From Candidatus Gastranaerophilales bacterium (GTDB taxonomy: Bacteria > Cyanobacteriota > Vampirovibrionia > Gastranaerophilales > Gastranaerophilaceae): a stretch of DNA of 64,000 nucleotides. Every line of letters begins with the position of its first letter. Position 1 is the first letter of the stretch. A model generated the notes under the pieces. That model had not been told where the DNA came from, searched no databases, and saw only the letters and a list, made by a program, of their open reading frames with translations. The stretch covers positions 1-64,000 of the forward strand of contig CALUYO010000008.1 of NCBI GenBank assembly GCA_944325005.1. The letters are read 5' to 3'. Below are positions 1 to 64,000 of the stretch, piece by piece. Both the position numbers and the translations under genes were made by a program.

Positions 1-86
1 AACTAGATGCCAAGTATCAGGCGCAGGAAAAACGCATCAATGATCTTGAAAAACGAATAGAAGCGCTGGAGGAAAAACTAAAATAA
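1..86 (+). CDS. C-terminal end of an unidentified protein (partial, coiled coil)
   Basis: Only the last 27 codons lie in the window, read from base 3 to the TAA at 84-86. The peptide has charged heptad-like repeats (KRINDLEKRIEALEEKLK) typical of a coiled-coil tail. A terminator follows at 140. Function cannot be given from this fragment. Confidence 0.6.
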   Translation, partial: LDAKYQAQEKRINDLEKRIEALEEKLK

Positions 87-139
87 AATTTCATACTGAA
101 AAATAGGCGTGTTTTCGGACACGCTTACTTTCATTCCTT

Positions 140-173
140 CTCCCGCCGTTTGAGCGGGAGTTTTTCTTTTTTT
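140..173 (+). terminator. Rho-independent terminator after the partial gene
   Basis: A 7-bp GC-rich stem, CTCCCGC (140-146) with GCGGGAG (154-160), is followed by a T-rich run. A second hairpin, GCGTGT/ACACGC at 107-124, lies just before it. Together they end transcription of the partial gene on the plus strand and separate it from the convergent yajQ gene. Confidence 0.8.
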
Positions 174-178
174 AATTT

Positions 179-679
179 CTATCTGTAATTTGTGAATTGT
201 AATGGATAGTCATATTTATCTTCGTTTGAACGAAGCATTTTTATAATTTCCTGTAAATCGTCTTTATCTTTGCCTGAAACTCTGACTTGATCCCCCTGAA
301 TTGAAGCCTGTACTTTCTTCTTTAAATCTTTTATATCTGCGACGATTTTTTTAGCAAGTTCCTGACTAAGTCCTTTCCTTAATTTATAAACTTGCCTGAC
401 TTTGCCTCCCAGGGCATTTTCAACAGGCTGCGGGTCCAAAATCCTTGTGCTTAAATTTCTTTTCACAAGTTTTGATTGGAGTATGTCATAAATATTACGT
501 AACTTCATATCATCACTTGTCGTAATAGTAATAGTCTTGTCCGCATCTAACTCGACAGAAGAGCCTGAATCTTTTAAATCAAAGCGCGATGTAACATCTC
601 TTTTAACCTGATCAACGGCATTTACAAGTTCCTGTCTGTCAAATTCTGATACTACATCAAAACTGCAATCTTTAGCCAT
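179..679 (-). CDS. yajQ: YajQ family nucleotide-binding protein
   Basis: This 166-residue protein has the standard length and sequence of the YajQ family. It starts MAKDCSFDVVSEFDRQEL, carries the internal RFDLKDS segment and ends in YPLQFTNYR. Family members have two ferredoxin-like folds and bind cyclic di-GMP or other nucleotides; some act as c-di-GMP effectors in transcription. Here the role is inferred from the family only. AGAGGG precedes the ATG at 679. The gene stands alone, convergent with the gene ending at 86. Confidence 0.93.
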   Translation of the reverse strand: MAKDCSFDVVSEFDRQELVNAVDQVKRDVTSRFDLKDSGSSVELDADKTITITTSDDMKLRNIYDILQSKLVKRNLSTRILDPQPVENALGGKVRQVYKLRKGLSQELAKKIVADIKDLKKKVQASIQGDQVRVSGKDKDDLQEIIKMLRSNEDKYDYPLQFTNYR

Positions 680-797
680 TTTACCCTCTTTTCTTTATTT
701 TAAAATTTACTCCTATTTTGTAATATTATAACATAGAAAAGTGCAAGATAAAATACCTTGCACCTGATTTATTTGGGGGGTTGTATATTTATACCTG

Positions 798-1238
798 TTA
801 AGGTTTAGGGGATTTTTTGAACTTATTTTTTAACTTTTGCCACCATTTAATAGTTGTTTGTTTAGATGACTGTTTTGTTGTTTTATTTCCTTTAAAAGCA
901 TTTACAATATCATTCCACTTATTTTTTAAATATTTTACCGCACCACCTGCTTTTTTGATATTTTTACGTACAAGCGGTATTGCCCCGAGGCCTAAAATTA
1001 CAGCTAAAGCCATAAGAGCTTTTTTCATTGTGCTTTTGTCTTCAGTTTCTTTTTTATGCATCAAAGAAACTTTGTCATGATCCAACTGTTTTTGCATCTG
1101 GATACCACCGAAATAAGAAGTGTTATAGCCGCCTAATCCGATTCCTGTAATTCCGCCAAATGGCATATATATAGGTACCATAGTGCTGTTTACAAGATCC
1201 TGATACATCACAGGAGTATTAAAATCACCGCCTATCAT
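798..1238 (-). CDS. Small hypothetical membrane-associated protein
   Basis: I do not recognise this 146-residue protein. The first 60 residues are rich in Gly, Tyr and Met (GGITGIGLGGYNTSYFGG). A short hydrophobic stretch follows at about 72-88 (ALMALAVILGLGAIPLV), then a strongly basic tail with many Lys. That layout suggests one membrane segment with a positively charged C-terminus. GGAG lies eight bases before the ATG. It sits downstream of rplT on the same strand but behind a terminator at 1327, so it is probably transcribed separately. A lineage-specific protein is likely. Confidence 0.6.
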   Translation of the reverse strand: MIGGDFNTPVMYQDLVNSTMVPIYMPFGGITGIGLGGYNTSYFGGIQMQKQLDHDKVSLMHKKETEDKSTMKKALMALAVILGLGAIPLVRKNIKKAGGAVKYLKNKWNDIVNAFKGNKTTKQSSKQTTIKWWQKLKNKFKKSPKP

Positions 1239-1326
1239 AACGATTTCTCCAAAATTATTAACCTAACCTTTATATTTATATAAAGTATTTTGTTGTAAAA
1301 AAATTTACTAAATTATTAAGAAATGT

Positions 1327-1364
1327 AAAAATGGCGATCTTGAATTTTCAAGACCGCCATTTTT
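1327..1364 (-). terminator. Terminator of rpmI-rplT
   Basis: A long, nearly perfect inverted repeat (left arm 1327-1344, right arm 1347-1364; core ATGGCGATCTTGAA) has A/T runs on both flanks. On the minus strand the T-run follows the stem directly, 24 bases after the rplT stop codon. Confidence 0.85.
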
Positions 1365-1387
1365 ATTATGTTAAATTTAAAATCAAA

Positions 1388-1738
1388 TTATTTAGCCGCT
1401 TTAGCAGCTTCAAATACAACAGTAAAAGCTTCCGGATCTCTTACAGCCATATCAGCCAGCATTTTCCTGTTAACAGTAATATTGGCTTTTTTGCAGGCAT
1501 TTACAAATCTTGAATAACTCATACCGCGTTCTCTAACAGCTGCATTAATCCTTACAATCCATAAACGGCGCATATTGCGTTTTGTAGTTCGTCTGTCTCT
1601 GTAAGCATATTTTAAAGCTTTCATAACAGCGATATTAGCTACTTTAAAAATTCTGCTTCTTGCACCAATAAAGCCTTTAGCTAATTTTAATATTTTTTTA
1701 TGTCTTTTGCGTAATACATTACCACGTTTTACTCTCAT
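1388..1738 (-). CDS. rplT: 50S ribosomal protein L20
   Basis: L20 binds 23S rRNA early in assembly of the large ribosomal subunit. The 116-residue length and the sequence are typical: MRVKRGN start, basic [24 protein letters not shown], and [12 protein letters not shown] near the end. A GGAGG ribosome site precedes the ATG. It follows rpmI by 11 bases in one operon. In many bacteria L20 represses its own operon through the leader, but no matching pseudoknot could be confirmed here. Confidence 0.97.
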
Positions 1739-1749
1739 TTACCTGCCTC

Positions 1750-1959
1750 CTATCTTGCATACTTTCTGTAGGGTAACTCTTTTGAAATCAATTTGAAGTG
1801 TGATTCTGAAATTGAAATCATCTTGAAAATTCTGCGTTTTCTTGAAGCAGATTTGTGTTGAAGTAAGTGGCCTATACCTGCTTGTCTTCTAACAATTTTG
1901 CCTGTTGCAGTAACTTTATAGCGTTTTGCAGCAGACTTGTGTGTTTTCATTTTTGGCAT
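1750..1959 (-). CDS. rpmI: 50S ribosomal protein L35
   Basis: L35 is a small basic protein of the large ribosomal subunit. The MPKMKTHKSAAKR start, the KVTATGKIVRRQAG segment and the 69-residue length fit the family. It is first in the rpmI-rplT operon. The usual upstream partner infC (initiation factor IF-3) is absent; an unrelated metallo-beta-lactamase gene lies there instead. A promoter at 2042-2070 gives a leader of about 75 bases. Confidence 0.96.
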   Translation of the reverse strand: MPKMKTHKSAAKRYKVTATGKIVRRQAGIGHLLQHKSASRKRRIFKMISISESHFKLISKELPYRKYAR

Positions 1960-2041
1960 TTTGTCCTCTTTCTGTGCATTGCACGGTTAAGTATCCATAT
2001 GAGTTTCTGGCATACCAAAGCCATAAAACTCCAGCATAATA

Positions 2042-2070
2042 ATTATATTATACGAAAAGTTAATTTGCAA
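2042..2070 (-). promoter_or_regulatory. Sigma-70 type promoter for rpmI-rplT
   Basis: On the minus strand, TTGCAA (2065-2070) and TATAAT (2042-2047) are 17 bases apart. Transcription would start near 2035 and give a leader of about 75 bases. The leader holds two short inverted repeats (TGGC/GCCA and GTGC/GCAC). Confidence 0.7.
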
Positions 2071-2087
2071 GCAGATTATAACAAAAG

Positions 2088-2879
2088 TTAATCAAAAGAA
2101 AGCTTAAGCCCTGAATAAACTTCTTTTATTTTCACGTATTCAGATAGAATAATCTTAGAATTCAAATCGCAGCAGTGACATGGGTAAAAATTCTTAATAT
2201 TTTGATCTCTAAGATAAATTCCTAATTCTCGAATTTTATATTCTGTTTTATTAACTAGGTGAACTCCGCCGATAAATGCATTAATTCTCGGATCATCTGC
2301 AACTTTTTTTGCATATTCTATAATATTTGGCAGGCTGACATGCGAGCATCCTGCAATTATAACAAGGCCATCAAAAGATTTATATACAAGAGCAGTTTCA
2401 TCTTTATATCTGTAATCTGTATTAAAATACTTTGGAATTTCTCCCAGAAACAGTAATTTAGGCGTTAACCACTTTGGTTCTCTGCAATATTCAATTTCAA
2501 AAATGTCGCAAAGATTAGCGGAATTACCCGGAAAACCAACATTTTCATTTCTTTCGTTTAGTTTGGTTTCAAATATATCCGGATGAGCAAGAATAGTTTT
2601 CAAATTTAAACTAATTCCCGCTTTAAGCATTTTTCTATACAAATCTTCAAGTTTAAGCAGACCGCCGGTATGGTCATTATGCCCGTGTGACAAAATAATA
2701 TCTGTAAGATCGGTCAAATCTAAACCAAGCTTATAAGCATTTTTTATAAAGGCATCACTGTAACCGCAGTCGAATAACAACTTCTGATAGTCATTTTCAA
2801 GTAAAAATGACAGGCCAGGTTCACCGAGAAGGTAATAATTTGTTTTGCAATTATTGTCTACTAAAACAGTTATATCCAT
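2088..2879 (-). CDS. Metallo-beta-lactamase fold hydrolase
   Basis: The protein carries the metal-binding motif HGHNDH followed by TGG, a later AGCSH with the third histidine region, and IGGVHL near the end. This pattern fits the branch of the metallo-beta-lactamase fold annotated as dihydropterin-ribofuranosyl-aminobenzene-phosphate synthase-like. The exact substrate is unknown. I chose the ATG at 2879 (263 residues, start MDITVLVDN) because GAGGAA stands five bases before it. A longer reading from a TTG at 2930 adds a hydrophobic stretch without a ribosome site. The gene is alone between rpmI and a small regulator. Confidence 0.8.
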   Translation of the reverse strand: MDITVLVDNNCKTNYYLLGEPGLSFLLENDYQKLLFDCGYSDAFIKNAYKLGLDLTDLTDIILSHGHNDHTGGLLKLEDLYRKMLKAGISLNLKTILAHPDIFETKLNERNENVGFPGNSANLCDIFEIEYCREPKWLTPKLLFLGEIPKYFNTDYRYKDETALVYKSFDGLVIIAGCSHVSLPNIIEYAKKVADDPRINAFIGGVHLVNKTEYKIRELGIYLRDQNIKNFYPCHCCDLNSKIILSEYVKIKEVYSGLKLSFD

Positions 2880-2940
2880 TAATTCCTCAGTATATATTTC
2901 TATTATAACAATATTTATAAAAAATTGCAATAAGTAAAAT

Positions 2941-3156
2941 TTAATTAAATTTTGTTAGGTCTGAAACGCTTGTTTCCAGTGCATTCGCAAGTTCTATAAG
3001 AGTGTCCAGCGAGGGTTTTGAAAATGCAACTTCGATTTTTCCCATAAAATTCAGGCTAATATTCATTTTATCTGCAAGCTGTTGTTGTGTTAATCCAAGT
3101 TGTTTACGTTTTTGTTTAATATTGTGGCCAAGTTGTTTATAGAACTCATTATGCAT
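2941..3156 (-). CDS. XRE-family DNA-binding regulator
   Basis: This 71-residue protein is essentially a single lambda-repressor type helix-turn-helix: RKQLGLTQQQLADKMNIS then MGKIEVAFSKPSLDTLIELANAL. Proteins of this size usually act as dimeric repressors. It diverges from the pilin-like gene at 3246, and the shared 90-base gap carries TACGT/ACGTA inverted repeats, one of which abuts its start codon. It therefore probably represses itself and perhaps the pilin gene. No ribosome site is visible before the ATG. The -10 box TATAAT is at 3186-3191 on the minus strand. Confidence 0.85.
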   Translation of the reverse strand: MHNEFYKQLGHNIKQKRKQLGLTQQQLADKMNISLNFMGKIEVAFSKPSLDTLIELANALETSVSDLTKFN

Positions 3157-3208
3157 ACGTACAGTGTATACGTAAATTTTTGTAAATTATACGTTCTGAT
3201 AGTACGTA
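3157..3208. promoter_or_regulatory. Candidate operators between the XRE gene and the pilin-like gene
   Basis: Two inverted repeats share the half-site ACGTA/TACGT: 3157-3173 (CGTACA then TATACG) and 3190-3208 (TACGT-N9-ACGTA). The first touches the XRE start codon; the second overlaps the XRE -10 box. Such spacing fits autorepression by the XRE protein. No binding data exist here. Confidence 0.5.
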
Positions 3209-3245
3209 AATTATGGCATAATTAATATTAGAAGGAGATATTTTA

Positions 3246-3940
3246 ATGAAAAATTATGCGTTTACACTTGCAGAAGTGCTGATAACTTTAGGTATAATAG
3301 GGATTGTTGCTGCCATGACAATACCGGTTATAGTGCAAAGATATGAAGCTAAAGTAATATATACTTCATTAAATAAGAGTTATTCTGAACTTCAAAATGT
3401 TGTGAATATTATCTCAAATGAATATGGTGAAGATATATTGAATATTGTTAATGTGCTTGATAATCAACAGGTTAAACAGCTTTTTATGGAATATTATGAT
3501 AATCCGGTGGATTGCAATCAAGGGGATTGTTTCACCTCTCAGGGTATCGTATACTATACATATACTGGGGGGGCAAGGTTTTTGATGAAGTTACTAATGG
3601 GAACTATTATTTCGGTAAAGATCAATTTTTAACAAAAGACGGCAGACTTATTTCTTTCGGTGGGGTAAATATATATGGTAGAATGGTTACAATTGATGTG
3701 AATGGTCCCTTTAAAAGACCGAATGCCTGGGGACGTGATACATTTACATTCCGTATTGGAGAAAATCAGGTTTTGCCATGCGGGGGGAAAACTGAGTGTT
3801 CAAATCCGTATAATTATAATTGCAGGAAATCAGAAACAGGAAAGTTTTCAGGTTTGGGGTGTACATATTATGCTCTTACCAAACCTGAATTTTTGTATCA
3901 TAAATATTACTACGATAATTATATTATTGGAGAATTATAA
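3246..3940 (+). CDS. Prepilin-type N-terminal protein, frameshifted at a G7 tract
   Basis: The first reading frame (3246-3632) begins MKNYA then FTLAEVLITLGIIG, a type IV prepilin / pseudopilin N-terminus that is cleaved before F and methylated, followed by the helix that enters the membrane. At GGGGGGG (3567-3573) the frame is lost. The rest of the protein continues in another frame to 3940 and holds the family motif VTIDVNGPFKRPNAWGRD and late cysteines. One extra G (or two fewer) would join the parts into about 230 residues, the size of the intact paralogue at 10515. AAGGAG lies eight bases before the ATG. The cause may be phase variation, decay or a base-calling error. Confidence 0.75.
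3567..3573 (+). repeat. G7 homopolymer at the frame break
   Basis: Seven G in codons for Thr-Gly-Gly. Eight or five G would restore the frame. It is shorter than the C10 tracts in the paralogues at 26191 and 36034. Confidence 0.8.
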
Positions 3941-5347
3941 TTATATATACCTTTGAACAATCGGGTAAGAAACTCCATTTAAAAATGAACGTTCGGTAAG
4001 TCTTGCGCCTAAGCAGCATTGATTACGTTTAAATTGCATTCTGTATATTTTTTTTATTGTTTCATCAACAAGTGGTTTTCCATATTTTTCATATATTTTT
4101 TCCAAAGGAACATTTTGTTCCACATACATTTCTATAATGTCATCTAATATTGCATATTCAGGCAATCTATCCTGATCTTTTTGACCGGGATGAAGTTCCG
4201 CAGATGGTGCTTTGTCAATAATAGCCTGCGGAATAACTTCTTTATCTTTATTTATATAATTTGCAAGCTTGTAGACATTTGTTTTTGTTAAATCACAAAT
4301 TAAATTATAGCCGCCGGCCAAATCGCCGTATAAAGTCCCAAATCCCATTGCACTTTCTGATTTGTTGCCGGTTGACAGAAGAAGCCTGTTTTCTCTGTTT
4401 GAGTAAAACATTAGAATTAAAGCTCTTAAACGTGCCTGTAAATTTTCTTCTGCAAGATCTCTAAGCTTATCGCGCCCCTTCATGAAAGCTTCAAATAACG
4501 GTGTAATTGGTTCTGTTATAGTTTTTATTCCAAGATTTTCAGCCAGTTTTATACTGTCAGTTATGCTTCCTTCAGAGGAGTACATGCTCGGCATCATAAT
4601 TCCGAGAACATTATCCGCGCCGATAGATTTAACTGCTAATGCTGCAGTTAGAGCACTGTCAATACCTCCTGACAGACCTAAAACAACCTGTTTGAACCCT
4701 GTATTTTCACAGTACTCTTTTAATGCAAAAGTTACTGCCTCTAATATTTGAGCTTCGTCTGTCTCTTCATGAAATTCTATAACACGTGAAAAATCTACAG
4801 TTTCAATATCTTCCTTACATACCGGCATTTGAAGTACTAATTCATTATTGGTATTTTTTGCAAAACTTCCGCCTGCAAGAATATTTTCATCAGCAATCCC
4901 TATTGCATTAATATAAATTAGATTACAATTTGTTTCAATACTTTCAACGAAATCCTTATAAGTACTTATTGCAAAATATCTGTTTTTTGCAAGAACATAC
5001 AAATCGCATTGAACATCATCAAGATATGTATCAGATACAAAAATCTTTTCCCCGCATATGTTAAAGAAACCATAATCAGCGACTTCTATTTCCCCGTTTC
5101 TAATTAAGATATCGCCTATTAAAATATTTTGTTTGAAATTTTTATCTGCTATGAGCTGATAAAATTCATGCTGTTTTTTTCTGCACGTTTCATCAAGTAC
5201 TAAATCTTTCCCTCCTAAATCTTCAATGTCTGATTGAGGAAAAATGATTAAATCACAATCACATTTTTCGACTGTTTTTATTATATTTTCTGCATTGAAT
5301 TTAAAATCTGCTGTTTTTAATCTTATTTGAGCAACTGCTATTTTCAT
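3941..5347 (-). CDS. nadE: NAD+ synthetase with a degenerate glutaminase domain
   Basis: NadE makes NAD from deamido-NAD, ATP and nitrogen from glutamine or ammonia. The C-terminal synthetase half is clear: LGLSGGIDSALT PP-loop at about 223-233, LSTGNKSE, and the KAPSAEL segment. The N-terminal half has the nitrilase-like layout of glutamine-dependent enzymes, but its triad looks lost: FPQ (Q38) replaces FPE, no clear catalytic Lys is seen, and AIST (S128) stands where ICED carries the Cys. At 468 residues it is also short for this class. It probably uses free ammonia. It is last in the murC-murB-ddl-ftsQ-nadE run, nine bases after ftsQ, with AGAGG before its ATG. Confidence 0.92.
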   Translation of the reverse strand: MKIAVAQIRLKTADFKFNAENIIKTVEKCDCDLIIFPQSDIEDLGGKDLVLDETCRKKQHEFYQLIADKNFKQNILIGDILIRNGEIEVADYGFFNICGEKIFVSDTYLDDVQCDLYVLAKNRYFAISTYKDFVESIETNCNLIYINAIGIADENILAGGSFAKNTNNELVLQMPVCKEDIETVDFSRVIEFHEETDEAQILEAVTFALKEYCENTGFKQVVLGLSGGIDSALTAALAVKSIGADNVLGIMMPSMYSSEGSITDSIKLAENLGIKTITEPITPLFEAFMKGRDKLRDLAEENLQARLRALILMFYSNRENRLLLSTGNKSESAMGFGTLYGDLAGGYNLICDLTKTNVYKLANYINKDKEVIPQAIIDKAPSAELHPGQKDQDRLPEYAILDDIIEMYVEQNVPLEKIYEKYGKPLVDETIKKIYRMQFKRNQCCLGARLTERSFLNGVSYPIVQRYI

Positions 5348-5356
5348 AAATACCTC

Positions 5357-6292
5357 TTATTCTAATTTTAAATAGATAACCTTCTCCCATTTCAAATCAA
5401 GATATTTAATTTTTGAATCAATTAACTTAACCTGCGGAAGAAGGGATGGAATTCTTTCTATTCTTTTATAAACACTTTCATCAAGCTGTCCTAATCTGAT
5501 ATTAACAGTTTTAATTTTAACGAAAACATCATTTGGATTTCTTAAATCAATATATTCCACCGGTTCACCTGAATATGTTTCAACATACTTTGCAATTTTT
5601 TCAATTTCATGAATTTTTTTTAAGTCCCATTTATGATAATCATCGCCTTTATTCCCGTATGAAAGCACAAGTATGGTTTTAAAAGATTTGTCCAGCGGTA
5701 AAAATTCTCTCCCGATTAATTTACCGTCTGTTGTAAAAAATGCAACCGGTTGAACTTTAACATCCGGTGATATTGTAATCAAAGGGATTCGCTCTCTAAG
5801 AATAATTTGCAGCCTTGCCGGGAAAGCGTAGCGCCTGATATAAACATTTTCGACAGGAGCTAATTTCATCAACTCCTTTTTTATGGCATCTGTTCTTGCC
5901 ATATAAATAGGAACATTTGGTACATTGCTGTTTTTTAACAGTACAAGGATTTTATGTGAAGGGACAATCTTATTATTTATAATTTCAACAGATCTGCCGC
6001 CGACATAGTTAAATGCATTTTTATCCATATACCATCCGGGGCATTTTAATGCATAAATAAGCCCAAAAATGAAAAAAACTGAAAGAAAAAATCTTATAAA
6101 CGCACGAAAACGCTCCTGCTTCATTCTTCCTTTACGTACAAGACGTTCTCGTCGTTTCTTTTTTACAAGATGTTTGCCGTCGGGAACAGTATCTTCTTCA
6201 ACAGTTTCAGTTTGTAGTTCGACTGTTTCTGAAAATTCATGATATTCCGTATATTCAATATTTTCACTTTGAGTTACATCATCTTCAAGCAT
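5357..6292 (-). CDS. ftsQ: Cell division protein FtsQ/DivIB
   Basis: FtsQ links early and late division proteins at the septum. The 311-residue protein has a long charged cytoplasmic N-terminus (1-75, very basic RKGRMKQER), one membrane segment at about 77-96 (FFLSVFFIFGLIYAL), then a POTRA region (VYIRRYAFPARLQIILRERI) and a C-terminal beta domain that ends DLKWEKVIYLKLE. The position next to ddl, murB and murC is the classic dcw arrangement. It starts one base after the ddl stop codon without a clear ribosome site, so translation is probably coupled. Confidence 0.88.
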   Translation of the reverse strand: MLEDDVTQSENIEYTEYHEFSETVELQTETVEEDTVPDGKHLVKKKRRERLVRKGRMKQERFRAFIRFFLSVFFIFGLIYALKCPGWYMDKNAFNYVGGRSVEIINNKIVPSHKILVLLKNSNVPNVPIYMARTDAIKKELMKLAPVENVYIRRYAFPARLQIILRERIPLITISPDVKVQPVAFFTTDGKLIGREFLPLDKSFKTILVLSYGNKGDDYHKWDLKKIHEIEKIAKYVETYSGEPVEYIDLRNPNDVFVKIKTVNIRLGQLDESVYKRIERIPSLLPQVKLIDSKIKYLDLKWEKVIYLKLE

Positions 6293-6293
6293 T

Positions 6294-7244
6294 TTATTTA
6301 TTTAATCCTGCACTGTTTAAGATTAATTGTACGAGGGTATCGTAATTTATTCCCATAGCGGCTGATTGGGCCGGTAAGTCACTTATTTCTGTCATTCCGG
6401 GACTTGTATTAATTTCCAGAAGATATGGTACATTATCTTTCATCATAAAATCAATTCTTGCAACTCCACGACATCCGGCAGTTTCAAAAGCTTTTACGGC
6501 TATATCTTTTACATGTTTTGTGACTTCATCTGTAAGTCTTGCAGGACAAATAAACTCAGACATTCCGCTTGTGTATTTTGCTTCAAAATCATACCAGTCA
6601 TTTTTTGGTCTTATTTCTAATATTTCTGTACTAAAGGCTTCTCGATTGCATTCAAGAACTCCAACAGTTACAAAAAATCCGTCAATGAATTCTTCTATCA
6701 ATACATCGTCGTTATATTTTATCGCTGTGTTATAAGCTGCCCGCAAATCTTCTTTTTTCTCAACTTTTGTCATACCGAAGCTTGAACCTTCACAAACAGG
6801 TTTTACAAACAGGGGATAAGTTAAATGCTTTGTTTTTTCAAACAAGTCATCACCTTTTTTTACAAATGCTGATTTTGCCATTATAATATCAGGGTTTGTA
6901 GATAGAATTCGCTTTGTAAATTCTTTGTTCATGCACAAAGAACTTGCCATAACACCGCAACCAGTATACGGGATTCTCAAAATTTCCAAAATTCCCTGAA
7001 TACATCCGTCCTCGCCGTATTTGCCGTGAAGAGCGTTGAATGCATAATCATATTTACCTTCTTTAAGCTTCAATGCAATATCTTTATCTACGATAACCAT
7101 TTCTGCATTGTTATATCCAAGTCTTTTTAATGCATCGTAACAGCCTTTGCCTGAACGCATTGATACTTCTGCTTCAGATGACATGCCTTTGCATAAAACA
7201 GCTATTTTTGCATTTTTATTTATATCAGATTTAATTTCCTGCAT
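6294..7244 (-). CDS. ddl: D-alanine--D-alanine ligase
   Basis: Ddl joins two D-Ala with ATP to make the dipeptide added by MurF. The ATP-grasp elements are present: LFVKPVCEGSSFGMTKV for ATP binding, LLEINTSPGMTE for the metal- and substrate-binding loop, and ALHGKYGEDG in the N-terminal domain. The 316-residue length is normal. The ATG at 7244 overlaps the 3-prime end of murB by 25 bases and has AGAGG upstream. The unusual Ser in NTSPGMT (commonly Leu/Met) is a minor variation. Confidence 0.95.
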   Translation of the reverse strand: MQEIKSDINKNAKIAVLCKGMSSEAEVSMRSGKGCYDALKRLGYNNAEMVIVDKDIALKLKEGKYDYAFNALHGKYGEDGCIQGILEILRIPYTGCGVMASSLCMNKEFTKRILSTNPDIIMAKSAFVKKGDDLFEKTKHLTYPLFVKPVCEGSSFGMTKVEKKEDLRAAYNTAIKYNDDVLIEEFIDGFFVTVGVLECNREAFSTEILEIRPKNDWYDFEAKYTSGMSEFICPARLTDEVTKHVKDIAVKAFETAGCRGVARIDFMMKDNVPYLLEINTSPGMTEISDLPAQSAAMGINYDTLVQLILNSAGLNK

Positions 7245-8113
7245 ATTTCAACCTCTTTTTCATTATTCCCACCGAGATATCTGACCTCGGGTTTTAATTC
7301 TACATTAAATCTTTCTTTCACACGTGAATACATCTCATCCATAAGCATTAATATATCTAAAGAAGATGCATTTCCATCATTTATAATAAAGTTTGCATGG
7401 TTTTCCCATACATGCGCTCCACCAATTTTAAGGCCTTTTACTCCTGCTTCATCCAGAAGTCGTCCGGCAGAATCCCCTTCAGGATTCCTAAAAGTGCTGC
7501 CGCAGTTTGGTAAAGTCAGGGATGGCTGTTTATTTTGTCTGAATGATAAGTTTTCGTTCATTTTTTCCTGAATTTTATCTGCTGTGGAAGGCGTTAAAAT
7601 AAATTCCGCTTCGAGAACAGAATAAGGCTTTTTCTGACAAACCGAAGTTCTATAGCTAAATTCCATATCCTCACCGGTTAAAGTAATAATACCTTTTTCC
7701 GGGCAATAAACTTTTGCAGATTTAAAAACATCTGCAATCATTTGTCCGTGCGCTCCGGCGTTCATAAAAACTTCTCCGCCGACAGAACCAGGGAACGCAA
7801 CCATAAATTCTAAACCGCTGAGACTGTGTTCCAGAGCGAGTTTGGATAATTTTGTACCTCTTACTCCGGCGCCGGCAATAACCATATTGCCGGAAAATTT
7901 TATTGTATCAATTTTTTTTGTACAAATGACAGCGCCGTTGTAACCGTCTGAAGATACAAGAATATTGGAAAAATTTCCGCCAACAAACGCATCCGGTTCC
8001 TTTGTTTTTATTTCTATAAATTCTTCAATAGTAGCAGGAAAATACATTCTGGCAATTTTTCCGCCAATTCTGAAAGAAGTCATTTTCTTTATATCAAAAT
8101 CAGTTTCCAACAC
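7220..8113 (-). CDS. murB: UDP-N-acetylenolpyruvoylglucosamine reductase
   Basis: MurB is an FAD enzyme that reduces enolpyruvyl-UDP-GlcNAc to UDP-MurNAc. Visible features are the FAD-binding GGNFSNILVS, GLEFMVAFPGSVGGEVFMNAG, and the active-site NCGSTFRNPEGDSAGRLLDEAG, in which the Ser is the proton donor. KPEVRYLG near the end carries the catalytic Glu. The order places it between murC and ddl with overlaps on both sides. The start is a TTG at 8113 with AGAGG nine bases before it; no ATG is better placed. Confidence 0.95.
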   Translation of the reverse strand: MLETDFDIKKMTSFRIGGKIARMYFPATIEEFIEIKTKEPDAFVGGNFSNILVSSDGYNGAVICTKKIDTIKFSGNMVIAGAGVRGTKLSKLALEHSLSGLEFMVAFPGSVGGEVFMNAGAHGQMIADVFKSAKVYCPEKGIITLTGEDMEFSYRTSVCQKKPYSVLEAEFILTPSTADKIQEKMNENLSFRQNKQPSLTLPNCGSTFRNPEGDSAGRLLDEAGVKGLKIGGAHVWENHANFIINDGNASSLDILMLMDEMYSRVKERFNVELKPEVRYLGGNNEKEVEICRKLNLI

Positions 8114-9482
8114 CTACAGCCTCTTTATTCAAGTTTAATAATTCTTTGCTCAAATTAGTAATAGTTCCTGCACCGAGCCCGATTACAACATCATCTTTTT
8201 TCAGTTCAGGATAAAGCGTTTTCGCAACATCAGATATTGAACCTTTAATGTATTCACAAGGAATATTAATACGTTTTGACAGGTCATTTACAAAATTTTC
8301 AGAATTTATTCCGTCAATTGTATCTTCCGAAGCAGCATAAACATCAGTAACAACGACCTTGTCAACCCCTGAAAACGCATCAAGAAATTCATTCCAGAGA
8401 TTTTTCAATCTTGTAAACCTGTGCGGCTGAAAAACTGCAATAATATGTTTTCCGCTCATGCCTTCTGTTGAAGAAAGAGTTGCCTTAATTTCGGTCGGAT
8501 GATGTGCATAATCATCATAAACAGTTATACCGTTAAATTCGGCTGCCTTTTGGAACCTTCTCCCCATACCCGAAAAAGTTTCAAAATGCGGTTTTACAGT
8601 ATTTATATCAACCCCTGCCTGATGCAGGCTTGCAAAAACTGACAAAGCATTATAAACATTGTGTTTCCCGCGGAGAATAATTTTTAAATCAGTTAAAAAT
8701 TCTCCTTTGTAATAAATATCAAATGTTGTACAATCAGGTTTAAAATCAATATTTACAGCTGTATAGTCCGCATCTTGCATCCCGAATGTCAATGTTTTGT
8801 GGCTGTGTAGACTCATAGTTGCCTGACAATCTTTATTTACGAGAACAACTGAATTTTCCGGTATATTTGAAATAAATTTTTCAAATGTTTCCAAAATAGA
8901 TTTCAAGCCGTCTTTATAAAAATCAAGGTGATCGGCTTCAAGATTATTGATAACACATACATTCGGACAATATTTGACAATAGTACCATCGCTTTCATCA
9001 AGTTCTGCACAGAAAAATTTGCCATCCTGGGAATGTGCATTTATCCCGAGTTCCGGAATAATTCCTCCTACAACATAAGATGGTTTGAAGCCGCCTTTTT
9101 CAAGCACGTAAGAGGAAAGTCCGCTTGTTGTAGTTTTTCCGTGCGTCCCCGAATATCCAAGGAAAAATTTTCCCCATTTTGAAATTTCTGCAAGGATATC
9201 TGACCTGTGATAAACTTTTAATCCTAATTCACGAGCGCGTATCATCTCCGGATTATCATCACGAATTGCAGTACTTGCAACAACTATAGCATCAGAAGGT
9301 ACGTTTTCCGCTTTTTGTCCTATATATACTGTTGCTCCTAAATCCCTTAATTTTTGAATATATTTACTGTCCACTATATCAGAACCGGACACTTCGCAGC
9401 CGTTCTCAAGGAGATACTTTGCAAGCCCGCTCATTCCTACTCCGCCTATAGCTATAAAATAATACTTATTTTTTTTGTTCAA
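8100..9482 (-). CDS. murC: UDP-N-acetylmuramate--L-alanine ligase
   Basis: MurC adds the first L-Ala to UDP-MurNAc. The 460-residue protein shows the Rossmann start (AIGGVGMSGLAKYL), the ATP loop GYSGTHGKTTTSGL at about 109-122, the central ELDESDGT and DDYAHHPTEIKATL motifs of MurC, and the C-terminal VIGLGAGTI. It is the first gene of the run. The start is a TTG at 9482 with a weak AGAG site, so expression may be low or the start recognised differently. Confidence 0.95.
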   Translation of the reverse strand: MNKKNKYYFIAIGGVGMSGLAKYLLENGCEVSGSDIVDSKYIQKLRDLGATVYIGQKAENVPSDAIVVASTAIRDDNPEMIRARELGLKVYHRSDILAEISKWGKFFLGYSGTHGKTTTSGLSSYVLEKGGFKPSYVVGGIIPELGINAHSQDGKFFCAELDESDGTIVKYCPNVCVINNLEADHLDFYKDGLKSILETFEKFISNIPENSVVLVNKDCQATMSLHSHKTLTFGMQDADYTAVNIDFKPDCTTFDIYYKGEFLTDLKIILRGKHNVYNALSVFASLHQAGVDINTVKPHFETFSGMGRRFQKAAEFNGITVYDDYAHHPTEIKATLSSTEGMSGKHIIAVFQPHRFTRLKNLWNEFLDAFSGVDKVVVTDVYAASEDTIDGINSENFVNDLSKRINIPCEYIKGSISDVAKTLYPELKKDDVVIGLGAGTITNLSKELLNLNKEAVGVGN

Positions 9483-9601
9483 CTCTCTATCCCTAAATTA
9501 TGTGTTTAACATATTCTATTATAATACATAAAAATTGTAAGTATAATTATTACAAATATTAATATACATTTTTTAGCAATTTTTTTATTTACCGGTTTTA
9601 T

Positions 9602-10183
9602 ATGTGTATGATTAATTCAAGCAATTATATTGGACCGTTAAAGCCGAAATACAATAAAATCCCTGATACTCTTTTTTATGGAGCGCAGGCGCTTGACGCT
9701 GATAATAGGTTATATAATCATTACTGTGCTTTTAATAAAGAGGGGAAGGTTCTGGGGGTAATTGACGGCAAAATGGAAACACTTCATCCGCTTGATGAGA
9801 CATATTTCCCGGGATTAAAAAAGATAAGGTCGTTTAATGTTTATTATATACGTTCACATCAGCATAACTTCGGGAAAAATTTACTTGATTTCGTGCAGGT
9901 ATTAAGCAGACAAAATGGAGGGGAAGGGCGTTTTCACCTGATTGCGAGTGATTGTTATAATGTTGATAAGCCGCCTCATATATTTTATAGAAAATACGGA
10001 ATGAACTCTATTAATGAAGATGTTATAAGGAATATTGATAAATTTATTAGTGGTCTAATTCCTAAGGAAAATCTTGAGACAATTGATATTCCAATGTATT
10101 TTATACCGAAACAATTAGAAAAACAGTGTGTTTCTAAAAAAAGACTGTCATTTTTGAAAAATTTGTTAAAGATGTTTAAATAA
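9602..10183 (+). CDS. Hypothetical protein with a GNAT-like segment
   Basis: I do not recognise this 193-residue protein with certainty. Its middle (about 80-140) resembles a GNAT acetyltransferase: a beta strand (SFNVYYIRS), a possible acetyl-CoA loop and helix (HQHNFGKNLLDFVQVLS), then a strand (RFHLIASDC) and IFYRKYGM, which matches the usual FYxKxGF end of the fold. The N-terminus is Tyr and Pro rich, and the tail is basic. No ribosome site precedes the ATG, and a second ATG lies two codons later. The gene stands alone. Confidence 0.6.
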   Translation: MCMINSSNYIGPLKPKYNKIPDTLFYGAQALDADNRLYNHYCAFNKEGKVLGVIDGKMETLHPLDETYFPGLKKIRSFNVYYIRSHQHNFGKNLLDFVQVLSRQNGGEGRFHLIASDCYNVDKPPHIFYRKYGMNSINEDVIRNIDKFISGLIPKENLETIDIPMYFIPKQLEKQCVSKKRLSFLKNLLKMFK

Positions 10184-10229
10184 ACTAATATATGTAAAAA
10201 TAATTTGCTTACAAAGTGCAAATTTTTTA

Positions 10230-10406
10230 TTATTTAAACATAGATTTATTCATATTAGCCATAGCATACTCAATACATTGAATAATAAATTCATTACGGC
10301 TGATATCTGTTTTTACTGATATGTCATCAATATTTTTAAGCATATTTACATCTAATCTGATGCTAATGACTGTTTTTTCTGTTTTTATAGGTTTAAATTC
10401 TTTCAT
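10230..10406 (-). CDS. Small ribbon-helix-helix DNA-binding protein
   Basis: A 58-residue reading frame starts at the ATG at 10404-10406 and ends at the TAA at 10230-10232. The sequence TVISIRLDVNMLKNIDDIS then KTDISRNEFIIQCIEYAM matches the ribbon-helix-helix fold: one beta strand for the DNA groove and two helices. Such proteins are often antitoxins or copy-number regulators, but no toxin lies beside it. There is no ribosome site. A TATAAT box (10413-10418 on the minus strand) ends six bases before the ATG, which suggests a leaderless mRNA. It diverges from the pilin-like gene at 10515 and may regulate it. Confidence 0.75.
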   Translation of the reverse strand: MKEFKPIKTEKTVISIRLDVNMLKNIDDISVKTDISRNEFIIQCIEYAMANMNKSMFK

Positions 10407-10514
10407 ACAATCATTATATTTTATTTAAGCATCTTAATATATATTCATAAATTAAATACAAATTGTATTGTAAAAACGAATACATGATATATTATAAATC
10501 AGGAGGTAATTTCC

Positions 10515-11216
10515 ATGACTATGATTAATCGAGTATTTGCTCTTGTAAAAATTTTCAAACGTAAGATGCTTGTAAATTATGCATTTACACTGGCAGAAGT
10601 ATTAATAACACTTGGTATTATTGGAGTTGTGGCAGCACTGACAATACCGGTTCTGGTTGAAAACCACAGAGCTGCTGAATTTAGAACGAGGCTTAACACT
10701 GCATATTCCTTAATTGGTCAGGCTATGGAAAGAATGAGAGCGGATGATCTTTCAACATTACCTGATGACTATACTGCTAAATTATTTGTATATTCATTCA
10801 GTAAATATTTTGAATTAGGAGATGAGATAATAACATCTTCTCCTACTCAAAAACAGTACAACTATAAAACTTATAATAAAAAAGTGGCTATTGACTATCC
10901 GATTTTGGATGATGGAATGTTTGGATTAAAAAATGGAATGTATATTTTCATCGAAAATCCGGGTATGAGTTTGTTTGGTTTTAAAATAGGTATATTTGTG
11001 GATATTAACGGGCCCCAAAAAAATCCGAATCTCCTTGGTCATGATCTTTTTGCTTTTCAATTACTGAATGACGGTTTTTTAAAGCCGATGGGTTCAGATG
11101 GAACAGCTTACGATGTAGAGAAATATTGTTCAAAAACGTCAACAGAAAGTTTAAATGGGATTGCCTGTACTTATAAAGCGTTAACAGAGCCTGACTATTT
11201 CAAAAAATTGCCATAA
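10515..11216 (+). CDS. Prepilin-type N-terminal protein (intact)
   Basis: The 233-residue protein has a long leader of 23 residues (MTMINRVFALVKIFKRKMLV) before FTLAEVLITLGIIGVVAAL, the prepilin peptidase site and membrane helix. Its C-terminal part has the shared motif FVDINGPQKNPNLLGHDLFAF and two cysteines. It is probably a minor pilin or pseudopilin exported by a type IV pilus or type II secretion machine encoded elsewhere. AGGAGG stands eight bases before the ATG, so the long leader is real. This is one of two intact copies among five in the window. Confidence 0.85.
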   Translation: MTMINRVFALVKIFKRKMLVNYAFTLAEVLITLGIIGVVAALTIPVLVENHRAAEFRTRLNTAYSLIGQAMERMRADDLSTLPDDYTAKLFVYSFSKYFELGDEIITSSPTQKQYNYKTYNKKVAIDYPILDDGMFGLKNGMYIFIENPGMSLFGFKIGIFVDINGPQKNPNLLGHDLFAFQLLNDGFLKPMGSDGTAYDVEKYCSKTSTESLNGIACTYKALTEPDYFKKLP

Positions 11217-11234
11217 AAGATATTTTAATAATAC

Positions 11235-11266
11235 AAAAAGTGTGTCTATATGCAGACACACTTTTT
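11235..11266. terminator. Bidirectional terminator between the pilin-like gene and leuS
   Basis: A perfect 13-bp stem, AAAAAGTGTGTCT (11235-11247) with AGACACACTTTTT (11254-11266), and a six-base loop. The A and T runs let it stop both convergent genes. Confidence 0.9.
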
Positions 11267-11286
11267 AAAAATTTATTTTTTGTTAT

Positions 11287-13761
11287 TTATTTTACTACAA
11301 TATTTACCAGTTTTTTAGGTACAACAATTGTTTTTACTATTGTTTTTCCTTCCGTCAGTTCTTTTACTTTTTCACTGGATAAAGCAAGCTGTTTTAACTC
11401 CTCTTCTGTTAAAGCTTCATCAGCTTCAATTTTATCTTTTACCTTGCCGTTAATTTGAACAACAAGTGTTATAGAGCTTGCTTTTGCAAGATTTTCATTC
11501 CAATCCGGCCATTTTATGTCGTGAATAGAACCATCACCGCCAAGCTCATGCCATGCTTCTTCTGTCAGATGGACAGCTACAGGAGACATTAATTTGATTA
11601 AGGTAATAATTGCAAAGCTTAAAATTGCCTTATCTTCATCATCAAGATTAGATTTTTTCCCTCTCCAGTCATAAATTGCATTAACAAGTTCTCTATATTT
11701 TGAGATTACTGTATTAAACTGAAAATCATTGGAAATATCATTAGTAATTCCTTTGATCGCAATATGAACTAAACGAAGCATGTCATCGTTATCTTTTCTT
11801 AAGTTTGACGGTAGTGTGTAAGAAAGATTTATATCACCGGCATTTGAGGATATTAGTCTCCAAACTCTGTTTAAGAATTTGTAACACCCTTCAACGCCCG
11901 CATCTGACCAGTCAAAATCACGTGCCGGCGGTGAATCCGATAAAATAAACAATCTTGCGGTATCAGCCCCGTAATTTTCAAAAATTTCATCAGGATCTAC
12001 CGTATTTCCTTTTGATTTAGACATTTTTGATCCGTCTTTCAGGACCATACCTTGAGTTAAAAGATTTTTAAACGGTTCGTCAAAGTCAAGAAGTCCCATA
12101 TCTCTGAGAGCCTTTGTAAAAAATCTTGAATATAAAAGGTGTAAAATAGCATGTTCAATACCACCAACGTATTGATCAACAGGCAGCCATTTGTTTACTT
12201 TATCTTTTGCAAACGGCATTTTATCATTTTTTGCATCTGAATAACGCATATAGTACCAGCTTGAGCAGACAAAAGTATCCATGGTATCTGTTTCACGTTT
12301 TGCTGGACCACCGCAGCAAGGGCAGGTGGTATTTACGAAAGTCTTTGATGTTGTAATCGGAGATTTCCCTACAACGCTAAAATCAACATCTTTTGGAAGC
12401 AATACAGGAAGCTGATCTTCCGGAACAGGCTGAATGCCGCATTTGTCGCAATAAACAACAGGAATTGGAGCCCCCCAGTATCTTTGTCTTGATACAAGCC
12501 AATCTCTTAATCTGTATTGAGTTTTAAATTCTCCGAAGCCGCCGTCAACTGCCTTTTGAGTAATTGCTTTTTTAGCTTCTTCATTTCCCATTCCGTCAAA
12601 TTCATTTGAATTTATAAGAACTCCTGGTTCTGTGTACGCTTCATTTTTGCAATCTGACGGATTTTCGGGATTTTGGATTACAACTTTTAACGGGAGGTTA
12701 TATTTTTTTGCAAAATCAAAGTCACGTGTATCATGTGCAGGTACTGCCATAACAGCACCTGTTCCGTATTCTACAAGTGCGTAATCTGCAGTCCATAGCG
12801 GAAATTTTTCACCGGTAAACGGATTTATACAGTGCGTTCCCAGTGGTACTCCGGTTTTAACTCTGTCAGTTGAGAGTCTTTCAATTTCAGTCATTTTACG
12901 TGCATTAGCGCGGTACGTTTCAACAGCTTCTTTATTTTCCGGAGTTGTTAATTCTTCAATATCTTTATATTCCGGTGCTACTACAAGATAAGTTATGCCG
13001 TGAACAGTATCCGGTCTTGTTGTATAAACAGGGACTTCCAGTTCATTTTCCACAACTTTGAATTTTAAAATTGCTCCTTGAGATTTACCGATCCAGTTTG
13101 CTTGCATTGTTTTAACGTTCTCACCCCAGCCGGTTAATTTGTCCAAATCCTCAAGAAGCACTTCTGCATAGTCTGTAATCTTTAAAAACCACTGTGATAA
13201 ATATTTTTTCTCAACAACGTGGTCACATCTCCAGCATTTGCCGTCAATAACCTGTTCATTTGCAAGAACTGTTCCGCATTCTTCACACCAATTTACAGCG
13301 GCTTCTTTTTTATAGGCAAGACCTTTTTTATATAGTTGAAGAAAAAGCCATTGTGTCCATTTATAATAATCCGGTTTGCAGGTCGTAACTTCTCTGTCCC
13401 AATCGTAGGAAAGTCCAAGCATTTTTAACTGCTTTGTCATATATGCAATATTTTCATCAGTCCAGGTTTCCGGATTTGCGCCGTGTTTCATTGCTGCGTT
13501 TTCAGCGGGAAGCCCGAAGCTATCCCAGCCCATCGGATGAAGAACATTAAACCCGTTCATCTTTTTAAAACGTGCAATTACATCTGTAATTGTATAATTT
13601 CTGACATGTCCCATATGAAGTTTTCCGGATGGGTACGGGAACATAGACAGTGCATAATATTTAGGTTTATCGCTGTCATCAGGTGTTTTAAAAACATCTT
13701 TTTCTTCCCATATTTTTTGCCATTTTTTTTCTATTTCTTGGGGAAAATATGCATCTTTCAT
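11287..13761 (-). CDS. leuS: Leucyl-tRNA synthetase
   Basis: LeuRS charges tRNA-Leu and edits mischarged products. The class I signatures are FPYPSGKLHMGHVRNY (HIGH motif) and KMSKSKGN (KMSKS), with CP1 editing-domain sequence TTRPDTVHGITYLVVAP and VPAHDTRDFDFA between. Zinc-type cysteines occur in the insert (WCEECG, CPCCGG). The C-terminal domain ends VVPKKLVNIVVK. I chose the ATG at 13761 (824 residues, MKDAYFPQEIEKKW) because GGAGAG stands nine bases upstream; the TTG at 13827 would add 22 hydrophobic residues without support. No T-box was recognised upstream. Confidence 0.96.
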   Translation of the reverse strand: MKDAYFPQEIEKKWQKIWEEKDVFKTPDDSDKPKYYALSMFPYPSGKLHMGHVRNYTITDVIARFKKMNGFNVLHPMGWDSFGLPAENAAMKHGANPETWTDENIAYMTKQLKMLGLSYDWDREVTTCKPDYYKWTQWLFLQLYKKGLAYKKEAAVNWCEECGTVLANEQVIDGKCWRCDHVVEKKYLSQWFLKITDYAEVLLEDLDKLTGWGENVKTMQANWIGKSQGAILKFKVVENELEVPVYTTRPDTVHGITYLVVAPEYKDIEELTTPENKEAVETYRANARKMTEIERLSTDRVKTGVPLGTHCINPFTGEKFPLWTADYALVEYGTGAVMAVPAHDTRDFDFAKKYNLPLKVVIQNPENPSDCKNEAYTEPGVLINSNEFDGMGNEEAKKAITQKAVDGGFGEFKTQYRLRDWLVSRQRYWGAPIPVVYCDKCGIQPVPEDQLPVLLPKDVDFSVVGKSPITTSKTFVNTTCPCCGGPAKRETDTMDTFVCSSWYYMRYSDAKNDKMPFAKDKVNKWLPVDQYVGGIEHAILHLLYSRFFTKALRDMGLLDFDEPFKNLLTQGMVLKDGSKMSKSKGNTVDPDEIFENYGADTARLFILSDSPPARDFDWSDAGVEGCYKFLNRVWRLISSNAGDINLSYTLPSNLRKDNDDMLRLVHIAIKGITNDISNDFQFNTVISKYRELVNAIYDWRGKKSNLDDEDKAILSFAIITLIKLMSPVAVHLTEEAWHELGGDGSIHDIKWPDWNENLAKASSITLVVQINGKVKDKIEADEALTEEELKQLALSSEKVKELTEGKTIVKTIVVPKKLVNIVVK

Positions 13762-13843
13762 CTTTTTCTTCTCTCCTAATCTTATGAATGAAATGTTAAC
13801 ACGAATAAAAATTATTAGCAAATTCAAATCTAATTATTTAGCG

Positions 13844-13872
13844 TTGACACCGTTTTTTTTTGCATATATAGC
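13844..13872 (+). promoter_or_regulatory. Strong promoter for a possible small RNA or leader
   Basis: TTGACA (13844-13849) and TATAGC (13867-13872) are 17 bases apart on the plus strand. A transcript from about 13879 would run toward the gene at 14029, which has its own promoter. Inside it, GATAATC at 13874 and GATTATC near 13952 can pair. No open reading frame of note lies in between, so the stretch may be a small RNA or a second, longer leader. Confidence 0.55.
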
Positions 13873-13992
13873 TGATAATCAGGATGTGAGTTCAAAAGTA
13901 AGACGCCATTATTGTGCAAAGCTTATTCTATAGACCTCTGAGAAATTAAAGATGATTATCCAGGGGAACAAACTATGCTTGAAAATTAATAA

Positions 13993-14021
13993 TTTACATT
14001 ATTGAATTTTTAAAGTATAAT
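13993..14021 (+). promoter_or_regulatory. Promoter giving a leaderless mRNA for the gene at 14029
   Basis: TTTACA (13993-13998) and TATAAT (14016-14021) with a 17-base spacer. The -10 box ends seven bases before the ATG at 14029, so the predicted first base of the RNA is at or next to the start codon. Confidence 0.7.
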
Positions 14022-14028
14022 AATTTGT

Positions 14029-14946
14029 ATGAAAAAGTTATCCGTTTTATTATTTACAGCTTTGTTTCTTTTTTCGTTTGCTTCCTCACCGGCGCAGGCA
14101 GGATTTCTTGCTACCCAAAGGGCCCGAATAGAGCAAAATAGGCTGTATAAATCAACTTATAATGAAATTAAAGATGTTATTAACCGGCAATATGTTTATA
14201 CAAATAAATATGACTTAAAAGGCCTGGCTACTCTTTATGCTGATGATTTTGTAAATTCTGACGGGTTTAATAAAGAGGTTTATTTTAAACTCATTGAAGA
14301 AACTTGGAAAGTTTATCCTGATATAGTTTATAAAACGGATATTAAAAATATAGAATTTAGTGATAATTACGCAACTGTTTTTGTTAACGAGATTGCTGTT
14401 GCCACATCCAAAGAGGATATAGGAGACTTTGTTGCAATAGGTGAACTATATTCGACTTCCCAATGTGTTTATCATCTCGAAAAACGTGGTGCTAAATGGC
14501 TGATTAATTCCGAAAAAGTTATTGAAGAAACGTCAACTCTCAAATACGGCGATGCCAGATATACAAATATAGAGTTGAACGCTCCAAAACAAATAGGTGC
14601 AGGTAAGTATTACACAGCTACGTTAAAAGTTGATGCACCTAAGGATAGCGTTGTTATAGCATCTATAAATAAAGAAAATATCGTATATCCGCAGACGAAA
14701 TCAGATGATGCTTTTCGAAAAATGCCTGATGATAATATTCTTGAAAGGGTATTTTTGTCTAATAAAGATAATGTGAATGAATATACTGTTGCTTCGATAG
14801 GTATTACAAAAGCAGAGAATTACTCTGATAATCAGGTAAGAGTATATATGGGCGGGCTTGCATTTATCATGACAAGAGTTAATGTGGTTCCCGAAAATAA
14901 GTATATAAAACTTGAAGAAAATCTAAAAGCAGAAAGTAAAAAATAA
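14029..14946 (+). CDS. Secreted protein with an NTF2/SnoaL-like N-terminal part
   Basis: The 305-residue protein starts with a clear Sec signal peptide (MKKLSVLLFTALFLFSFASS, then PAQA with cleavage near residue 24). Residues about 40-170 look like an NTF2-like alpha+beta domain (LKGLATLYADDFVNSDGF, then FKLIEETWKVYPDI, and repeated strands up to KWLINSEKVIEE). The C-terminal part is beta-rich with no motif I know. It probably works outside the inner membrane. Its role is unknown. No ribosome site is present; the promoter is placed for a leaderless message. lspA follows after three bases. Confidence 0.7.
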   Translation: MKKLSVLLFTALFLFSFASSPAQAGFLATQRARIEQNRLYKSTYNEIKDVINRQYVYTNKYDLKGLATLYADDFVNSDGFNKEVYFKLIEETWKVYPDIVYKTDIKNIEFSDNYATVFVNEIAVATSKEDIGDFVAIGELYSTSQCVYHLEKRGAKWLINSEKVIEETSTLKYGDARYTNIELNAPKQIGAGKYYTATLKVDAPKDSVVIASINKENIVYPQTKSDDAFRKMPDDNILERVFLSNKDNVNEYTVASIGITKAENYSDNQVRVYMGGLAFIMTRVNVVPENKYIKLEENLKAESKK

Positions 14947-14949
14947 GAA

Positions 14950-15411
14950 ATGGAAAAGACAAGTAAGTTTATATATTTTGTAGTCTGTTATGTGTTTTTT
15001 ATATTTACAGACTTATACCTTTCTAACATTATGGTTGAAAAACTTACTGATGGCTATAAGCTTTCAAACCCTGTATTTTCTCTAAATTATATACAAAATA
15101 CCGGTGCTGCTTTTAGTATTTTGAAAGATTCGCGTGAGTTGTTAATTATTCTTTCGGTCGTGGCTCTTGTTCTTTTAGCTCTATATGTTATAAAACACTT
15201 AAAGTCAATTTCGCTCAAGTCCTGTTTTTTTATTGCCATTTTATCTGCGGGAATTGCCGGAAATCTTCATGAACGAATAGCATACGGATTTGTAAGAGAT
15301 TATTTCCAGCTTAATTTTGTTAATTTCCCTGTTTTTAATATTTCCGATATATTCATTAATATTGGTGTAATTGCGTTAATAATTTTAATACTAATAAAGA
15401 AAAATAAATGA
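14950..15411 (+). CDS. lspA: Lipoprotein signal peptidase (signal peptidase II)
   Basis: LspA cuts the signal peptide from prolipoproteins in the inner membrane. The 153-residue protein has four hydrophobic segments and the family motifs NTGAAFSIL, FVRDYF and FPVFNISDIFINIG, which hold the two catalytic Asp residues. A usual GNLIDR segment reads GNLHER here. It lies three bases after the secreted-protein gene and overlaps the next gene by ATGA, so the genes are translated together. Confidence 0.92.
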   Translation: MEKTSKFIYFVVCYVFFIFTDLYLSNIMVEKLTDGYKLSNPVFSLNYIQNTGAAFSILKDSRELLIILSVVALVLLALYVIKHLKSISLKSCFFIAILSAGIAGNLHERIAYGFVRDYFQLNFVNFPVFNISDIFINIGVIALIILILIKKNK

Positions 15412-16310
15412 TTATTTACATTGACGAAAATGACGAGAATAAACGACTGGACAGTTTCTTAGCAGAAATTACTCCGGATTTGTCGCGTTCAAAAATTCAA
15501 AATTTTATTAAAACCGGAGATATAAAAATTAACGGTGACGGAAAGAAGCCTTCCTATGTTCTAAAAGAAAATGACCGGATTGATTTTAACATCCCAGAAA
15601 AAGAAAGTTTAAATATTAAACCGCAGAATATACCGCTTGATATTATTTATGAGGATGAAAATATGCTTGTTGTAAATAAACCGTCTGGCATGCTCACACA
15701 TCCGACCTCTCTTGAGCGCGAAAACACCCTCGTCAATGCATTATTATACAAATATGGTGATAATTTATCTGATATAAACGGAGAATTCAGGCGAGGCATT
15801 TTGCACAGACTTGATAGAAATACTTCAGGTCTGCTTATGGTTGCAAAAAATAACAAAGCACATGAATTTCTTGCCGAACAAATAAAATCTCATTCAGTTA
15901 CAAAAAAATACCGTGCAATTGTTAAAGGTGTCATAGATAAAGATGAATTCGAAATAAACGAACCAATCGACAGAAACCCAAAACAACCGCATAAAATGAT
16001 GGTTAGCCCTGAAGGCAAGCCAAGCAGAACAATAGTAAAAGTTATTGAAAGATTCAAGGATGCAACATATGTTGAATTAACCTTGATTACAGGCAGAACC
16101 CATCAAATAAGAGTTCACATGAAAAGCATTAATCATCCGGTTTACAATGACTCTTTATACGGAGCAGGCTGCGGCAAAGTTAAAACTGAAGAACAGGTTT
16201 TACAGTCATACTTTTTGAGGTTTACAAAACCTTTTGGAGATGAAATAATAGAATTGCAAATTGAACCCGATGAAAAACTCAAAAAGGTATTAAAATATTT
16301 AAGGAGCTGA
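15408..16310 (+). CDS. RluA/RluD family 23S rRNA pseudouridine synthase
   Basis: These enzymes convert uridines in rRNA to pseudouridine. The protein (300 residues) has an N-terminal S4 RNA-binding domain (ENKRLDSFLAEITPDLSRSKIQNFIKTG) and the catalytic motif HRLDRNTSGLLMVAK, with Asp as nucleophile, followed by GRTHQIRVHM. The length and order fit RluD-type enzymes; the exact target uridines cannot be assigned from sequence alone. Overlap of four bases with lspA is common in bacteria. Confidence 0.9.
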   Translation: MIIYIDENDENKRLDSFLAEITPDLSRSKIQNFIKTGDIKINGDGKKPSYVLKENDRIDFNIPEKESLNIKPQNIPLDIIYEDENMLVVNKPSGMLTHPTSLERENTLVNALLYKYGDNLSDINGEFRRGILHRLDRNTSGLLMVAKNNKAHEFLAEQIKSHSVTKKYRAIVKGVIDKDEFEINEPIDRNPKQPHKMMVSPEGKPSRTIVKVIERFKDATYVELTLITGRTHQIRVHMKSINHPVYNDSLYGAGCGKVKTEEQVLQSYFLRFTKPFGDEIIELQIEPDEKLKKVLKYLRS

Positions 16311-16315
16311 TAACC

Positions 16316-16681
16316 ATGCAAAAAGCCATATCAATACTAGCAACGCTGATTTTATGTTTTTTACTGCTAATGAACTATCAAGATACAGCAGGAATAACAA
16401 TTTTAAGCAGTAAAATCGCACAAATTCTGAATATTGCCCCCTATTCTATTAACCTTAATATGGCTTTATATACTTTGATAATATTTATTCTCGGAGAAAT
16501 TGCAGCAATATTTTTCTTTGCTCCTCTCTATACATCTCTGAAAGAAAAATTTAATGCATACAAGCGAGAATTAGAAAAGGGTTCAATATCTAATACATCT
16601 GCAGAGGCAAAAATTCAGGTGCTTGAGAACAAAATTACCGTACTTGAAAAAGCACTTGATGACGCTTTAAAAAATAAATAG
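16316..16681 (+). CDS. LapA-like small membrane protein with coiled coil
   Basis: The 121-residue protein has two membrane helices (about 3-20 and 48-72, YTLIIFILGEIAAIFFFAPLY) and a C-terminal coiled coil (EAKIQVLENKITVLEKALDDAL). This matches the general plan of LapA/DUF1049 proteins. AAGGAG lies nine bases before the ATG. It follows the pseudouridine synthase by five bases. Function unknown. Confidence 0.65.
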   Translation: MQKAISILATLILCFLLLMNYQDTAGITILSSKIAQILNIAPYSINLNMALYTLIIFILGEIAAIFFFAPLYTSLKEKFNAYKRELEKGSISNTSAEAKIQVLENKITVLEKALDDALKNK

Positions 16682-16685
16682 AGAT

Positions 16686-16967
16686 TTACTCAATAAAACT
16701 TATATTCTCAGTTAAATTTTGCTTTATCTTTTTAACCAGCTCCTCAGGAGCAATTTCTAATGCTTCTGCAATTCTCCAAAAAGTAGAAAATTGCATATCT
16801 GATTTTGCCAGTTCAACATCTGACCAGATAGATTTTGAAACATTCAGTTCATTTGAAATCAAACTTATTGATTTACCTGTCGTTATTCGTAATTCTTTAA
16901 TAGTTTTAGCTACAGCAGTCAATAATAATTGCCGTTTTTCTTTATTTTCAGGTTGCATAATTTTCAT
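16686..16967 (-). CDS. XRE-family regulator
   Basis: The 93-residue protein holds a helix-turn-helix of the lambda-repressor type: TTGKSISLISNELNVSKSIWSDVELAKSDM, then STFWRIAEALEIAPEELVKKI. It diverges from the pilin-like gene at 17024, as the XRE gene at 3156 diverges from its pilin gene, so the two may be functionally paired. There is no ribosome site; TATAAC (16974-16979, minus strand) ends six bases before the ATG, which suggests a leaderless message. Confidence 0.85.
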   Translation of the reverse strand: MKIMQPENKEKRQLLLTAVAKTIKELRITTGKSISLISNELNVSKSIWSDVELAKSDMQFSTFWRIAEALEIAPEELVKKIKQNLTENISFIE

Positions 16968-17023
16968 GCTAATGTTATAATAGTAATGTACTGTTCGGAA
17001 TTACCTACAATATAAAGGAAAAT

Positions 17024-17701
17024 ATGAACTCAGGTTTTACTTTAGCAGAAACATTAGTTACAATAGGAATAATTGGGATTATCAGCGCTTTAACATTGCC
17101 ATCTCTTATACAAAACCATCAGAAAAAACAAACTGCAGTAAAACTAAAACATACATACTCGCTTATGATGCAAGCATTAAAAATGGCAGAAAATGATTTA
17201 GGCAATACTGACAGCTGGGAAGTAACAAACAGTAAAACTTTTTGCGACACTTATATAAAACCTTACTACAAAGTTATAAAAGAGTACAATCCTGGAGAAT
17301 TACCTTCAGACACTCATATTTATTGCAATAACGGCGGTATTTGCGACAGCTTCGGCAACTTTACTTCAGCTCAGAAATTAATCCTCTCAAACGGCGTTTT
17401 TATTGCACCTTATCCTCTTTCCGTTCAAGAATATAATGCAACAACAATAATTGTTGATATAAACGGATTAAAAAGACCAAACAGATATGGTAGAGATGTA
17501 TTTATGTTCAATATTGATGCTAAAAAAGGGGTTATACCATATGGACTTGGTTATATCGCCGGTCAGAGCGAAGACAGAATTCCATCTCGAAATGATTTGA
17601 TGAATGGTGGGGATTGGAGAGCTTGTAAAAAACAAGGATTATTTTGTGCAGGCGTAATTATGCTGGACGGCTGGGAAATAACTCCTGATTATCCTTGGTA
17701 A
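17024..17701 (+). CDS. Prepilin-type N-terminal protein (intact, short leader)
   Basis: A 225-residue protein with a classic prepilin start: MNSG, cleavage, then FTLAETLVTIGIIGIISALTLP. The globular part has two early cysteines (TFCDTY and IYCNNGGICD), the shared motif VDINGLKRPNRYGRDVFMF and a late CKKQGLFCAG pair, so disulfides are likely. AAAGGA precedes the ATG. It is a likely minor pilin/pseudopilin of the same family as those at 3246, 10515, 25441 and 35337. Confidence 0.87.
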   Translation: MNSGFTLAETLVTIGIIGIISALTLPSLIQNHQKKQTAVKLKHTYSLMMQALKMAENDLGNTDSWEVTNSKTFCDTYIKPYYKVIKEYNPGELPSDTHIYCNNGGICDSFGNFTSAQKLILSNGVFIAPYPLSVQEYNATTIIVDINGLKRPNRYGRDVFMFNIDAKKGVIPYGLGYIAGQSEDRIPSRNDLMNGGDWRACKKQGLFCAGVIMLDGWEITPDYPW

Positions 17702-17707
17702 TGCAAT

Positions 17708-17731
17708 AAAAAAGGGCTTTCGCCCTTTTTT
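17708..17731. terminator. Bidirectional terminator
   Basis: Stem AAAAAAGGGC (17708-17717) with GCCCTTTTTT (17722-17731) and loop TTTC. It separates the convergent pilin-like gene and the YtxH gene. Confidence 0.9.
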
Positions 17732-17732
17732 A

Positions 17733-18005
17733 CTAAGCTTCTTGTTTTGCTTCTTTTTGCTGGTTAATAAGGTTTTGAAGTTTTTCTTTTATTTCATCAC
17801 CTTTTCTTTGCATATCTGAAACAACATCATCTGCTTTTGATTGAATTTCTTTAACGGTTTCGTCTGCTCTTCTCATAGCTTCTTTTGCACCGTCTGCAAT
17901 CATCGCTCTTGTTTCTTCACCTGATTTTGGAGCGAGAAGAACACCTGCAATAGCACCGATTGCTCCGCCTACGATGAAACCTGCTAAAAATTTAGTTGCT
18001 GACAT
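17733..18005 (-). CDS. YtxH-domain protein
   Basis: The 90-residue protein starts with a glycine-rich membrane helix (FLAGFIVGGAIGAIAGVLLAPKSGEETR, the YtxH signature) and continues as a long amphipathic, charged helix. YtxH proteins are stress-linked small membrane proteins with no known enzyme activity. GGAG precedes the ATG. It is the last of four genes in one direction (19183 to 17733), which all look like small membrane proteins. Confidence 0.85.
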   Translation of the reverse strand: MSATKFLAGFIVGGAIGAIAGVLLAPKSGEETRAMIADGAKEAMRRADETVKEIQSKADDVVSDMQRKGDEIKEKLQNLINQQKEAKQEA

Positions 18006-18076
18006 AATTATATCTCCTTTACTTGTTTCGTGTACATTATAACAGTTCCGATTTAATAATTAATTACCGGAAACTA

Positions 18077-18433
18077 CTATTTTTTAAAAAGGTTGTACGC
18101 AGTTGTAAACCCTTTAATCAATCCGCCGAACAAAGTGCCCGAAACCAGTTTTGTCTTATCAATAAATCTTCCGACAGCAGATTTAAAATCACCGACTCCC
18201 TTATCTGTATTTTTTACAATTTCGTTAATCGAACTCAATGTTTCATTTAATTCTTTAAGTGTCGGTTTTAATTCTGTGTTGACAATAATTGAAGTTTGGT
18301 TCAGATTCTTTGCTAGAACTGAAAGGTCAATCAAAAGTTTAACAAGAAAACCTGCAACAACAATTATAACAATACCTGTTGCCCAGGTTAGAAAAGTTAA
18401 GCCTTGATTTAACGCTATTTGTGACATCTCCAT
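18077..18433 (-). CDS. DUF948-like membrane protein
   Basis: A 118-residue protein with one N-terminal membrane helix (about 12-36, FLTWATGIVIIVVAGFLVKL), then an amphipathic segment (ELKPTLKELNETLSSINEIV) of the DUF948 type, and a hydrophobic tail. DUF948 genes often lie next to YtxH genes, as here. The function is unknown; an envelope scaffold role is a guess. Confidence 0.7.
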   Translation of the reverse strand: MEMSQIALNQGLTFLTWATGIVIIVVAGFLVKLLIDLSVLAKNLNQTSIIVNTELKPTLKELNETLSSINEIVKNTDKGVGDFKSAVGRFIDKTKLVSGTLFGGLIKGFTTAYNLFKK

Positions 18434-18450
18434 TTGTTTACCTTTATTTA

Positions 18451-18768
18451 TTAATTTTCATAATTGTATTCATCGTCCATTTCTTCAAGCTCTTTTGCTT
18501 TAAGAAGTTTCTTTGATTTTATCATATTATTAAATTTTCTGAATTGTCTTTCCAGCTTATATTTCATAAGATCTATATTTTCAAGAGCCTGCTTTTTAGC
18601 TTCCTTAATTGCCGGAGCATTTTTTTCGTATAATTCGCACGCAGCTTCTTTAATCTGGCGTCTTGATTCTTCTCCGGGTTTCGGTGCATAAAGCACACCG
18701 GCAATAAGTCCGCCCACAACACCGGCAAGCAAACCCATACCAAACATTAATGATTTGTTTTTACTCAT
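18451..18768 (-). CDS. YtxH-domain protein (second copy)
   Basis: The N-terminal helix MFGMGLLAGVVGGLIAGVLY followed by APKPGEESRRQIKEAA is the YtxH signature. The tail is charged and helical. I placed the start at the ATG at 18768 (105 residues) because GAGG lies about seven bases before it; a TTG at 18813 would add 15 residues. It shares the motif with the gene at 17733 but is only moderately similar. Confidence 0.8.
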   Translation of the reverse strand: MSKNKSLMFGMGLLAGVVGGLIAGVLYAPKPGEESRRQIKEAACELYEKNAPAIKEAKKQALENIDLMKYKLERQFRKFNNMIKSKKLLKAKELEEMDDEYNYEN

Positions 18769-18823
18769 AACATAACCTCGTCTTTCATTTATTATTTTAG
18801 CATATTTTTTCAAAGATTACAAG

Positions 18824-19183
18824 TTAAACGGCGAATTCAAAGGCTAAATCACGAATTGCGCCGATAAGACCATAAATTTTTCGTGCTTTATCGGACTTTA
18901 TTTTAAATAAAAATAAAATAGAATAAATTGCAATAATAATTACAGTTTTATATATAAGCTGCTCCTGTTTTTTCTTAACAAGAACAATAAAATTTTGGAA
19001 TGATTCGTTAAATACAGAAACAAGACATCTTGTATATTGCAGACAGGTTTCAGCAAGGGGGTTAAACGCCTCTATGCAGGCATTATACCGGCGAACCTGT
19101 CTATCTGCCTTCACTATAAAGTTTATTATCGTGCAAGCTATTATCAACTCTGCTATAAAAATTATTGCAATAAATAAATACAT
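18824..19183 (-). CDS. Hypothetical protein with two membrane segments
   Basis: The 119-residue protein has a hydrophobic N-terminal segment (YLFIAIIFIAELIIACTIIN), a middle part with three Cys, and a second hydrophobic segment (VIIIAIYSILFLFKI). It is first in the YtxH/DUF948 run. I do not recognise a family. Only a weak ribosome site precedes its ATG. Confidence 0.55.
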   Translation of the reverse strand: MYLFIAIIFIAELIIACTIINFIVKADRQVRRYNACIEAFNPLAETCLQYTRCLVSVFNESFQNFIVLVKKKQEQLIYKTVIIIAIYSILFLFKIKSDKARKIYGLIGAIRDLAFEFAV

Positions 19184-19268
19184 TTTTATTATTCTTACTT
19201 TTGTATTATTATATTAAAGAAGTATAGAATAATATTAAGGGAAAGAGAATACGTCTAAAGGACTATTT

Positions 19269-20594
19269 ATGATTAGGAAATTAAAATTTTACCTGTCTTT
19301 AATAATTGCAAAATGCGCATATCTGGGGATAAGACTGTTGAACAAATCATCAGGTACATCTTTTGCCGGAATGCTTGTTTTGAAAATATCACCTGATTTT
19401 CTTAAATACTGTTCTAAATATATAAGAAAACGAATAATTACAATTACCGGAACAAACGGAAAATCAACAACATCAGGGCTTATAGCGCATATTCTTGAAA
19501 CTGCAAACCAGAAAGTCATTCATAACTTAAAAGGCGCCAATATGCTTACAGGTGTTGCAAATGTCTTTGCTCTTCAAATTGAACCTTTGAAAAGATTTGA
19601 TTATGCGGTAATTGAATCTGATGAAGCTTATCTTACCAAACTTTACGATTATATGAAATCAGATTATCTGGTTGTAACAAACCTTTTTCGGGATCAGCTT
19701 GACAGATACGGCGAATTGAATACAACAGCAGGCTTTATAAAAAATGCTATAGACAAAAATCCGGATTTAAGACTTATTTTGAACGCGGATGACCCGATTG
19801 TAGCAACATTTAACCGCACTAAATATGCTGTCTACTATGGATTTGAAAATGTTGAATACCACTGTGCATACGAACATAAATCAAATGCTCCGTCAGAAAT
19901 TTTTAACTGTTCCTGCGGAGAAGAACTAAAATATACAAAACAATTTTTTGCACAGCAGGGGCACTATTACTGTCCGAAATGCGGGTATAAACGTCCGGAG
20001 TGCAATTATCCAGCAGACGTAAAAGTTTATGATGACTATTCGATTATTACCGTTCGTAGCAGAGAAATATCATTTGAATTTCGAGTAAACCTTACAGGAC
20101 TTTACAATGCATATAACGCTCTTGCATCAATTGCATTCGGTTTTGAAGCTGGTTTAAACCAGGAAGAAATACAAAAAGCTCTTGATACATATCATGCAAT
20201 ATTCGGACGTACAGAAAAACGCATTATTAACGGCAGCCAGACTGTAATACAGCTTATAAAAAATCCGACCGGAGCAAGCGAAGTTTTAAAAACAGTTGAT
20301 CTGAAATCAAATATTGTTATCGCAATTAATGACAATTATGCAGACGGCAGAGATATTTCGTGGCTCTGGGACAGCGATTTTGAACAGCTAAAAAATGCAG
20401 AAAAACTTGTTATAACCTCCGGAACACGCGCAAATGATATGGCAACAAGATTAAAATATGCAGGTATTCCTCAGGAAAAAATTATAGTTGAACCAAATAT
20501 AAAAAAAGCAATAGATAAAGCCACAATGTCAGGTAAAACTACGATTCTACCTTCATATACGGCACTTTTAAAATTAACAAAAGAAAAGAGGTAA
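19269..20594 (+). CDS. murT: Mur ligase family protein of the MurT type
   Basis: MurT, with the glutaminase GatD, amidates the D-Glu of lipid II. The 441-residue protein has the Mur ligase ATP loop TGTNGKSTTSGLIAHIL at about 59-75, the ESDEAYL segment, and a Cys-rich zinc ribbon (NCSCGEEL, YYCPKCGYKRPEC, about 213-246) that separates MurT from other Mur ligases. The C-terminal domain has the DUF1727 signature INDNYADGRDISWLWD. The next gene is pdxJ; no gatD is in the window, which is unusual. AAAGGA lies six bases before the ATG. Confidence 0.87.
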   Translation: MIRKLKFYLSLIIAKCAYLGIRLLNKSSGTSFAGMLVLKISPDFLKYCSKYIRKRIITITGTNGKSTTSGLIAHILETANQKVIHNLKGANMLTGVANVFALQIEPLKRFDYAVIESDEAYLTKLYDYMKSDYLVVTNLFRDQLDRYGELNTTAGFIKNAIDKNPDLRLILNADDPIVATFNRTKYAVYYGFENVEYHCAYEHKSNAPSEIFNCSCGEELKYTKQFFAQQGHYYCPKCGYKRPECNYPADVKVYDDYSIITVRSREISFEFRVNLTGLYNAYNALASIAFGFEAGLNQEEIQKALDTYHAIFGRTEKRIINGSQTVIQLIKNPTGASEVLKTVDLKSNIVIAINDNYADGRDISWLWDSDFEQLKNAEKLVITSGTRANDMATRLKYAGIPQEKIIVEPNIKKAIDKATMSGKTTILPSYTALLKLTKEKR

Positions 20595-20596
20595 AA

Positions 20597-21307
20597 ATGT
20601 TATTAGGCGTGAATATAGATCATATAGCAACACTTAGAAACGCAAGAGGCGGAGTTGAACCGAGCGTTGAGAAAGCGGCAGAAATTGCGGAAGAAAACGG
20701 AGCTTCTTCAATAACTACCCATTTAAGAGAAGACAGAAGGCACATTAAAGATGAAGACGTCTACTCTCTTATAGGGAAGCTGAAAACTCGTTTAAACCTT
20801 GAAATGGCTATGGCTGAAGATATTCAACAAATTGCACTGGATATAAAACCTTATTCAATCTGCCTTGTACCGGAAAAACGCCAGGAAATAACAACTGAAG
20901 GCGGACTAGATGTTGCCGGACAGCTTGACAAGGTTACAGAATTTATAAAACCTTTATTGGATGCCGGAATTATCGTAAGTCTGTTTATTGACCCTGATGA
21001 AGAACAGGTCAAGGCATCAGCCAAAACAGGCGCACAATTTATTGAAATGCACACTGGTACATATTCTGAATGTTTTGGATATGAAGAGGAAGAACAAGAG
21101 TTTCAAAAACTGAAAAAATCCGCAGAATTAGCTCAAAATTTAGGTTTACAGGTTAATGCCGGACACGGACTGAATTACGAAAATGTTCACAGAATGCATG
21201 AAATTGCGGGGCTGCACGAACTAAACATAGGACACAGCATTATTTCACGCGCTGTATTTACAGGTCTGCCTGAAGCTGTTAGTAAAATGAAAGGTTTAAT
21301 AGAATGA
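20597..21307 (+). CDS. pdxJ: Pyridoxine 5'-phosphate synthase
   Basis: PdxJ condenses 1-deoxyxylulose 5-phosphate and aminoacetone phosphate in the DXP-dependent vitamin B6 pathway. The 236-residue TIM barrel shows GVNIDHIATLRNARGG at the start, THLREDRRHI, LEMAMAEDI, CLVPEKRQEITTEGGLDV, and NAGHGLNYENV near the end, all diagnostic of the family. It starts two bases after murT ends, with AGAGG upstream, and overlaps the next gene by ATGA. Confidence 0.96.
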   Translation: MLLGVNIDHIATLRNARGGVEPSVEKAAEIAEENGASSITTHLREDRRHIKDEDVYSLIGKLKTRLNLEMAMAEDIQQIALDIKPYSICLVPEKRQEITTEGGLDVAGQLDKVTEFIKPLLDAGIIVSLFIDPDEEQVKASAKTGAQFIEMHTGTYSECFGYEEEEQEFQKLKKSAELAQNLGLQVNAGHGLNYENVHRMHEIAGLHELNIGHSIISRAVFTGLPEAVSKMKGLIE

Positions 21308-21618
21308 AACCGGAAAAAGAAATTATAGAAGAAATGTCACAGGTTGTTGAACAGATGAGATTGGATGATATTGAGGATAATCCGGATATCATAGACGAAT
21401 ACTTTGACTGTGATTGCTGCGGAGAAAATAAATGCCTTGCAGGTTCTATAGAATACGAAGGTTACAGACTCTGCAACGACTGCGTACTTCTGGCGGAAAC
21501 GGGCTTTGCACTAGGAAAAATTAAATCCGTAAAAGAATTAATAGAAGCAATAGAAGATAAACATCTTGAACAGCTCGCGGATTTTGTGAAAGAGGAAGAA
21601 AAACGTTTAAATAATTAA
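21304..21618 (+). CDS. Small protein with a putative zinc-binding Cys cluster
   Basis: The 104-residue acidic protein has CDCCGENKC (about 38-46) and CNDC (about 58-61), spaced like a treble-clef or zinc-ribbon site. The rest is helical and acidic. It is coupled to pdxJ through an ATGA overlap. I do not recognise the family and give no function. Confidence 0.65.
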   Translation: MKPEKEIIEEMSQVVEQMRLDDIEDNPDIIDEYFDCDCCGENKCLAGSIEYEGYRLCNDCVLLAETGFALGKIKSVKELIEAIEDKHLEQLADFVKEEEKRLNN

Positions 21619-21782
21619 TTCGTAAGGATATGAAATTACTTTAGCTAATTCTAAAGGATTAGTAATATTTCTTTACATATAGTTAAAAAGAATTAGTTCG
21701 TGGGTATATATATAATATAGAGAAAAAATCGCATTGAGAGAAGCTGAAACTAACACAACAATACATATATAATTCATAAGCT

Positions 21783-21817
21783 TGACGGAGAAAGATCACA
21801 ACCCCGTCATTTTTTTT
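21783..21817 (+). terminator. Terminator with long loop upstream of rex
   Basis: Stem TGACGG (21783-21788) with CCGTCA (21804-21809), a 15-base loop and a run of eight T. It lies 165 bases after the last gene of the murT-pdxJ run. The stretch 21619-21780 between has no gene; a TATAAT at 21711 could start a short RNA of about 100 bases that ends here, but the -35 element is poor. Confidence 0.6.
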
Positions 21818-21859
21818 GTGTTATTACACATATAAACAGCTTTATGCTATAATGCATCT

Positions 21860-22474
21860 ATGAATAAAAAAATATCTGACAAAGTTATAAACAGGCTTAC
21901 CCTTTATCATTGTATATTATCTGATTACATAAATAAAAAAATTGAGTTCATTTCAAGTAAGCAGATTGCACAATTGCTCAATATAGATGATTCGCAGGTC
22001 CGCAAAGATATAAATCTTTTAAATAATTCCGGCAAAAACAGGGTCGGATATATTGTCAGAGAGTTAAAAATATCTATTGAAAAAACACTTGGTTTTAAAA
22101 AAACTAAAAAAGCATTTATTATTGGGGCCGGCAATCTGGGAACTGCAATCGCAAATTACGGAAACTTTAAAGATTACGGTTTAAATATTCTTTCGCTATT
22201 CGACAACGCACCTGAAAAAATAGGAAAATCTATTAACGGTATGGTAATTCAAGATATAGCAAAACTCCCGGAAATAGCAGAAACAGAAGAAGCAGATATT
22301 GCAATATTAACTGTACCTGCACGTTTTGCCCAGTCAACAGCAGACTTTCTTGTGAAAGCAAATATTAAATACATATGGAATTTTGCCCCTGTTGTTTTAT
22401 CTGTTCCATCTGACGTTCAGGTGTGGAATGAAAATTTAATGGGCAATTTCCTCCAATTTACTTATGATATCTAA
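21860..22474 (+). CDS. rex: Redox-sensing transcriptional repressor Rex
   Basis: Rex senses the NADH/NAD+ ratio and represses fermentation and respiration genes. The 204-residue protein has the N-terminal winged helix (TLYHCILSDYI, SSKQIAQLLNIDDSQVRKDI) and the Rossmann domain with GAGNLGTAIANY at about 90 and LFDNAPEKIGKSINGM. The length is typical. There is no ribosome site; TATAAT (21848-21853) ends six bases before the ATG, so the mRNA is probably leaderless. Its last 39 bases overlap the convergent coaX gene. Confidence 0.93.
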   Translation: MNKKISDKVINRLTLYHCILSDYINKKIEFISSKQIAQLLNIDDSQVRKDINLLNNSGKNRVGYIVRELKISIEKTLGFKKTKKAFIIGAGNLGTAIANYGNFKDYGLNILSLFDNAPEKIGKSINGMVIQDIAKLPEIAETEEADIAILTVPARFAQSTADFLVKANIKYIWNFAPVVLSVPSDVQVWNENLMGNFLQFTYDI

Positions 22475-23224
22475 TTTATTTATCTGGTATAAATGTCTTA
22501 ATCCCTCAAGTGTTAATGTTGGATTTATAAAATCAAAAGGCCGTTTCATATAGTTTGATATCAAGCCTGAATAACCGCCGGTTGCGACAACAACAGCTTT
22601 TTCTTTCAATTCTGTTTCACATTGTTCTATAAGACCGTCTATCATAGATGCAGATCCTCTTAAAACACCTGAAAGAATTGCATCAGCAGTATTGTGCCCG
22701 ATAGCAGTATTAGAAAGAGCAACCTCAATCCTCGGCAGTTTTGATGTAAATTTGTTTAAAGCTTTCAATTGAAGATTCAATCCCGGTGCAATTATACCGC
22801 CTATAAATTCTCCATTTCCGTTCACAATATCGAAGGTTGTAGCCGTACCAAAATCTACTACAATTACAGGATGACTATAAAGAACATAAGCTCCTGCAGC
22901 ATTTGCAATTCTATCAGCTCCTGCTTCATCAGGACTATCAAGACAAATTTTAACACCGGTGTTAATTTTGGTTGATAAAACAATTGAATTAATCTTACAA
23001 ACATTATCAACTGCTGTTTTAAATTTGCATGTAAGTTCTTCTACAACAGACGATATAATACACCCGTCAACTTTAAAATCTTTAAATAGTGTCTTTAATA
23101 GGACCTCATATTCTTCAAGTGATAAATCTTTGTCTGACGCTAATCTATATTCTTCTACAAGGGCGTCCTCTGCGAAAAGCCCGAGTGTTATACTTGTATT
23201 TCCTATATCGGCTGTTAATAACAT
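22436..23224 (-). CDS. coaX: Type III pantothenate kinase
   Basis: CoaX phosphorylates pantothenate in the first step of coenzyme A synthesis. The 262-residue protein has the ASKHA-fold motifs: LTADIGNTSITLGLF at the start, GADRIANAAGAY, VVDFGTATTFDIV, GGIIAPGLNLQ and ATGGYSG. The start codon follows a perfect 12-bp inverted repeat, and the ribosome site AGAGG lies at its loop edge. Confidence 0.95.
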   Translation of the reverse strand: MLLTADIGNTSITLGLFAEDALVEEYRLASDKDLSLEEYEVLLKTLFKDFKVDGCIISSVVEELTCKFKTAVDNVCKINSIVLSTKINTGVKICLDSPDEAGADRIANAAGAYVLYSHPVIVVDFGTATTFDIVNGNGEFIGGIIAPGLNLQLKALNKFTSKLPRIEVALSNTAIGHNTADAILSGVLRGSASMIDGLIEQCETELKEKAVVVATGGYSGLISNYMKRPFDFINPTLTLEGLRHLYQINKLDIISKLEEIAH

Positions 23225-23225
23225 A

Positions 23226-23259
23226 AATAAACTAATCCTCTTTCGAAGATTAGTTTATT
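23226..23259 (-). promoter_or_regulatory. Perfect inverted repeat directly before the coaX start codon
   Basis: AATAAACTAATC (23226-23237) pairs with GATTAGTTTATT (23248-23259) around a 10-base loop that holds most of the AGAGG ribosome site. The ATG is one base from the stem. It may be the terminator of the small gene upstream, or a translation-control hairpin for coaX; it has no T-run. Confidence 0.55.
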
Positions 23260-23283
23260 ACAAATAAAAATTTTTTGCAAAGT

Positions 23284-23496
23284 TTAGGCTTTAAACGCCC
23301 CTGCTTCCTGAACTCCGCCCTGCTTACCCACAGTAAATGCGCTGTTAAAATTTTCCGGCAAATTCATTAAAGAACCGATACCGTTCATTGCTGCGCCGAT
23401 TTCTTCCCATGGATTTTTCTTTTTCACCTGAGAAGTATATCCTGTACGGGGAGTTTTATCATCAAGTCCGATTGCGTCAACACGAAAATTTGCCAT
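23284..23496 (-). CDS. Small hypothetical protein
   Basis: A 70-residue protein with no membrane segment, rich in Gly, Asn and Lys (TPRTGYTSQVKKKNPWEEIG). GGAGATATAATT before the ATG is a good ribosome site, which makes it a real gene. I do not recognise the family. It lies between coaX and the sda operon on the same strand. Confidence 0.6.
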   Translation of the reverse strand: MANFRVDAIGLDDKTPRTGYTSQVKKKNPWEEIGAAMNGIGSLMNLPENFNSAFTVGKQGGVQEAGAFKA

Positions 23497-23604
23497 AATT
23501 ATATCTCCTTAGTATTTTACTCATATATCTCTTATATATATACTAAGTACATAATTTCCATAAAATTTACCAAATTTTTTAAATTTGTTACATAATTTAA
23601 TAAT

Positions 23605-24483
23605 TTATTTGAGTATATTTTTTTCAAGTATGATTGCTGTTTTAGTTTTTGCAAGTCCGCCTTGAGAACTCTCTTTTAGCAGTGGTGACATCAATTTGCC
23701 GGTTTGTTCCATAGCATCAACTACTTCATCCACGGGTATTTTTGATATTATATCTGCCATTGCCAGTTCAGATGCAGTAACTGCGTGAATTGCAAGAAAT
23801 GGATTTCGTTTTACGCAGGGAATTTCAACCAGCCCGCACACCGGATCACAGGTTAGACCCAAAACATTTTTTAAAGCAAGTGCGGCTGAATTTATTATCT
23901 GCTTAATATTCCCTCCGCGCATTTGTGTTAAAGCTGCAGAGGCCATTGCCGATGCAACACCGCATTCGGCCTGACAACCTCCTACAGCACCTGCAAGAGC
24001 CATTTTATTTGATACTATTCGTCCTACTTCTCCTGCAGTAATTAATGCGTTAATTTGTTCTCCTTCCGCAATATTGTTATCTTCTGCAAAAGCAATCAAG
24101 ACTGCCGGAACTATACCGCAGGAGCCGGCGGTAGGGCAGGCTACTATAGTGCCCATTCTAAGATTTTGTTCACTTGTGGCGAGGGCGTATGTCATAATTT
24201 TTCGGGCTGTAGAACCTAATATTGAAACGGATTTTTTAAAACTTTTCTGAAGTTTATCACAATCATTGCCGCTCATTCCGCTTGGGGATGGTTCTGTTGA
24301 TGTAAGGCCTATTTTTATAGCTTCTTTCATAGCATCTAAACTTTTTTTTGCCTGTAATCTTAAGTTATATTCTGTGTATTCACCTCTGGAAACCTCATAA
24401 TCTATTGCAGTTTCATAAATCGGTTTATTTTGTTCCTTACAGGTATAATATAACTGCCTGAATGTACTTATTATATTTTCCAT
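23605..24483 (-). CDS. sdaAA: L-serine dehydratase, alpha subunit
   Basis: The iron-sulfur L-serine dehydratase turns L-serine into pyruvate and ammonia. The alpha subunit holds the catalytic cluster; ACPTAGSCGIVPAVL and CDPVCGLVEIPCVKRN supply cysteines for a 4Fe-4S site. The 292-residue length fits the split Firmicute-type enzyme. It follows sdaAB by three bases in one operon. The enzyme suits an anaerobic, amino-acid fermenting life. Confidence 0.95.
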   Translation of the reverse strand: MENIISTFRQLYYTCKEQNKPIYETAIDYEVSRGEYTEYNLRLQAKKSLDAMKEAIKIGLTSTEPSPSGMSGNDCDKLQKSFKKSVSILGSTARKIMTYALATSEQNLRMGTIVACPTAGSCGIVPAVLIAFAEDNNIAEGEQINALITAGEVGRIVSNKMALAGAVGGCQAECGVASAMASAALTQMRGGNIKQIINSAALALKNVLGLTCDPVCGLVEIPCVKRNPFLAIHAVTASELAMADIISKIPVDEVVDAMEQTGKLMSPLLKESSQGGLAKTKTAIILEKNILK

Positions 24484-24486
24484 ATT

Positions 24487-25155
24487 TTAACTTTCCAATT
24501 TTTTTATATATCTGACAATATACATATTTTTTAAATCACTTACAGTGTGCAGGCATTGTTTTGAAATTTCTCCGTCAAGACAAATACACATAGATGCATC
24601 CTTGCCTTTTCCGCTCCTGTCACAATGAAGCGATGCTATGTTTACATTATCTTCCTGAATAATACGCGTTACATTAGAAATAACTCCGGGAACATCCTCA
24701 TAAACGAACAGTAATGTGTTATATTTTCCATCAAGGTTAACGGAAAACCTGTTAATTTTTGTCAGGATGATTTCTCCCGCTCCTATAGAATCTCCGGAAA
24801 TGGTCATATTTAAACCGCCTTCAAATATAAAGTCAACAGCATTCGGGTGTCTGTTAAAGTCTTCTAAATATTCAAATTCATAATTAATTGCTTTGGCTTC
24901 CGGCGTTTCAAATACATGTTTAATACGCTTATCATCTACAGAAAAACCTAGAATCCCTGCAAGCAATCCTTTATCGGTTCCATGGCCTTTTCCTGTTAGT
25001 GCGTATGAGTTATAAAGTTTAAATACAATTTTATCAGGCTTTGCATTATATACATTTCTGGCAAGCAGTCCAAGTCTTACGGCTCCTGCAGTATGCGAAC
25101 TGGACGGACCGGCCATAGTCGGTGAAATTATATCAATAATTGATGATTGGCGCAT
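24487..25155 (-). CDS. sdaAB: L-serine dehydratase, beta subunit
   Basis: The 222-residue beta subunit carries the N-terminal SDH-beta motif IISPTMAGPSSSHTAGAVRLG, the LTGKGHGTDKGLLAGILGF segment and a C-terminal ACT domain (NTLLFVYEDVPGVISNVTRII) for sensing an amino acid. It is the first gene of the sda operon, with sdaAA next. Confidence 0.95.
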   Translation of the reverse strand: MRQSSIIDIISPTMAGPSSSHTAGAVRLGLLARNVYNAKPDKIVFKLYNSYALTGKGHGTDKGLLAGILGFSVDDKRIKHVFETPEAKAINYEFEYLEDFNRHPNAVDFIFEGGLNMTISGDSIGAGEIILTKINRFSVNLDGKYNTLLFVYEDVPGVISNVTRIIQEDNVNIASLHCDRSGKGKDASMCICLDGEISKQCLHTVSDLKNMYIVRYIKKLES

Positions 25156-25297
25156 ATTAAAATCCTTTATATATAAGAATTATAACATCTCATTAACTAT
25201 TGTAAATAATTTGTAAATTTCTGACAATAAATTTTGATTTTGTGTTTTTATATATATACAAGTTGTGTAGGGAATTTTAGTGTAGTAAAGGAGTAAG

Positions 25298-25438
25298 ATG
25301 TTTAGTCCTGAGTTTATGAGATATTTAATCAATTACCAGAAATCTGAGTTTACCCCGGAAGAAACCAAAAAAGAAATTAAATTTAAAAATAATAAATCAG
25401 GTAAACTTGCAGAAATTTTGGCTGTAGTTACAAAGTAA
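25298..25438 (+). CDS. Small hypothetical protein (46 residues)
   Basis: A short reading frame from ATG 25298-25300 to TAA 25436-25438 encodes MFSPEFMRYLINYQKSEF and an Lys/Glu-rich tail ending LAEILAVVTK. AAAGGAG stands at a good distance before the ATG, which is the main support. It is convergent with the pilin-like gene that ends at 25441. I cannot assign a function. Confidence 0.5.
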   Translation: MFSPEFMRYLINYQKSEFTPEETKKEIKFKNNKSGKLAEILAVVTK

Positions 25439-25440
25439 GC

Positions 25441-26222
25441 TTATTTACACTTTGTTTTTGTACCCCAGTTTAAGTCGTCGCAGTGAAGATAATCCATATT
25501 TTCATTGTAAATTACCCATGCTGTACAACCAATTCCGTTTAAATATGAATCTTGATTTCTGTTACAGGATGTGGAAAATGCATATGGATGATCTTCAACT
25601 CCAAATGGAAGTATTGTTGTAGGAGTAAGCATAAACCCCCAAAAATCGCGTCCGTATTGATTAGGTTGTTTAGAGCCGTTAAGGTCAACAAGAATGTTTG
25701 CACAGGTAGTATGTTCTTCGGAACATTCTCCTGAACCCCAGAATATTATCAACGTTCCGTCGTTAAGAATAAAAGATCTTACAAGTGAACCCTGATTATA
25801 ATAATTTGCGTGTTCAACACCGTTTAAGCGTTTATACATAACATTTGGAATACATTCGTTTGTATCACATATTTTTAATACTTGTAAATTTTCTATTAAA
25901 TAATCTGACAGAGTTTGGTTTACTTCCTTTCCTTGCGGGGCCCAGACCCAGTAAAGCGGATTTTCGTATCTGTCGGAAGCTGTAATATACGATTGAGACA
26001 AAATAGAATACACTTTTTTTAATTTAACAGCAGTTTCTTTTTCCCTATATTTTGTAATTAACGAAGGCATTGTTAATGAAGCAACAACACCTATAATTCC
26101 AAGAGTAATTAAAACTTCAGCCAGAGTAAATGCATATTTATGGATTATGTGTGTATTAATCAGTCTAAAACTTCCACCTAATATGGTTTCGGGGGGGGGG
26201 CGATTTTTAGCTTACTATCCAT
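25441..26222 (-). CDS. Prepilin-type protein, out of frame at a C10 tract in the leader
   Basis: From the ATG at 26222 (AAAGGAG seven bases upstream) the frame reads MDSKLKIAPPP and stops three codons after a C10 tract. Downstream of the tract, in the shifted frame, ETILGGSFRLINTHIIHKYA is followed by FTLAEVLITLGIIGVVASL, the prepilin signature, and then a globular domain to 25441 with VDLNGSKQPNQYGRDFWGF and several Cys. Eight or eleven C would give one continuous protein of about 260 residues. A near-consensus promoter stands upstream, so the gene looks alive. It is probably a switchable minor pilin; a base-calling error is the alternative. Confidence 0.8.
26191..26200 (-). repeat. C10/G10 homopolymer in the prepilin leader
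   Basis: Ten G on the plus strand, coding for a proline run in the leader peptide. The length leaves the rest of the gene out of frame; the in-frame lengths are 8 or 11. Confidence 0.9.
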
Positions 26223-26243
26223 AGAATTACTCCTTTTTTTATT

Positions 26244-26272
26244 ATTATATCATACGGTTATGTTATTTTCAA
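26244..26272 (-). promoter_or_regulatory. Promoter of the switchable pilin-like gene at 26222
   Basis: On the minus strand, TTGAAA (26267-26272) and TATAAT (26244-26249) with a 17-base spacer, about 20 bases before the ribosome site. Confidence 0.75.
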
Positions 26273-26279
26273 GCAAGAC

Positions 26280-26313
26280 AAAAAAAACGCCGTTCCCTTA
26301 CGAAAACGACGTT
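26280..26313 (-). terminator. Terminator of an unassigned short transcript
   Basis: On the minus strand AACGTCGTT (26305-26313) pairs with AACGGCGTT (26286-26294), one G-U pair included, followed by six T. No recognised gene lies upstream on this strand before surE, which points the other way. It therefore ends a small RNA or a very short gene. Confidence 0.65.
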
Positions 26314-26393
26314 GGAATTCTTTGAATAATTCCTCGTAATAGTGTGAAGTGTAGTGTGCAATAAAACGTTTTTTGATTCCTCGTTTTATGCAT
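26298..26393 (-). CDS. Possible 31-residue peptide in a short transcript
   Basis: An ATG at 26391-26393 with GAGGAA two to five bases before it opens a frame of 31 codons that ends in the loop of the terminator at 26280. The sequence (MHKTRNQKTFYCTLHF...) shows no family. The region 26223-26549 otherwise has no gene; it holds three copies of ACGAGGAA on the minus strand (26330-26337, 26377-26384, 26394-26401). The peptide may be an accident and the RNA the real product. Confidence 0.25.
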   Translation of the reverse strand: MHKTRNQKTFYCTLHFTLLRGIIQRIPTSFS

Positions 26394-26549
26394 TTCCTCG
26401 TGTTGTATATATAAAAAAATTTTTCGTATATATAATTGCTATATTATGAATTTAATAAATGTATTTTGTTACATAACTTAATATTTTATTTTAAAAGTAA
26501 TTATAGTATTATATTAATATTGGTTTAGAAAAGGATTTAAAGGAGAGAT

Positions 26550-27344
26550 ATGAAAATATTAGTATCAAACGATGATGGGATTGCTGCTAATGGAATAAGA
26601 TGCCTTACTGAAACACTGGCTCAGGAACATGATGTATATGTAATTGCTCCTGACAGAGAAAGAAGTGCTGCAGGACATTCACTAACCTTGCATACACCTT
26701 TACGTGTAGAAGAAGTTGAAGCTTACCATGGAGTCAAAAGGGCCTGGGTTACAACGGGAACCCCCGGAGATTGTGTAAAAATAGGTATTAATGCAATTTT
26801 AACCCCTGAAGAGCAGCCTGATGTTGTAATTTCAGGGATTAACCACGGGCCAAATCTCGGAGCCGATATTCTTTATTCCGGAACTGTCAGCTGTGCTATG
26901 GAAGGAGCAATGCTTGGTGTGCCGAGTATTGCTATGTCGCTTGCAAGTATGAATTATGAATATGAGCACTTTAAATATGCAGCAAAATTTGTTAATTTAT
27001 TATTACCAAAGTTAAAAGAATTTACTTTTCCTAAAAAAAGTATTCTGAATATTAATGTTCCGGCGCTTGACGAGGAAGATATCGCAGGTGTTGCAATTAC
27101 AGAACTGGGCCGTAAAATGTTTACGGACAATTATGAAAAAAGAATTGACCCAAGAGGTAAAGTTTATTACTGGATGGCAGGAGAATTAATTACAGAAGCG
27201 GAAGATTCAAATACAGATATTGCTGCTGTTAAGAATAACAAAATCTCAATAACTCCGGTTACATATGAAATGACAAAAGAAGATGTAATGTCTAGTTTAG
27301 AAAACATTTTATGCAAAGGGGATGCCTGCAACTGGTTTAATTAA
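26550..27344 (+). CDS. surE: 5'/3'-nucleotidase SurE
   Basis: SurE removes phosphate from nucleoside monophosphates and helps survival in stationary phase. The 264-residue protein has the metal-binding LVSNDDGIAANGI start, APDRERSAAGHSLTL, the TGTPGDCVK loop, and SGINHGPNLGADILYSGTV, all diagnostic. AAAGGAGA precedes the ATG. It is followed by a strong terminator. Confidence 0.96.
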   Translation: MKILVSNDDGIAANGIRCLTETLAQEHDVYVIAPDRERSAAGHSLTLHTPLRVEEVEAYHGVKRAWVTTGTPGDCVKIGINAILTPEEQPDVVISGINHGPNLGADILYSGTVSCAMEGAMLGVPSIAMSLASMNYEYEHFKYAAKFVNLLLPKLKEFTFPKKSILNINVPALDEEDIAGVAITELGRKMFTDNYEKRIDPRGKVYYWMAGELITEAEDSNTDIAAVKNNKISITPVTYEMTKEDVMSSLENILCKGDACNWFN

Positions 27345-27374
27345 AAACGAGGTCTTAAAAGACCTCGTTTTATT
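27344..27374. terminator. Bidirectional terminator after surE
   Basis: AAAACGAGGTC (27344-27354) pairs with GACCTCGTTTT (27361-27371). It also serves the convergent TPR gene, whose stop codon lies at 27373. Confidence 0.88.
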
Positions 27375-28026
27375 ATTTAAAGAATTCAAAATAAACAATA
27401 GCTGCAACTAATAAAATAGTGACAGTAATAATAAGTATACTCTTGAACAGTATCATTTTGACATTTTTAAGAGTGTCATTTGCATGTCTTAATGCATCAA
27501 TATTTTGAATACTAAATTTAATCAATTCAATAGTTTCAGGATCTGTTACTACAGTAAGGGCATCGTTATAGTCCTTCAGTGCTCCTTCACGGTCGTTAAA
27601 TGCAATGTTTCTGAAATCCGCCCTATACATAAGGAATGATTTGTCAATAGAAACAGCTTTATTATAGCACTCCATTGCTTTTTGATTATCTTCACGATAA
27701 ATACAAACATTTGCAAGATAAGTGTAAGCCTCGGCTTTAAGTTTTGAATTCCCCTCCACAATATCTTTTTTAATATATGCCATTAGCTTATTACAAATAT
27801 CATCAACAATAGTTTTGCTAACTTTGGCATTTTTGTTATGTTGCGAAAATTTATAAAGTCCTACATAAGCATTAAATAAATTTGCGTAATCTTTTGTTAC
27901 GGCTTTACCACTATCAACAATCAAAGAATATTTTGCAATTTGAGTTTTATATTCTTTGATTGTATCCATGTAGAAATTATTAAGCTCTTGTTCAAAACCG
28001 GTTTTTAATTTAGCTAAATCATCCAA
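27373..28026 (-). CDS. TPR-repeat protein with a C-terminal membrane anchor
   Basis: The 217-residue protein has helical pairs typical of TPR repeats (LKAEAYTYLANVCIYREDNQ then KAMECYNKAVSIDKS, and DREGALKDYNDAL) and a C-terminal hydrophobic segment (about 192-214, ILFKSILIITVTILLVAAIV), so it is tail-anchored with the repeats in the cytoplasm. The start is a TTG at 28026 with GGAG upstream. It is the last gene of the HEAT-queC-DUF366-SPOR run. Function unknown. Confidence 0.7.
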   Translation of the reverse strand: MDDLAKLKTGFEQELNNFYMDTIKEYKTQIAKYSLIVDSGKAVTKDYANLFNAYVGLYKFSQHNKNAKVSKTIVDDICNKLMAYIKKDIVEGNSKLKAEAYTYLANVCIYREDNQKAMECYNKAVSIDKSFLMYRADFRNIAFNDREGALKDYNDALTVVTDPETIELIKFSIQNIDALRHANDTLKNVKMILFKSILIITVTILLVAAIVYFEFFK

Positions 28027-28032
28027 ATGTCT

Positions 28033-28716
28033 TTACTCCATAATAATTCTTGCGGGATAATTGTTTCTCAACAAATCATTAACAACACTTTGAGCTTTTT
28101 CTCTTGTTGTATATGAACCTACCTGTATTGTATAAGCTCCGCCGATATTGCGTACAAACGGAGATATATTTAAACCGGATTCTGAAATAATTCCTTTTGC
28201 AACTTCAGCCTGTTCTTTTGTTGCATAATAACCTACAACAACTTTGGCAGTTTGTGTCTGCACCTGTTGCTGAACCGGAGCTGGTTTAGGTTCAGGAGAA
28301 GCTGTCTCTGCAGGTTTAGGATTAGCTTCTTTATCAGGAAGCGTTATTGGTTCTTCTTCTTTTGGTGTTTCATCTGATTGCCTGTCATCTTTTTTATGCT
28401 CAGGAATGACAACTTTTTCATCTAATTCTGTTGCAAATGTATTATCTTCCCCATTCACTGCGGCATCTTCTTCCTGCAACAGTTTAAGTCTTTCATCTAC
28501 GGGGGCTTTTTGTATTTCCTCATTTGCATAAGGTGTTTCGTCACCTATTGAAACATCAACTTCCGGTGAGATTTGCTTTGCAATTCCCAAAAATAGTAAA
28601 AGCAAAATAAAAAATGCTGAAACAAAAATTATAATTCCGTCGTTTGGATTTTTGGTAATTTTTTTCTGATATTCTTTGTAGCTTATGTGTGAAGGCCGCT
28701 TTGAATCTTCTTCCAT
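28033..28716 (-). CDS. SPOR-domain membrane protein
   Basis: The 227-residue protein has a short cytoplasmic N-terminus, one membrane helix (about 27-45, IIIFVSAFFILLLLFLGIA), a Pro/Glu-rich linker and a C-terminal SPOR fold (VVVGYYATKEQAEVAKGIIS, YTIQVGSYTTREKAQSVV). SPOR domains bind glycan strands stripped of stem peptides at the septum, so a role in division or wall turnover is likely. It overlaps DUF366 by one base. Confidence 0.88.
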   Translation of the reverse strand: MEEDSKRPSHISYKEYQKKITKNPNDGIIIFVSAFFILLLLFLGIAKQISPEVDVSIGDETPYANEEIQKAPVDERLKLLQEEDAAVNGEDNTFATELDEKVVIPEHKKDDRQSDETPKEEEPITLPDKEANPKPAETASPEPKPAPVQQQVQTQTAKVVVGYYATKEQAEVAKGIISESGLNISPFVRNIGGAYTIQVGSYTTREKAQSVVNDLLRNNYPARIIME

Positions 28717-29270
28717 TATACACCTCTGACTTTTGTTGATGCTAATATTATATCACTAATTTCATTAGAATAGTTTTTAAGAATTTCATCTGCAAATTCT
28801 TGTATACCGGTGATGCCAAGTTCGCTTGTTAAGCCGCCGGCTTTAACCGGTGCTCCTGCAGAATCAATATTTATACCGGTATGTATTAAGATTGAATTGA
28901 CAGATTTTGTAGCTATTGAAACTGTCAATTTTTTTCCATCAAAAAACAAATCATCGCCGTTTCTTGTAATTAAAAAACCGCGTTTTTCAAGAGCTTCTTT
29001 TATAATACAAATTAAAAGTCTCTGTCTGAAAACACCCTCGACCAGACTGACATTAAACTGTTCTGATATAAAACTTAGCATAGACCTGCTGTAAATCGGT
29101 TCATTGTTAATAACATCTTCAATATCAACCATTTCGGTTAATTTAACCTCGCACTCCCCGATAAATGCGACAGTTGCATCACCTTGAATTTTGAAATTTT
29201 TATAAATCCAGTGTGGCGACAGCTGCCAACCTTCATATTTAATTTCCTGTTCTAAAAATTGTGTTTTCAA
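28716..29270 (-). CDS. DUF366 family protein
   Basis: The 184-residue protein matches DUF366 by its conserved core: QEIKYEGWQLSPHWIYKNF, GDATVAFIGECEV, MVDIEDV, then RQRLLICIIKEAL and HTGINIDSAGAPVKAGGL. The family has no proven activity. It overlaps queC by four bases (ATGA). That tight coupling suggests a role around 7-deazaguanine or nucleotide metabolism. Confidence 0.85.
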   Translation of the reverse strand: MKTQFLEQEIKYEGWQLSPHWIYKNFKIQGDATVAFIGECEVKLTEMVDIEDVINNEPIYSRSMLSFISEQFNVSLVEGVFRQRLLICIIKEALEKRGFLITRNGDDLFFDGKKLTVSIATKSVNSILIHTGINIDSAGAPVKAGGLTSELGITGIQEFADEILKNYSNEISDIILASTKVRGV

Positions 29271-29932
29271 AAAAGCTTCCTTATATAATATGTTGCATGG
29301 TTGTATTCTAAAGCATTTTTTAATCTTTTACAAGATTCACATCTCCCGCAGTGTTTTACGCCTCCGGCATAACAACTTCTGACGTATTCTAGCGGAATAC
29401 TATGTTCTAATGCCAGTTTTACTATACCATTTTTATCATAATTTAGCAAGGGTGCAATCACTTCGGGATATTTTCGGGTTGAAAACCTGAATTCAGAATT
29501 AATACTGTCTATAAAGTTTTTGGAATTATCCGGGAAAGTCGTCCCTTCCTCTTTATTTGCTCCGATTAAGATATAATCGTAATCCTCTCCGTCAGCAAAA
29601 CATCCTGCAATGTTTAAAAATAGACCGTTGCGATTTGGTACCCATACGCTTTTAGCAGACTGTTCAGGATTATCAAGTTCTTTCCCTTCCGGAATTTCGC
29701 CTCCTCCGACAAGTGCTGTATGAGTAATATTTGCCAGCCAATTGAGTTTTATTACTTCATGTTTTATCCCATAAAATTTGCAAATTGCCTTAGATGCATT
29801 TATTTCATATTCTGCAGATTTTTGCCCGTAGTCAAATGTCAGAGCAAGTGACACACTGTATTTTTGTATTCCTAATCCAAGACTTACAAGCGAATCCAGA
29901 CCGCCGGACAGAAGTACAATTCCTCTATTCAT
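29267..29932 (-). CDS. queC: 7-cyano-7-deazaguanine synthase
   Basis: QueC turns 7-carboxy-7-deazaguanine into preQ0 with ATP and ammonia, on the way to queuosine. The PP-loop VLLSGGLDSLVSLGLG lies at the N-terminus, and the zinc site CYAGGVKHCGRCESCKRL (four Cys) near the end is diagnostic. I prefer the ATG at 29932 (221 residues, MNRGIVLLSGG); a longer reading from 29953 is possible. It overlaps the HEAT gene by eight bases. No queD, queE or queF lies nearby. Confidence 0.94.
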   Translation of the reverse strand: MNRGIVLLSGGLDSLVSLGLGIQKYSVSLALTFDYGQKSAEYEINASKAICKFYGIKHEVIKLNWLANITHTALVGGGEIPEGKELDNPEQSAKSVWVPNRNGLFLNIAGCFADGEDYDYILIGANKEEGTTFPDNSKNFIDSINSEFRFSTRKYPEVIAPLLNYDKNGIVKLALEHSIPLEYVRSCYAGGVKHCGRCESCKRLKNALEYNHATYYIRKLF

Positions 29933-30902
29933 CTTTGCATTCTTCCTCATCATCTTCGTATTCTGAAATCATTGAAACAGCTTCAAGTTTTAATACGTCA
30001 GGATAATCTGAGCTGTTTGCAACTTCATCGAGAATTTCTCTGCCGACAAGATTGTACAAAGCAATAAGGGCATTTTTCTTAACTTCTTCATTATCATCCT
30101 CTATCATACAAGTTTTAATTGTATCAATAGCCTGTGGATTTTCGCTATCCATAATAGCTTCAATTGCATTAATTCTTATCTGCGGGGATTCATCCATAAG
30201 AGAATTTTTTAATGCATTAAAAACTCTGTCATCGTTGTCCAGTCTAAGTTTACCGAGCGCTTCTATAACACGTTCTTTCAGAAACGTAAATTTATTCCAG
30301 ATACCTTTCTGGGTTTCTAAAATGCTTACCAGCGGATCTACTGCCCTTAAGTCTCCGAGCATTCCAAGTGCAGAAGCTGCTGTTTCTCTCAGATAAACTG
30401 ATTTTTCCTCCTCATCTTTTACTACTTCTATTAAAGGCGCAACCGCATATCTGTCGCCAATTCTTCCCAGAGCATCTGCACATGCCAATCTTACTTTATA
30501 ATTTTCGTCTTTATTATTCAGACAGTATAAAAGCGGAGTGACCGCAGATGTATCTTTTAAATTTGCGATGGCTTTGGCGCACATTGCTCTTACATTTATA
30601 AATAAATCTTTTTCATCATCAATTTTTTTCATTAAAAGCAAATCCAGAAGCGGACTTAAAGATGACTTATCTCTAAGCCTGTCAGTGCATTGAATAACGT
30701 TCATTAAAATTTCCGGTTCTTTAGAAACGCTCAAAAAATAATTATAAATTTTAACGAGATTATCGTGTTCATAAACTTCGTCAAGAGCCTGAATTTTTTG
30801 GATAACAGAATTGATGTCGGACGCATCAAACAGGTTACATTCTTTAGCTATTAAGTCTAAATTCAGGTAATCTTTTTCCACGTATTTACCCCATCTATAC
30901 AC
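29925..30902 (-). CDS. HEAT-repeat protein
   Basis: The protein (up to 325 residues) is made of HEAT repeats with the pattern AVTPLLYCLNNKDENYKVRL, ACADALGRIGDRYAVAPLIE, and three more. Proteins of this kind in cyanobacteria act as scaffolds or lyases for pigments; no pigment role is expected here. The start is a GTG at 30902 in this reading. A GTG at 30881 has GGGG seven bases before it and is an equally good choice. It is first in the queC run. Confidence 0.85.
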   Translation of the reverse strand: MYRWGKYVEKDYLNLDLIAKECNLFDASDINSVIQKIQALDEVYEHDNLVKIYNYFLSVSKEPEILMNVIQCTDRLRDKSSLSPLLDLLLMKKIDDEKDLFINVRAMCAKAIANLKDTSAVTPLLYCLNNKDENYKVRLACADALGRIGDRYAVAPLIEVVKDEEEKSVYLRETAASALGMLGDLRAVDPLVSILETQKGIWNKFTFLKERVIEALGKLRLDNDDRVFNALKNSLMDESPQIRINAIEAIMDSENPQAIDTIKTCMIEDDNEEVKKNALIALYNLVGREILDEVANSSDYPDVLKLEAVSMISEYEDDEEECKDE

Positions 30903-30940
30903 GAAAATATACTACAAAAATTAAAAATTATCAAGTAAAA

Positions 30941-30979
30941 CAAAAAGATTTACTACATATTTAGTAATAAATCTTTTTG
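30941..30979 (-). terminator. Terminator of the gene pair 32699-30994
   Basis: CAAAAAGATTTA (30941-30952) pairs with TAAATCTTTTTG (30968-30979); inner bases TTACTA/TAGTAA extend it. On the minus strand a T-rich run follows. Confidence 0.75.
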
Positions 30980-30993
30980 TTTTGTATTTTTAA

Positions 30994-31842
30994 TTATGCT
31001 TTAGTTGAAGGTTGATTTTTCCCGTTATCTTTACTTTTTTTATAATCAAGATATTTTTCACATAACCAGTTAGCAGGTTTTGTTACTACTACAGGAACAA
31101 AGTATCGATAAACGAAGCCGAATACTATCATTGTTCTTAGAACACTCATGCCTTTAATTTTGCTAATTAATGCTTTTGCATCATTTTCTCCCAGTGCTTT
31201 ATAAGACGGCTGCATTTTTACAAACTCCTCCAGTTTTGCAGTTTTCTTTAAAAGCGGCTTTTCAGAGGTTCCTTTTGCTGCTTCTTCCAATTTTTTGTTT
31301 GCTTCTTTAATAGTCTTATTGTGGTTATGGAAGTTTTCTACAAATTTGTTGTCATTAAGAAGGTGTCCTGCGAATTTTTCAGTTAATTTACTCCACCATC
31401 CTTTAACATATTTATCCAAACTGTATGCGCCGACAGTTGACACAAGGAAAGTGAGCCCCTGGTTAACAGCTAGCGTTTTCTTTCTGTCTTTATCCAGTTT
31501 ATCATTAGTGAGCGTTTTTTCCATATAAAGTCCGCTTGTAATCACTGAACCTACTGTAAGGCAGTGCTGAAACAGGTTATCACTATTTTTAAACTTGGAA
31601 GCCAGACCTATAATAGGCTTACTGTTTACAATTTTAGATGTAAAATGTTTTGCTATTCCGTCTGTAAATTTGTCATATATTTTCAAAAACGGCCCAAATA
31701 AATTTGAATCCTGCATTATTTCACTTGCAACATCTGCACTGTTCTGAAGCGGATTGCCTGTGAAATTCGGCTGTTTTTGTTTATATTGGTTATAATTTTG
31801 TGTGTTATTTGCAAAAGAGTTAGTGTTAAATTTTACATTCAT
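30994..31842 (-). CDS. Hypothetical membrane protein (paired with 31842-32699)
   Basis: The 282-residue protein has an Asn/Gln-rich N-terminus with KQKQPNFTGNP, several hydrophobic segments (about 100-112, 133-146, 237-255) and a basic tail. It resembles the adjacent upstream gene in general plan and shares the short FTG tag, so the two may be paralogues. The stop of the upstream gene and this ATG overlap by one base, so they are co-translated. I do not recognise the family; it is probably specific to this lineage. Confidence 0.6.
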   Translation of the reverse strand: MNVKFNTNSFANNTQNYNQYKQKQPNFTGNPLQNSADVASEIMQDSNLFGPFLKIYDKFTDGIAKHFTSKIVNSKPIIGLASKFKNSDNLFQHCLTVGSVITSGLYMEKTLTNDKLDKDRKKTLAVNQGLTFLVSTVGAYSLDKYVKGWWSKLTEKFAGHLLNDNKFVENFHNHNKTIKEANKKLEEAAKGTSEKPLLKKTAKLEEFVKMQPSYKALGENDAKALISKIKGMSVLRTMIVFGFVYRYFVPVVVTKPANWLCEKYLDYKKSKDNGKNQPSTKA

Positions 31843-32699
31843 TATTTAACACCTCCTTTGAATTGCTGAAAAGCAGGTTTTTCTATAAAATCCATTTTAG
31901 GTATTTCCATACTATTATTATTTACGACTGTGTCTTTAGGCGGTTCTTCTTTCTTTTTCTTTTCAACGCCGAAAACGTATTTAAGAATAGGAGGTATCAG
32001 TGCAATTGTTAAGATTGCACGCGGAACTCCGATTATCCAGTCAGGAATATTTTTAGCGAGAGTTTCCATTGCGCCTGTTTGTTTTGTAAGTTTTTCCAGT
32101 AAAGGTTCATAATATTTTGCTGTTTTTGCTGTTTCAACTTTTTTATCTAAGTAAGCAATTGCTTTTTTCATTCTTTCAAGAGTTGGTTTTGATCCTTTTC
32201 GTCCGGCTTTTTTTGCTACATTTTTTTCTATTAAATATTTATCCGGTTCACCAAAGAACTTTTTAATTGATTCATCAAATGGGCTTGTAATGGCAGTTGA
32301 TACCAGAAATCCTATTATACCGGAAGCCATTGCATGTCCTGATGCATAAATTTTGTCTTCTTTATCTTTTTTACCGGGGAGAGCCATAATAGTTGCCGGT
32401 CTCATAACTCCAGCAAGAACGAGTGCTATTAATGCACTTGTTGATATATTATGGTCATTCGAATATTTCGCAAACTTCCCGAACCATTTACTTGCTAGTA
32501 TTTTGTCTACAAAGCCTTTCTTAATAGCAGTTGTGGCAGCTTCACTCTTTCCCGTAAAACTGCCACAATAATCTGCATTATATCCTCTATTTTCATACAC
32601 GCCCGCATTATTCTTCTCTCTAAAGTTTTGAGATTCCGAATGGAGCCTTAAATTACCCTGTTTAAGGGTCATATCACGTTGTATTGAGTTTACCTTCAT
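31842..32699 (-). CDS. Hypothetical membrane protein with FTG motif
   Basis: The 285-residue protein has a polar N-terminus ending YCGSFTGKSEA, hydrophobic segments (about 83-97, 121-140 and 224-247) and a Lys/Pro-rich C-terminal region. The FTG motif is shared with the gene downstream. It is upstream and co-directional. No enzyme motif is visible, and the role is unknown. Confidence 0.6.
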   Translation of the reverse strand: MKVNSIQRDMTLKQGNLRLHSESQNFREKNNAGVYENRGYNADYCGSFTGKSEAATTAIKKGFVDKILASKWFGKFAKYSNDHNISTSALIALVLAGVMRPATIMALPGKKDKEDKIYASGHAMASGIIGFLVSTAITSPFDESIKKFFGEPDKYLIEKNVAKKAGRKGSKPTLERMKKAIAYLDKKVETAKTAKYYEPLLEKLTKQTGAMETLAKNIPDWIIGVPRAILTIALIPPILKYVFGVEKKKKEEPPKDTVVNNNSMEIPKMDFIEKPAFQQFKGGVK

Positions 32700-32805
32700 T
32701 TTTTCACCAAACTTTAAATGTATCTACATTCATTTTAAAACAAAGAAAAAATTTTTTTGACACCTGTTTTAAGAAAGTTTACAATTTTTTTATAAAATTC
32801 AAAAT

Positions 32806-33636
32806 TTACATATCCAGAGCAAGATCTAAGGTTGGAGCTTTTGCTACAATTGCGCTTGAAGATATTATATCTACTCCTGTTGATGCAATCCGGTTAACTG
32901 TATCAAGCCTAACATTTCCGCTTGCTTCAATGATTGCGGAGTGATTTATTATTTCAACTGCTTTTTTCATTATTTCTACCGGCATGTTATCAAGCATTAT
33001 AATGTCGGCTTTAACTTCAACGGCTTCTTTAACCTGTTCTAAAGTATCGCATTCAACTTCTATTTTATGCGCATGGGAAAGATTTTCACGCAACTTATTA
33101 ACTGCTTTGGTAATGGAACCTGCAAGTCTTATGTGATTATCTTTAATCATAGCACAATCAGAAAGGTTAAACCTATGTAAGGCGCCTCCTCCGATTTTAA
33201 CAGAATATTTTTCAAATGCTCTGAAATTAGGGGTTGTTTTTCTTGTATCAACTATTTTAGCGGAATAAGGAGCTATTGCATCCTGATATTTACGGGTTTC
33301 TGTTGCAATTCCGGACATTCTTTGTATGTAGTTTAGGGCAACTCTTTCTCCAGTAAGAAGATCTTTTGCCGGCCCCTCAATATCCGCAATTTTGTCACCT
33401 TTTTTTATTTTGTCGCCATCTTTAAAATAAAATTTAATTTTTACTTTTTCAGACAGGGCTGCATAAACTGTTTTAAAAACCTCGCATCCGCAAAGTATAC
33501 CCTCGCTGCGGGTATTTAGCTCTCCTTTCAGAATGTCGGTTTCTCCGGCAAGATTTTCTGTTGTAATATCGCCAAAGCCGATATCTTCTATTAGTGCCAT
33601 TTTGACATGGTCCTGTACATAAAGCTTATTTAACAA
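32806..33636 (-). CDS. nadC: Nicotinate-nucleotide pyrophosphorylase (quinolinate PRTase)
   Basis: NadC makes nicotinate mononucleotide from quinolinate and PRPP. The 276-residue protein shows EDIGFGDITTENL, the GERVALNYIQRMSGIAT segment, VDTRKTTPNFRAFEKYSVKIGGG and the C-terminal EVECDTLEQ/ IMLDNM motifs with substrate-binding residues. The start is a TTG at 33636 with AAGGAG nine bases upstream; it overlaps the end of nadB by 11 bases. Confidence 0.95.
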   Translation of the reverse strand: MLNKLYVQDHVKMALIEDIGFGDITTENLAGETDILKGELNTRSEGILCGCEVFKTVYAALSEKVKIKFYFKDGDKIKKGDKIADIEGPAKDLLTGERVALNYIQRMSGIATETRKYQDAIAPYSAKIVDTRKTTPNFRAFEKYSVKIGGGALHRFNLSDCAMIKDNHIRLAGSITKAVNKLRENLSHAHKIEVECDTLEQVKEAVEVKADIIMLDNMPVEIMKKAVEIINHSAIIEASGNVRLDTVNRIASTGVDIISSSAIVAKAPTLDLALDM

Positions 33637-35242
33637 AATCTGGAACTCCTTCTTTTTTGGTAATACAGCTGTGTATACATTCCTCCATTGTGTCAGGAAA
33701 ATCAGTTCTACAATGGGCGCCGCGGGATTCCTTTCTCATTAATGCACAATTTGCTATTAACAAAGAGGTCAGAAGCATATTTTTAAATTCATATTCATCT
33801 CTGCTAATACATTTATAATTCCGTGGAAAACCGGATTTTAATTTTTCTATTTTGTTTATAGCCGTTAATAAAGATTTTTCATCTCTGAAAATTCCTGCAT
33901 AATTCCACATTATTTCCTGCAGTTGTTTTTTCATTTCCGGTATATCAAGTTCATCCAGAATAACATCTTCATCGGTATATTTATCAAGAAGAGATTTTAT
34001 ATTTTCATCAATTTGTTTAGGAGTTTTTAATTCGACTGACTTTAAATATTCTGCAACTGAATATGCACATACAACACATTCAAGCAAAGAGTTGCTGGCA
34101 AGTCTGTTCCCGCCGTGAAGTCCTGTAGATGCGACTTCTCCTATTGCGTAAAGCCCTTTTATTGAAGTTTCTCCTTTAAGATTTGTTTTTACCCCGCCCA
34201 TATAATAATGTGCGGCCGGAGCTACAGGTATAAAGTCATGTGCAATATCTATTCCGTTTTCCAAACATTTTTTATAAATATTTGGAAAGCGTTTTGAAAG
34301 TTTTTCCGTATTTATGCAAGCAGCGTTTAAATATACATTATCAACGTCATTTTCTTTCATTTCATTATAAATTGCACGGGTAACAATATCACGCGGGGCT
34401 AATTCTTTTCTGTCATCATATTTAGACATAAATTCAACCCCATCTCCATCACAGAGTTTTGCTCCCTCGCCTCTTACCGCTTCAGAGATTAAAAACCTGT
34501 TTTCACCGCAGTCGATAGCAAGAGCTGTCGGATGAAATTGTACAAATTCCATATCCTGCATTACAGCCCCGGCATTGTATGCAAGAGCAAAACCGTCGCC
34601 TGTGGCTCCTGCAGGATTTGTAGTAAATTTGTATAATTGTCCTATTCCGCCTGTGGCCAGGATGATTGCAGGAGAATATATTGTTTCATATTCCTGTGTT
34701 TCGTCATTAAATACAAGAACGCCTTTACATTCATTTTTGCTGGTAAGAAGTTCTACCGCAACTGTTTCTTCATATATATCAATGTTGGAATTTTCACTAA
34801 CCTTTTTACATAAAGCCTGCTCAATCATTTTTCCGGTTGCGTCGCCGCCGGAATGCAGTATTCGTCTTACACTGTGTGCTGCTTCTTTTGTAAAACATAA
34901 ATTATTATTTTCATCGCGGTCAAATTCAACACCGAATTTAAGCAGGTCCTTTACAACTGTATCAGAATGTTCGGATATGAATTTTACAGTGTTAAATTCA
35001 CTAAGTCCCGCTCCGGCTTTAATCGTATCTGATATGTGCGATGCTGTAGAATCTGATTTGTTTTCTTTCATTACAGCAACCATACCGCCTTGAGCATACC
35101 TTGAATTGCTTTCTCCCAATTTAGATTTTGTAATCAGAAGCAATCCGTCAGGAAGATTTACCTGCTGTTCTATCTTTAATGCAGCATATAAACCTGCAAT
35201 GCCGCTCCCTATAATTACCGTTGAATATTTTGAATATTTCAT
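33626..35242 (-). CDS. nadB: L-aspartate oxidase
   Basis: NadB oxidises L-aspartate to iminoaspartate with FAD; in anaerobes fumarate is the electron acceptor. The 538-residue protein has the FAD-binding VIIGSGIAGLYAALKI start, SNSRYAQGGM, HSVRRILHSGGDATG, the active-site PTALA / SEAVRGEGA region and HGGNRLASNSLLECVV. It precedes nadC. nadA is not in the window, so NAD synthesis is split over loci, with nadE at 3941. Confidence 0.95.
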   Translation of the reverse strand: MKYSKYSTVIIGSGIAGLYAALKIEQQVNLPDGLLLITKSKLGESNSRYAQGGMVAVMKENKSDSTASHISDTIKAGAGLSEFNTVKFISEHSDTVVKDLLKFGVEFDRDENNNLCFTKEAAHSVRRILHSGGDATGKMIEQALCKKVSENSNIDIYEETVAVELLTSKNECKGVLVFNDETQEYETIYSPAIILATGGIGQLYKFTTNPAGATGDGFALAYNAGAVMQDMEFVQFHPTALAIDCGENRFLISEAVRGEGAKLCDGDGVEFMSKYDDRKELAPRDIVTRAIYNEMKENDVDNVYLNAACINTEKLSKRFPNIYKKCLENGIDIAHDFIPVAPAAHYYMGGVKTNLKGETSIKGLYAIGEVASTGLHGGNRLASNSLLECVVCAYSVAEYLKSVELKTPKQIDENIKSLLDKYTDEDVILDELDIPEMKKQLQEIMWNYAGIFRDEKSLLTAINKIEKLKSGFPRNYKCISRDEYEFKNMLLTSLLIANCALMRKESRGAHCRTDFPDTMEECIHSCITKKEGVPDFVK

Positions 35243-35336
35243 CTTAAATATACCTTATGTATCTTACCATATACATAATAATCCAAAATATAATCTTTTG
35301 CTATTAATAAATATTAAGATTTCATTAAATTAACAA

Positions 35337-36070
35337 TTATTTATAAGGATAATCTTTCGGAAACTGCCATCCGTTCATAATTATTTTCTGTGCACAACAG
35401 TTTCCTTCTCCTGTTTTTGAGCAGTCTGTATTTATGTAATTTGTGCCGGAATCATGGCAATGCGGTAAGATTCCCTTTCCATTTACCCGCTGAAAAAGAA
35501 AAAGGTCCTTACCAATTGTATTTGGAGCTTTAGAGGCATTTATATCAACATAAATAATACTGCTGTTTTTTGCAGCATCCGGATCATTGGTATCACCACC
35601 AATTGCTACTGATATTGAGTATACAATCCCGTCAGCAGTAACAAACGGCACTCTGTTTAATCTTCCTGTAAATACCATGGATGATTTTGTCCCGTTTAAA
35701 AGTTTGTATGGTTGAGAACTTTCATATCCACAGTCAGAATAATTGTTACAAATTTGGGTTACATTAAAATATGGCAGCCAGTATTTTTGTAAATATACAT
35801 CTGCACCGAGAGCTTGGCCATCTTCCCAGTATTCGTATTCTCCGTTATCAATTTCGGACATTTTTAAAGCCTGATTAATAGTTGTATATGCTTTTTTTAA
35901 TCTGGAGAGTGTTTCCTGTTTTCTGTAATTAGCAATAACCGCAGGCATTGTAAGTGCAGCAATAATTCCTATAATTCCAAGAGTAATTAAAACTTCTGCC
36001 AGTGTGAAACCACTAGAGCCATTTATATTTTGCGGGGGGGGGGCAGTCTTAAAGCATCTCTATTAAACAT
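35337..36070 (-). CDS. Prepilin-type protein, out of frame at a C10 tract in the leader
   Basis: From the ATG at 36070 (AGGAGG six bases upstream) the frame reads MFNRDALRLPPP and stops after a C10 tract. In the shifted frame, QNINGSSG precedes FTLAEVLITLGIIGIIAAL, then a globular domain to 35337 with YVDINASKAPNTIGKDLFLF and many Cys. Eight or eleven C would restore one protein of about 240 residues. A second ATG at 36076 touches the ribosome site too closely. A TTGCAA/TATAAT promoter stands upstream. It shares gene plan and tract length with the gene at 26222. Confidence 0.8.
36034..36043 (-). repeat. C10/G10 homopolymer in the prepilin leader
   Basis: Ten G on the plus strand, in proline codons of the leader. 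In-frame lengths are 8 or 11. It has the same length and relative place as the tract at 26191. Confidence 0.9.
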
Positions 36071-36093
36071 ATTCATCCTCCTGACTTTTTCTT

Positions 36094-36122
36094 ATTATAA
36101 ACCTTTTTATAAATTTTTGCAA
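36094..36122 (-). promoter_or_regulatory. Promoter of the switchable pilin-like gene at 36070
   Basis: On the minus strand, TTGCAA (36117-36122) and TATAAT (36094-36099) are 17 bases apart, 11 bases before AGGAGG. Confidence 0.75.
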
Positions 36123-36142
36123 CCTTTTATTCTTTATATAAG

Positions 36143-36171
36143 CAGACATCCCTTTTTAAAAGGGATGTCTG
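36143..36171 (-). terminator. Hairpin after the gene at 36187
   Basis: Perfect stem CAGACATCCC (36143-36152) with GGGATGTCTG (36162-36171). The T-run after it on the minus strand is weak, so termination may be partial. Confidence 0.6.
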
Positions 36172-36186
36172 TGACTGATATTTAAG

Positions 36187-36510
36187 TTATTTTTTATCGT
36201 TTTTGACTTCCGGTACTTTTTTATCCGGTTTGTTTATCTTATTTTTTCCCGGACCTTGAGCATGAATTTTATGTTTTTTATACGGGCAGTCTGGTCTGAT
36301 CTCTCCCCTATGATGCATAGGAGCTTCAAATCTGGGCGGCGGCGGTACATTACACGGTTTAAAAGATGGTTTTACCGCAGCGCTATACAAGCATAGTGCA
36401 ATAAGAGAGCCTAAAAAAGATGCCAGAATTGTTAATAAAAACTTGCCAAAATCAGGGCTAATAGTCCAGGTTTCTCGTTTGTAATTTTCCTGTTTGATTT
36501 CTTCAGTCAT
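36187..36510 (-). CDS. Small single-pass membrane protein
   Basis: The 107-residue protein has one membrane helix (about 23-44, GKFLLTILASFLGSLIALCLY) and a Pro-, His- and Lys-rich tail (VPPPPRFEAPMHHRGEIRP). AAGGAG precedes the ATG. No family was recognised. The His/Lys-rich tail could bind metal or polyanions, which is speculation. Confidence 0.6.
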   Translation of the reverse strand: MTEEIKQENYKRETWTISPDFGKFLLTILASFLGSLIALCLYSAAVKPSFKPCNVPPPPRFEAPMHHRGEIRPDCPYKKHKIHAQGPGKNKINKPDKKVPEVKNDKK

Positions 36511-36706
36511 ACATTTCTCCTTTTTTCATTGTTACTAAAAAAGCTTTATATTAATATAACGATGATTGTAGAATTTTGTTCATTTTAAATTAGAATACAA
36601 ATTTTATTTCCAAATTAACATCAGATAATATTGCCGTTATTTCTTCATATAAAAGGGATTAATTAACTTTTGAAAAATTTTATAAGTAGTATAGGGAGAA
36701 ATTATT

Positions 36707-37366
36707 ATGACAATAAATATATTACTTGTAGAAGATCAAAAACTTATACGTGTAGGATTAAAGTCCCTTTTTGAAGGACAGGATGAAATAATAGTCGCAT
36801 CTGAAGCACAAAGCGGGAAAGAAGCGGTTGAAAAATTTCGAACATCGCATCCTGATGTTGTTGTTATGGACATAGGACTTCCTGATATATCAGGTATAGA
36901 GGCAACAAAGAGAATTCTTGAAATTGACAGTAAAGCAAAAGTTGTAATTCTGACGTCACACTTAAGCGAACAAGAGGTTATTGATGCACTTCATGCGGGC
37001 GCCTGTGCGTATGTAATGAAAGATATTAGTACGGATGCTTTAAAAATGATTATAAAGACAGTTGAAGAAGGTGCGATGTGGCTTGATCCGCAGGTAGTAC
37101 CTATTTTAAGAGATAAAAACTGCGGAGTAATTCCGCCAAGACAAATGTCAAGAGCAATGTTTAAGGAACAGCATGCTAACCTTACTCAAAGAGAATATGA
37201 AGTTTTAAAACTTGTTGTGGACGGGCTTTCAAATAACGAAATAGCGCAGGAACTTACAATTTCAGAGCATACGGCAAAAGCGCATGTATGTAATATTATA
37301 CAAAAACTTGTTGTGGACGACAGAACTCAGGCAGCTGTAAAGGCTTTGAAGGAAGGTTTAGTGTAA
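36707..37366 (+). CDS. NarL/LuxR-type response regulator
   Basis: A 219-residue regulator with a receiver domain (LLVEDQKLIRVGLKSLFEG; phospho-Asp in VVMDIGLPDISG, about residue 54; a Lys in VMKDIS) and a C-terminal LuxR helix-turn-helix (LTQREYEVLKLVVDGLSNNE, SEHTAKAHVCNIIQKL). It activates or represses target genes after phosphorylation. No sensor kinase is adjacent, so it is an orphan in this window. GGGAG lies before the ATG. The SulP gene follows 78 bases later with its own promoter-like elements. Confidence 0.92.
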   Translation: MTINILLVEDQKLIRVGLKSLFEGQDEIIVASEAQSGKEAVEKFRTSHPDVVVMDIGLPDISGIEATKRILEIDSKAKVVILTSHLSEQEVIDALHAGACAYVMKDISTDALKMIIKTVEEGAMWLDPQVVPILRDKNCGVIPPRQMSRAMFKEQHANLTQREYEVLKLVVDGLSNNEIAQELTISEHTAKAHVCNIIQKLVVDDRTQAAVKALKEGLV

Positions 37367-37384
37367 AAATAAACATACGTCCTC

Positions 37385-37413
37385 TTGTAAAATCTTAAAT
37401 ATTCTGTTATATA
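37385..37413 (+). promoter_or_regulatory. Candidate promoter for the SulP gene
   Basis: TTGTAA (37385-37390) and TATATA (37408-37413) with a 17-base spacer; a TATAAT two bases later is an alternative -10 box. Confidence 0.4.
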
Positions 37414-37444
37414 ATATTTAAGGTATTATACGGGGACTTACATT

Positions 37445-39025
37445 ATGAAAACAGGGATTTTATCAAACTTTAAAGGAGATTTACTGGGCGGAATTACTGC
37501 CGGTGTAATAGCTTTACCTCTTGCAATTGCTCTGGGGGTATCAAGCGGGTTAGGTGCGGCAGCCGGCATTTACGGTTCAATAATTGTTGGTATGCTTGCG
37601 GCAATTTTTGGCGGTACCCCGACACAAATTTCCGGTCCTACCGGGCCATTAACGGTTGTAATAGCCTCTGTCGCTGCTTTGCATTCTGAGAACCCTAATT
37701 TAATATTTGCGTCAATACTTTTATCCGGTCTCTTTCAGATTATATTAGGGCTTTTAAAGGTAGGTAAACTTGTTAATTTTATTCCTTATCCTGTAATATC
37801 AGGATTTATGAGTGGTATAGGTGCTATAATTATTCTCCTACAGGTGAATTCATTTTTAGGGATAGATTTTAGCGGAACTCCGATTGAGGGTGTTATTAAT
37901 GCCGTAAAAAATCTCACAGCCGTTGATTTTCATAGTGTAATTCTGGGTGTTATAACTTTATTAATAGTTTTTTGTACTCCAAAAAAAATTGCAAAGATTA
38001 TACCACCGCCTCTTATCGCGCTTATATTGGGAACGCTGATCGCTGTTATATTCAACTTTGATGTGAAAACAATAGGTGAAATCCCCAGAGGTTTCCCTGC
38101 ATTAGCTTTTCCGGCATTTAAGCTGTCTGAAGTAGAAACAGTTATACCTATTGCATTAACTCTTGCTGTTTTAGGTTCAATAGATTCTCTTTTGACTTCG
38201 CTTGTTGCCGATTCTCTAACAAAAACAAAACATAATTCTAATAAAGAGTTAATTGGGCAGGGAATAGGTAATATGGCTGCCGCTCTTTTTGGAGGTGTTG
38301 TGTCTTGCGGTGCAACAATGAGAACTGCCATTAATATCAGAAGCGGAGGACGTACAAGACTTTCAGGCGTAATTCATTCTTTATTTCTAATATTTGTGGT
38401 TATATTTTTTGCTCCTGTAGCTTCTAAAATCCCGCTTGCTGTACTTGCCGGAATTTTGATTAAAGTAGGTGTAAGTATTATTGATTATAAATTTATCAGA
38501 TTGATAAAGGCAGCCCCGAGAAATGATTTAATTGTCATGCTTCTTGTTTTTCTGATAACTGTTTTTGACGATTTGATTCTTGCAGTTGGTGTAGGCGTTG
38601 TATTGTCATCAATTCTTTTTGCCGCAAATGTCGCAAGGCAGACTGATATTAAAGTTGTCGGGCTGTCTGACTTACAGGATGAAAATTATATTGATGAAGA
38701 TTTGAAGAACAAAACAATGATTATGCATATTGACGGAACACTGTTTTTCGGTTCTGCATCACAAATAGCATCTAGAATAGATGCAGTAATTGATAACAGA
38801 ACTGTTATTATAGATTGTTCAAATATTAAAAGTATGGATATTTCTGCTGTATTTGCACTTGAAGATCTTGTGTTAACACTGAAAGGCAAAAATGTAAGAG
38901 TCATAATTATTTTTAATAACAGAGAAGTTGCTGCATCAACTTTAAAATTGGGTTTAAGAAAACTTATAACTCATAATGATATTGCTTTTTCAACAGAAGA
39001 TGCTGTTAATAGTATACAAAATTAG
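37445..39025 (+). CDS. SulP-family anion transporter
   Basis: SulP proteins move sulfate, bicarbonate or other anions across the inner membrane. The 526-residue protein has the family start GDLLGGITAGVIALPLAIAL, many membrane segments up to about residue 400, ISGPTGPLTVVIASV, and a C-terminal cytoplasmic STAS domain (TMIMHIDGTLFFGSASQIAS, IIDCSNIKSMDISAVFALEDL). Cyanobacterial BicA is a related bicarbonate carrier, but the substrate here cannot be told from sequence. GGGGA precedes the ATG. Confidence 0.9.
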   Translation: MKTGILSNFKGDLLGGITAGVIALPLAIALGVSSGLGAAAGIYGSIIVGMLAAIFGGTPTQISGPTGPLTVVIASVAALHSENPNLIFASILLSGLFQIILGLLKVGKLVNFIPYPVISGFMSGIGAIIILLQVNSFLGIDFSGTPIEGVINAVKNLTAVDFHSVILGVITLLIVFCTPKKIAKIIPPPLIALILGTLIAVIFNFDVKTIGEIPRGFPALAFPAFKLSEVETVIPIALTLAVLGSIDSLLTSLVADSLTKTKHNSNKELIGQGIGNMAAALFGGVVSCGATMRTAINIRSGGRTRLSGVIHSLFLIFVVIFFAPVASKIPLAVLAGILIKVGVSIIDYKFIRLIKAAPRNDLIVMLLVFLITVFDDLILAVGVGVVLSSILFAANVARQTDIKVVGLSDLQDENYIDEDLKNKTMIMHIDGTLFFGSASQIASRIDAVIDNRTVIIDCSNIKSMDISAVFALEDLVLTLKGKNVRVIIIFNNREVAASTLKLGLRKLITHNDIAFSTEDAVNSIQN

Positions 39026-39067
39026 TAAACAATGTTATTATATGTATGACCGTAAGGAGGGAGTATT

Positions 39068-39646
39068 ATGAAAAGATTCTTAACAATTTTGTTTATGCTG
39101 ATTGCTGTTCAAACTGTGGTTTATGCGGATGCTGAAACGGATATGCATCAAGCTTATATCGCAAAAATTCAGGCTCAGGATATTAAATACAACACTTTTA
39201 ATTTTTTTAATGCAATAAGTAATGGAAATGTTGATCTTGTAGATTTATTTTTGAAAGCTGGAATGAGTCCTGATGCAACATTTATGAAAACTCCGGCTAT
39301 ATATATGGCAATAGCAAGCAATCAAAATGAAGTTGTAAAACTTCTTCTTGATAATAAGGTTGACCCGAATAAAGAACTGGCGGGAATTACACCGTTAATT
39401 ATGGCTATTCGTGAAAAGGATGCTAAAATCGTTGAAACTCTGATTTCATATGGAGCAGATGTTAATCAGTGCGCAGGTTATACAAAACCTTTGACATATG
39501 CTATTAAGAAAAAACAGCCTAAAATTGTAGAACTGCTGATTAATGCAGGGGCAAACCCTGATAATGAAGTGTTAATTAATGCTTTAAAATCTGATGACAA
39601 TTACATTAAAGATACAGTGTTGAAGCGTTATAAAACTATGGATTAA
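39068..39646 (+). CDS. Secreted ankyrin-repeat protein
   Basis: The 192-residue protein starts with a signal peptide (MKRFLTILFMLIAVQTVVYA, cleavage near 20). Three to four ankyrin repeats follow (NFFNAISNGNVDLVDLFLKA, TPAIYMAIASNQNEVVKLLL, TPLIMAIREKDAKIVETLIS, KPLTYAIKKKQPKIVELLIN). It would bind a partner in the periplasm or outside the cell. AAGGAGGG lies before the ATG. It follows the SulP gene by 42 bases. Confidence 0.85.
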   Translation: MKRFLTILFMLIAVQTVVYADAETDMHQAYIAKIQAQDIKYNTFNFFNAISNGNVDLVDLFLKAGMSPDATFMKTPAIYMAIASNQNEVVKLLLDNKVDPNKELAGITPLIMAIREKDAKIVETLISYGADVNQCAGYTKPLTYAIKKKQPKIVELLINAGANPDNEVLINALKSDDNYIKDTVLKRYKTMD

Positions 39647-39673
39647 AAAAGAGGCCCAAAGGCCTCTTTTTTT
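39645..39673. terminator. Bidirectional terminator
   Basis: AAAAAAGAGGCC (39645-39656) with GGCCTCTTTTTT and loop CAAA. It ends both the ankyrin gene and the small convergent gene at 39674. Confidence 0.9.
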
Positions 39674-39883
39674 CTATGTATTATGTTTTTTATCTTTTTT
39701 ATCTTTTTCTTTCATTTCGTCGACTTTTTCCGCAACTTTTTCTTTTACATTGTGCGCTTTTTCTTTAGCTTTTTCTGCGCCTTCTTTAATATCCTCTTTC
39801 ATCTCATGCGCTTTTTCTTTGACTTTTTCGCCGGCATTATGCATTTTTTCTTTTATTGTTTCTTTATCTTTTTCGTGTGTCAT
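39674..39883 (-). CDS. Small charged LEA-like helical protein
   Basis: The 69-residue protein is a repeated 11-residue pattern of Lys, Glu and Ala (EKVKEKAHEMKEDIKEGAEK, AKEKAHNVKEKVAEKVDEMK), like late-embryogenesis-abundant or CsbD-like stress proteins. It has no hydrophobic core and should be disordered or helical on membranes. Such proteins protect cells from drying or stress; the role here is inferred from composition. Confidence 0.7.
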   Translation of the reverse strand: MTHEKDKETIKEKMHNAGEKVKEKAHEMKEDIKEGAEKAKEKAHNVKEKVAEKVDEMKEKDKKDKKHNT

Positions 39884-40002
39884 CGCAAATTCCTTTCTTT
39901 AAACGTAACAAATTAATTATTTACGATTAAAGCTTCTGTTTTATGCGAAGAAAGTCGTATAATTTTTTTTTAATATAAATAATTAAGGTAATTAATTCTG
40001 TT

Positions 40003-41805
40003 CTATTCTTCATCAAGACTCAAAACAGCCATGAAAGCTTCCTGAGGAACTTCTACACGTCCTACTGATTTCATACGTTTTTTACCCTTTTTCTGTTTCT
40101 CTAAGAGTTTTCTTTTTCTTGAAATATCACCGCCATAGCATTTATCAAGAACATTTTTTCTCATAGCTTTGATATTTGTTCTGGCAATTACACGTCCGCC
40201 TATAGCTGCCTGTACCGGAACCTCAAATAGCTGGCGTGGAATTATTTCTTTTAATTTAGTTGTTAATTTTTGTCCGATATAAAAGGCATTATCTTCATGG
40301 CAAATTATAGACAGGGCATCAACGACTTCTCCTGCAAGCATGATATCAAGTTTAACAAGTTTTGAACGTTTATACCCGCAGAATTCATAATCCATACTGG
40401 CATAACCTTTTGAACGCGATTTTAACTGATCATAAAAATCTGTAATAACTTCACTCAGAGGTATTTCGTATTCAAGGCTTGCACGAATTTTATCAATATA
40501 AGACATGTTTTTAAAAATTCCACGTTTTGCCTGTGCCAGATCCATTAATGTTCCGACATAGTCATTCGGGGTAATAATTTGAACTTTAACATAAGGTTCT
40601 TCAATATAATCTCGTACCTGAGCCGGAGGCAAGTTTGCTGGGTTATCGATTTCAACCATCTCACCGTTTGTTTTATATACTTTATAAACTACAGACGGAG
40701 CAGTAGTGACTAAATCCAGATTATATTCTCTCTCAAGTCTTTCCTGCGCAATTTCCATATGCAGCATGCCGAGAAATCCGCATCTGAAACCAAAACCTAG
40801 TGCACTTGATGTTTCAGGTTCAAAAGTAATACTGCTGTCATTAAGTTTTAATTTTTCCAGAGCTTCTTTTAAATTAGCATAGTCATCATTATCAACAGGA
40901 TACATCCCTGAAAATACCATAGGCAGAGCTTCTTTGTAACCTGGTAACGGCTCTTTTGCCGGATTATCAACTGTTGTAAGTGTGTCTCCGACAAATCTTG
41001 TCAATTCTTTAATAGAACCGGCAAAGTACCCGACATCACCGCAGATTAATTCATCTGTTTGAACACGTGTTGGTGTCTGATAACCTAGTTCTACAACTTC
41101 GTATTCTTTCCCAGAAGCCATAAATTTGACTTTGTCTCCGCGTCGTATTTTTCCGTCAATTACTTTAAAAAAGCATAAAGTTCCGAGGTACTGGTCATAA
41201 GCGCTATCAAACACAAGTGCACGTAACGGTTTTTCGCTTGTATCCTGAGGCGGAGGGATTAAATCAACAACAGCTTCAAGTACATCTTCAATACCTATAC
41301 CTGCCTTGGCACTTACCGGAATGGCAAGAGATGCATCTATGCCAAGAACTTCTTCTATTTCAGAGCGAACTCTTTCAACATCAGCTGAGGGCAAATCAAT
41401 TTTGTTTATTACAGGAATAATTTCAAGATTTTGTTCGGCTGCAAGATAAACATTTGCCAGAGTTTGTGCTTCTACTCCCTGTGTAGAATCTACTATTAAA
41501 AGCGCTCCTTCGCAGGCTGCAAGGGAACGCGAAACTTCGTACGAAAAATCTACATGTCCCGGGGTATCAATAAGATTTAATATATAATTTTTACCGTCTT
41601 TTGCTTTATAATTCATTCTCGCTGCATTCAGCTTGATTGTAATACCGCGTTCGCGTTCGATATCCATTGAATCCAGTATTTGGTTTTGCATATCACGCTG
41701 GGCAACTGTTCCGGTAAATTCAAGCAATCTGTCGGCTAATGTCGATTTCCCATGATCTATATGGGCGATTATGCAAAAGTTTCTTACGTTTTCTCTGTAT
41801 TTCAT
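40003..41805 (-). CDS. lepA: Elongation factor 4 (LepA)
   Basis: LepA is a ribosome-bound GTPase that acts in initiation and under stress. The 600-residue protein has the G motifs [16 protein letters not shown], the [10 protein letters not shown] switch region, [16 protein letters not shown] and [13 protein letters not shown], then the LepA-specific C-terminal domain ([39 protein letters not shown]). No ribosome site precedes the ATG; TATAAT (41813-41818, minus strand) ends seven bases before it, with TTGAAG 16 bases further, so the mRNA may be leaderless. It marks the left edge of the accessory island. Confidence 0.97.
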
Positions 41806-41953
41806 AATTTTTATTATATTTAAAAAATTTGCGACTTCAAGTAAAGTAAAAATAATAATATATAGCTTTCTAACAAGTGTTTATAGTGAAAGAGTCGTAA
41901 TCTCCTTATTATATAGGATTTTCAAATCATGGGTAAGGTTTTAAAATATATGT

Positions 41954-44900
41954 ATGTCAAAGCACATAATATTTAAGATTGAAACAAATAAATTATTCAG
42001 AATTTTTCTTAATTCGGAGTATTCAAAGTTTGTTATATATAATGACTTAAATATTGTTTTATCTTCAAAAAGAAATGTTCGGACTTTTAAGTATAATGAA
42101 ATAAGTAAAATTTCCGGAGAGACAGGAATTTGTTTTTCTTCTGTTAAAATACAAACGGTTTATAATGAAGTATTTGAATTACCTTTTTTGAATAAAAGAA
42201 AGACGCAGCATGCTGACAAATGGATGAATGCATTACTTCTGTGTAAAAAGTATAAAGATATAGATTCTAAAATAAAAGGTTACTTTAATTCGGAAAGTTA
42301 TATATCTTACTTGCAGAATAGTTTATTTTATGAAGAAAATATTAATAATAACAGCAGGGCATTGTCCTATAGAGCTGAAATATGCAAACTTTTTCCAAAT
42401 TTAAAATTTGATATAGAATATCCGTATTTAAATTCTTACCTGACAAATAAAGATGCAGAAAGAGATAAAAATAATAAAAAATTCCTGGCGGAGGAACCGG
42501 AAAGAAATGCAGTATACTTTGAAGATTTAAATAAAAAACAAATTGAAGCTGTAATTACGGATGAAGATAATGTTCTTGTTGTTGCCGGAGCTGGTTCGGG
42601 GAAAACAAAAGTTATTGAAGCAAGAATTCAATATCTTATTGAGAATAAAAAAACAGACCCTGATAACATTCTTGTTTTAACATTTAATAAAGAAGCATGT
42701 GCTGAAGTAAAAAAAAGAGTAACAAAACTTCTTAATACAAAAATACCTCATATTAAAACATTTCATGGATTCGGACTTAGTATTAATCGTGATTCGGAAA
42801 AATCTCTGGCCCCATTTTGCGATGATAAAAATAAATATCAAAGCTTTGTAAAAGAAAAAATTTTTGAGGTTCTGAAAAAAGATAAATCTAATTTTCCGCT
42901 ATTTTTCCTTTATTTTCAATCTTTTTATTATAAAACAAAAAATATTCATGATTTTAAAACAAAAGGAGAATATGATAATTATATACATGAGCAGGAGCTG
43001 TTATCATTAAAAAATGATAAAGTTAAAAGCTTTGGCGAATTAGATATCGCGAACTTTCTGTTCCTACATAATGTTCCGTATGAATATGAAACTGAATATA
43101 AAGGAAATTATCAAAGAGATATTCATCGTCGAGAATATAAACCGGATTTTTATATTCCGGCAGATGAAAATCATAAAGATATTTATATTGAGTATTTTGG
43201 TATAGATAAAGACGGTAATACTGCAAATTATATTGACTCAAAAAAATATAATGAAAGTATTGAATGGAAAAGGCATATTCATAAAGAAAATAACACTATT
43301 TTAATTGAATTATACTCCTATGATAAGTTTGAAAGAAATTTGATAAAAAAACTAAAGACCGAATTAAAAGCCAAAAAGGTGGATATTTCTCATGTTTTGC
43401 CGCCTGAAAAAAGGTTTGAGATTCTTAATAATATTAAGGGAATAGATAATTTTACAAAATTAACTGCGAAATTTCTAAAATTTTATAAAGGGAATAATTT
43501 TAAGATTGCTGAGCTCATATTAAAGTTAAAAGAAGTTAAACTTTTACTTTATAAAAGTTTAGGAGAACTTAATAATAAAGATGAAATAAATAATATAAAT
43601 TTTCAAATCAATGATATTAAAAGAAAACAACTATTCCTAAAATTATTTAAACCAATATATGAAGGATATCAAACATGTTTAGAAAAAAATAACCAATATG
43701 ATTTTGAAGATATGATTACTACGGCATCTGAAAAATTGTATAAATGTTATGAGGTCAATAAATTTGATTATAAATACATTTTGGTTGATGAGTTTCAGGA
43801 TATATCAAGGGGACGTGCAGAGTTTTTAAAAAAATTGATTTCATTAAACAAAACCAGTAAATTATTTGCAGTAGGAGATGATTGGCAAGCAATAAATAGA
43901 TTTGCAGGAAGTGATATCTCTATAATGTCCAATTTTTCTAAGGAATTTGAGGAACAGGGGAAACGCGGGACATCTATTATTACTCTTAATATTACATACA
44001 GGTTTAATGATAACATAAGTGAGGTTTCATCAAAATTTATACAAAAAAATCCTGATCAGATAAAGAAAGATATTAAAGCAAATATAACAAGCAATCGTCC
44101 GGCTGTGCTAATTTGGTACGATGAATCTGAAATAAGCGCAATTGAAAAAATATTGCAACAAATTTACGAATTTGTTGCAAACCAAAAAGCGAAAGAAAAA
44201 TTTTCAATAATGATTTTAACAAGATACAACCTTGATAAAGCTGAAAATAATTACTCAAAAGACTTATTAAAAGCATTAAAAGCTCTAAAAAAAGAATATA
44301 ACAAAATTTTCAATCTTTCTTATTCAACTATACATGCTTCTAAAGGTCAGGGGGTGGATTATGTGATACTTTTAAGTTTAAGGCAAGGAGCTTTCCCTAA
44401 TACAAAAGAAGATGATCCCATTATGGAACTTGTGATGAATAATAAAGATACATTTGAAAATGCGGAAGAACGCCGACTATTATATGTCGCATTAACGAGA
44501 GCAAAAAAAGAGGTTTATTTGGTTGGAACGGCAAAACCATCTTCATTTTTGTTAGAAATTGAAGATCCAAAAGAAAATTATCCTGTGGCAATTTGTAATA
44601 GACCGGATAATTATGCAACTATAAAATGCCCTGAGTGCCAAACAGGTATAATGATTCGACCTAAAAATGAAAACAATAAATTTTTCTATTGTCAAAACGA
44701 TTTTTGCGGCCTATCGGCACCTGTTTGTCCAATTTGTGAAAAAGGTTTTCTTTACAACGATAATGGATTAATAAAATGTAGTAATGATACTTGTAATCAT
44801 ATTACAAAACAATGTCCGGAGTGTGGAGGTATACTGGTTTTACGCCATAAAGATGATAATTATTTTTACGGGTGTTCAAATTATAGAGGACAGGATGAAG

Positions 44901-45058
44901 ATATTAGTTGTAAATATACAAAACGTTATGTTTGTATAGGTTGTAAAGATAAAAAAGCTTGCATATATAAACAAATGGATTCTAAAACAAACGAGCTGTT
45001 AATAAAATGCACTAATGAACATTGCAATAAAACAAAAAATTTCCCTGAAAAATTTTAG
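41954..45058 (+). CDS. UvrD/HelD-like helicase with an internal nuclease-like domain and zinc ribbons
   Basis: The 1034-residue protein starts with a non-helicase region (1-200). A superfamily 1 helicase core follows: NVLVVAGAGSGKTK (about 206-219), YILVDEFQDISRGRAEFL (about 608) and ASKGQGVDYVILL (about 796). Between motifs Ia and II, residues about 358-457 form an inserted domain (SFGELDIANFLFLHNVPYEY, REYKPDFYIP, IYIEYFGI) with the E-PDF-IEYFG layout of PD-(D/E)xK nucleases. The tail (892-1030) has at least three Cys-rich topoisomerase-type zinc ribbons. It may repair DNA or defend against foreign DNA. There is no ribosome site; TAAAAT ends six bases before the ATG. Confidence 0.88.
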   Translation: MSKHIIFKIETNKLFRIFLNSEYSKFVIYNDLNIVLSSKRNVRTFKYNEISKISGETGICFSSVKIQTVYNEVFELPFLNKRKTQHADKWMNALLLCKKYKDIDSKIKGYFNSESYISYLQNSLFYEENINNNSRALSYRAEICKLFPNLKFDIEYPYLNSYLTNKDAERDKNNKKFLAEEPERNAVYFEDLNKKQIEAVITDEDNVLVVAGAGSGKTKVIEARIQYLIENKKTDPDNILVLTFNKEACAEVKKRVTKLLNTKIPHIKTFHGFGLSINRDSEKSLAPFCDDKNKYQSFVKEKIFEVLKKDKSNFPLFFLYFQSFYYKTKNIHDFKTKGEYDNYIHEQELLSLKNDKVKSFGELDIANFLFLHNVPYEYETEYKGNYQRDIHRREYKPDFYIPADENHKDIYIEYFGIDKDGNTANYIDSKKYNESIEWKRHIHKENNTILIELYSYDKFERNLIKKLKTELKAKKVDISHVLPPEKRFEILNNIKGIDNFTKLTAKFLKFYKGNNFKIAELILKLKEVKLLLYKSLGELNNKDEINNINFQINDIKRKQLFLKLFKPIYEGYQTCLEKNNQYDFEDMITTASEKLYKCYEVNKFDYKYILVDEFQDISRGRAEFLKKLISLNKTSKLFAVGDDWQAINRFAGSDISIMSNFSKEFEEQGKRGTSIITLNITYRFNDNISEVSSKFIQKNPDQIKKDIKANITSNRPAVLIWYDESEISAIEKILQQIYEFVANQKAKEKFSIMILTRYNLDKAENNYSKDLLKALKALKKEYNKIFNLSYSTIHASKGQGVDYVILLSLRQGAFPNTKEDDPIMELVMNNKDTFENAEERRLLYVALTRAKKEVYLVGTAKPSSFLLEIEDPKENYPVAICNRPDNYATIKCPECQTGIMIRPKNENNKFFYCQNDFCGLSAPVCPICEKGFLYNDNGLIKCSNDTCNHITKQCPECGGILVLRHKDDNYFYGCSNYRGQDEDISCKYTKRYVCIGCKDKKACIYKQMDSKTNELLIKCTNEHCNKTKNFPEKF

Positions 45059-45064
45059 CTTATA

Positions 45065-45164
45065 TTAAAGAACCTTACTACCATGCCAAGCAGGAGCAAC
45101 AGTGTGAATGATGTATTTGCCAGGAAGATTGTACCTTTTTGATCTTAGCCTGTATTTCATTAGT
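45065..45164 (-). pseudogene. Decayed macrodomain gene fragment
   Basis: On the minus strand two frames carry a broken macrodomain: NEIQAKIKK in one frame, then YNLPGKYIIHTVAPAWHGS in the next, ending in TAA at 45065-45067. Intact macrodomains read AKIT-GYNLPAKYVIHTVGP, so a one-base shift separates the parts. No further domain sequence was found in 45165-45401, which holds no other gene. Macrodomains bind or remove ADP-ribose. The remnant lies next to a SIR2 (NAD-consuming) gene. Confidence 0.65.
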
Positions 45165-45401
45165 TTTGAACCAAAAAACGGAGAGCTTAGTCCACAGAGC
45201 AAAAGGCTCTGAACATTTCCCTGTTAATATTCAAATTGCAGTGTATTTTTGATATTTAGCAGTGAAATTAAAAAATATTAAGTCTATATAAAGAGGTTTT
45301 TTCAGCTTTTTTAGTGAAATTCCCTAAAATATTTAACAGCGATTTAACAAGGAAGATGGTTATTTGAATACTGTTCCGATATTTTAATATTTTCAGTTAT
45401 T

Positions 45402-48400
45402 CTAATGACTAATGATAATGTTTGTAGCACTAGGCCCACGCATTGTAAATGCGATATTAAATTTAACAAAATCTCCAGTTGTTATACTATTCCAAACGCT
45501 TTCAGTACTATTTTTATGGTATGCAAATATTTGTTTATTAGACGGGAGTTCATTTGCTTCTATAAAACAATATGTATAATCTTTATTTACAACTACCCCA
45601 GAATACAATTTATTAATAGGGAATAATAATTTATGTTTTACATTCTCATCAGCATACTCATAAGAATTTTCCAGGTTTTCAAATATTTGCTTTGCTTCAA
45701 AATACTCATTATTAATAAACAATTCTCTACCATATAGAATTTGAGCAGAAATATTAGCAGTATTGTCAATAATTGATTTTGATAAATGATTTATTATACT
45801 TTCTCTATATTTTTCTTCATCATATTCAAATAGTAATAGAGCTTTTATAAAATGTAATTTACAATCAGAATGATTTGCTTCAATTGCTTTATCTATAGTA
45901 TTTAATCCTTCTTCAAATAGATGTTTATATTGTAAATATTTTACTAATCTTATAGCTATAAATGTATTTCTTGGATTTACAGCAAATACCTTTTTTAGTG
46001 CTTCAAATAATCTTTGAGAATCTTCTAAAATCTCTGCTAATTCTGATTCATATTTAAGTAAATATTCATCATTCGGAAATAATTGAAGACCAATATATAA
46101 ATTTTGTTCAACTTTACTTATTATTTCTTGTATAACAGGTTCTGTTAGATCTGATTCATTATGTATCATATAAAACTTTAATCTTGTTAATTCAATTTTT
46201 ACTAATGTTGAATACCAATATCTATTATTTTTATCGTCAATCAAAATATTATTAACAATATTGTATGCATCAGAAAGCAACTTATCAGACTCTACTACAT
46301 TAGAGGCTTCTGAAGCTAAAATAATTAATAATTCTGCTTTTGAATGCTGTATGGATTTATCTCTGGGGGACAATTCTTCTGCGTATTTTAAGTATGATTT
46401 TGCTTTAGATATATTTCGTTCATTTCTATATAGCTCAAATATTGCTTTTTGTTGGTATAAGTATGAAGTATCTTCATATGCATCTTCAACCGAATCATAT
46501 ATTTGAGAAATGAGTTCTTCATTTTTAAATATTTCGAATAATTTATTAGCATTTATAAGTTTTCTAAAAAGTTTTTTGTCTGTATCATACAGAGTATTCA
46601 AAGGTTTTAAGGCCTTTATATAAAAGTCATAACGATCTTCTTCATTTGCTAGAATAAGCTTAAACACCATATCTGCAATATATGGATGTCGAGCTTCATA
46701 GTACCAATCTTTATCATATTTATTTTGTTTTGCAATAATTACTTCTTCTAATGGTTTAAAGAATTTCTTTTCAAATTCACTAAAATTAACACCATATATT
46801 GTTGTTATTATTCCTGCTCTAACTGGGTAATTTAAGCGATTTAATAAGCAAACAGTTTTGTACATTTGTTGTGCAAGAATTGGTGATATATTATTATATT
46901 CATCTTTTATAATATCTTCAAATTTTTTACCATTGGTCACTTCGTATAATGTTACTAATAATTGTTTTCCGTAATTGTTTAACAATTTTTTTAATTGTTC
47001 TTCCCTAGTATAATTTTTTAACATCCCTAGTGAATTATTTTCAGACAATTTATCTAACAAATATCCAGCTTCTTTATAATCTAAATACTTTAATTCATAA
47101 GTTTGTAAAGGTAATTGAAATCTATCTTCATATGAAACATTCCAAATATTCGTTCTTTCTGTCAGAATAATTGATAACTTGCAAGATTCTTTCCCCAAAG
47201 ATTTTACAATTTTTGTTAAATCAGTTATGCATCTGGATGCATTATCAATAAACAAATAAACTTTCTTATAACAATATGATAAAAGTTCTCGTAAGGCCAT
47301 AATATCAATATCAGCATAATCGTTCATAAAAAGGCACAATTTTGAGTATTCATTAGCGGCATCCCAAGCTAAACGTTTTAGCAATACACTTTTACCAGCT
47401 CCAGCATGTGATTTTATAAGCATTATTTGGAGTTTTGTTTTTGGTGTTATATCATCATAAAGAAAATTTTCTAAAATTATATTTTCAACTAAATGTCTTT
47501 TTGAATCTAAATTTTGAATAATAGGTGACCAACCCAAATCCAAACCTTTATAGAACTTTATAGGATTGACTGTTTCATATTTCATATTATTGTGTACAAT
47601 AGTAACTTCATTTGTTAGAAAATTTTTTAATGGTTGACTTATTTCTTGCTCAACATTCTTAAAGAATTTAAAAACAGGTATATCTCTATTATTAGGATTT
47701 TCTTTAAAATTAAGACTTCTAAAATCTGCAGGAATCTTATTATCTAAAGTTCGTAAAAAATCTTCAAAAGTTCCAGGTAGTACTGTAATATTTAAACTTT
47801 TTTCAAAGGCTTTTATTTGTAATTCATCCACATTCGGAATAATTAAATATCTATGTGGTGAAGATTTAAGATCATTATTTAACTCTCCAATTAAAGACCT
47901 TAAATCTATATCACTCAAACTTTGTCCTATAAAAATAACCGGATACTCACTAGCATCATTTTTAAACATATCATATAATCTTTTTCTACCAATTTTGCAA
48001 TTTATATATTGGTCTTTTGTTAAGATTAGTGGACAACCAACATCAGTATATCTTGTAATACAACCATGTAATTTAATATATTTTACAGAATTTGAATCTT
48101 TTAAAGCTTCAATAATCCTATCATTATCATCAATAAAAGGTACTAAATTTTGAGCCCTATTTCTTGTATTTCTATATATATTCTCTATTAATGTGTCATA
48201 ATTAGTTGTAACAATTGAATGCCAGCGAAATGTCGGTAAAAGACTGTGATAAGTAGGGGAATTGTAATCTTCAAAAATTTTTTTTATGTATTCTTGTACA
48301 GTCCTAGCATCAGAGTTAGTAATTGCAAATAACGCAATATCATCTAATGAGTTATTCGAATATTTCCCACCTAAAAACTTTTTATCTAACAATTGGCCAA

Positions 48401-48533
48401 GTTGATTTCCAATAGGGATTTCCTCTCCTTTGCTATTACGAGCACCGTAATTAGCTCCTGAACCTAAGCATAAAACAACTTGACCACGTTTAATTTGATC
48501 TAATAAATATGGAGGTATATTCATATAATCCAT
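45402..48533 (-). CDS. SIR2-STAND NTPase-TPR protein with a C-terminal cold-shock-like domain (probable anti-phage defence)
   Basis: The 1043-residue protein resembles Avs5-type defence proteins. Residues 1-265 are SIR2: GSGAN (24-28), TTNYDTLIE (109-117) and KLHG with H156, the residues that hydrolyse NAD. Residues about 340-640 are a P-loop NTPase of STAND type: Walker A SHAGAGKS (375-382), Walker B YLFIDN (426-431), LTERTN and RHPYIA (615-620). Residues about 650-965 are TPR-like helices. Residues 976-1041 resemble a cold-shock OB fold (SGVVVNKDYTYCFIEA, then GDFVKFNIAF and RGPSATNI, like GPxAxNV). I infer sensing by the tail, oligomerisation and NAD depletion. No ribosome site; TATTAT (48540-48545) ends six bases before the ATG. 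Confidence 0.88.
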   Translation of the reverse strand: MDYMNIPPYLLDQIKRGQVVLCLGSGANYGARNSKGEEIPIGNQLGQLLDKKFLGGKYSNNSLDDIALFAITNSDARTVQEYIKKIFEDYNSPTYHSLLPTFRWHSIVTTNYDTLIENIYRNTRNRAQNLVPFIDDNDRIIEALKDSNSVKYIKLHGCITRYTDVGCPLILTKDQYINCKIGRKRLYDMFKNDASEYPVIFIGQSLSDIDLRSLIGELNNDLKSSPHRYLIIPNVDELQIKAFEKSLNITVLPGTFEDFLRTLDNKIPADFRSLNFKENPNNRDIPVFKFFKNVEQEISQPLKNFLTNEVTIVHNNMKYETVNPIKFYKGLDLGWSPIIQNLDSKRHLVENIILENFLYDDITPKTKLQIMLIKSHAGAGKSVLLKRLAWDAANEYSKLCLFMNDYADIDIMALRELLSYCYKKVYLFIDNASRCITDLTKIVKSLGKESCKLSIILTERTNIWNVSYEDRFQLPLQTYELKYLDYKEAGYLLDKLSENNSLGMLKNYTREEQLKKLLNNYGKQLLVTLYEVTNGKKFEDIIKDEYNNISPILAQQMYKTVCLLNRLNYPVRAGIITTIYGVNFSEFEKKFFKPLEEVIIAKQNKYDKDWYYEARHPYIADMVFKLILANEEDRYDFYIKALKPLNTLYDTDKKLFRKLINANKLFEIFKNEELISQIYDSVEDAYEDTSYLYQQKAIFELYRNERNISKAKSYLKYAEELSPRDKSIQHSKAELLIILASEASNVVESDKLLSDAYNIVNNILIDDKNNRYWYSTLVKIELTRLKFYMIHNESDLTEPVIQEIISKVEQNLYIGLQLFPNDEYLLKYESELAEILEDSQRLFEALKKVFAVNPRNTFIAIRLVKYLQYKHLFEEGLNTIDKAIEANHSDCKLHFIKALLLFEYDEEKYRESIINHLSKSIIDNTANISAQILYGRELFINNEYFEAKQIFENLENSYEYADENVKHKLLFPINKLYSGVVVNKDYTYCFIEANELPSNKQIFAYHKNSTESVWNSITTGDFVKFNIAFTMRGPSATNIIISH

Positions 48534-49094
48534 AAAGGAATAATATCATTAAAATGAGAAAATTTTAACACTTTAAATATAAATATTAACATTAATATAT
48601 CTTTATAAATTTTTAATATTAACATCATACTAAATTGCAATACTAACTTTTTAGTTATAATTTATTCTTATGAGTTTTCATATAATCAAATGATTGGAGT
48701 TATCTGTCCAGGAATGACATAATTCTTGCGTCCATACATTGTACGCAAGAATTTACAATATGGTTAATAAATTGATAGAAAATTTTGATAAATTAAATGA
48801 TAAACTTAAATGACGCTCGAAATATTCAGCCATTGAATGCGCTGTATTATGTCAATATTTGATAAAATTAATTGACAACTTAGATATTGATAAAAGTGAA
48901 TTTAGTTTTTTACAGAAATCTAATTAGTATGCTGGAGTTAAAGTCAAAAAAACAAAATCCTAAAAAATACTATTGGTTTTGAAACATACTAATCTAAAAA
49001 GGTCAGAAATTTATAATTTCCGACCTTTTTAGATGTTTATTATTTTGTTTTCATAACAGATTTGCACGCAATCTATATCAAAGATTTGCTAAAG
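48534..49094. other. Gene-poor 560-base stretch with an inverted repeat and a broken frame
   Basis: No intact gene is visible. AATTCTTGCGT (48721-48731) and ACGCAAGAATT (48743-48753) form a perfect 11-bp inverted repeat with no T-run after it. On the plus strand a frame from ATG 48760 runs 17 codons to TGA (48811-48813) and then reads on 37 more codons in phase to TAG (48925-48927), with a helical composition; it looks like a small decayed gene. A terminator for the next minus-strand gene lies at 48992. Confidence 0.5.
48992..49034 (-). terminator. Terminator of the DUF1643 genes
   Basis: ATCTAAAAAGGTC (48992-49004) pairs with GACCTTTTTAGAT (49022-49034); inner bases GAAAT/ATTTC extend the stem. 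It lies 60 bases after the stop codon at 49095. Confidence 0.8.
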
Positions 49095-49772
49095 TTATCT
49101 TTTTACAAGAATTGCTAAGTTTTCAAAACCACCTAAACCGTTCCAAACTTGGCTACTCGGATGGTGATTAAATTCATTTACAACTTCTTTGTTTACTCCT
49201 ATTATAAAAGTCTGTTTATTTTTAAGAACTGTTTCTATTTCTTCAATTAAATTTTTACAATATGAATCTTTTTCTTTTCCAAGTCCCCAAGCCAATACAA
49301 CATCTTTATTTTCATCATTACTTATTTGCATTAAGTAGCTTATAATAAATTCTTTGTTTACAGAATTAGTATTTTTAAGAGCCGATTTTGAAGGGTTAGG
49401 GGTTCTTAGCGAAAACAAATTAATGATTTCAACAATACCATAGCCAGAACCTTCAGCTAACTTTATACAATTTTGGATAGTATCATCATTTTCATCAGGA
49501 TTTGCAAAACTCGGATTATATAAAATAAATACTATTGATTTATCATTTGAACTTAAATTATACCTTGCAAAATATCTGTGTTTATATGGATATTTGTCAA
49601 ACAAATATCTAAGATTAAACTTACTAATTTCTTTAGAATTATATTGTTCATTTTTAGAAAATACCATAAATCCATTGTTTAAAACTAATTCTTTTACAAT
49701 AAAATTTTCTGACTCAGGTTTTATGCTTGTATCATTTACGTTGTTAATAATTTCAATAAGTTCTCTAGTCAT
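49095..49772 (-). CDS. DUF1643 family protein
   Basis: The 225-residue protein has the DUF1643 core: IVFILYNPSFANPDENDDTI (family pattern LNPSxAD-DDxT), then GYGIVEIINLFSLRTPNP, VVLAWG and a late HHPSSQ. The family is common on phages and mobile islands and has no proven activity. It lies downstream of a second member at 49840. AGGAG stands before the ATG. Both copies share an identical 23-base stretch in this core, a sign of duplication. Confidence 0.85.
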   Translation of the reverse strand: MTRELIEIINNVNDTSIKPESENFIVKELVLNNGFMVFSKNEQYNSKEISKFNLRYLFDKYPYKHRYFARYNLSSNDKSIVFILYNPSFANPDENDDTIQNCIKLAEGSGYGIVEIINLFSLRTPNPSKSALKNTNSVNKEFIISYLMQISNDENKDVVLAWGLGKEKDSYCKNLIEEIETVLKNKQTFIIGVNKEVVNEFNHHPSSQVWNGLGGFENLAILVKR

Positions 49773-49839
49773 TCATAAACTCCTTTCATTTTTCCTGCTT
49801 GAGAATATTCTTTTAACGTGATTTATAATTTTACTGTTA

Positions 49840-50517
49840 CTAGTTATTAAATTTGTAAATAGATTTTATCTCTGTTAATCTTAGTTGACTAATTCCTTTT
49901 ATAGAATTAATAGATGGCGAAGATAAATGTCTTTGAAAATCATCATCTGCTATTTGATATAACTTTTTATTCTTATCAATTAATTTTGAAGATAAATTTT
50001 CAATTATTTTATCTATGTATGGGATATTTTTGGGTAATTTTCCCCAACACAATACAACAGCATTAGGTAAATCATCAAAATTTATCTTACACACATATTT
50101 TTTCAAAAATTCTTTTTTATAATATTTGCAAACAAAATCCGATCCAGAAATTCTTATAGGAAATAGGTTAAAAACAACAATTTTATTATAACCTTCTTGA
50201 TTTGCAAATTTGATAGCATTTCTAATAGTGTCGTCACTATTTTCAGGATTTGCAAAACTCGGATTAAACATAATAAAACCTAAAGCATTTTCAGACTGCT
50301 TGGATTTAGATTGCCAACTTGCAATTAATTTGGTTCTATTTTTATGATAAATCCCATTAACTTTAACTTTTTCTTTAAAATTAATTTTTTTATTTTGATT
50401 ATCATAAAATTTTTGAATTTCTTGCATTTCTTCCTTGCTAAATTCTGAATTAAAAACAACTTCAACCTTAACATTTAAACATTCATTCTTATTAATTTTT
50501 ATTTGCCAATTATACAT
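49840..50517 (-). CDS. DUF1643-like protein (second copy)
   Basis: A 225-residue paralogue with LGFIMFNPSFANPENSDDTI, NKIVVFNLFPIRISG, AVVLCWG and RHLSSPS. The N-terminal 70 residues differ from the first copy. It is upstream of the other copy, in the same direction, 67 bases apart, and may share its message. AAAGGA lies before the ATG. It diverges from the XRE gene at 50812, and the gap between them has one of three shared inverted-repeat sites. Confidence 0.8.
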   Translation of the reverse strand: MYNWQIKINKNECLNVKVEVVFNSEFSKEEMQEIQKFYDNQNKKINFKEKVKVNGIYHKNRTKLIASWQSKSKQSENALGFIMFNPSFANPENSDDTIRNAIKFANQEGYNKIVVFNLFPIRISGSDFVCKYYKKEFLKKYVCKINFDDLPNAVVLCWGKLPKNIPYIDKIIENLSSKLIDKNKKLYQIADDDFQRHLSSPSINSIKGISQLRLTEIKSIYKFNN

Positions 50518-50555
50518 CTCTATTTTCCTTTCAATTTTTATTTTAAATTCATACT

Positions 50556-50572
50556 CTGTCTAAAATGGACGT
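50556..50572. promoter_or_regulatory. Candidate WYL operator, site 1 (weak left half)
   Basis: CTGTCT-AAAAT-GGACGT lies in the divergent gap between the DUF1643 and XRE genes. The right half is identical to site 3 (52712); the left half matches only partly. Geometry (6-5-6) is the same as sites 2 and 3. The rest of the 294-base gap 50518-50811 shows no gene. Confidence 0.4.
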
Positions 50573-50811
50573 ATTAGAAATTCTTATTTTTATACAAGTA
50601 ATTGCTCTTATTGCATTGAACCTCAAGTATTTTGATACAAAAAGTATCATTCAATCTTACCAGTACTGAATATTTAGTAAAAAATCCAGAATGGGAAAAT
50701 TATAGTTTATCTTATACTGAATTACATCATTTAAAATCAGTATAGAAAAGTGTTGTTTTCGTAATTTTATTTGTACGATTGTTTTATTCAAGATACAAAT
50801 AGGATGTAAAT

Positions 50812-51126
50812 ATGGATAAGAAAAAGCTTCTAGGTCGCAGAATTAAAGAACTAATTAAACAAAGAGGTATAAGCCAAGAAAAAATAGCAGAACTTGTTGG
50901 AATAGAACCTACAGCTTTAAGTAATATTGTTACTGGTAGGAATTATCCATTAATGACAACATTAGAGAAAATTTTACAGGTATTAGACGCTAATTTTTCA
51001 GACGTATTTAATTTTGAACATCAAAATGATGCTAAAGATTTATACAATGAAATAATACAAATTCTGAACAATAATCCAGGAAGAATAAAAGATTTTTATA
51101 AAATAGCTAAAGCTCTAGTGGAATAA
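50812..51126 (+). CDS. XRE-family regulator at the head of the rtcB group
   Basis: The 104-residue protein has an N-terminal helix-turn-helix (KQRGISQEKIAELVGIEPTA, LSNIVTGRNYPLMTTLEKIL) and a short helical C-terminus that may form dimers. AGGA lies before the ATG. It is the first plus-strand gene in the group that includes rtcB, WYL and a helicase-nuclease. It may control the group together with the WYL protein. Confidence 0.85.
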   Translation: MDKKKLLGRRIKELIKQRGISQEKIAELVGIEPTALSNIVTGRNYPLMTTLEKILQVLDANFSDVFNFEHQNDAKDLYNEIIQILNNNPGRIKDFYKIAKALVE

Positions 51127-51176
51127 GTTACAAACTTTTTCAAACACTTGAAATGTAAAATAATTAGAGCGTTAAT

Positions 51177-51203
51177 GAAGTACGTCCAAATAAGACGTAC
51201 TTC
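51177..51203. promoter_or_regulatory. Candidate WYL operator, site 2 (perfect palindrome)
   Basis: GAAGTACGTC (51177-51186) and GACGTACTTC (51194-51203) form a perfect 10-bp inverted repeat with a 7-base centre, 34 bases before the gene at 51238. It contains the ACGTCC-N5-AGACGT core of the other two sites. Confidence 0.6.
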
Positions 51204-51237
51204 TATTTTATACTTATTCCAGAAAGGAAATTTTAAT

Positions 51238-51582
51238 ATGAAATATTTAATTAGAGCAAACAAAGTCGTATTCAGTGGCAATATGAAAATGATTATTAAG
51301 TACGTCTCTGATTTTTATAACTCCGAAGTTAAGGAATGGACTGGAAATTCAGGAGAATGGAATGATTTAGGTCAATTTAAATCTTTTATTGAATCTAAAG
51401 GATATTCAATAAAAGACAAAATTCCATCAAATTGTCGCTGTGAAGGAACTGCAATAACAAACGCAGAATTTAAGAAAATCTGGAGTGAATGCCATTTTGA
51501 TATTAAAACGGTCGCACAAAGACTCCACATAGAAGAACGAATAGTAGCACAAATTGCAAGAAAAATGAAAGTGAGGAAATAA
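51238..51582 (+). CDS. Small protein with a C-terminal helix-turn-helix, coupled to rtcB
   Basis: A 114-residue protein from the ATG at 51238 (AAAGGA eight bases upstream). An earlier start would lack a ribosome site and would read through the palindrome. The first half is alpha/beta without known motifs. The last 40 residues (FDIKTVAQRLHIEERIVAQI, then ARKMKVRK) look like a helix-turn-helix. It ends one base before the rtcB ATG, so the two are co-translated. I do not recognise the family; a regulator or adaptor for RtcB is a guess. Confidence 0.6.
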   Translation: MKYLIRANKVVFSGNMKMIIKYVSDFYNSEVKEWTGNSGEWNDLGQFKSFIESKGYSIKDKIPSNCRCEGTAITNAEFKKIWSECHFDIKTVAQRLHIEERIVAQIARKMKVRK

Positions 51583-51583
51583 T

Positions 51584-52705
51584 ATGTATGAAATTCAAGG
51601 GAAGTATACCTCCGCAAAAATTTTTACAGAAATTGAAGATAAGGATGTAACTGATCAAACGTTTTCGATTTGTAACCATCCTATTTTTAAGGATTGCAAA
51701 GTTCGAATTATGCCAGATTGTCATAAGGGTAAAGGTTGTACCATTGGGTTTACAGCAGAAAAACCTAAGAATGGTGAAATTATTCCAAATATTATTGGGG
51801 TAGATCAGTTTTGTGGAATGCATGTTATAAAATTGAGTGAAAATGACATTACAAATGATTATGAGAAATTGGATAAAGTTATCCGTAGAAATATTCCTTT
51901 TGGAAGGGATGGTAGAAGGAGATTTAGTGAACTTGTACCTGAAGATTTTATTGAAAAAACAAAAAAAATTTGCAAAGATTTTTTGAAAGATAATTTTGTT
52001 AATCACATTAATAAAATCGGTTCATTAGGAGGTGGAAATCATTTTATTTCCCTGGAGAAAGGTGATACCGGAACATACTTGATAATTCATAGTGGGTCAA
52101 GAAATATTGGTTTGAAACTTGCTATCTATTTTCAAGATTTGGCTATCACAAAAAATTGTTACGGAGAGGGTGAACTAAAACAGCTTTCATTTTTAACAGA
52201 TAAAGATGCTCAGGATTATTTAGATTGTGCTGAATTTTGTCGAGAATATGCGAAACTTAATCGTAAAATTATGGCACATGATATAATGGTTGGAATGCGT
52301 TGGAAATTAGATGATGAATTTGAAACTATCCATAACTATATTGGAGAAGATGGGATTATTAGAAAAGGAGCGATTTCTTGCAAAGAAGATGAAAAAGTTT
52401 TAATTCCCCTTAATATGGCAGACGGTTCATTAATTTGTATTGGGAAAGGAAATTCTGATTGGAATAATTCTGCTCCACATGGAGCAGGAAGAACATTGTC
52501 AAGAATGCAAGCAAAAGAACAATTAACAATGCAAGAATATAAAAATCAAATGACAGGGATTTTTTCAAGTTGTATATCTTTGGCAACACTTGATGAGTCT
52601 CCAGGTGCGTATAAAAATAGTGATGAAATAATTAGAGCAATTGAACCATCAGCAAAAATTTTAGACCATCTAAAACCTCTATATAATTTTAAAGCAAAAG
52701 AATAA
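51584..52705 (+). CDS. rtcB: RtcB-type RNA ligase
   Basis: RtcB joins RNA 2',3'-cyclic phosphate or 3'-phosphate ends to 5'-OH ends with GTP and Mn. The 373-residue protein keeps the metal and guanylylation residues: MPDCH (43-47), GVD-x-x-CGM (72-79), GGGNH (about 149), HSGSRN (about 169) and PHGAGR (about 297), where His takes GMP. The usual GVDIGCGM reads GVDQFCGM. It belongs to a short RtcB subgroup, not the archaeal tRNA-splicing type. Neighbours (WYL regulator, helicase-nuclease) suggest repair of RNA cut by toxins or phage, under stress control. GAGGAA precedes the ATG. Confidence 0.92.
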   Translation: MYEIQGKYTSAKIFTEIEDKDVTDQTFSICNHPIFKDCKVRIMPDCHKGKGCTIGFTAEKPKNGEIIPNIIGVDQFCGMHVIKLSENDITNDYEKLDKVIRRNIPFGRDGRRRFSELVPEDFIEKTKKICKDFLKDNFVNHINKIGSLGGGNHFISLEKGDTGTYLIIHSGSRNIGLKLAIYFQDLAITKNCYGEGELKQLSFLTDKDAQDYLDCAEFCREYAKLNRKIMAHDIMVGMRWKLDDEFETIHNYIGEDGIIRKGAISCKEDEKVLIPLNMADGSLICIGKGNSDWNNSAPHGAGRTLSRMQAKEQLTMQEYKNQMTGIFSSCISLATLDESPGAYKNSDEIIRAIEPSAKILDHLKPLYNFKAKE

Positions 52706-52711
52706 ATTTAG

Positions 52712-52728
52712 ACGACCATATTGGACGT
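52712..52728. promoter_or_regulatory. Candidate WYL operator, site 3
   Basis: ACGACC-ATATT-GGACGT, an inverted repeat with one mismatch, lies 37 bases before the WYL gene and just after rtcB. It has the same layout as the sites at 50556 and 51177, which suggests autoregulation by the WYL protein. Confidence 0.5.
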
Positions 52729-52765
52729 ATTTTTATGATACAATAAATTCAATAGGAGTTTAATT

Positions 52766-53722
52766 ATGAAAGATAAACCAAGATATTCGAGAGTTTCTGA
52801 TATTTTAGATTTGATAATATTCATGTTATCAAGATTTAATGGTGTATCTTTGAATGATATCCAAGAACGATATAATATCTCAAGAAGAACTGCAGAAAGA
52901 ATGAGAGATGCCGTATTGGCATCATTTCCTCAGGTTGATGAAATCGAAACAGATGATCGTTGTAAAAGATGGGGATTTACAAACTATTCTTTGAATGAAT
53001 TGGTGACTTTTTCAAATGAGGATATTGCATTATTAGAAAATCTAAAAAAGACTTGTGACAATCTTTCTCAAGCTGAAATTGAAGATATCATAATAAAAAT
53101 GAAAGCTCTAAAGCACAAATTTACGAAAATTGATGATGAAAAAATTGAATTAATTCTTCATTCAGAAGGTTATGCTATAAGGCAGACTCAGAATTTTAAA
53201 GTAGATTTAGAACAGGTATCTGTTATTCGTCAAGCAATAAAAGAAAAAAACAAATTGCGAGCTGAATACCATGATAAAATCAGAATTTTAGAACCTTTGG
53301 GATTAATTTACGGGGAAAAAGTTCATCTTATAGCAAGAGAACCTCAAAAGGGTGAAGGTGAGTATAATTATGTTTTGCATAAATTAAAAAATGTCAAACT
53401 TACAAATGAAACTTTTGATTCAAAAGATTTTAATTTGCAAGAATATTCTCAAAAATCTTTCGGAGTATATTTTGGTGAAATCTATGATGTTAAATTAAAA
53501 TTTATACCGGAAGCAGCGGAAGATGTTATGAATTATAATTTTCATCCGACTCAAAAAATAAATTTGCAAGATGACGGCAGCGTAATAGTAACCTTTAAAG
53601 CAAGTGGTGATAAACATATTATGTGGAACCTTTTTAAATGGGGGAATGCTGTTGAAATTCTTGCACCTAAATCTTTGCATCAAAAGTATCAGGAAACATT
53701 AAAAAGTCTAATTAAAGAATAA
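52766..53722 (+). CDS. WYL-domain transcriptional regulator
   Basis: The 318-residue protein has an N-terminal winged helix (VSLNDIQERYNISRRTAERM, RDAVLASFP) and a C-terminal WYL domain (ILEPLGLIYGEKVHLIAREP, the usual W-Y-L replaced by V-H-L) plus a WCX-like tail. WYL proteins sense nucleic-acid ligands or damage and control defence genes (BrxR/CapW type). It lies between rtcB and the helicase gene in one direction. AGGAG stands before the ATG, and an inverted repeat (52712) stands upstream. Confidence 0.88.
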   Translation: MKDKPRYSRVSDILDLIIFMLSRFNGVSLNDIQERYNISRRTAERMRDAVLASFPQVDEIETDDRCKRWGFTNYSLNELVTFSNEDIALLENLKKTCDNLSQAEIEDIIIKMKALKHKFTKIDDEKIELILHSEGYAIRQTQNFKVDLEQVSVIRQAIKEKNKLRAEYHDKIRILEPLGLIYGEKVHLIAREPQKGEGEYNYVLHKLKNVKLTNETFDSKDFNLQEYSQKSFGVYFGEIYDVKLKFIPEAAEDVMNYNFHPTQKINLQDDGSVIVTFKASGDKHIMWNLFKWGNAVEILAPKSLHQKYQETLKSLIKE

Positions 53723-53739
53723 AAAAGGAATTTTATAAA

Positions 53740-56700
53740 ATGACAATAACACCAAATTCAAAGCAACAGGAATGTATTGATAATATTGATGGCAAATATC
53801 TTGTACTTGCAGGACCTGGTACAGGTAAAACTTTTACAATGATTCAAAGAATTAAGAATATGATTGAAAAAGGTATTAATCCTGAAAAGATTTTGTGTCT
53901 TACTTTTTCTGATGCTGCAACTAATGAAGTTAAAACAAGGCTTGAAAAAGAATTAGGTAAGCTTGATGTCGGTGTTAATGTATATACTTATCATGGCTTT
54001 TGTAATGAAATTATTTTAGAAAATACAATTGATTTTGAGTTGTCTGACAATATAAAAGTAATACCTGATGCGGTATCAATCTCTCTTATAAAAGAATGTA
54101 TTGATGAAATCGATTCAAAAGTTTATAGGACAAAAAGAAATGATCCTTATTATTTTATAAAAGAAATTAGAGATAATATAAAAGAAATCAAAGCAAACAG
54201 ATTGACCAAAGAAAAATTCTTCTACAATATAGAAACAAATAGAGATTGGGCACCGAAATTTTTTGAATTAAAAAATCGACTGGCAGAATTAAACGAAAAC
54301 AATAAGAAAGTTCCTAAAAAATTATTAACAGATATTGACGATATTGAAAAGAGAATCGCAAAAGTTAAAGAGATTTGGAAATTTTATGAGTTATATAAGT
54401 CAAAAATGGAAGAACAAAGATATTTTGATTTTAGCGATATGATAAATCTAGTTTTAGAAAAATTTGAAACTGATTCTGCCTTCTTATCAAAAATTGCGAA
54501 TAAATATGAATATATTTTGGTTGATGAGTATCAAGATACAAACAAAAATCAAAATGAAATAGTTTTTCATTTAACTAAAGCTCTTGAGAGTGAAAATGTG
54601 TTTGTCGTTGGAGATGATGATCAAATTATATATACATTTCAAGGAGCAAGAATTGATAATGTAGAGAGGTTTTTAAAAGAATTTCCGGACACTAAAGTTA
54701 TTTGTCTAAAAGAAAATATGCGATCTACTCAAAATATTCTTGATACAGCGAGAAAAATTGTAGAACAAGATGATAAAAGGTTAGAAATTAATCCTGAATT
54801 TGCGCAATATAATATTGATAAACATTTAGTTTCTAAAAATACAAAATTACCATTCAAAGATAGAAAAGTGAGGTTTTATCATTATGCAGACATTCTCCAA
54901 GAGTATCAGGAAATTGTTGATGAAATTGTAAGTCTTATTGAATCAGATGATTGTCCTAAAGATGATAGTAGCAATAAAAAGCTATCAGAAATTGCAATAC
55001 TTACAAGGGATAATAATTCTCTGTCTACATTTGCTGAAATGCTAAAAGAAAAAAATATTCCATCAGAATTAAAAGAAGGTAAGAGTATATTTCAAATAAT
55101 ATCTTCAAATATTTTGTATTATTATATGCAATTACTTATAAATCCTGAGCTGCATTCTGATAAATTTTTCAGATTAGCATTATCACAACCTTTTAATATT
55201 CACCCAAAGGATTTTGAAACTATTTATAATCAAAAATCTCATTACAAATCTTTTGTAGAAATGATAAATTCTATTGATAAAAAAGAGCTTATAGAGCCTG
55301 AAAAAATAGATAAATTTATCAATATTTTTAATCATTTGTTGTCTTACAAAACAAATGAAACATTAAAAAATGTAGTTTTAGAAATTGGATGCAAAACCGG
55401 GATATTTGATTATTATATTAATTCTGAGACTAATAGAATAGAAAATATTTCAGGACTAAAAAAACTTGTAGATGAAGCTGTTAATTTTTCAAACACTCAA
55501 AAGAAAATCAGTATAGAAGAATTTGTAGAATATTTGACAATGTGTTTTACTGATGAAATTCCGATAAAAATAGACAAATCTCCTGTTGCAATGAATGCTG
55601 TTCAATTATCAACTTATCATTCAGCAAAAGGGCGAGAATTTGAATATGTTTATATGCCTACTCTGAAAAACAGGGATTGGGAAAGTAGTTCAAAATCTTT
55701 AAGACCTATAGTTCCCTTAGATGCATCAGAGTACAAAACAGATAATGAGTTAAGAGAGTTAAAAAAATCAGATTGCATTAAACTTTTATATGTCGGTATG
55801 ACAAGAGCAAAACATACATTAAGACTTTCTTACCCTAAAAATATTAACGGTTCAACTCAAACTCCTACAAAATTTATCAGTAGCATTGAAGATGTTTTTG
55901 AAATAGAACAGGAACCTTTTACTTATGACAGTTCGACCTTCTTATTAGGAAATATAAAAGCTCTCAGAAAACTCGATTATGACTACGAAAAAGATTTTTG
56001 TTCTATGGTTGATAAAAAACTTGAAGGAAAAGCATTTTCCCCAAGTGCAGTGAATACTTATTTAAAATGTCCACGCCAGTATTTTTATAATTATATTCTA
56101 GATTTATCTCCAAAAGACGGAAATCCTGATCCTTTGAGCTTTGGTAAAGCTGTCCATTCAGCTTGTGAGTTTGCTGTAAAATTTGCCAAACTAAATAATG
56201 AATATCCAACAAAAGAAGAGTTTATAAATGAATTTAAAAAGGCATTAGATAAATTGCCTATGTCGAGTTATAAACAACGAGAAATTTATATTGAACGAGG
56301 AGAAAAGGCTCTTAGTGAATATTATATTCAGATGTGCAACACTCCAAGTTCAATGCTCTATGAAGTTGAAAAACCTATAAATTTTGAGCTTGATGGAATA
56401 AAATTTTATGGAATTATAGACAGGATAGATAAGAATTCTGACGGAACTTACACTATTTATGACTATAAAACAGGTGGCGCAAAAGATTCAAAAATTATTT
56501 GCCCAGATGGAAAGCACGAAGATTATTACAATCAAATGGGGCTATATAAATATTATTTTGAAAAATCTACAGGTAATACTGTGAAAGAAACAATATTTAT
56601 TTTCCCTGAAGAATTTACAGATAATTTTACTTTGAATTTAACTCAAGACGACTGCAAAGCTATTGATGAAAAATTTAAAGAAGCAATTTCAAACATAAAA

Positions 56701-56769
56701 AATTATAAATTTAATCCAACTCCAGGTAATGAAACTTGTAAATATTGCCCTTATAAAGATTTTTGCTAA
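53740..56769 (+). CDS. UvrD-type helicase fused to a Cas4/AddB-type Fe-S nuclease
   Basis: The 1009-residue protein joins a superfamily 1 helicase (Walker A AGPGTGKT, 24-31; YILVDEYQDT, about 257; VVGDDDQIIYTFQGA; STYHSAKGREFEYVY; LLYVGMTRAKHTLRL) with a C-terminal nuclease (about 760-1009: AVNTYLKCPRQYFYNY, DRIDKNSDGTYTIYDYKTGG). One Cys near 776 and ETCKYCPYKDFC at the end form the 4Fe-4S site of Cas4/AddB nucleases. It can unwind and degrade DNA ends. It follows the WYL gene by 17 bases with AAGGA upstream, so it is in the same operon. It probably acts in DNA repair or anti-phage defence. Confidence 0.92.
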   Translation: MTITPNSKQQECIDNIDGKYLVLAGPGTGKTFTMIQRIKNMIEKGINPEKILCLTFSDAATNEVKTRLEKELGKLDVGVNVYTYHGFCNEIILENTIDFELSDNIKVIPDAVSISLIKECIDEIDSKVYRTKRNDPYYFIKEIRDNIKEIKANRLTKEKFFYNIETNRDWAPKFFELKNRLAELNENNKKVPKKLLTDIDDIEKRIAKVKEIWKFYELYKSKMEEQRYFDFSDMINLVLEKFETDSAFLSKIANKYEYILVDEYQDTNKNQNEIVFHLTKALESENVFVVGDDDQIIYTFQGARIDNVERFLKEFPDTKVICLKENMRSTQNILDTARKIVEQDDKRLEINPEFAQYNIDKHLVSKNTKLPFKDRKVRFYHYADILQEYQEIVDEIVSLIESDDCPKDDSSNKKLSEIAILTRDNNSLSTFAEMLKEKNIPSELKEGKSIFQIISSNILYYYMQLLINPELHSDKFFRLALSQPFNIHPKDFETIYNQKSHYKSFVEMINSIDKKELIEPEKIDKFINIFNHLLSYKTNETLKNVVLEIGCKTGIFDYYINSETNRIENISGLKKLVDEAVNFSNTQKKISIEEFVEYLTMCFTDEIPIKIDKSPVAMNAVQLSTYHSAKGREFEYVYMPTLKNRDWESSSKSLRPIVPLDASEYKTDNELRELKKSDCIKLLYVGMTRAKHTLRLSYPKNINGSTQTPTKFISSIEDVFEIEQEPFTYDSSTFLLGNIKALRKLDYDYEKDFCSMVDKKLEGKAFSPSAVNTYLKCPRQYFYNYILDLSPKDGNPDPLSFGKAVHSACEFAVKFAKLNNEYPTKEEFINEFKKALDKLPMSSYKQREIYIERGEKALSEYYIQMCNTPSSMLYEVEKPINFELDGIKFYGIIDRIDKNSDGTYTIYDYKTGGAKDSKIICPDGKHEDYYNQMGLYKYYFEKSTGNTVKETIFIFPEEFTDNFTLNLTQDDCKAIDEKFKEAISNIKNYKFNPTPGNETCKYCPYKDFC

Positions 56770-56790
56770 ATTTTTCCAAATTAATTTAGT

Positions 56791-58266
56791 TTAAAAGAGT
56801 TTGTGTAAGCCTAGTTGTTTGAACCTAGCATATTTCATAGCTTTATATTCTTCTGATTTAACATAATTGGCCATTGCATTGACTCGTTCAAGTGTTGAAG
56901 CTACATTGTTATTTTGCTTAACTTGAATAATTAATTGAGAAAATGCATCAACTTGATCATCATGTCGACCATATGGAAATGATACAATTTCTGTCCTAAA
57001 ATCATCTAACCAAGGTGCATTACTTTTTAAATATACTTGTCCATATTCTAATGGTCCATTTGCATAATTTGCTCTTACTATTTTGGAATCTTTAGGGTTA
57101 AATTTTATCGGATAAATATTTCTTTTTGAAAGTTCTTGTAAAAGCAATTCAGTACTAGTTGTTGCCTCAATAACTATATTTCTGCATTGGTACTTTTGAG
57201 CCTGTGCTATTATTTCTAGTGGTAATTTTCCAATATCAATTTTATCCCTATATATATCTGTAATGTATATATTTTCTTCAACGACAATCGCAGTAATACA
57301 TACGGTATAATCATTATTATTACCTGTTTTAAAAGCAATATCCCAGCTTTGAAAAACAGTCCCATTTGAAGGTATTGAATCTGTATATTTAAAGTGTTCA
57401 AAATTAATAATGTTACCTTTTTCCGGAATTGGAAGCTGTTGATATTGTGCCGAAAAATTATAATTACTCATTGTTTTTTTGAGATTTAAAATATCACCAA
57501 GTGCTTCAATTTCAGGACATAATACTTCTCCTGCTTGTCTTGTAATTATTTTGCCATTAGATAATAAATATTCTTCATTTGATTCAGCAATTGCAGGTAA
57601 AGACAACACATCCCAACCATCTTGTTTTAATAAGTGTGCGGTTAAGTCATCTACGTGTAAACGTTGCATTACAAGAATAATTACACCTTCTTGTTTATTA
57701 TCAAGTCTTGAGGCTAAGGTATTATCATACCAGTCATTAACGCTTTCTCTGATTGTCTGAGACATAGCATCTGCAGCTTTAATAGGATCGTCAATAATTA
57801 TGTAGTTACCACCACTACCGGTTAATGTGCCTCCTACGGAGGTTGCATGGCAATATCCATTTTTTGTAGTTTCAAGTAAATGCTCAGTTTGTTTATTTGG
57901 ATTTAATCTTGTAGCAAATGTTTCTTTATAAAAATCAGAATTCATTAATTTTTTTCTATCTCTAGAAAATTTATTTGCTAATTCTTGAGAGTAACTTACA
58001 CAAACAATTCTTTCATTCGGGTTTCGCCCAAGTAACCAAGCAGGCAGAGCAATAGAAGCTAACGTTGATTTCATTTTCCTTGGTGGCATATTAATTATAA
58101 CTCTTTTATGTTTTTTCTCCGCACACTGTTGTAATTTGTCAGCTAAAATCTGCAAGTATTTTGCGGGAATAAAAGGTTGAGAATTATCAATTTCTGAAAA
58201 TACTTTTTGTACAAATGTGTAAAAATCTGTTCTCATAGCAGCTTGTAATACTTTTTTATCATTCAT
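56791..58266 (-). CDS. terL: Phage terminase large subunit
   Basis: TerL cuts and pumps phage DNA into proheads. The 491-residue protein has the ATPase (MPPRKMKSTLASIALPAWLL for Walker A, YIIIDDPIKAADAM for Walker B) and a RNase H-fold nuclease (FQSWDIAFKTG, NIVIEATTSTELL, HDDQVDAFSQLI with acidic metal residues). It is intact. It overlaps the DUF5681 gene by one base. No portal, capsid or tail gene lies in the window, so this is either the edge of a prophage or a detached packaging module. Confidence 0.9.
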   Translation of the reverse strand: MNDKKVLQAAMRTDFYTFVQKVFSEIDNSQPFIPAKYLQILADKLQQCAEKKHKRVIINMPPRKMKSTLASIALPAWLLGRNPNERIVCVSYSQELANKFSRDRKKLMNSDFYKETFATRLNPNKQTEHLLETTKNGYCHATSVGGTLTGSGGNYIIIDDPIKAADAMSQTIRESVNDWYDNTLASRLDNKQEGVIILVMQRLHVDDLTAHLLKQDGWDVLSLPAIAESNEEYLLSNGKIITRQAGEVLCPEIEALGDILNLKKTMSNYNFSAQYQQLPIPEKGNIINFEHFKYTDSIPSNGTVFQSWDIAFKTGNNNDYTVCITAIVVEENIYITDIYRDKIDIGKLPLEIIAQAQKYQCRNIVIEATTSTELLLQELSKRNIYPIKFNPKDSKIVRANYANGPLEYGQVYLKSNAPWLDDFRTEIVSFPYGRHDDQVDAFSQLIIQVKQNNNVASTLERVNAMANYVKSEEYKAMKYARFKQLGLHKLF

Positions 58267-58634
58267 TATTTGCTATTCCTTTCTATGAAATCTCTAAGAA
58301 TTTTAGCATCTTCAATTGAAAGATTTTCTTCTATGTCCTTAGGTTTTATTGGTAAAGTACTCATTATACTGGTTACCAACTTTATTGATGTCATATTCCC
58401 ATTTAGAGCACTTGTTATAAGTCTTTTAATAAGTGCCCTTTGTTTTGTCATTGTCTTAATACTACCTCCCTCTTTTAAGGTTATAGTTTCTTCTAACTCG
58501 TCCTGAAAATCAGTCTTAAAATCTTGAATAAGCTTAGGTCTACCTTTTGGATTTCCACTGATTCCTGGCTTAAATTGATGTTCTTTAGGCGGTTTTTTGT
58601 AACCTACTTCATAATCCTTATTAAGATCTGACAT
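58266..58634 (-). CDS. DUF5681 protein (probable terminase small subunit partner)
   Basis: The 122-residue protein starts VGYKKPPKEHQFKPGISGNP then KGRPK, the DUF5681 signature. Such proteins stand just before terL in many prophages and probably recognise DNA like a small terminase subunit. Its stop overlaps the start of terL, and its start overlaps the methyltransferase stop by one base, so all three genes are coupled. Confidence 0.82.
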   Translation of the reverse strand: MSDLNKDYEVGYKKPPKEHQFKPGISGNPKGRPKLIQDFKTDFQDELEETITLKEGGSIKTMTKQRALIKRLITSALNGNMTSIKLVTSIMSTLPIKPKDIEENLSIEDAKILRDFIERNSK

Positions 58635-59914
58635 TATTGATTGTCTCCTATATTTCCTATTAATTCAGCCTTTTGCCCTGTTAATTTTTCAAATCTGTGA
58701 ATAATTACATCACAATAATGGGGATCAATTTCAATTAATCGAGCTCTTCGATGGATTTTCTCTGCCGCAATTAAAGTAGAGCCAGAACCTGCAAAAATAT
58801 CCATTACAATATCATTTGGGTCTGAACAATCTAAAAGTGCATCCATAATTAGGCTTGAGGGCTTTACTGTAGGATGCAGTTTTAGTAGTTCTTTTGCTTG
58901 CGGATTTGAAACGTGCATTCCCTTATAGCTCCAGATATTAGTTCTATAGCGTCCGTATGAACCTAATTGAATATTGTTTGTATGTGGAGCTGTCCCGTTT
59001 TTATAAACAAATATCATTTCATGTTGAGAACGATATAAACTTCCTAACCCAGCACTACATTTATCCCAAATACAAACGTTTTTAAGTTCATCAAATACAG
59101 AATTCCCGGCTGTAACTATTTCTTCAATGTGTTTCCAATCCATGCAACCGAAATGAATAGAGCCATCTTTTGAAAATTCTTTTTGCAACCTCATAGCAGA
59201 TTTGAGAAAATTTATAAATTCACCTTTAGACATTTCGCCTGAAGCTTGATAAAATTCTTTGTGCTCTTTTTTAGTTGTAACATTCCCTTGAATTTTAACA
59301 TTATATGGATAGTCTACAAATGCTATATCTGCTTTGCCGTCTTTAAACAATAATTGATATACTTTGTAATCTAACGCATCCCCATTAATTAAAATATGTT
59401 TTGCTAATTTCCAGATGTCACCGACTTTTGAACGGGGAATTATTTCTAAATCATTTGGTAATTCATCTTCTGACGTTTCGTTTATAACAGTTTCGTTTAT
59501 AACAGTTTCGTTTACTATCAAATCGATTTCTGGGATTTCAAAACCTGTTAAAATTGTTTCGTAACCAATATCAGTAAGGTATTGAAGTTCAATTTTTAGA
59601 ACTTCTTTATCCCAACCTGCGAGTTCTGCAATTCTATTTTCGGCTATAATAAAAGCTTTAATATCATTGTCTGATAGATGCTCTAAACAAATAACCTGAA
59701 TTTCTTCAATGCCTTGCTCTTTTGCAACTTCATATCTTAGATTGCCTGCTAAAATCATCTTGTTTTTGTTTATTATGGGCGGGTTAAGAAATTTAAATTG
59801 TTTATATGCAGCTCCAAGTATTGATTTCTGTTTTTCAGGGTGAAGGCGAGGATTATTGGGGTTAGGTTTTAGATCTTTTACCTTGACTGTAATGAGTTTA
59901 TTACTTACAAACAT
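58634..59914 (-). CDS. ParB-like domain fused to an adenine/cytosine DNA methyltransferase
   Basis: The 426-residue protein has an N-terminal ParB/Srx-like domain (VKVKDLKPNPNNPRLHPEKQ, AGNLRYEVAKEQG) and a methyltransferase (motif IV near 201 and DIFAGSGSTLIAAEKI near 375). The catalytic motif reads DYPYN in place of the normal DPPYN. The ParB-MTase, DUF5681, terL order is a common phage set. A 15-base tandem repeat codes for NETVI repeats in the linker. A ribosome site AGGAGG stands before the ATG. Confidence 0.88.
   Translation of the reverse strand: MFVSNKLITVKVKDLKPNPNNPRLHPEKQKSILGAAYKQFKFLNPPIINKNKMILAGNLRYEVAKEQGIEEIQVICLEHLSDNDIKAFIIAENRIAELAGWDKEVLKIELQYLTDIGYETILTGFEIPEIDLIVNETVINETVINETSEDELPNDLEIIPRSKVGDIWKLAKHILINGDALDYKVYQLLFKDGKADIAFVDYPYNVKIQGNVTTKKEHKEFYQASGEMSKGEFINFLKSAMRLQKEFSKDGSIHFGCMDWKHIEEIVTAGNSVFDELKNVCIWDKCSAGLGSLYRSQHEMIFVYKNGTAPHTNNIQLGSYGRYRTNIWSYKGMHVSNPQAKELLKLHPTVKPSSLIMDALLDCSDPNDIVMDIFAGSGSTLIAAEKIHRRARLIEIDPHYCDVIIHRFEKLTGQKAELIGNIGDNQ
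59475..59514 (-). repeat. 15-bp in-frame tandem repeat in the methyltransferase linker
   Basis: The unit GTTTCGTTTATAACA occurs at 59475-59489 and 59490-59504, then 10 bases of a third copy. On the coding strand it gives repeated Asn-Glu-Thr-Val-Ile. Copy-number change would alter linker length without frameshift. Confidence 0.8.
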
Positions 59915-60153
59915 TGGTTTTCCTCCTATTTATATCACTAAAAGTCTTGTTATTACTTTATTATACAACTTTAAATAGTTTGTAAAGCCCTCCAGAAAAA
60001 GAAAACAACTAGTAAATTTTCTTAAAACGCAATACTAGAGATTGATACAGCGATATTTTAATGATTTTACAAAAATTTATGTACATTTGTATCACCGAAC
60101 TTGACATAGTTGTACTTTAATATGATTTATATAAACAAACAAAAGGAGGTAAC
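59915..60153. other. Divergent promoter region of the methyltransferase and FtsZ-like genes
   Basis: No gene is visible. TTGACA (60100-60105) is a possible -35 element for the plus-strand gene at 60154, but no well-spaced -10 box was found. The repeat TTGTA is present twice (60081-60095 and 60110-60115). AAAGGAGG stands just before the ATG at 60154. Confidence 0.35.
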
Positions 60154-60699
60154 ATGAATAAGGATTTAATTATTATCGGTATTGGAGAAGGTGGATGCAA
60201 AATAGTTTCAAAACTGGATAAGAAATATCCAAAACTTTTTATTGATACTGATAAAGATGTTATAGAAAAATATAACGGATTAAGGATAGGAAAAAGTACT
60301 TGTAGAGAATATTCTGCTCAAGGAGATATTAATCTTGCTGAATTATCCGTGAGGGAAAGTAAAGAAGATTTATTATCTGCAATAAAAAATTATAATGAAA
60401 TAATTCTTGTGGCTCCTTTAGGCGGTGGTACATCCTGTGGTACTACTAAAAAATTTGTTGAATTAATTATTGATATAAATAAATCTGTAAAGTTCTTTAC
60501 GAGTTTTCCATTTGATTTTGAAGGTAGAAATCGTTTATTAAAAGCTATAAAAACTTTTGATTATTTAAAGCAACTTTGCAATGTTATTCTAGTTGATAAA
60601 TTTGACATATCAACAACCAACAAAAAAATTAGTATTAATGAAATATTTGAAAATCAAGATAACCTATTTATTCAAGAAATAGAAAAGATTTGTGTCTAA
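60154..60699 (+). CDS. Free-standing FtsZ/tubulin-like GTPase domain
   Basis: The 181-residue protein follows the N-terminal GTPase half of FtsZ: IIIGIGEGGCKIV (glycine loop), FIDTDKDV, LRIGKSTCREYSAQGDIN, the tubulin signature APLGGGTSCGTTKKF (GGGTGTG in FtsZ), FTSFPFDFEGRNRLLKA and ILVDKFD. It ends where the FtsZ C-terminal (activation) domain should begin, so it lacks the T7 catalytic loop. It may be a phage or element protein that binds GTP or poisons host FtsZ. AAAGGAGG stands before the ATG. Confidence 0.78.
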   Translation: MNKDLIIIGIGEGGCKIVSKLDKKYPKLFIDTDKDVIEKYNGLRIGKSTCREYSAQGDINLAELSVRESKEDLLSAIKNYNEIILVAPLGGGTSCGTTKKFVELIIDINKSVKFFTSFPFDFEGRNRLLKAIKTFDYLKQLCNVILVDKFDISTTNKKISINEIFENQDNLFIQEIEKICV

Positions 60700-60750
60700 C
60701 TAGTTGAAAACAGACGTAAAAAGAGCAATCCTTTAAAAGAGGTGATAGTA

Positions 60751-61137
60751 ATGAAAAACAACAGGACCGAAATCGAAAATGAATGGAAAAATATTTTTGG
60801 TACTGATTTACCAAAACATATACACAAAGCATATGCTACAAAATATATAAAATGGCATAAAGCAAATGGAACTTTAAACAAATCCCAACAAAACCGAATC
60901 TCCAAACTAATTGAAAATTATGAGAGAGGTCTCTCTACATTTACCCCATCTTTTTCTATAGAACTTAAAACTGGAACAAGACTAGTTAGAGAATTTCGAG
61001 GAATAAAATACGAAGTTACAAAACTTGAAAACGGTTACTTGTTCGAAGAGAAAAACTATAAAAGTCTTTCAGCAATAGCAAATAAAATTACTGGAACAAG
61101 TTGGAATGGTAAGAAATTTTTTGGACTAGTAAAATGA
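60751..61137 (+). CDS. DUF2924 protein
   Basis: The C-terminal half (LKTGTRLVREFRGIKYEVTK, NYKSLSAIANKITGTSWNGK, KFFGL) is the DUF2924 domain, which nearly always lies next to a serine recombinase on mobile elements and is thought to assist it. The ATG at 60751 has AGAGG about seven bases upstream; the GTG at 60742 lacks one. It overlaps the next gene by four bases (ATGA). Confidence 0.88.
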   Translation: MKNNRTEIENEWKNIFGTDLPKHIHKAYATKYIKWHKANGTLNKSQQNRISKLIENYERGLSTFTPSFSIELKTGTRLVREFRGIKYEVTKLENGYLFEEKNYKSLSAIANKITGTSWNGKKFFGLVK

Positions 61138-61922
61138 AAAAATTAAAAAACAAATTTGAGAAAGCGACTGATTTTAGTTTTGGTAAGGCTTTTGTGAATA
61201 TTTCAAATTGCGAAGATACTTTTTGTATTAACAAAAAGGGGGAAGTCCTTTTTAAAACTAAATTTAAACCGTTTGGATTTGATCATGCAAATCAGTCTAT
61301 TGTACGTAATAAAGAGTTTTTACATGGCGTAATCAATCGCAGAGGGCAGATAATTATTCCTTGCATATATGATTATATCTACGTAGGAATTAATGGCTAT
61401 ACTTTAGAAAAAAATGGTATTAATAAAAAAGTAAATTTTGAAGGGAAGTCTATTTTTCAACCACAGTCAAAATCTAATGTTATTATGTTTGTAACTAAAC
61501 GAGTATCATCACTACCTTATACCGCAAAGGAGAAGAATGGTAAATGGGGGATTGTTCCATTTCTAGGAGAAGAAAATGAAATAGTAATTCCTTTTGAATA
61601 TGACGATTGTGACAGCTTTTATGAATACGAGCTTGCTAGAGTCAAAAAAAATGGGAAATATGGGTTTATAAATCCTAAAAATGAAATAGTTATTCCTATC
61701 GAGTATGATATGATTGGAGACTTTGGCTTTAAATTCGGAATATGTCTTGTTGAAAAAGATGGGCGCTGTGGATTTATTGATAAAGATAACAATTTTGTAA
61801 TACCGTTAATGTACGGAACTTCAAGTAAGGAATTTATAGAGGGAATAGCTTGTGTTGAAGTAAATAGTGGAGCTGAAACTTATTACAAATATATCAGTAC
61901 TAATGGAGAGGATGCTTTTTAA
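61134..61922 (+). CDS. WG-repeat protein
   Basis: The 262-residue protein consists of WG-type beta repeats (NGKWGIVPFLGEENEIVIPF EYDD, NGKYGFINPKNEIVIPIEYD, DGRCGFIDKDNNFVIPLMYG). Such proteins are secreted or cytoplasmic binding modules; this one has no signal peptide. It lies between DUF2924 and the recombinase, overlapping DUF2924 by four bases. Its role is unknown; within the element it is probably cargo or a regulator. Confidence 0.82.
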   Translation: MKKLKNKFEKATDFSFGKAFVNISNCEDTFCINKKGEVLFKTKFKPFGFDHANQSIVRNKEFLHGVINRRGQIIIPCIYDYIYVGINGYTLEKNGINKKVNFEGKSIFQPQSKSNVIMFVTKRVSSLPYTAKEKNGKWGIVPFLGEENEIVIPFEYDDCDSFYEYELARVKKNGKYGFINPKNEIVIPIEYDMIGDFGFKFGICLVEKDGRCGFIDKDNNFVIPLMYGTSSKEFIEGIACVEVNSGAETYYKYISTNGEDAF

Positions 61923-61980
61923 TGATAATATTTGTGTCTTTAGGCTTGATTAAAAAAATGCAAAGAGCGATTAATGTAGT

Positions 61981-63558
61981 ATGAAAACAGTTTTTAAATG
62001 CGCAATATATACTCGGAAATCTTCAGAAGAAGGATTAGAGCAAGATTTTAACTCCCTTGATGCACAGAGAGAAGCTTGTGAATCTTATATAAAATCGCAG
62101 AAACACGAAGGTTGGGAATTAGTTGAAAAACAATATAATGATGGCGGCTTTTCTGGTGGAACAATTAATCGTCCGGCTTTTCAAGAGCTTTTACAAGATG
62201 TTGAAAACGGTGAAATTGATATTGTAGTAGTTTATAAAGTTGATAGACTTACACGTTCTTTAATGGATTTTGCCAAAATTGTAGATGTCTTTGATAAACA
62301 CGAGACTTCTTTTGTTTCAATCACACAACAGTTTAATACAACAACTTCTATGGGTAGGCTAACTTTAAATATTTTACTTTCTTTTGCACAATTTGAACGA
62401 GAAGTTACTGGAGAAAGGATTCGTGATAAATTTGCAGCATCAAAGAAAAAAGGTATGTGGATAAATGGTATGCCACCTATTGGTTATATTAAAAAAGATG
62501 GGAAACTGGAAATTAACATTCAGGAAGCTAAAGTTGTCAAACTTATTTTTGAAAAATATTTAGAAATAGGTACAGTACCTGAATTAGTAACATATTTGAA
62601 TAAAAATAATATTCATACAAGAAGCGGTAAAAATTTTTACAAAGGGCATATATATAAAATTTTGCAAAATAAAACTTACATTGGCAAAATTGTACATAAA
62701 AATAATGTTTATGAAGGACTTCATGACCCAATAATTAATTTTGATATCTTCAATCAAACTCAACAGCTATTAATTAAGAATACCTTAATCAGAAAAAATT
62801 CAACAAATGCTGAAAGTGGTTCGCTTCTTAAAGGAAAACTTTTTGACGATAACAACAATTATATGTCTCCAACGCATAGTACAAAAAACGGTAAACGATA
62901 TCGCTACTATGTTAGTCAGGCCCAAATTCAAAATAGATTACAAGATTTAGGTTCTGTATCAAAAATTTCAGCAGGTGAAATTGAAAATTTTGTTACTGAA
63001 AAAATAAAAGAATATACTCTGGATAAGAACATTTTTCAAGAAGTATTTGAGAATTATAAATTAATTCAGCAAAAAGCTATTTTAGAACAACTTCAAGAAA
63101 AAGTAATTGATACTACTTTTATAAGATACATCCTGATAAAAGTAAAAATATCAAAAGAATCAGTTTCTATAATTTTGTCTAAAACTCTTCTTAGAGAGGC
63201 TATAGAATATTTAATCTTTGGAAAACAACTTTTAGATACCCCAAAGTATGATAATAAATCTATTGTTGAATTAAGTTACAAAATTAGAATAAGTACTACA
63301 ACTAAAAACGGGAGCAAAATCATTATAGGTGATATTAAAAAAAGAGAGATTAATAAATGCCTCTTAGAGGCAATTGTAAAAAGCTTTTATTACCATAAAT
63401 TAATGTTTGAAAACAAACTTACTTCGAAACAAAAAGCAAATACTCATATCTATAGATTAATGAAACTAAGATTTTTGCCTAAAGAGATAATTGAAGCAAT
63501 ATTAACAGGGGTGCACGAACCGGATTGGACAATAGATAAGTTATACAAATTTTTATAA
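61981..63558 (+). CDS. Large serine recombinase
   Basis: The 525-residue protein begins with a resolvase domain: CAIYTRKSSEEGLEQDFNSL with the catalytic Ser (14 or 15), VVVYKVDRLTRSLMDFAKIV with the active Arg residues, and FAQFEREVTGERIRDKF. A recombinase domain (GYIKKDGKLEINIQEAKVVK, NFYKGHIYKILQNKTYIGKI) and zinc-type/coiled-coil C-terminus follow. It would integrate or excise the element at att sites, which could not be located. No ribosome site is visible before the ATG. Confidence 0.93.
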   Translation: MKTVFKCAIYTRKSSEEGLEQDFNSLDAQREACESYIKSQKHEGWELVEKQYNDGGFSGGTINRPAFQELLQDVENGEIDIVVVYKVDRLTRSLMDFAKIVDVFDKHETSFVSITQQFNTTTSMGRLTLNILLSFAQFEREVTGERIRDKFAASKKKGMWINGMPPIGYIKKDGKLEINIQEAKVVKLIFEKYLEIGTVPELVTYLNKNNIHTRSGKNFYKGHIYKILQNKTYIGKIVHKNNVYEGLHDPIINFDIFNQTQQLLIKNTLIRKNSTNAESGSLLKGKLFDDNNNYMSPTHSTKNGKRYRYYVSQAQIQNRLQDLGSVSKISAGEIENFVTEKIKEYTLDKNIFQEVFENYKLIQQKAILEQLQEKVIDTTFIRYILIKVKISKESVSIILSKTLLREAIEYLIFGKQLLDTPKYDNKSIVELSYKIRISTTTKNGSKIIIGDIKKREINKCLLEAIVKSFYYHKLMFENKLTSKQKANTHIYRLMKLRFLPKEIIEAILTGVHEPDWTIDKLYKFL

Positions 63559-63566
63559 GGAGTTTT

Positions 63567-63713
63567 ATGGCAACACTTAAAGAGTTAATTGATGTATTAA
63601 AAGAAATTGTTAAACTAGATAAGAGAAATTCCAAAGCAAAAGTTTATATAGGCGGCAAATATTTGTTTATCAGACAAGAAAATCAAGATAATGCATATTT
63701 TATAGAACTTTGA
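63567..63713 (+). CDS. Small hypothetical protein (48 residues)
   Basis: From ATG 63567-63569 to TGA 63711-63713 the frame encodes MATLKELIDVLKEIVKLDKR and ends AYFIEL. AAGGAG precedes the ATG by four bases. It lies eight bases after the recombinase, so it is probably the next gene of the same transcript. No family was recognised. Confidence 0.55.
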   Translation: MATLKELIDVLKEIVKLDKRNSKAKVYIGGKYLFIRQENQDNAYFIEL

Positions 63714-63779
63714 AATATATAACCAAAATTGACACATATTATATTAAAAATAAAAGTAAAGCAAGCTGAGGCTGATAGT

Positions 63780-64000
63780 ATGAAACCGATAAAAACATTA
63801 AAATACGAATATATAAATTCAAATATGTTAGAACTTTTTGAACAGGATGAAGTTATAGAAGAAGTTGAAAGTTTTTTCTTGACTCCACTTAATCAACAAG
63901 AAACAGGCCTTCCGATGTGTATACATTTAAGGTGTATAGAAAATAAAGGAGAACCTCCATTCTTACTTTTTCAAAACGACAGAAGCAAAAAATATAACAG
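63780..64000 (+). CDS. Hypothetical protein, cut by the window end
   Basis: An open frame starts at ATG 63780 and runs to the end of the window (at least 73 residues). The start MKPIKTLKYEYINSNMLELF is acidic later (EQDEVIEEVESFF). No family was recognised, and no strong ribosome site is visible. Confidence 0.5.
   Translation, partial: MKPIKTLKYEYINSNMLELFEQDEVIEEVESFFLTPLNQQETGLPMCIHLRCIENKGEPPFLLFQNDRSKKYN

Follow-up and report, generated by a model that had tools for sequence, protein, structure and literature searches.

The window, a 64,000-nucleotide stretch of a gut Candidatus Gastranaerophilales genome of the Melainabacteria type, contains a gene whose product combines an N-terminal SIR2 domain, a STAND NTPase module, a TPR-like helical array, and a tail that resembles a cold-shock domain (CSD) (Table 1). 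A first-pass annotation, made from the DNA alone, had located this open reading frame exactly, together with its P-loop and its SIR2 motifs (GSGAN at residues 24-28, TTNYD at 109-113, and H156 in LHG). The domain order that it gave also holds. Pfam SIR2_2 matches residues 106-251 (80.6 bits, cut-off 24.5) and nSTAND_NTPase5 matches residues 326-469 (90.6 bits, cut-off 34), and the TPR region is all-helical in the AlphaFold model. The SIR2 part resembles the solved SIR2 NADases KomC, ThsA, and DSR2. Pfam TPR models match weakly, and the A1 profile matches TPR structures. No NCBIfam family matched the protein above its cut-off. The window copy is intact, with the SIR2 and Walker A motifs present, and a comparison of the SIR2 and STAND motif columns across 15 proteins found the catalytic motifs to be retained among the relatives.

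Table 1. Features at and around the gene
Feature	Coordinates	Strand	Basis and remarks
Mobile island adjoining lepA; carries the gene	41954..63558		Sibling comparison and phage/recombinase genes; borders approximate
Whole gene, SIR2-STAND-TPR-CSD protein, 1043 aa, ATG start	45402..48533	-	ORF, Pfam, and full-length relatives
Predicted SIR2 NADase-type effector domain, residues 1-265	47739..48533	-	Pfam SIR2_2, solved-structure matches, and motifs
STAND NTPase module, residues 326-640; Walker A GAGKS 378-382, Walker B D430	46614..47558	-	Pfam, profile, and motif columns
TPR-like helical array, residues 641-965, putative sensor	45639..46613	-	Model and profile
Predicted cold-shock domain tail, residues 966-1043 (about 970-1041)	45405..45638	-	Pfam, tail profiles, and model
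Terminator-like hairpin upstream of the gene	48992..49034	-	20-pair stem; parts the gene from the DUF1643 pair

Judging from comparisons with other genomes, the gene is horizontally acquired and rides a mobile island. Nine proteins to the right of lepA (41954-56769) have no counterpart in the lepA-flanking stretch of 11 siblings, with the exception of a partial helicase match in one of these genomes. The island contains UvrD helicases, a DUF1643 pair, RtcB, a terminase, a methyltransferase, and a serine recombinase. In its right part, the terminase, an N6/N4 methyltransferase, a DUF5681 protein, and a large serine recombinase are found. A full-length relative with 93% identity (L004) lies in another assembled genome, a Melainabacteria MAG, and its locus has the same methyltransferase/DUF5681 pair along with serine recombinases, which shows that the gene travels.

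The gene is probably transcribed alone because a hairpin lies between it and the DUF1643 pair. (The scan found one hairpin versus 0.9 expected in shuffled sequences, and the one found has the long stem given in Table 1.) Near the gene, a promoter scan gave the same result as shuffles, and searches for small ORFs and Rfam families found nothing. Also, no neighbor is conserved across the relatives. Given the upstream hairpin and the lack of a conserved partner, this looks like a one-gene system.

The C-terminal tail

The cold-shock pattern that the first-pass annotation saw at the C-terminal end is supported by profiles and models, although the HMM search that it named as a check gave a split result. 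Against Pfam CSD (PF00313), the full window protein scores 17.6 bits (residues 982-1040) and the tail by itself reaches 22.5 bits (E = 1e-4), both below the gathering cut-off of 27, but the tails of 9 of 14 relatives match, with a best E of 8.4e-10. A profile built on the tails retrieves UNR, CspE, CspA, CspB, YB-1, and other cold-shock structures from the PDB. When the window protein and its 93%-identical relative were left out of a tail HMM, it still recovered the window tail (E = 3e-21). This HMM was positive in all 19 full-architecture proteins checked, at identities down to about 20%, and found no tail in two shorter SIR2-STAND proteins (L020 and L021). Given the strength of this match and the silence of the HMM on the two tail-less proteins, the match to the window tail is more than chance.

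Structure prediction, the other check of the tail that had been named, agrees. The tail has five strands in both the full-length AlphaFold model and a model of the tail alone (pLDDT 85.3, pTM 0.71), and this predicted five-strand OB fold is closest to CSDs. In a Foldseek search of the PDB, its best matches are CSDs, as are most of the best 17 (UNR, YB-1, CspA), and the leading matches have TM-scores, normalized by target, of 0.73-0.78. By profile and by model, then, the predicted cold-shock fold is confirmed: it is borderline in the window sequence by itself and firm across the family.

The tail appears to retain part of a nucleic-acid site. When it is aligned to CspA, the RNP1-like residues Y988 and F990 and the RNP2-like residue F1003 fall at the three base-stacking phenylalanines (F18, F20, and F31, respectively). 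Among 19 proteins, the Y988 position is F or Y in 17, the F990 position is F in 14, and the F1003 position is F or Y in all 19; in a 7-member alignment, two of the three stacking aromatics are invariant. The strand-1 Lys-Trp-Phe patch of canonical Csps is absent from the window tail, and the net charge of the tail is about zero rather than positive. Noncanonical CSDs need not bind RNA. Overall, the sequence and the model make binding of nucleic acid plausible. In sum, the tail has the same fold as the cold-shock proteins CspA, UNR, and YB-1, as well as their RNP1-like and RNP2-like aromatics and GP.A motif, but it is fused to a STAND receptor, no longer has the binding-face Trp and Lys, and scores under the Pfam cut-off. 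It is also among the less conserved parts of the protein. Another defense protein with some resemblance is the Retron Se72 effector, whose model scores the CSD of an E. coli relative at 27.5 bits (E = 2e-6), but this is below that model's cut-off of 82, and the effector is a stand-alone protein.

In the whole window genome, the tail is the sole CSD match. We searched 58 genomes, of the host and its relatives, and found a Pfam CSD above the cut-off in just one, from the same class; genus-, family-, and order-level relatives gave no Pfam CSD match and no canonical cold-shock protein. The same search was positive in 9 of 14 control genomes. Because CSDs are scarce in the host lineage while the controls are positive, the CSD most likely arrived with the gene instead of being captured from a local Csp. 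The cold-shock function may be provided in some other way in this lineage.

Relatives and their mobile elements

The window gene is under purifying selection relative to L004: dN/dS is 0.095 overall and 0.23 in the tail (one pair, NG86). More distant full-length relatives are present in a same-family genome (24-25% identity), on plasmids of Vibrio, Psychrobacter, Klebsiella, Methylobacterium, Acinetobacter, and Hymenobacter (20-35% identity), and on IMG/VR contigs. In a phylogenetic tree, long branches make the positions uncertain for the distant relatives L003, L012, and L022, as well as for the two proteins lacking the CSD.

The four-domain family, with its conserved tail and, in the window protein, intact SIR2 and Walker motifs, is carried by mobile elements and found in known defense hotspots, with members in E. 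coli and Klebsiella. L018 belongs to a P2-like prophage; it lies next to an Abi_2 gene, in the interval from the replication gene to the portal. L016 (IMG/VR) and L047 (E. coli N18-04097) are in P4-like satellites, between psu and the integrase. The E. coli protein is WP_097725118.1, encoded at L047:7980-11084. Rousset et al. defined both the psu-int (P4) and the P2 defense hotspots (PMC9122126). L017 is in a prophage with a terminase, the Vibrio relative is in a conjugation-linked site next to conjugation and integrase genes, and further relatives are on conjugative plasmids. A phage collection contained no relative of the window protein, and the sole match to L018 was partial, to the SIR2 domain of Lactococcus phage BK5-T. 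In a DNA search of 5,426 E. coli genomes, L018 gave one distant match only and L016 gave none.

We also looked for swapping of the effector with a STAND-only profile and rejected it. The further viral loci that we examined all kept the C-terminal CSD, and those that were unbroken and untruncated also kept SIR2. (The frame of L061 is broken before the STAND part, and L063 is truncated.)

Several relatives have variant sequences. In L003 (L003:1225-4287), which is from the same family, the Walker A lysine is lost (GYGVT), which recalls the GGT/S of SAMD9, and the CSD-like tail is kept. In the distant relatives L012 (L012:5947-9108) and L022 (L022:6001-9318), the catalytic HG of SIR2 is replaced by NG, an alternative that has been reported in PaAvs5. 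The Klebsiella and Acinetobacter plasmid copies (L008:5995-9015 and L011:6010-9115) are annotated as two or three ORFs, and some look broken. Finally, the CSD-less proteins L020 (L020:5956-8361) and L021 (L021:1789-4239) are SIR2-STAND relatives of about 800 amino acids that belong to another unclassified group; they match the PADLOC Avs5 model over SIR2 only.

Comparison with Avs5, SAMD9, and DSR2

The likeness to Avs5 that the first-pass annotation had proposed is visible in both fold and sequence. When the full-length model was compared to known structures with Foldseek, EfAvs5 (9jap) came first (E = 4.3e-20), although the domain arrangement was not tightly matched (TM 0.27-0.33). Human SAMD9 (9zjr) came second (6e-17; 1186 alignment columns, or about the whole length), and the AVAST5 filament (9nc9; 4e-13) and DSR2 (3e-9) also matched. 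The model was built from a seven-sequence alignment (pTM 0.51), and the TM-scores of these matches are low (0.2-0.34). This is as expected for flexible multidomain proteins modeled from seven sequences, so the matches point to related parts rather than to a shared conformation. In the sequence search with the STAND profile, EfAvs5 was the only strong match (6e-11).

Avs5 proteins (EfAvs5, AVAST5, PaAvs5) share with the window protein a SIR2 effector with NADase motifs, a STAND NTPase, C-terminal repeats, and the overall SIR2-STAND-repeat fold. In contrast, they are shorter (869 amino acids for EfAvs5 and 771 for the PADLOC model) and no CSD has been described in them. The PADLOC Avs5 model did not match the window protein at E ≤ 0.01, and it matches the relatives at most over SIR2. 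Also, nSTAND3 (PF20720) scores 19.2 bits on the window protein, below its cut-off of 27.2, and nSTAND_NTPase5 is the best STAND model. On these grounds, we rejected membership in Avs5 in the strict sense.

SAMD9 has the same order of domains: its core was described in 2017 as SIR2-STAND-TPR-OB, in animals and bacteria, with an OB domain "most similar" to cold-shock proteins (PMC5445408). However, SAMD9 and SAMD9L have a variant SIR2, a Walker A of GGT/S, where Gly replaces Lys, and an AlbA_2 tRNase effector, whereas the window protein has intact SIR2 motifs and GAGKS (its relatives have GKS or GKT, except for L003). Its SIR2 domain starts near residue 1, and Pfam finds no N-terminal AlbA_2 (tRNase) or kinase domain. 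Neither the STAND profile nor the tail profiles matched the SAMD9 chain by sequence at E ≤ 1. Strict membership in SAMD9 was therefore rejected on Walker A, N-terminal domain, and sequence similarity. We consider strict orthology to SAMD9 unlikely for this bacterial gene; the identical domain order and the near full-length fold match favor this idea, but the same three features, and the better match to EfAvs5, go against it.

DSR2, like the window protein, is a SIR2 NADase with a long helical sensor, and the folds match, but the NCBIfam Dsr2 model does not match the window protein and scores L018 far below its cut-off. The activator of DSR2 is a protein, the phage tail tube.

The first-pass annotation knew of no study of this combination of domains. 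This view does not stand, given the published SAMD9 core, and SIR2-STAND-repeat proteins had already been listed for the P4 hotspot (PMC9122126). Our literature search found no paper on the CSD tail of this bacterial SIR2-STAND-TPR family. As far as that search shows, the novelty is a separate mobile family of bacterial proteins that combines an intact SIR2, a GKS/T Walker A (except in L003), and a constant CSD tail and that occurs in known defense hotspots.

Proposed role and alternatives

We propose that the window protein is probably a single-gene, Avs5-like STAND immune receptor that acts as an NADase and leads to abortive infection. At rest, the TPR array and the CSD would keep the STAND module inactive. 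Upon infection, the TPR/CSD end would bind an infection product, causing NTP exchange and oligomerization of the STAND module, and the oligomer would activate the N-terminal SIR2 domains to hydrolyze NAD+ and abort the infection. By analogy to Avs5, DSR2, and ThsA, it is quite likely that NAD+ hydrolysis, NTP-driven assembly, and abortive infection occur. In PaAvs5, NAD+ hydrolysis depends on SIR2, and the Walker motifs and the repeat domain are essential (PMC12931631).

What the receptor senses is harder to predict. Going by the sequence of its tail, the CSD could contribute to sensing through contact with single-stranded RNA or DNA, either alone or in a phage nucleoprotein; we hold this view tentatively. 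The chief rival is that the same NADase receptor uses its CSD for protein recognition or as an autoinhibitory clamp, with nucleic-acid binding lost and a phage protein as the trigger via TPR and CSD, which is also possible. The known activators of Avs5, such as JADA, are proteins (PMC12931631). The lost Lys-Trp-Phe patch and the lack of positive charge point the same way, and the tail profile best matches UNR domains, and noncanonical ones occur among these. On the other hand, the positions that are kept are the very ones that stack with bases in CspA, including the two invariant aromatics.

Another explanation is that the CSD tethers the receptor to host mRNA or ribosomes, to keep it off or near translation, and does not sense infection. 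CSDs do bind host mRNA broadly. SAMD9 affects translation by cleaving tRNA (PMC13245274). Yet none of our data prefer tethering to sensing, and as no other CSD was detected in the host order, there is no evident host Csp network for the tail to be part of, so we think this quite improbable. It is more improbable still that the gene is decayed or an inert passenger of a mobile element. In some plasmid copies, the annotation splits the gene into two or three ORFs, but the window copy is intact and under purifying selection, and 19 full-architecture proteins carry the tail.

If the CSD does sense nucleic acid, then it would represent a new class of trigger for Avs-like receptors. The broader statement, that a mobile bacterial family of STAND receptors whose SIR2 NADase is intact relies on a CSD to detect single-stranded nucleic acid or nucleoprotein arising from infection, is doubtful at this stage; if true, these proteins would be the counterpart, for nucleic acid, of the Avs systems that sense proteins, and would serve as a working model of the SAMD9 core in bacteria. 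SAMD9 and SAMD9L are restriction factors for poxviruses and HIV-1 and a cause of disease in humans, and their trigger is unknown (PMC13245274); the role of the SAMD9 OB domain is only predicted. As there are family members in a P4 satellite of E. coli and on Klebsiella plasmids, the role of a CSD/OB domain at the sensor end is genetically testable in a laboratory strain.

The neighboring genes of the island are of some interest as well. Tandem DUF1643 genes (49095-49772 and 49840-50517) adjoin the SIR2 gene and are followed by a Cro-type HTH gene (50812-51126); they are possibly part of the island's defense set. There are two UvrD-type helicases (41954-45058 and 53740-56769), one with a C-terminal zinc ribbon and one with a PD-(D/E)XK nuclease, and between them are RtcB (51584-52705) and a WYL regulator (52766-53722). 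Adjoining the terminase, methyltransferase, and serine recombinase is a gene (60154-60699) for a 181-amino-acid protein with a tubulin/FtsZ-type GTPase domain (Pfam Tubulin, 49.5 bits), which is shorter than the usual FtsZ.
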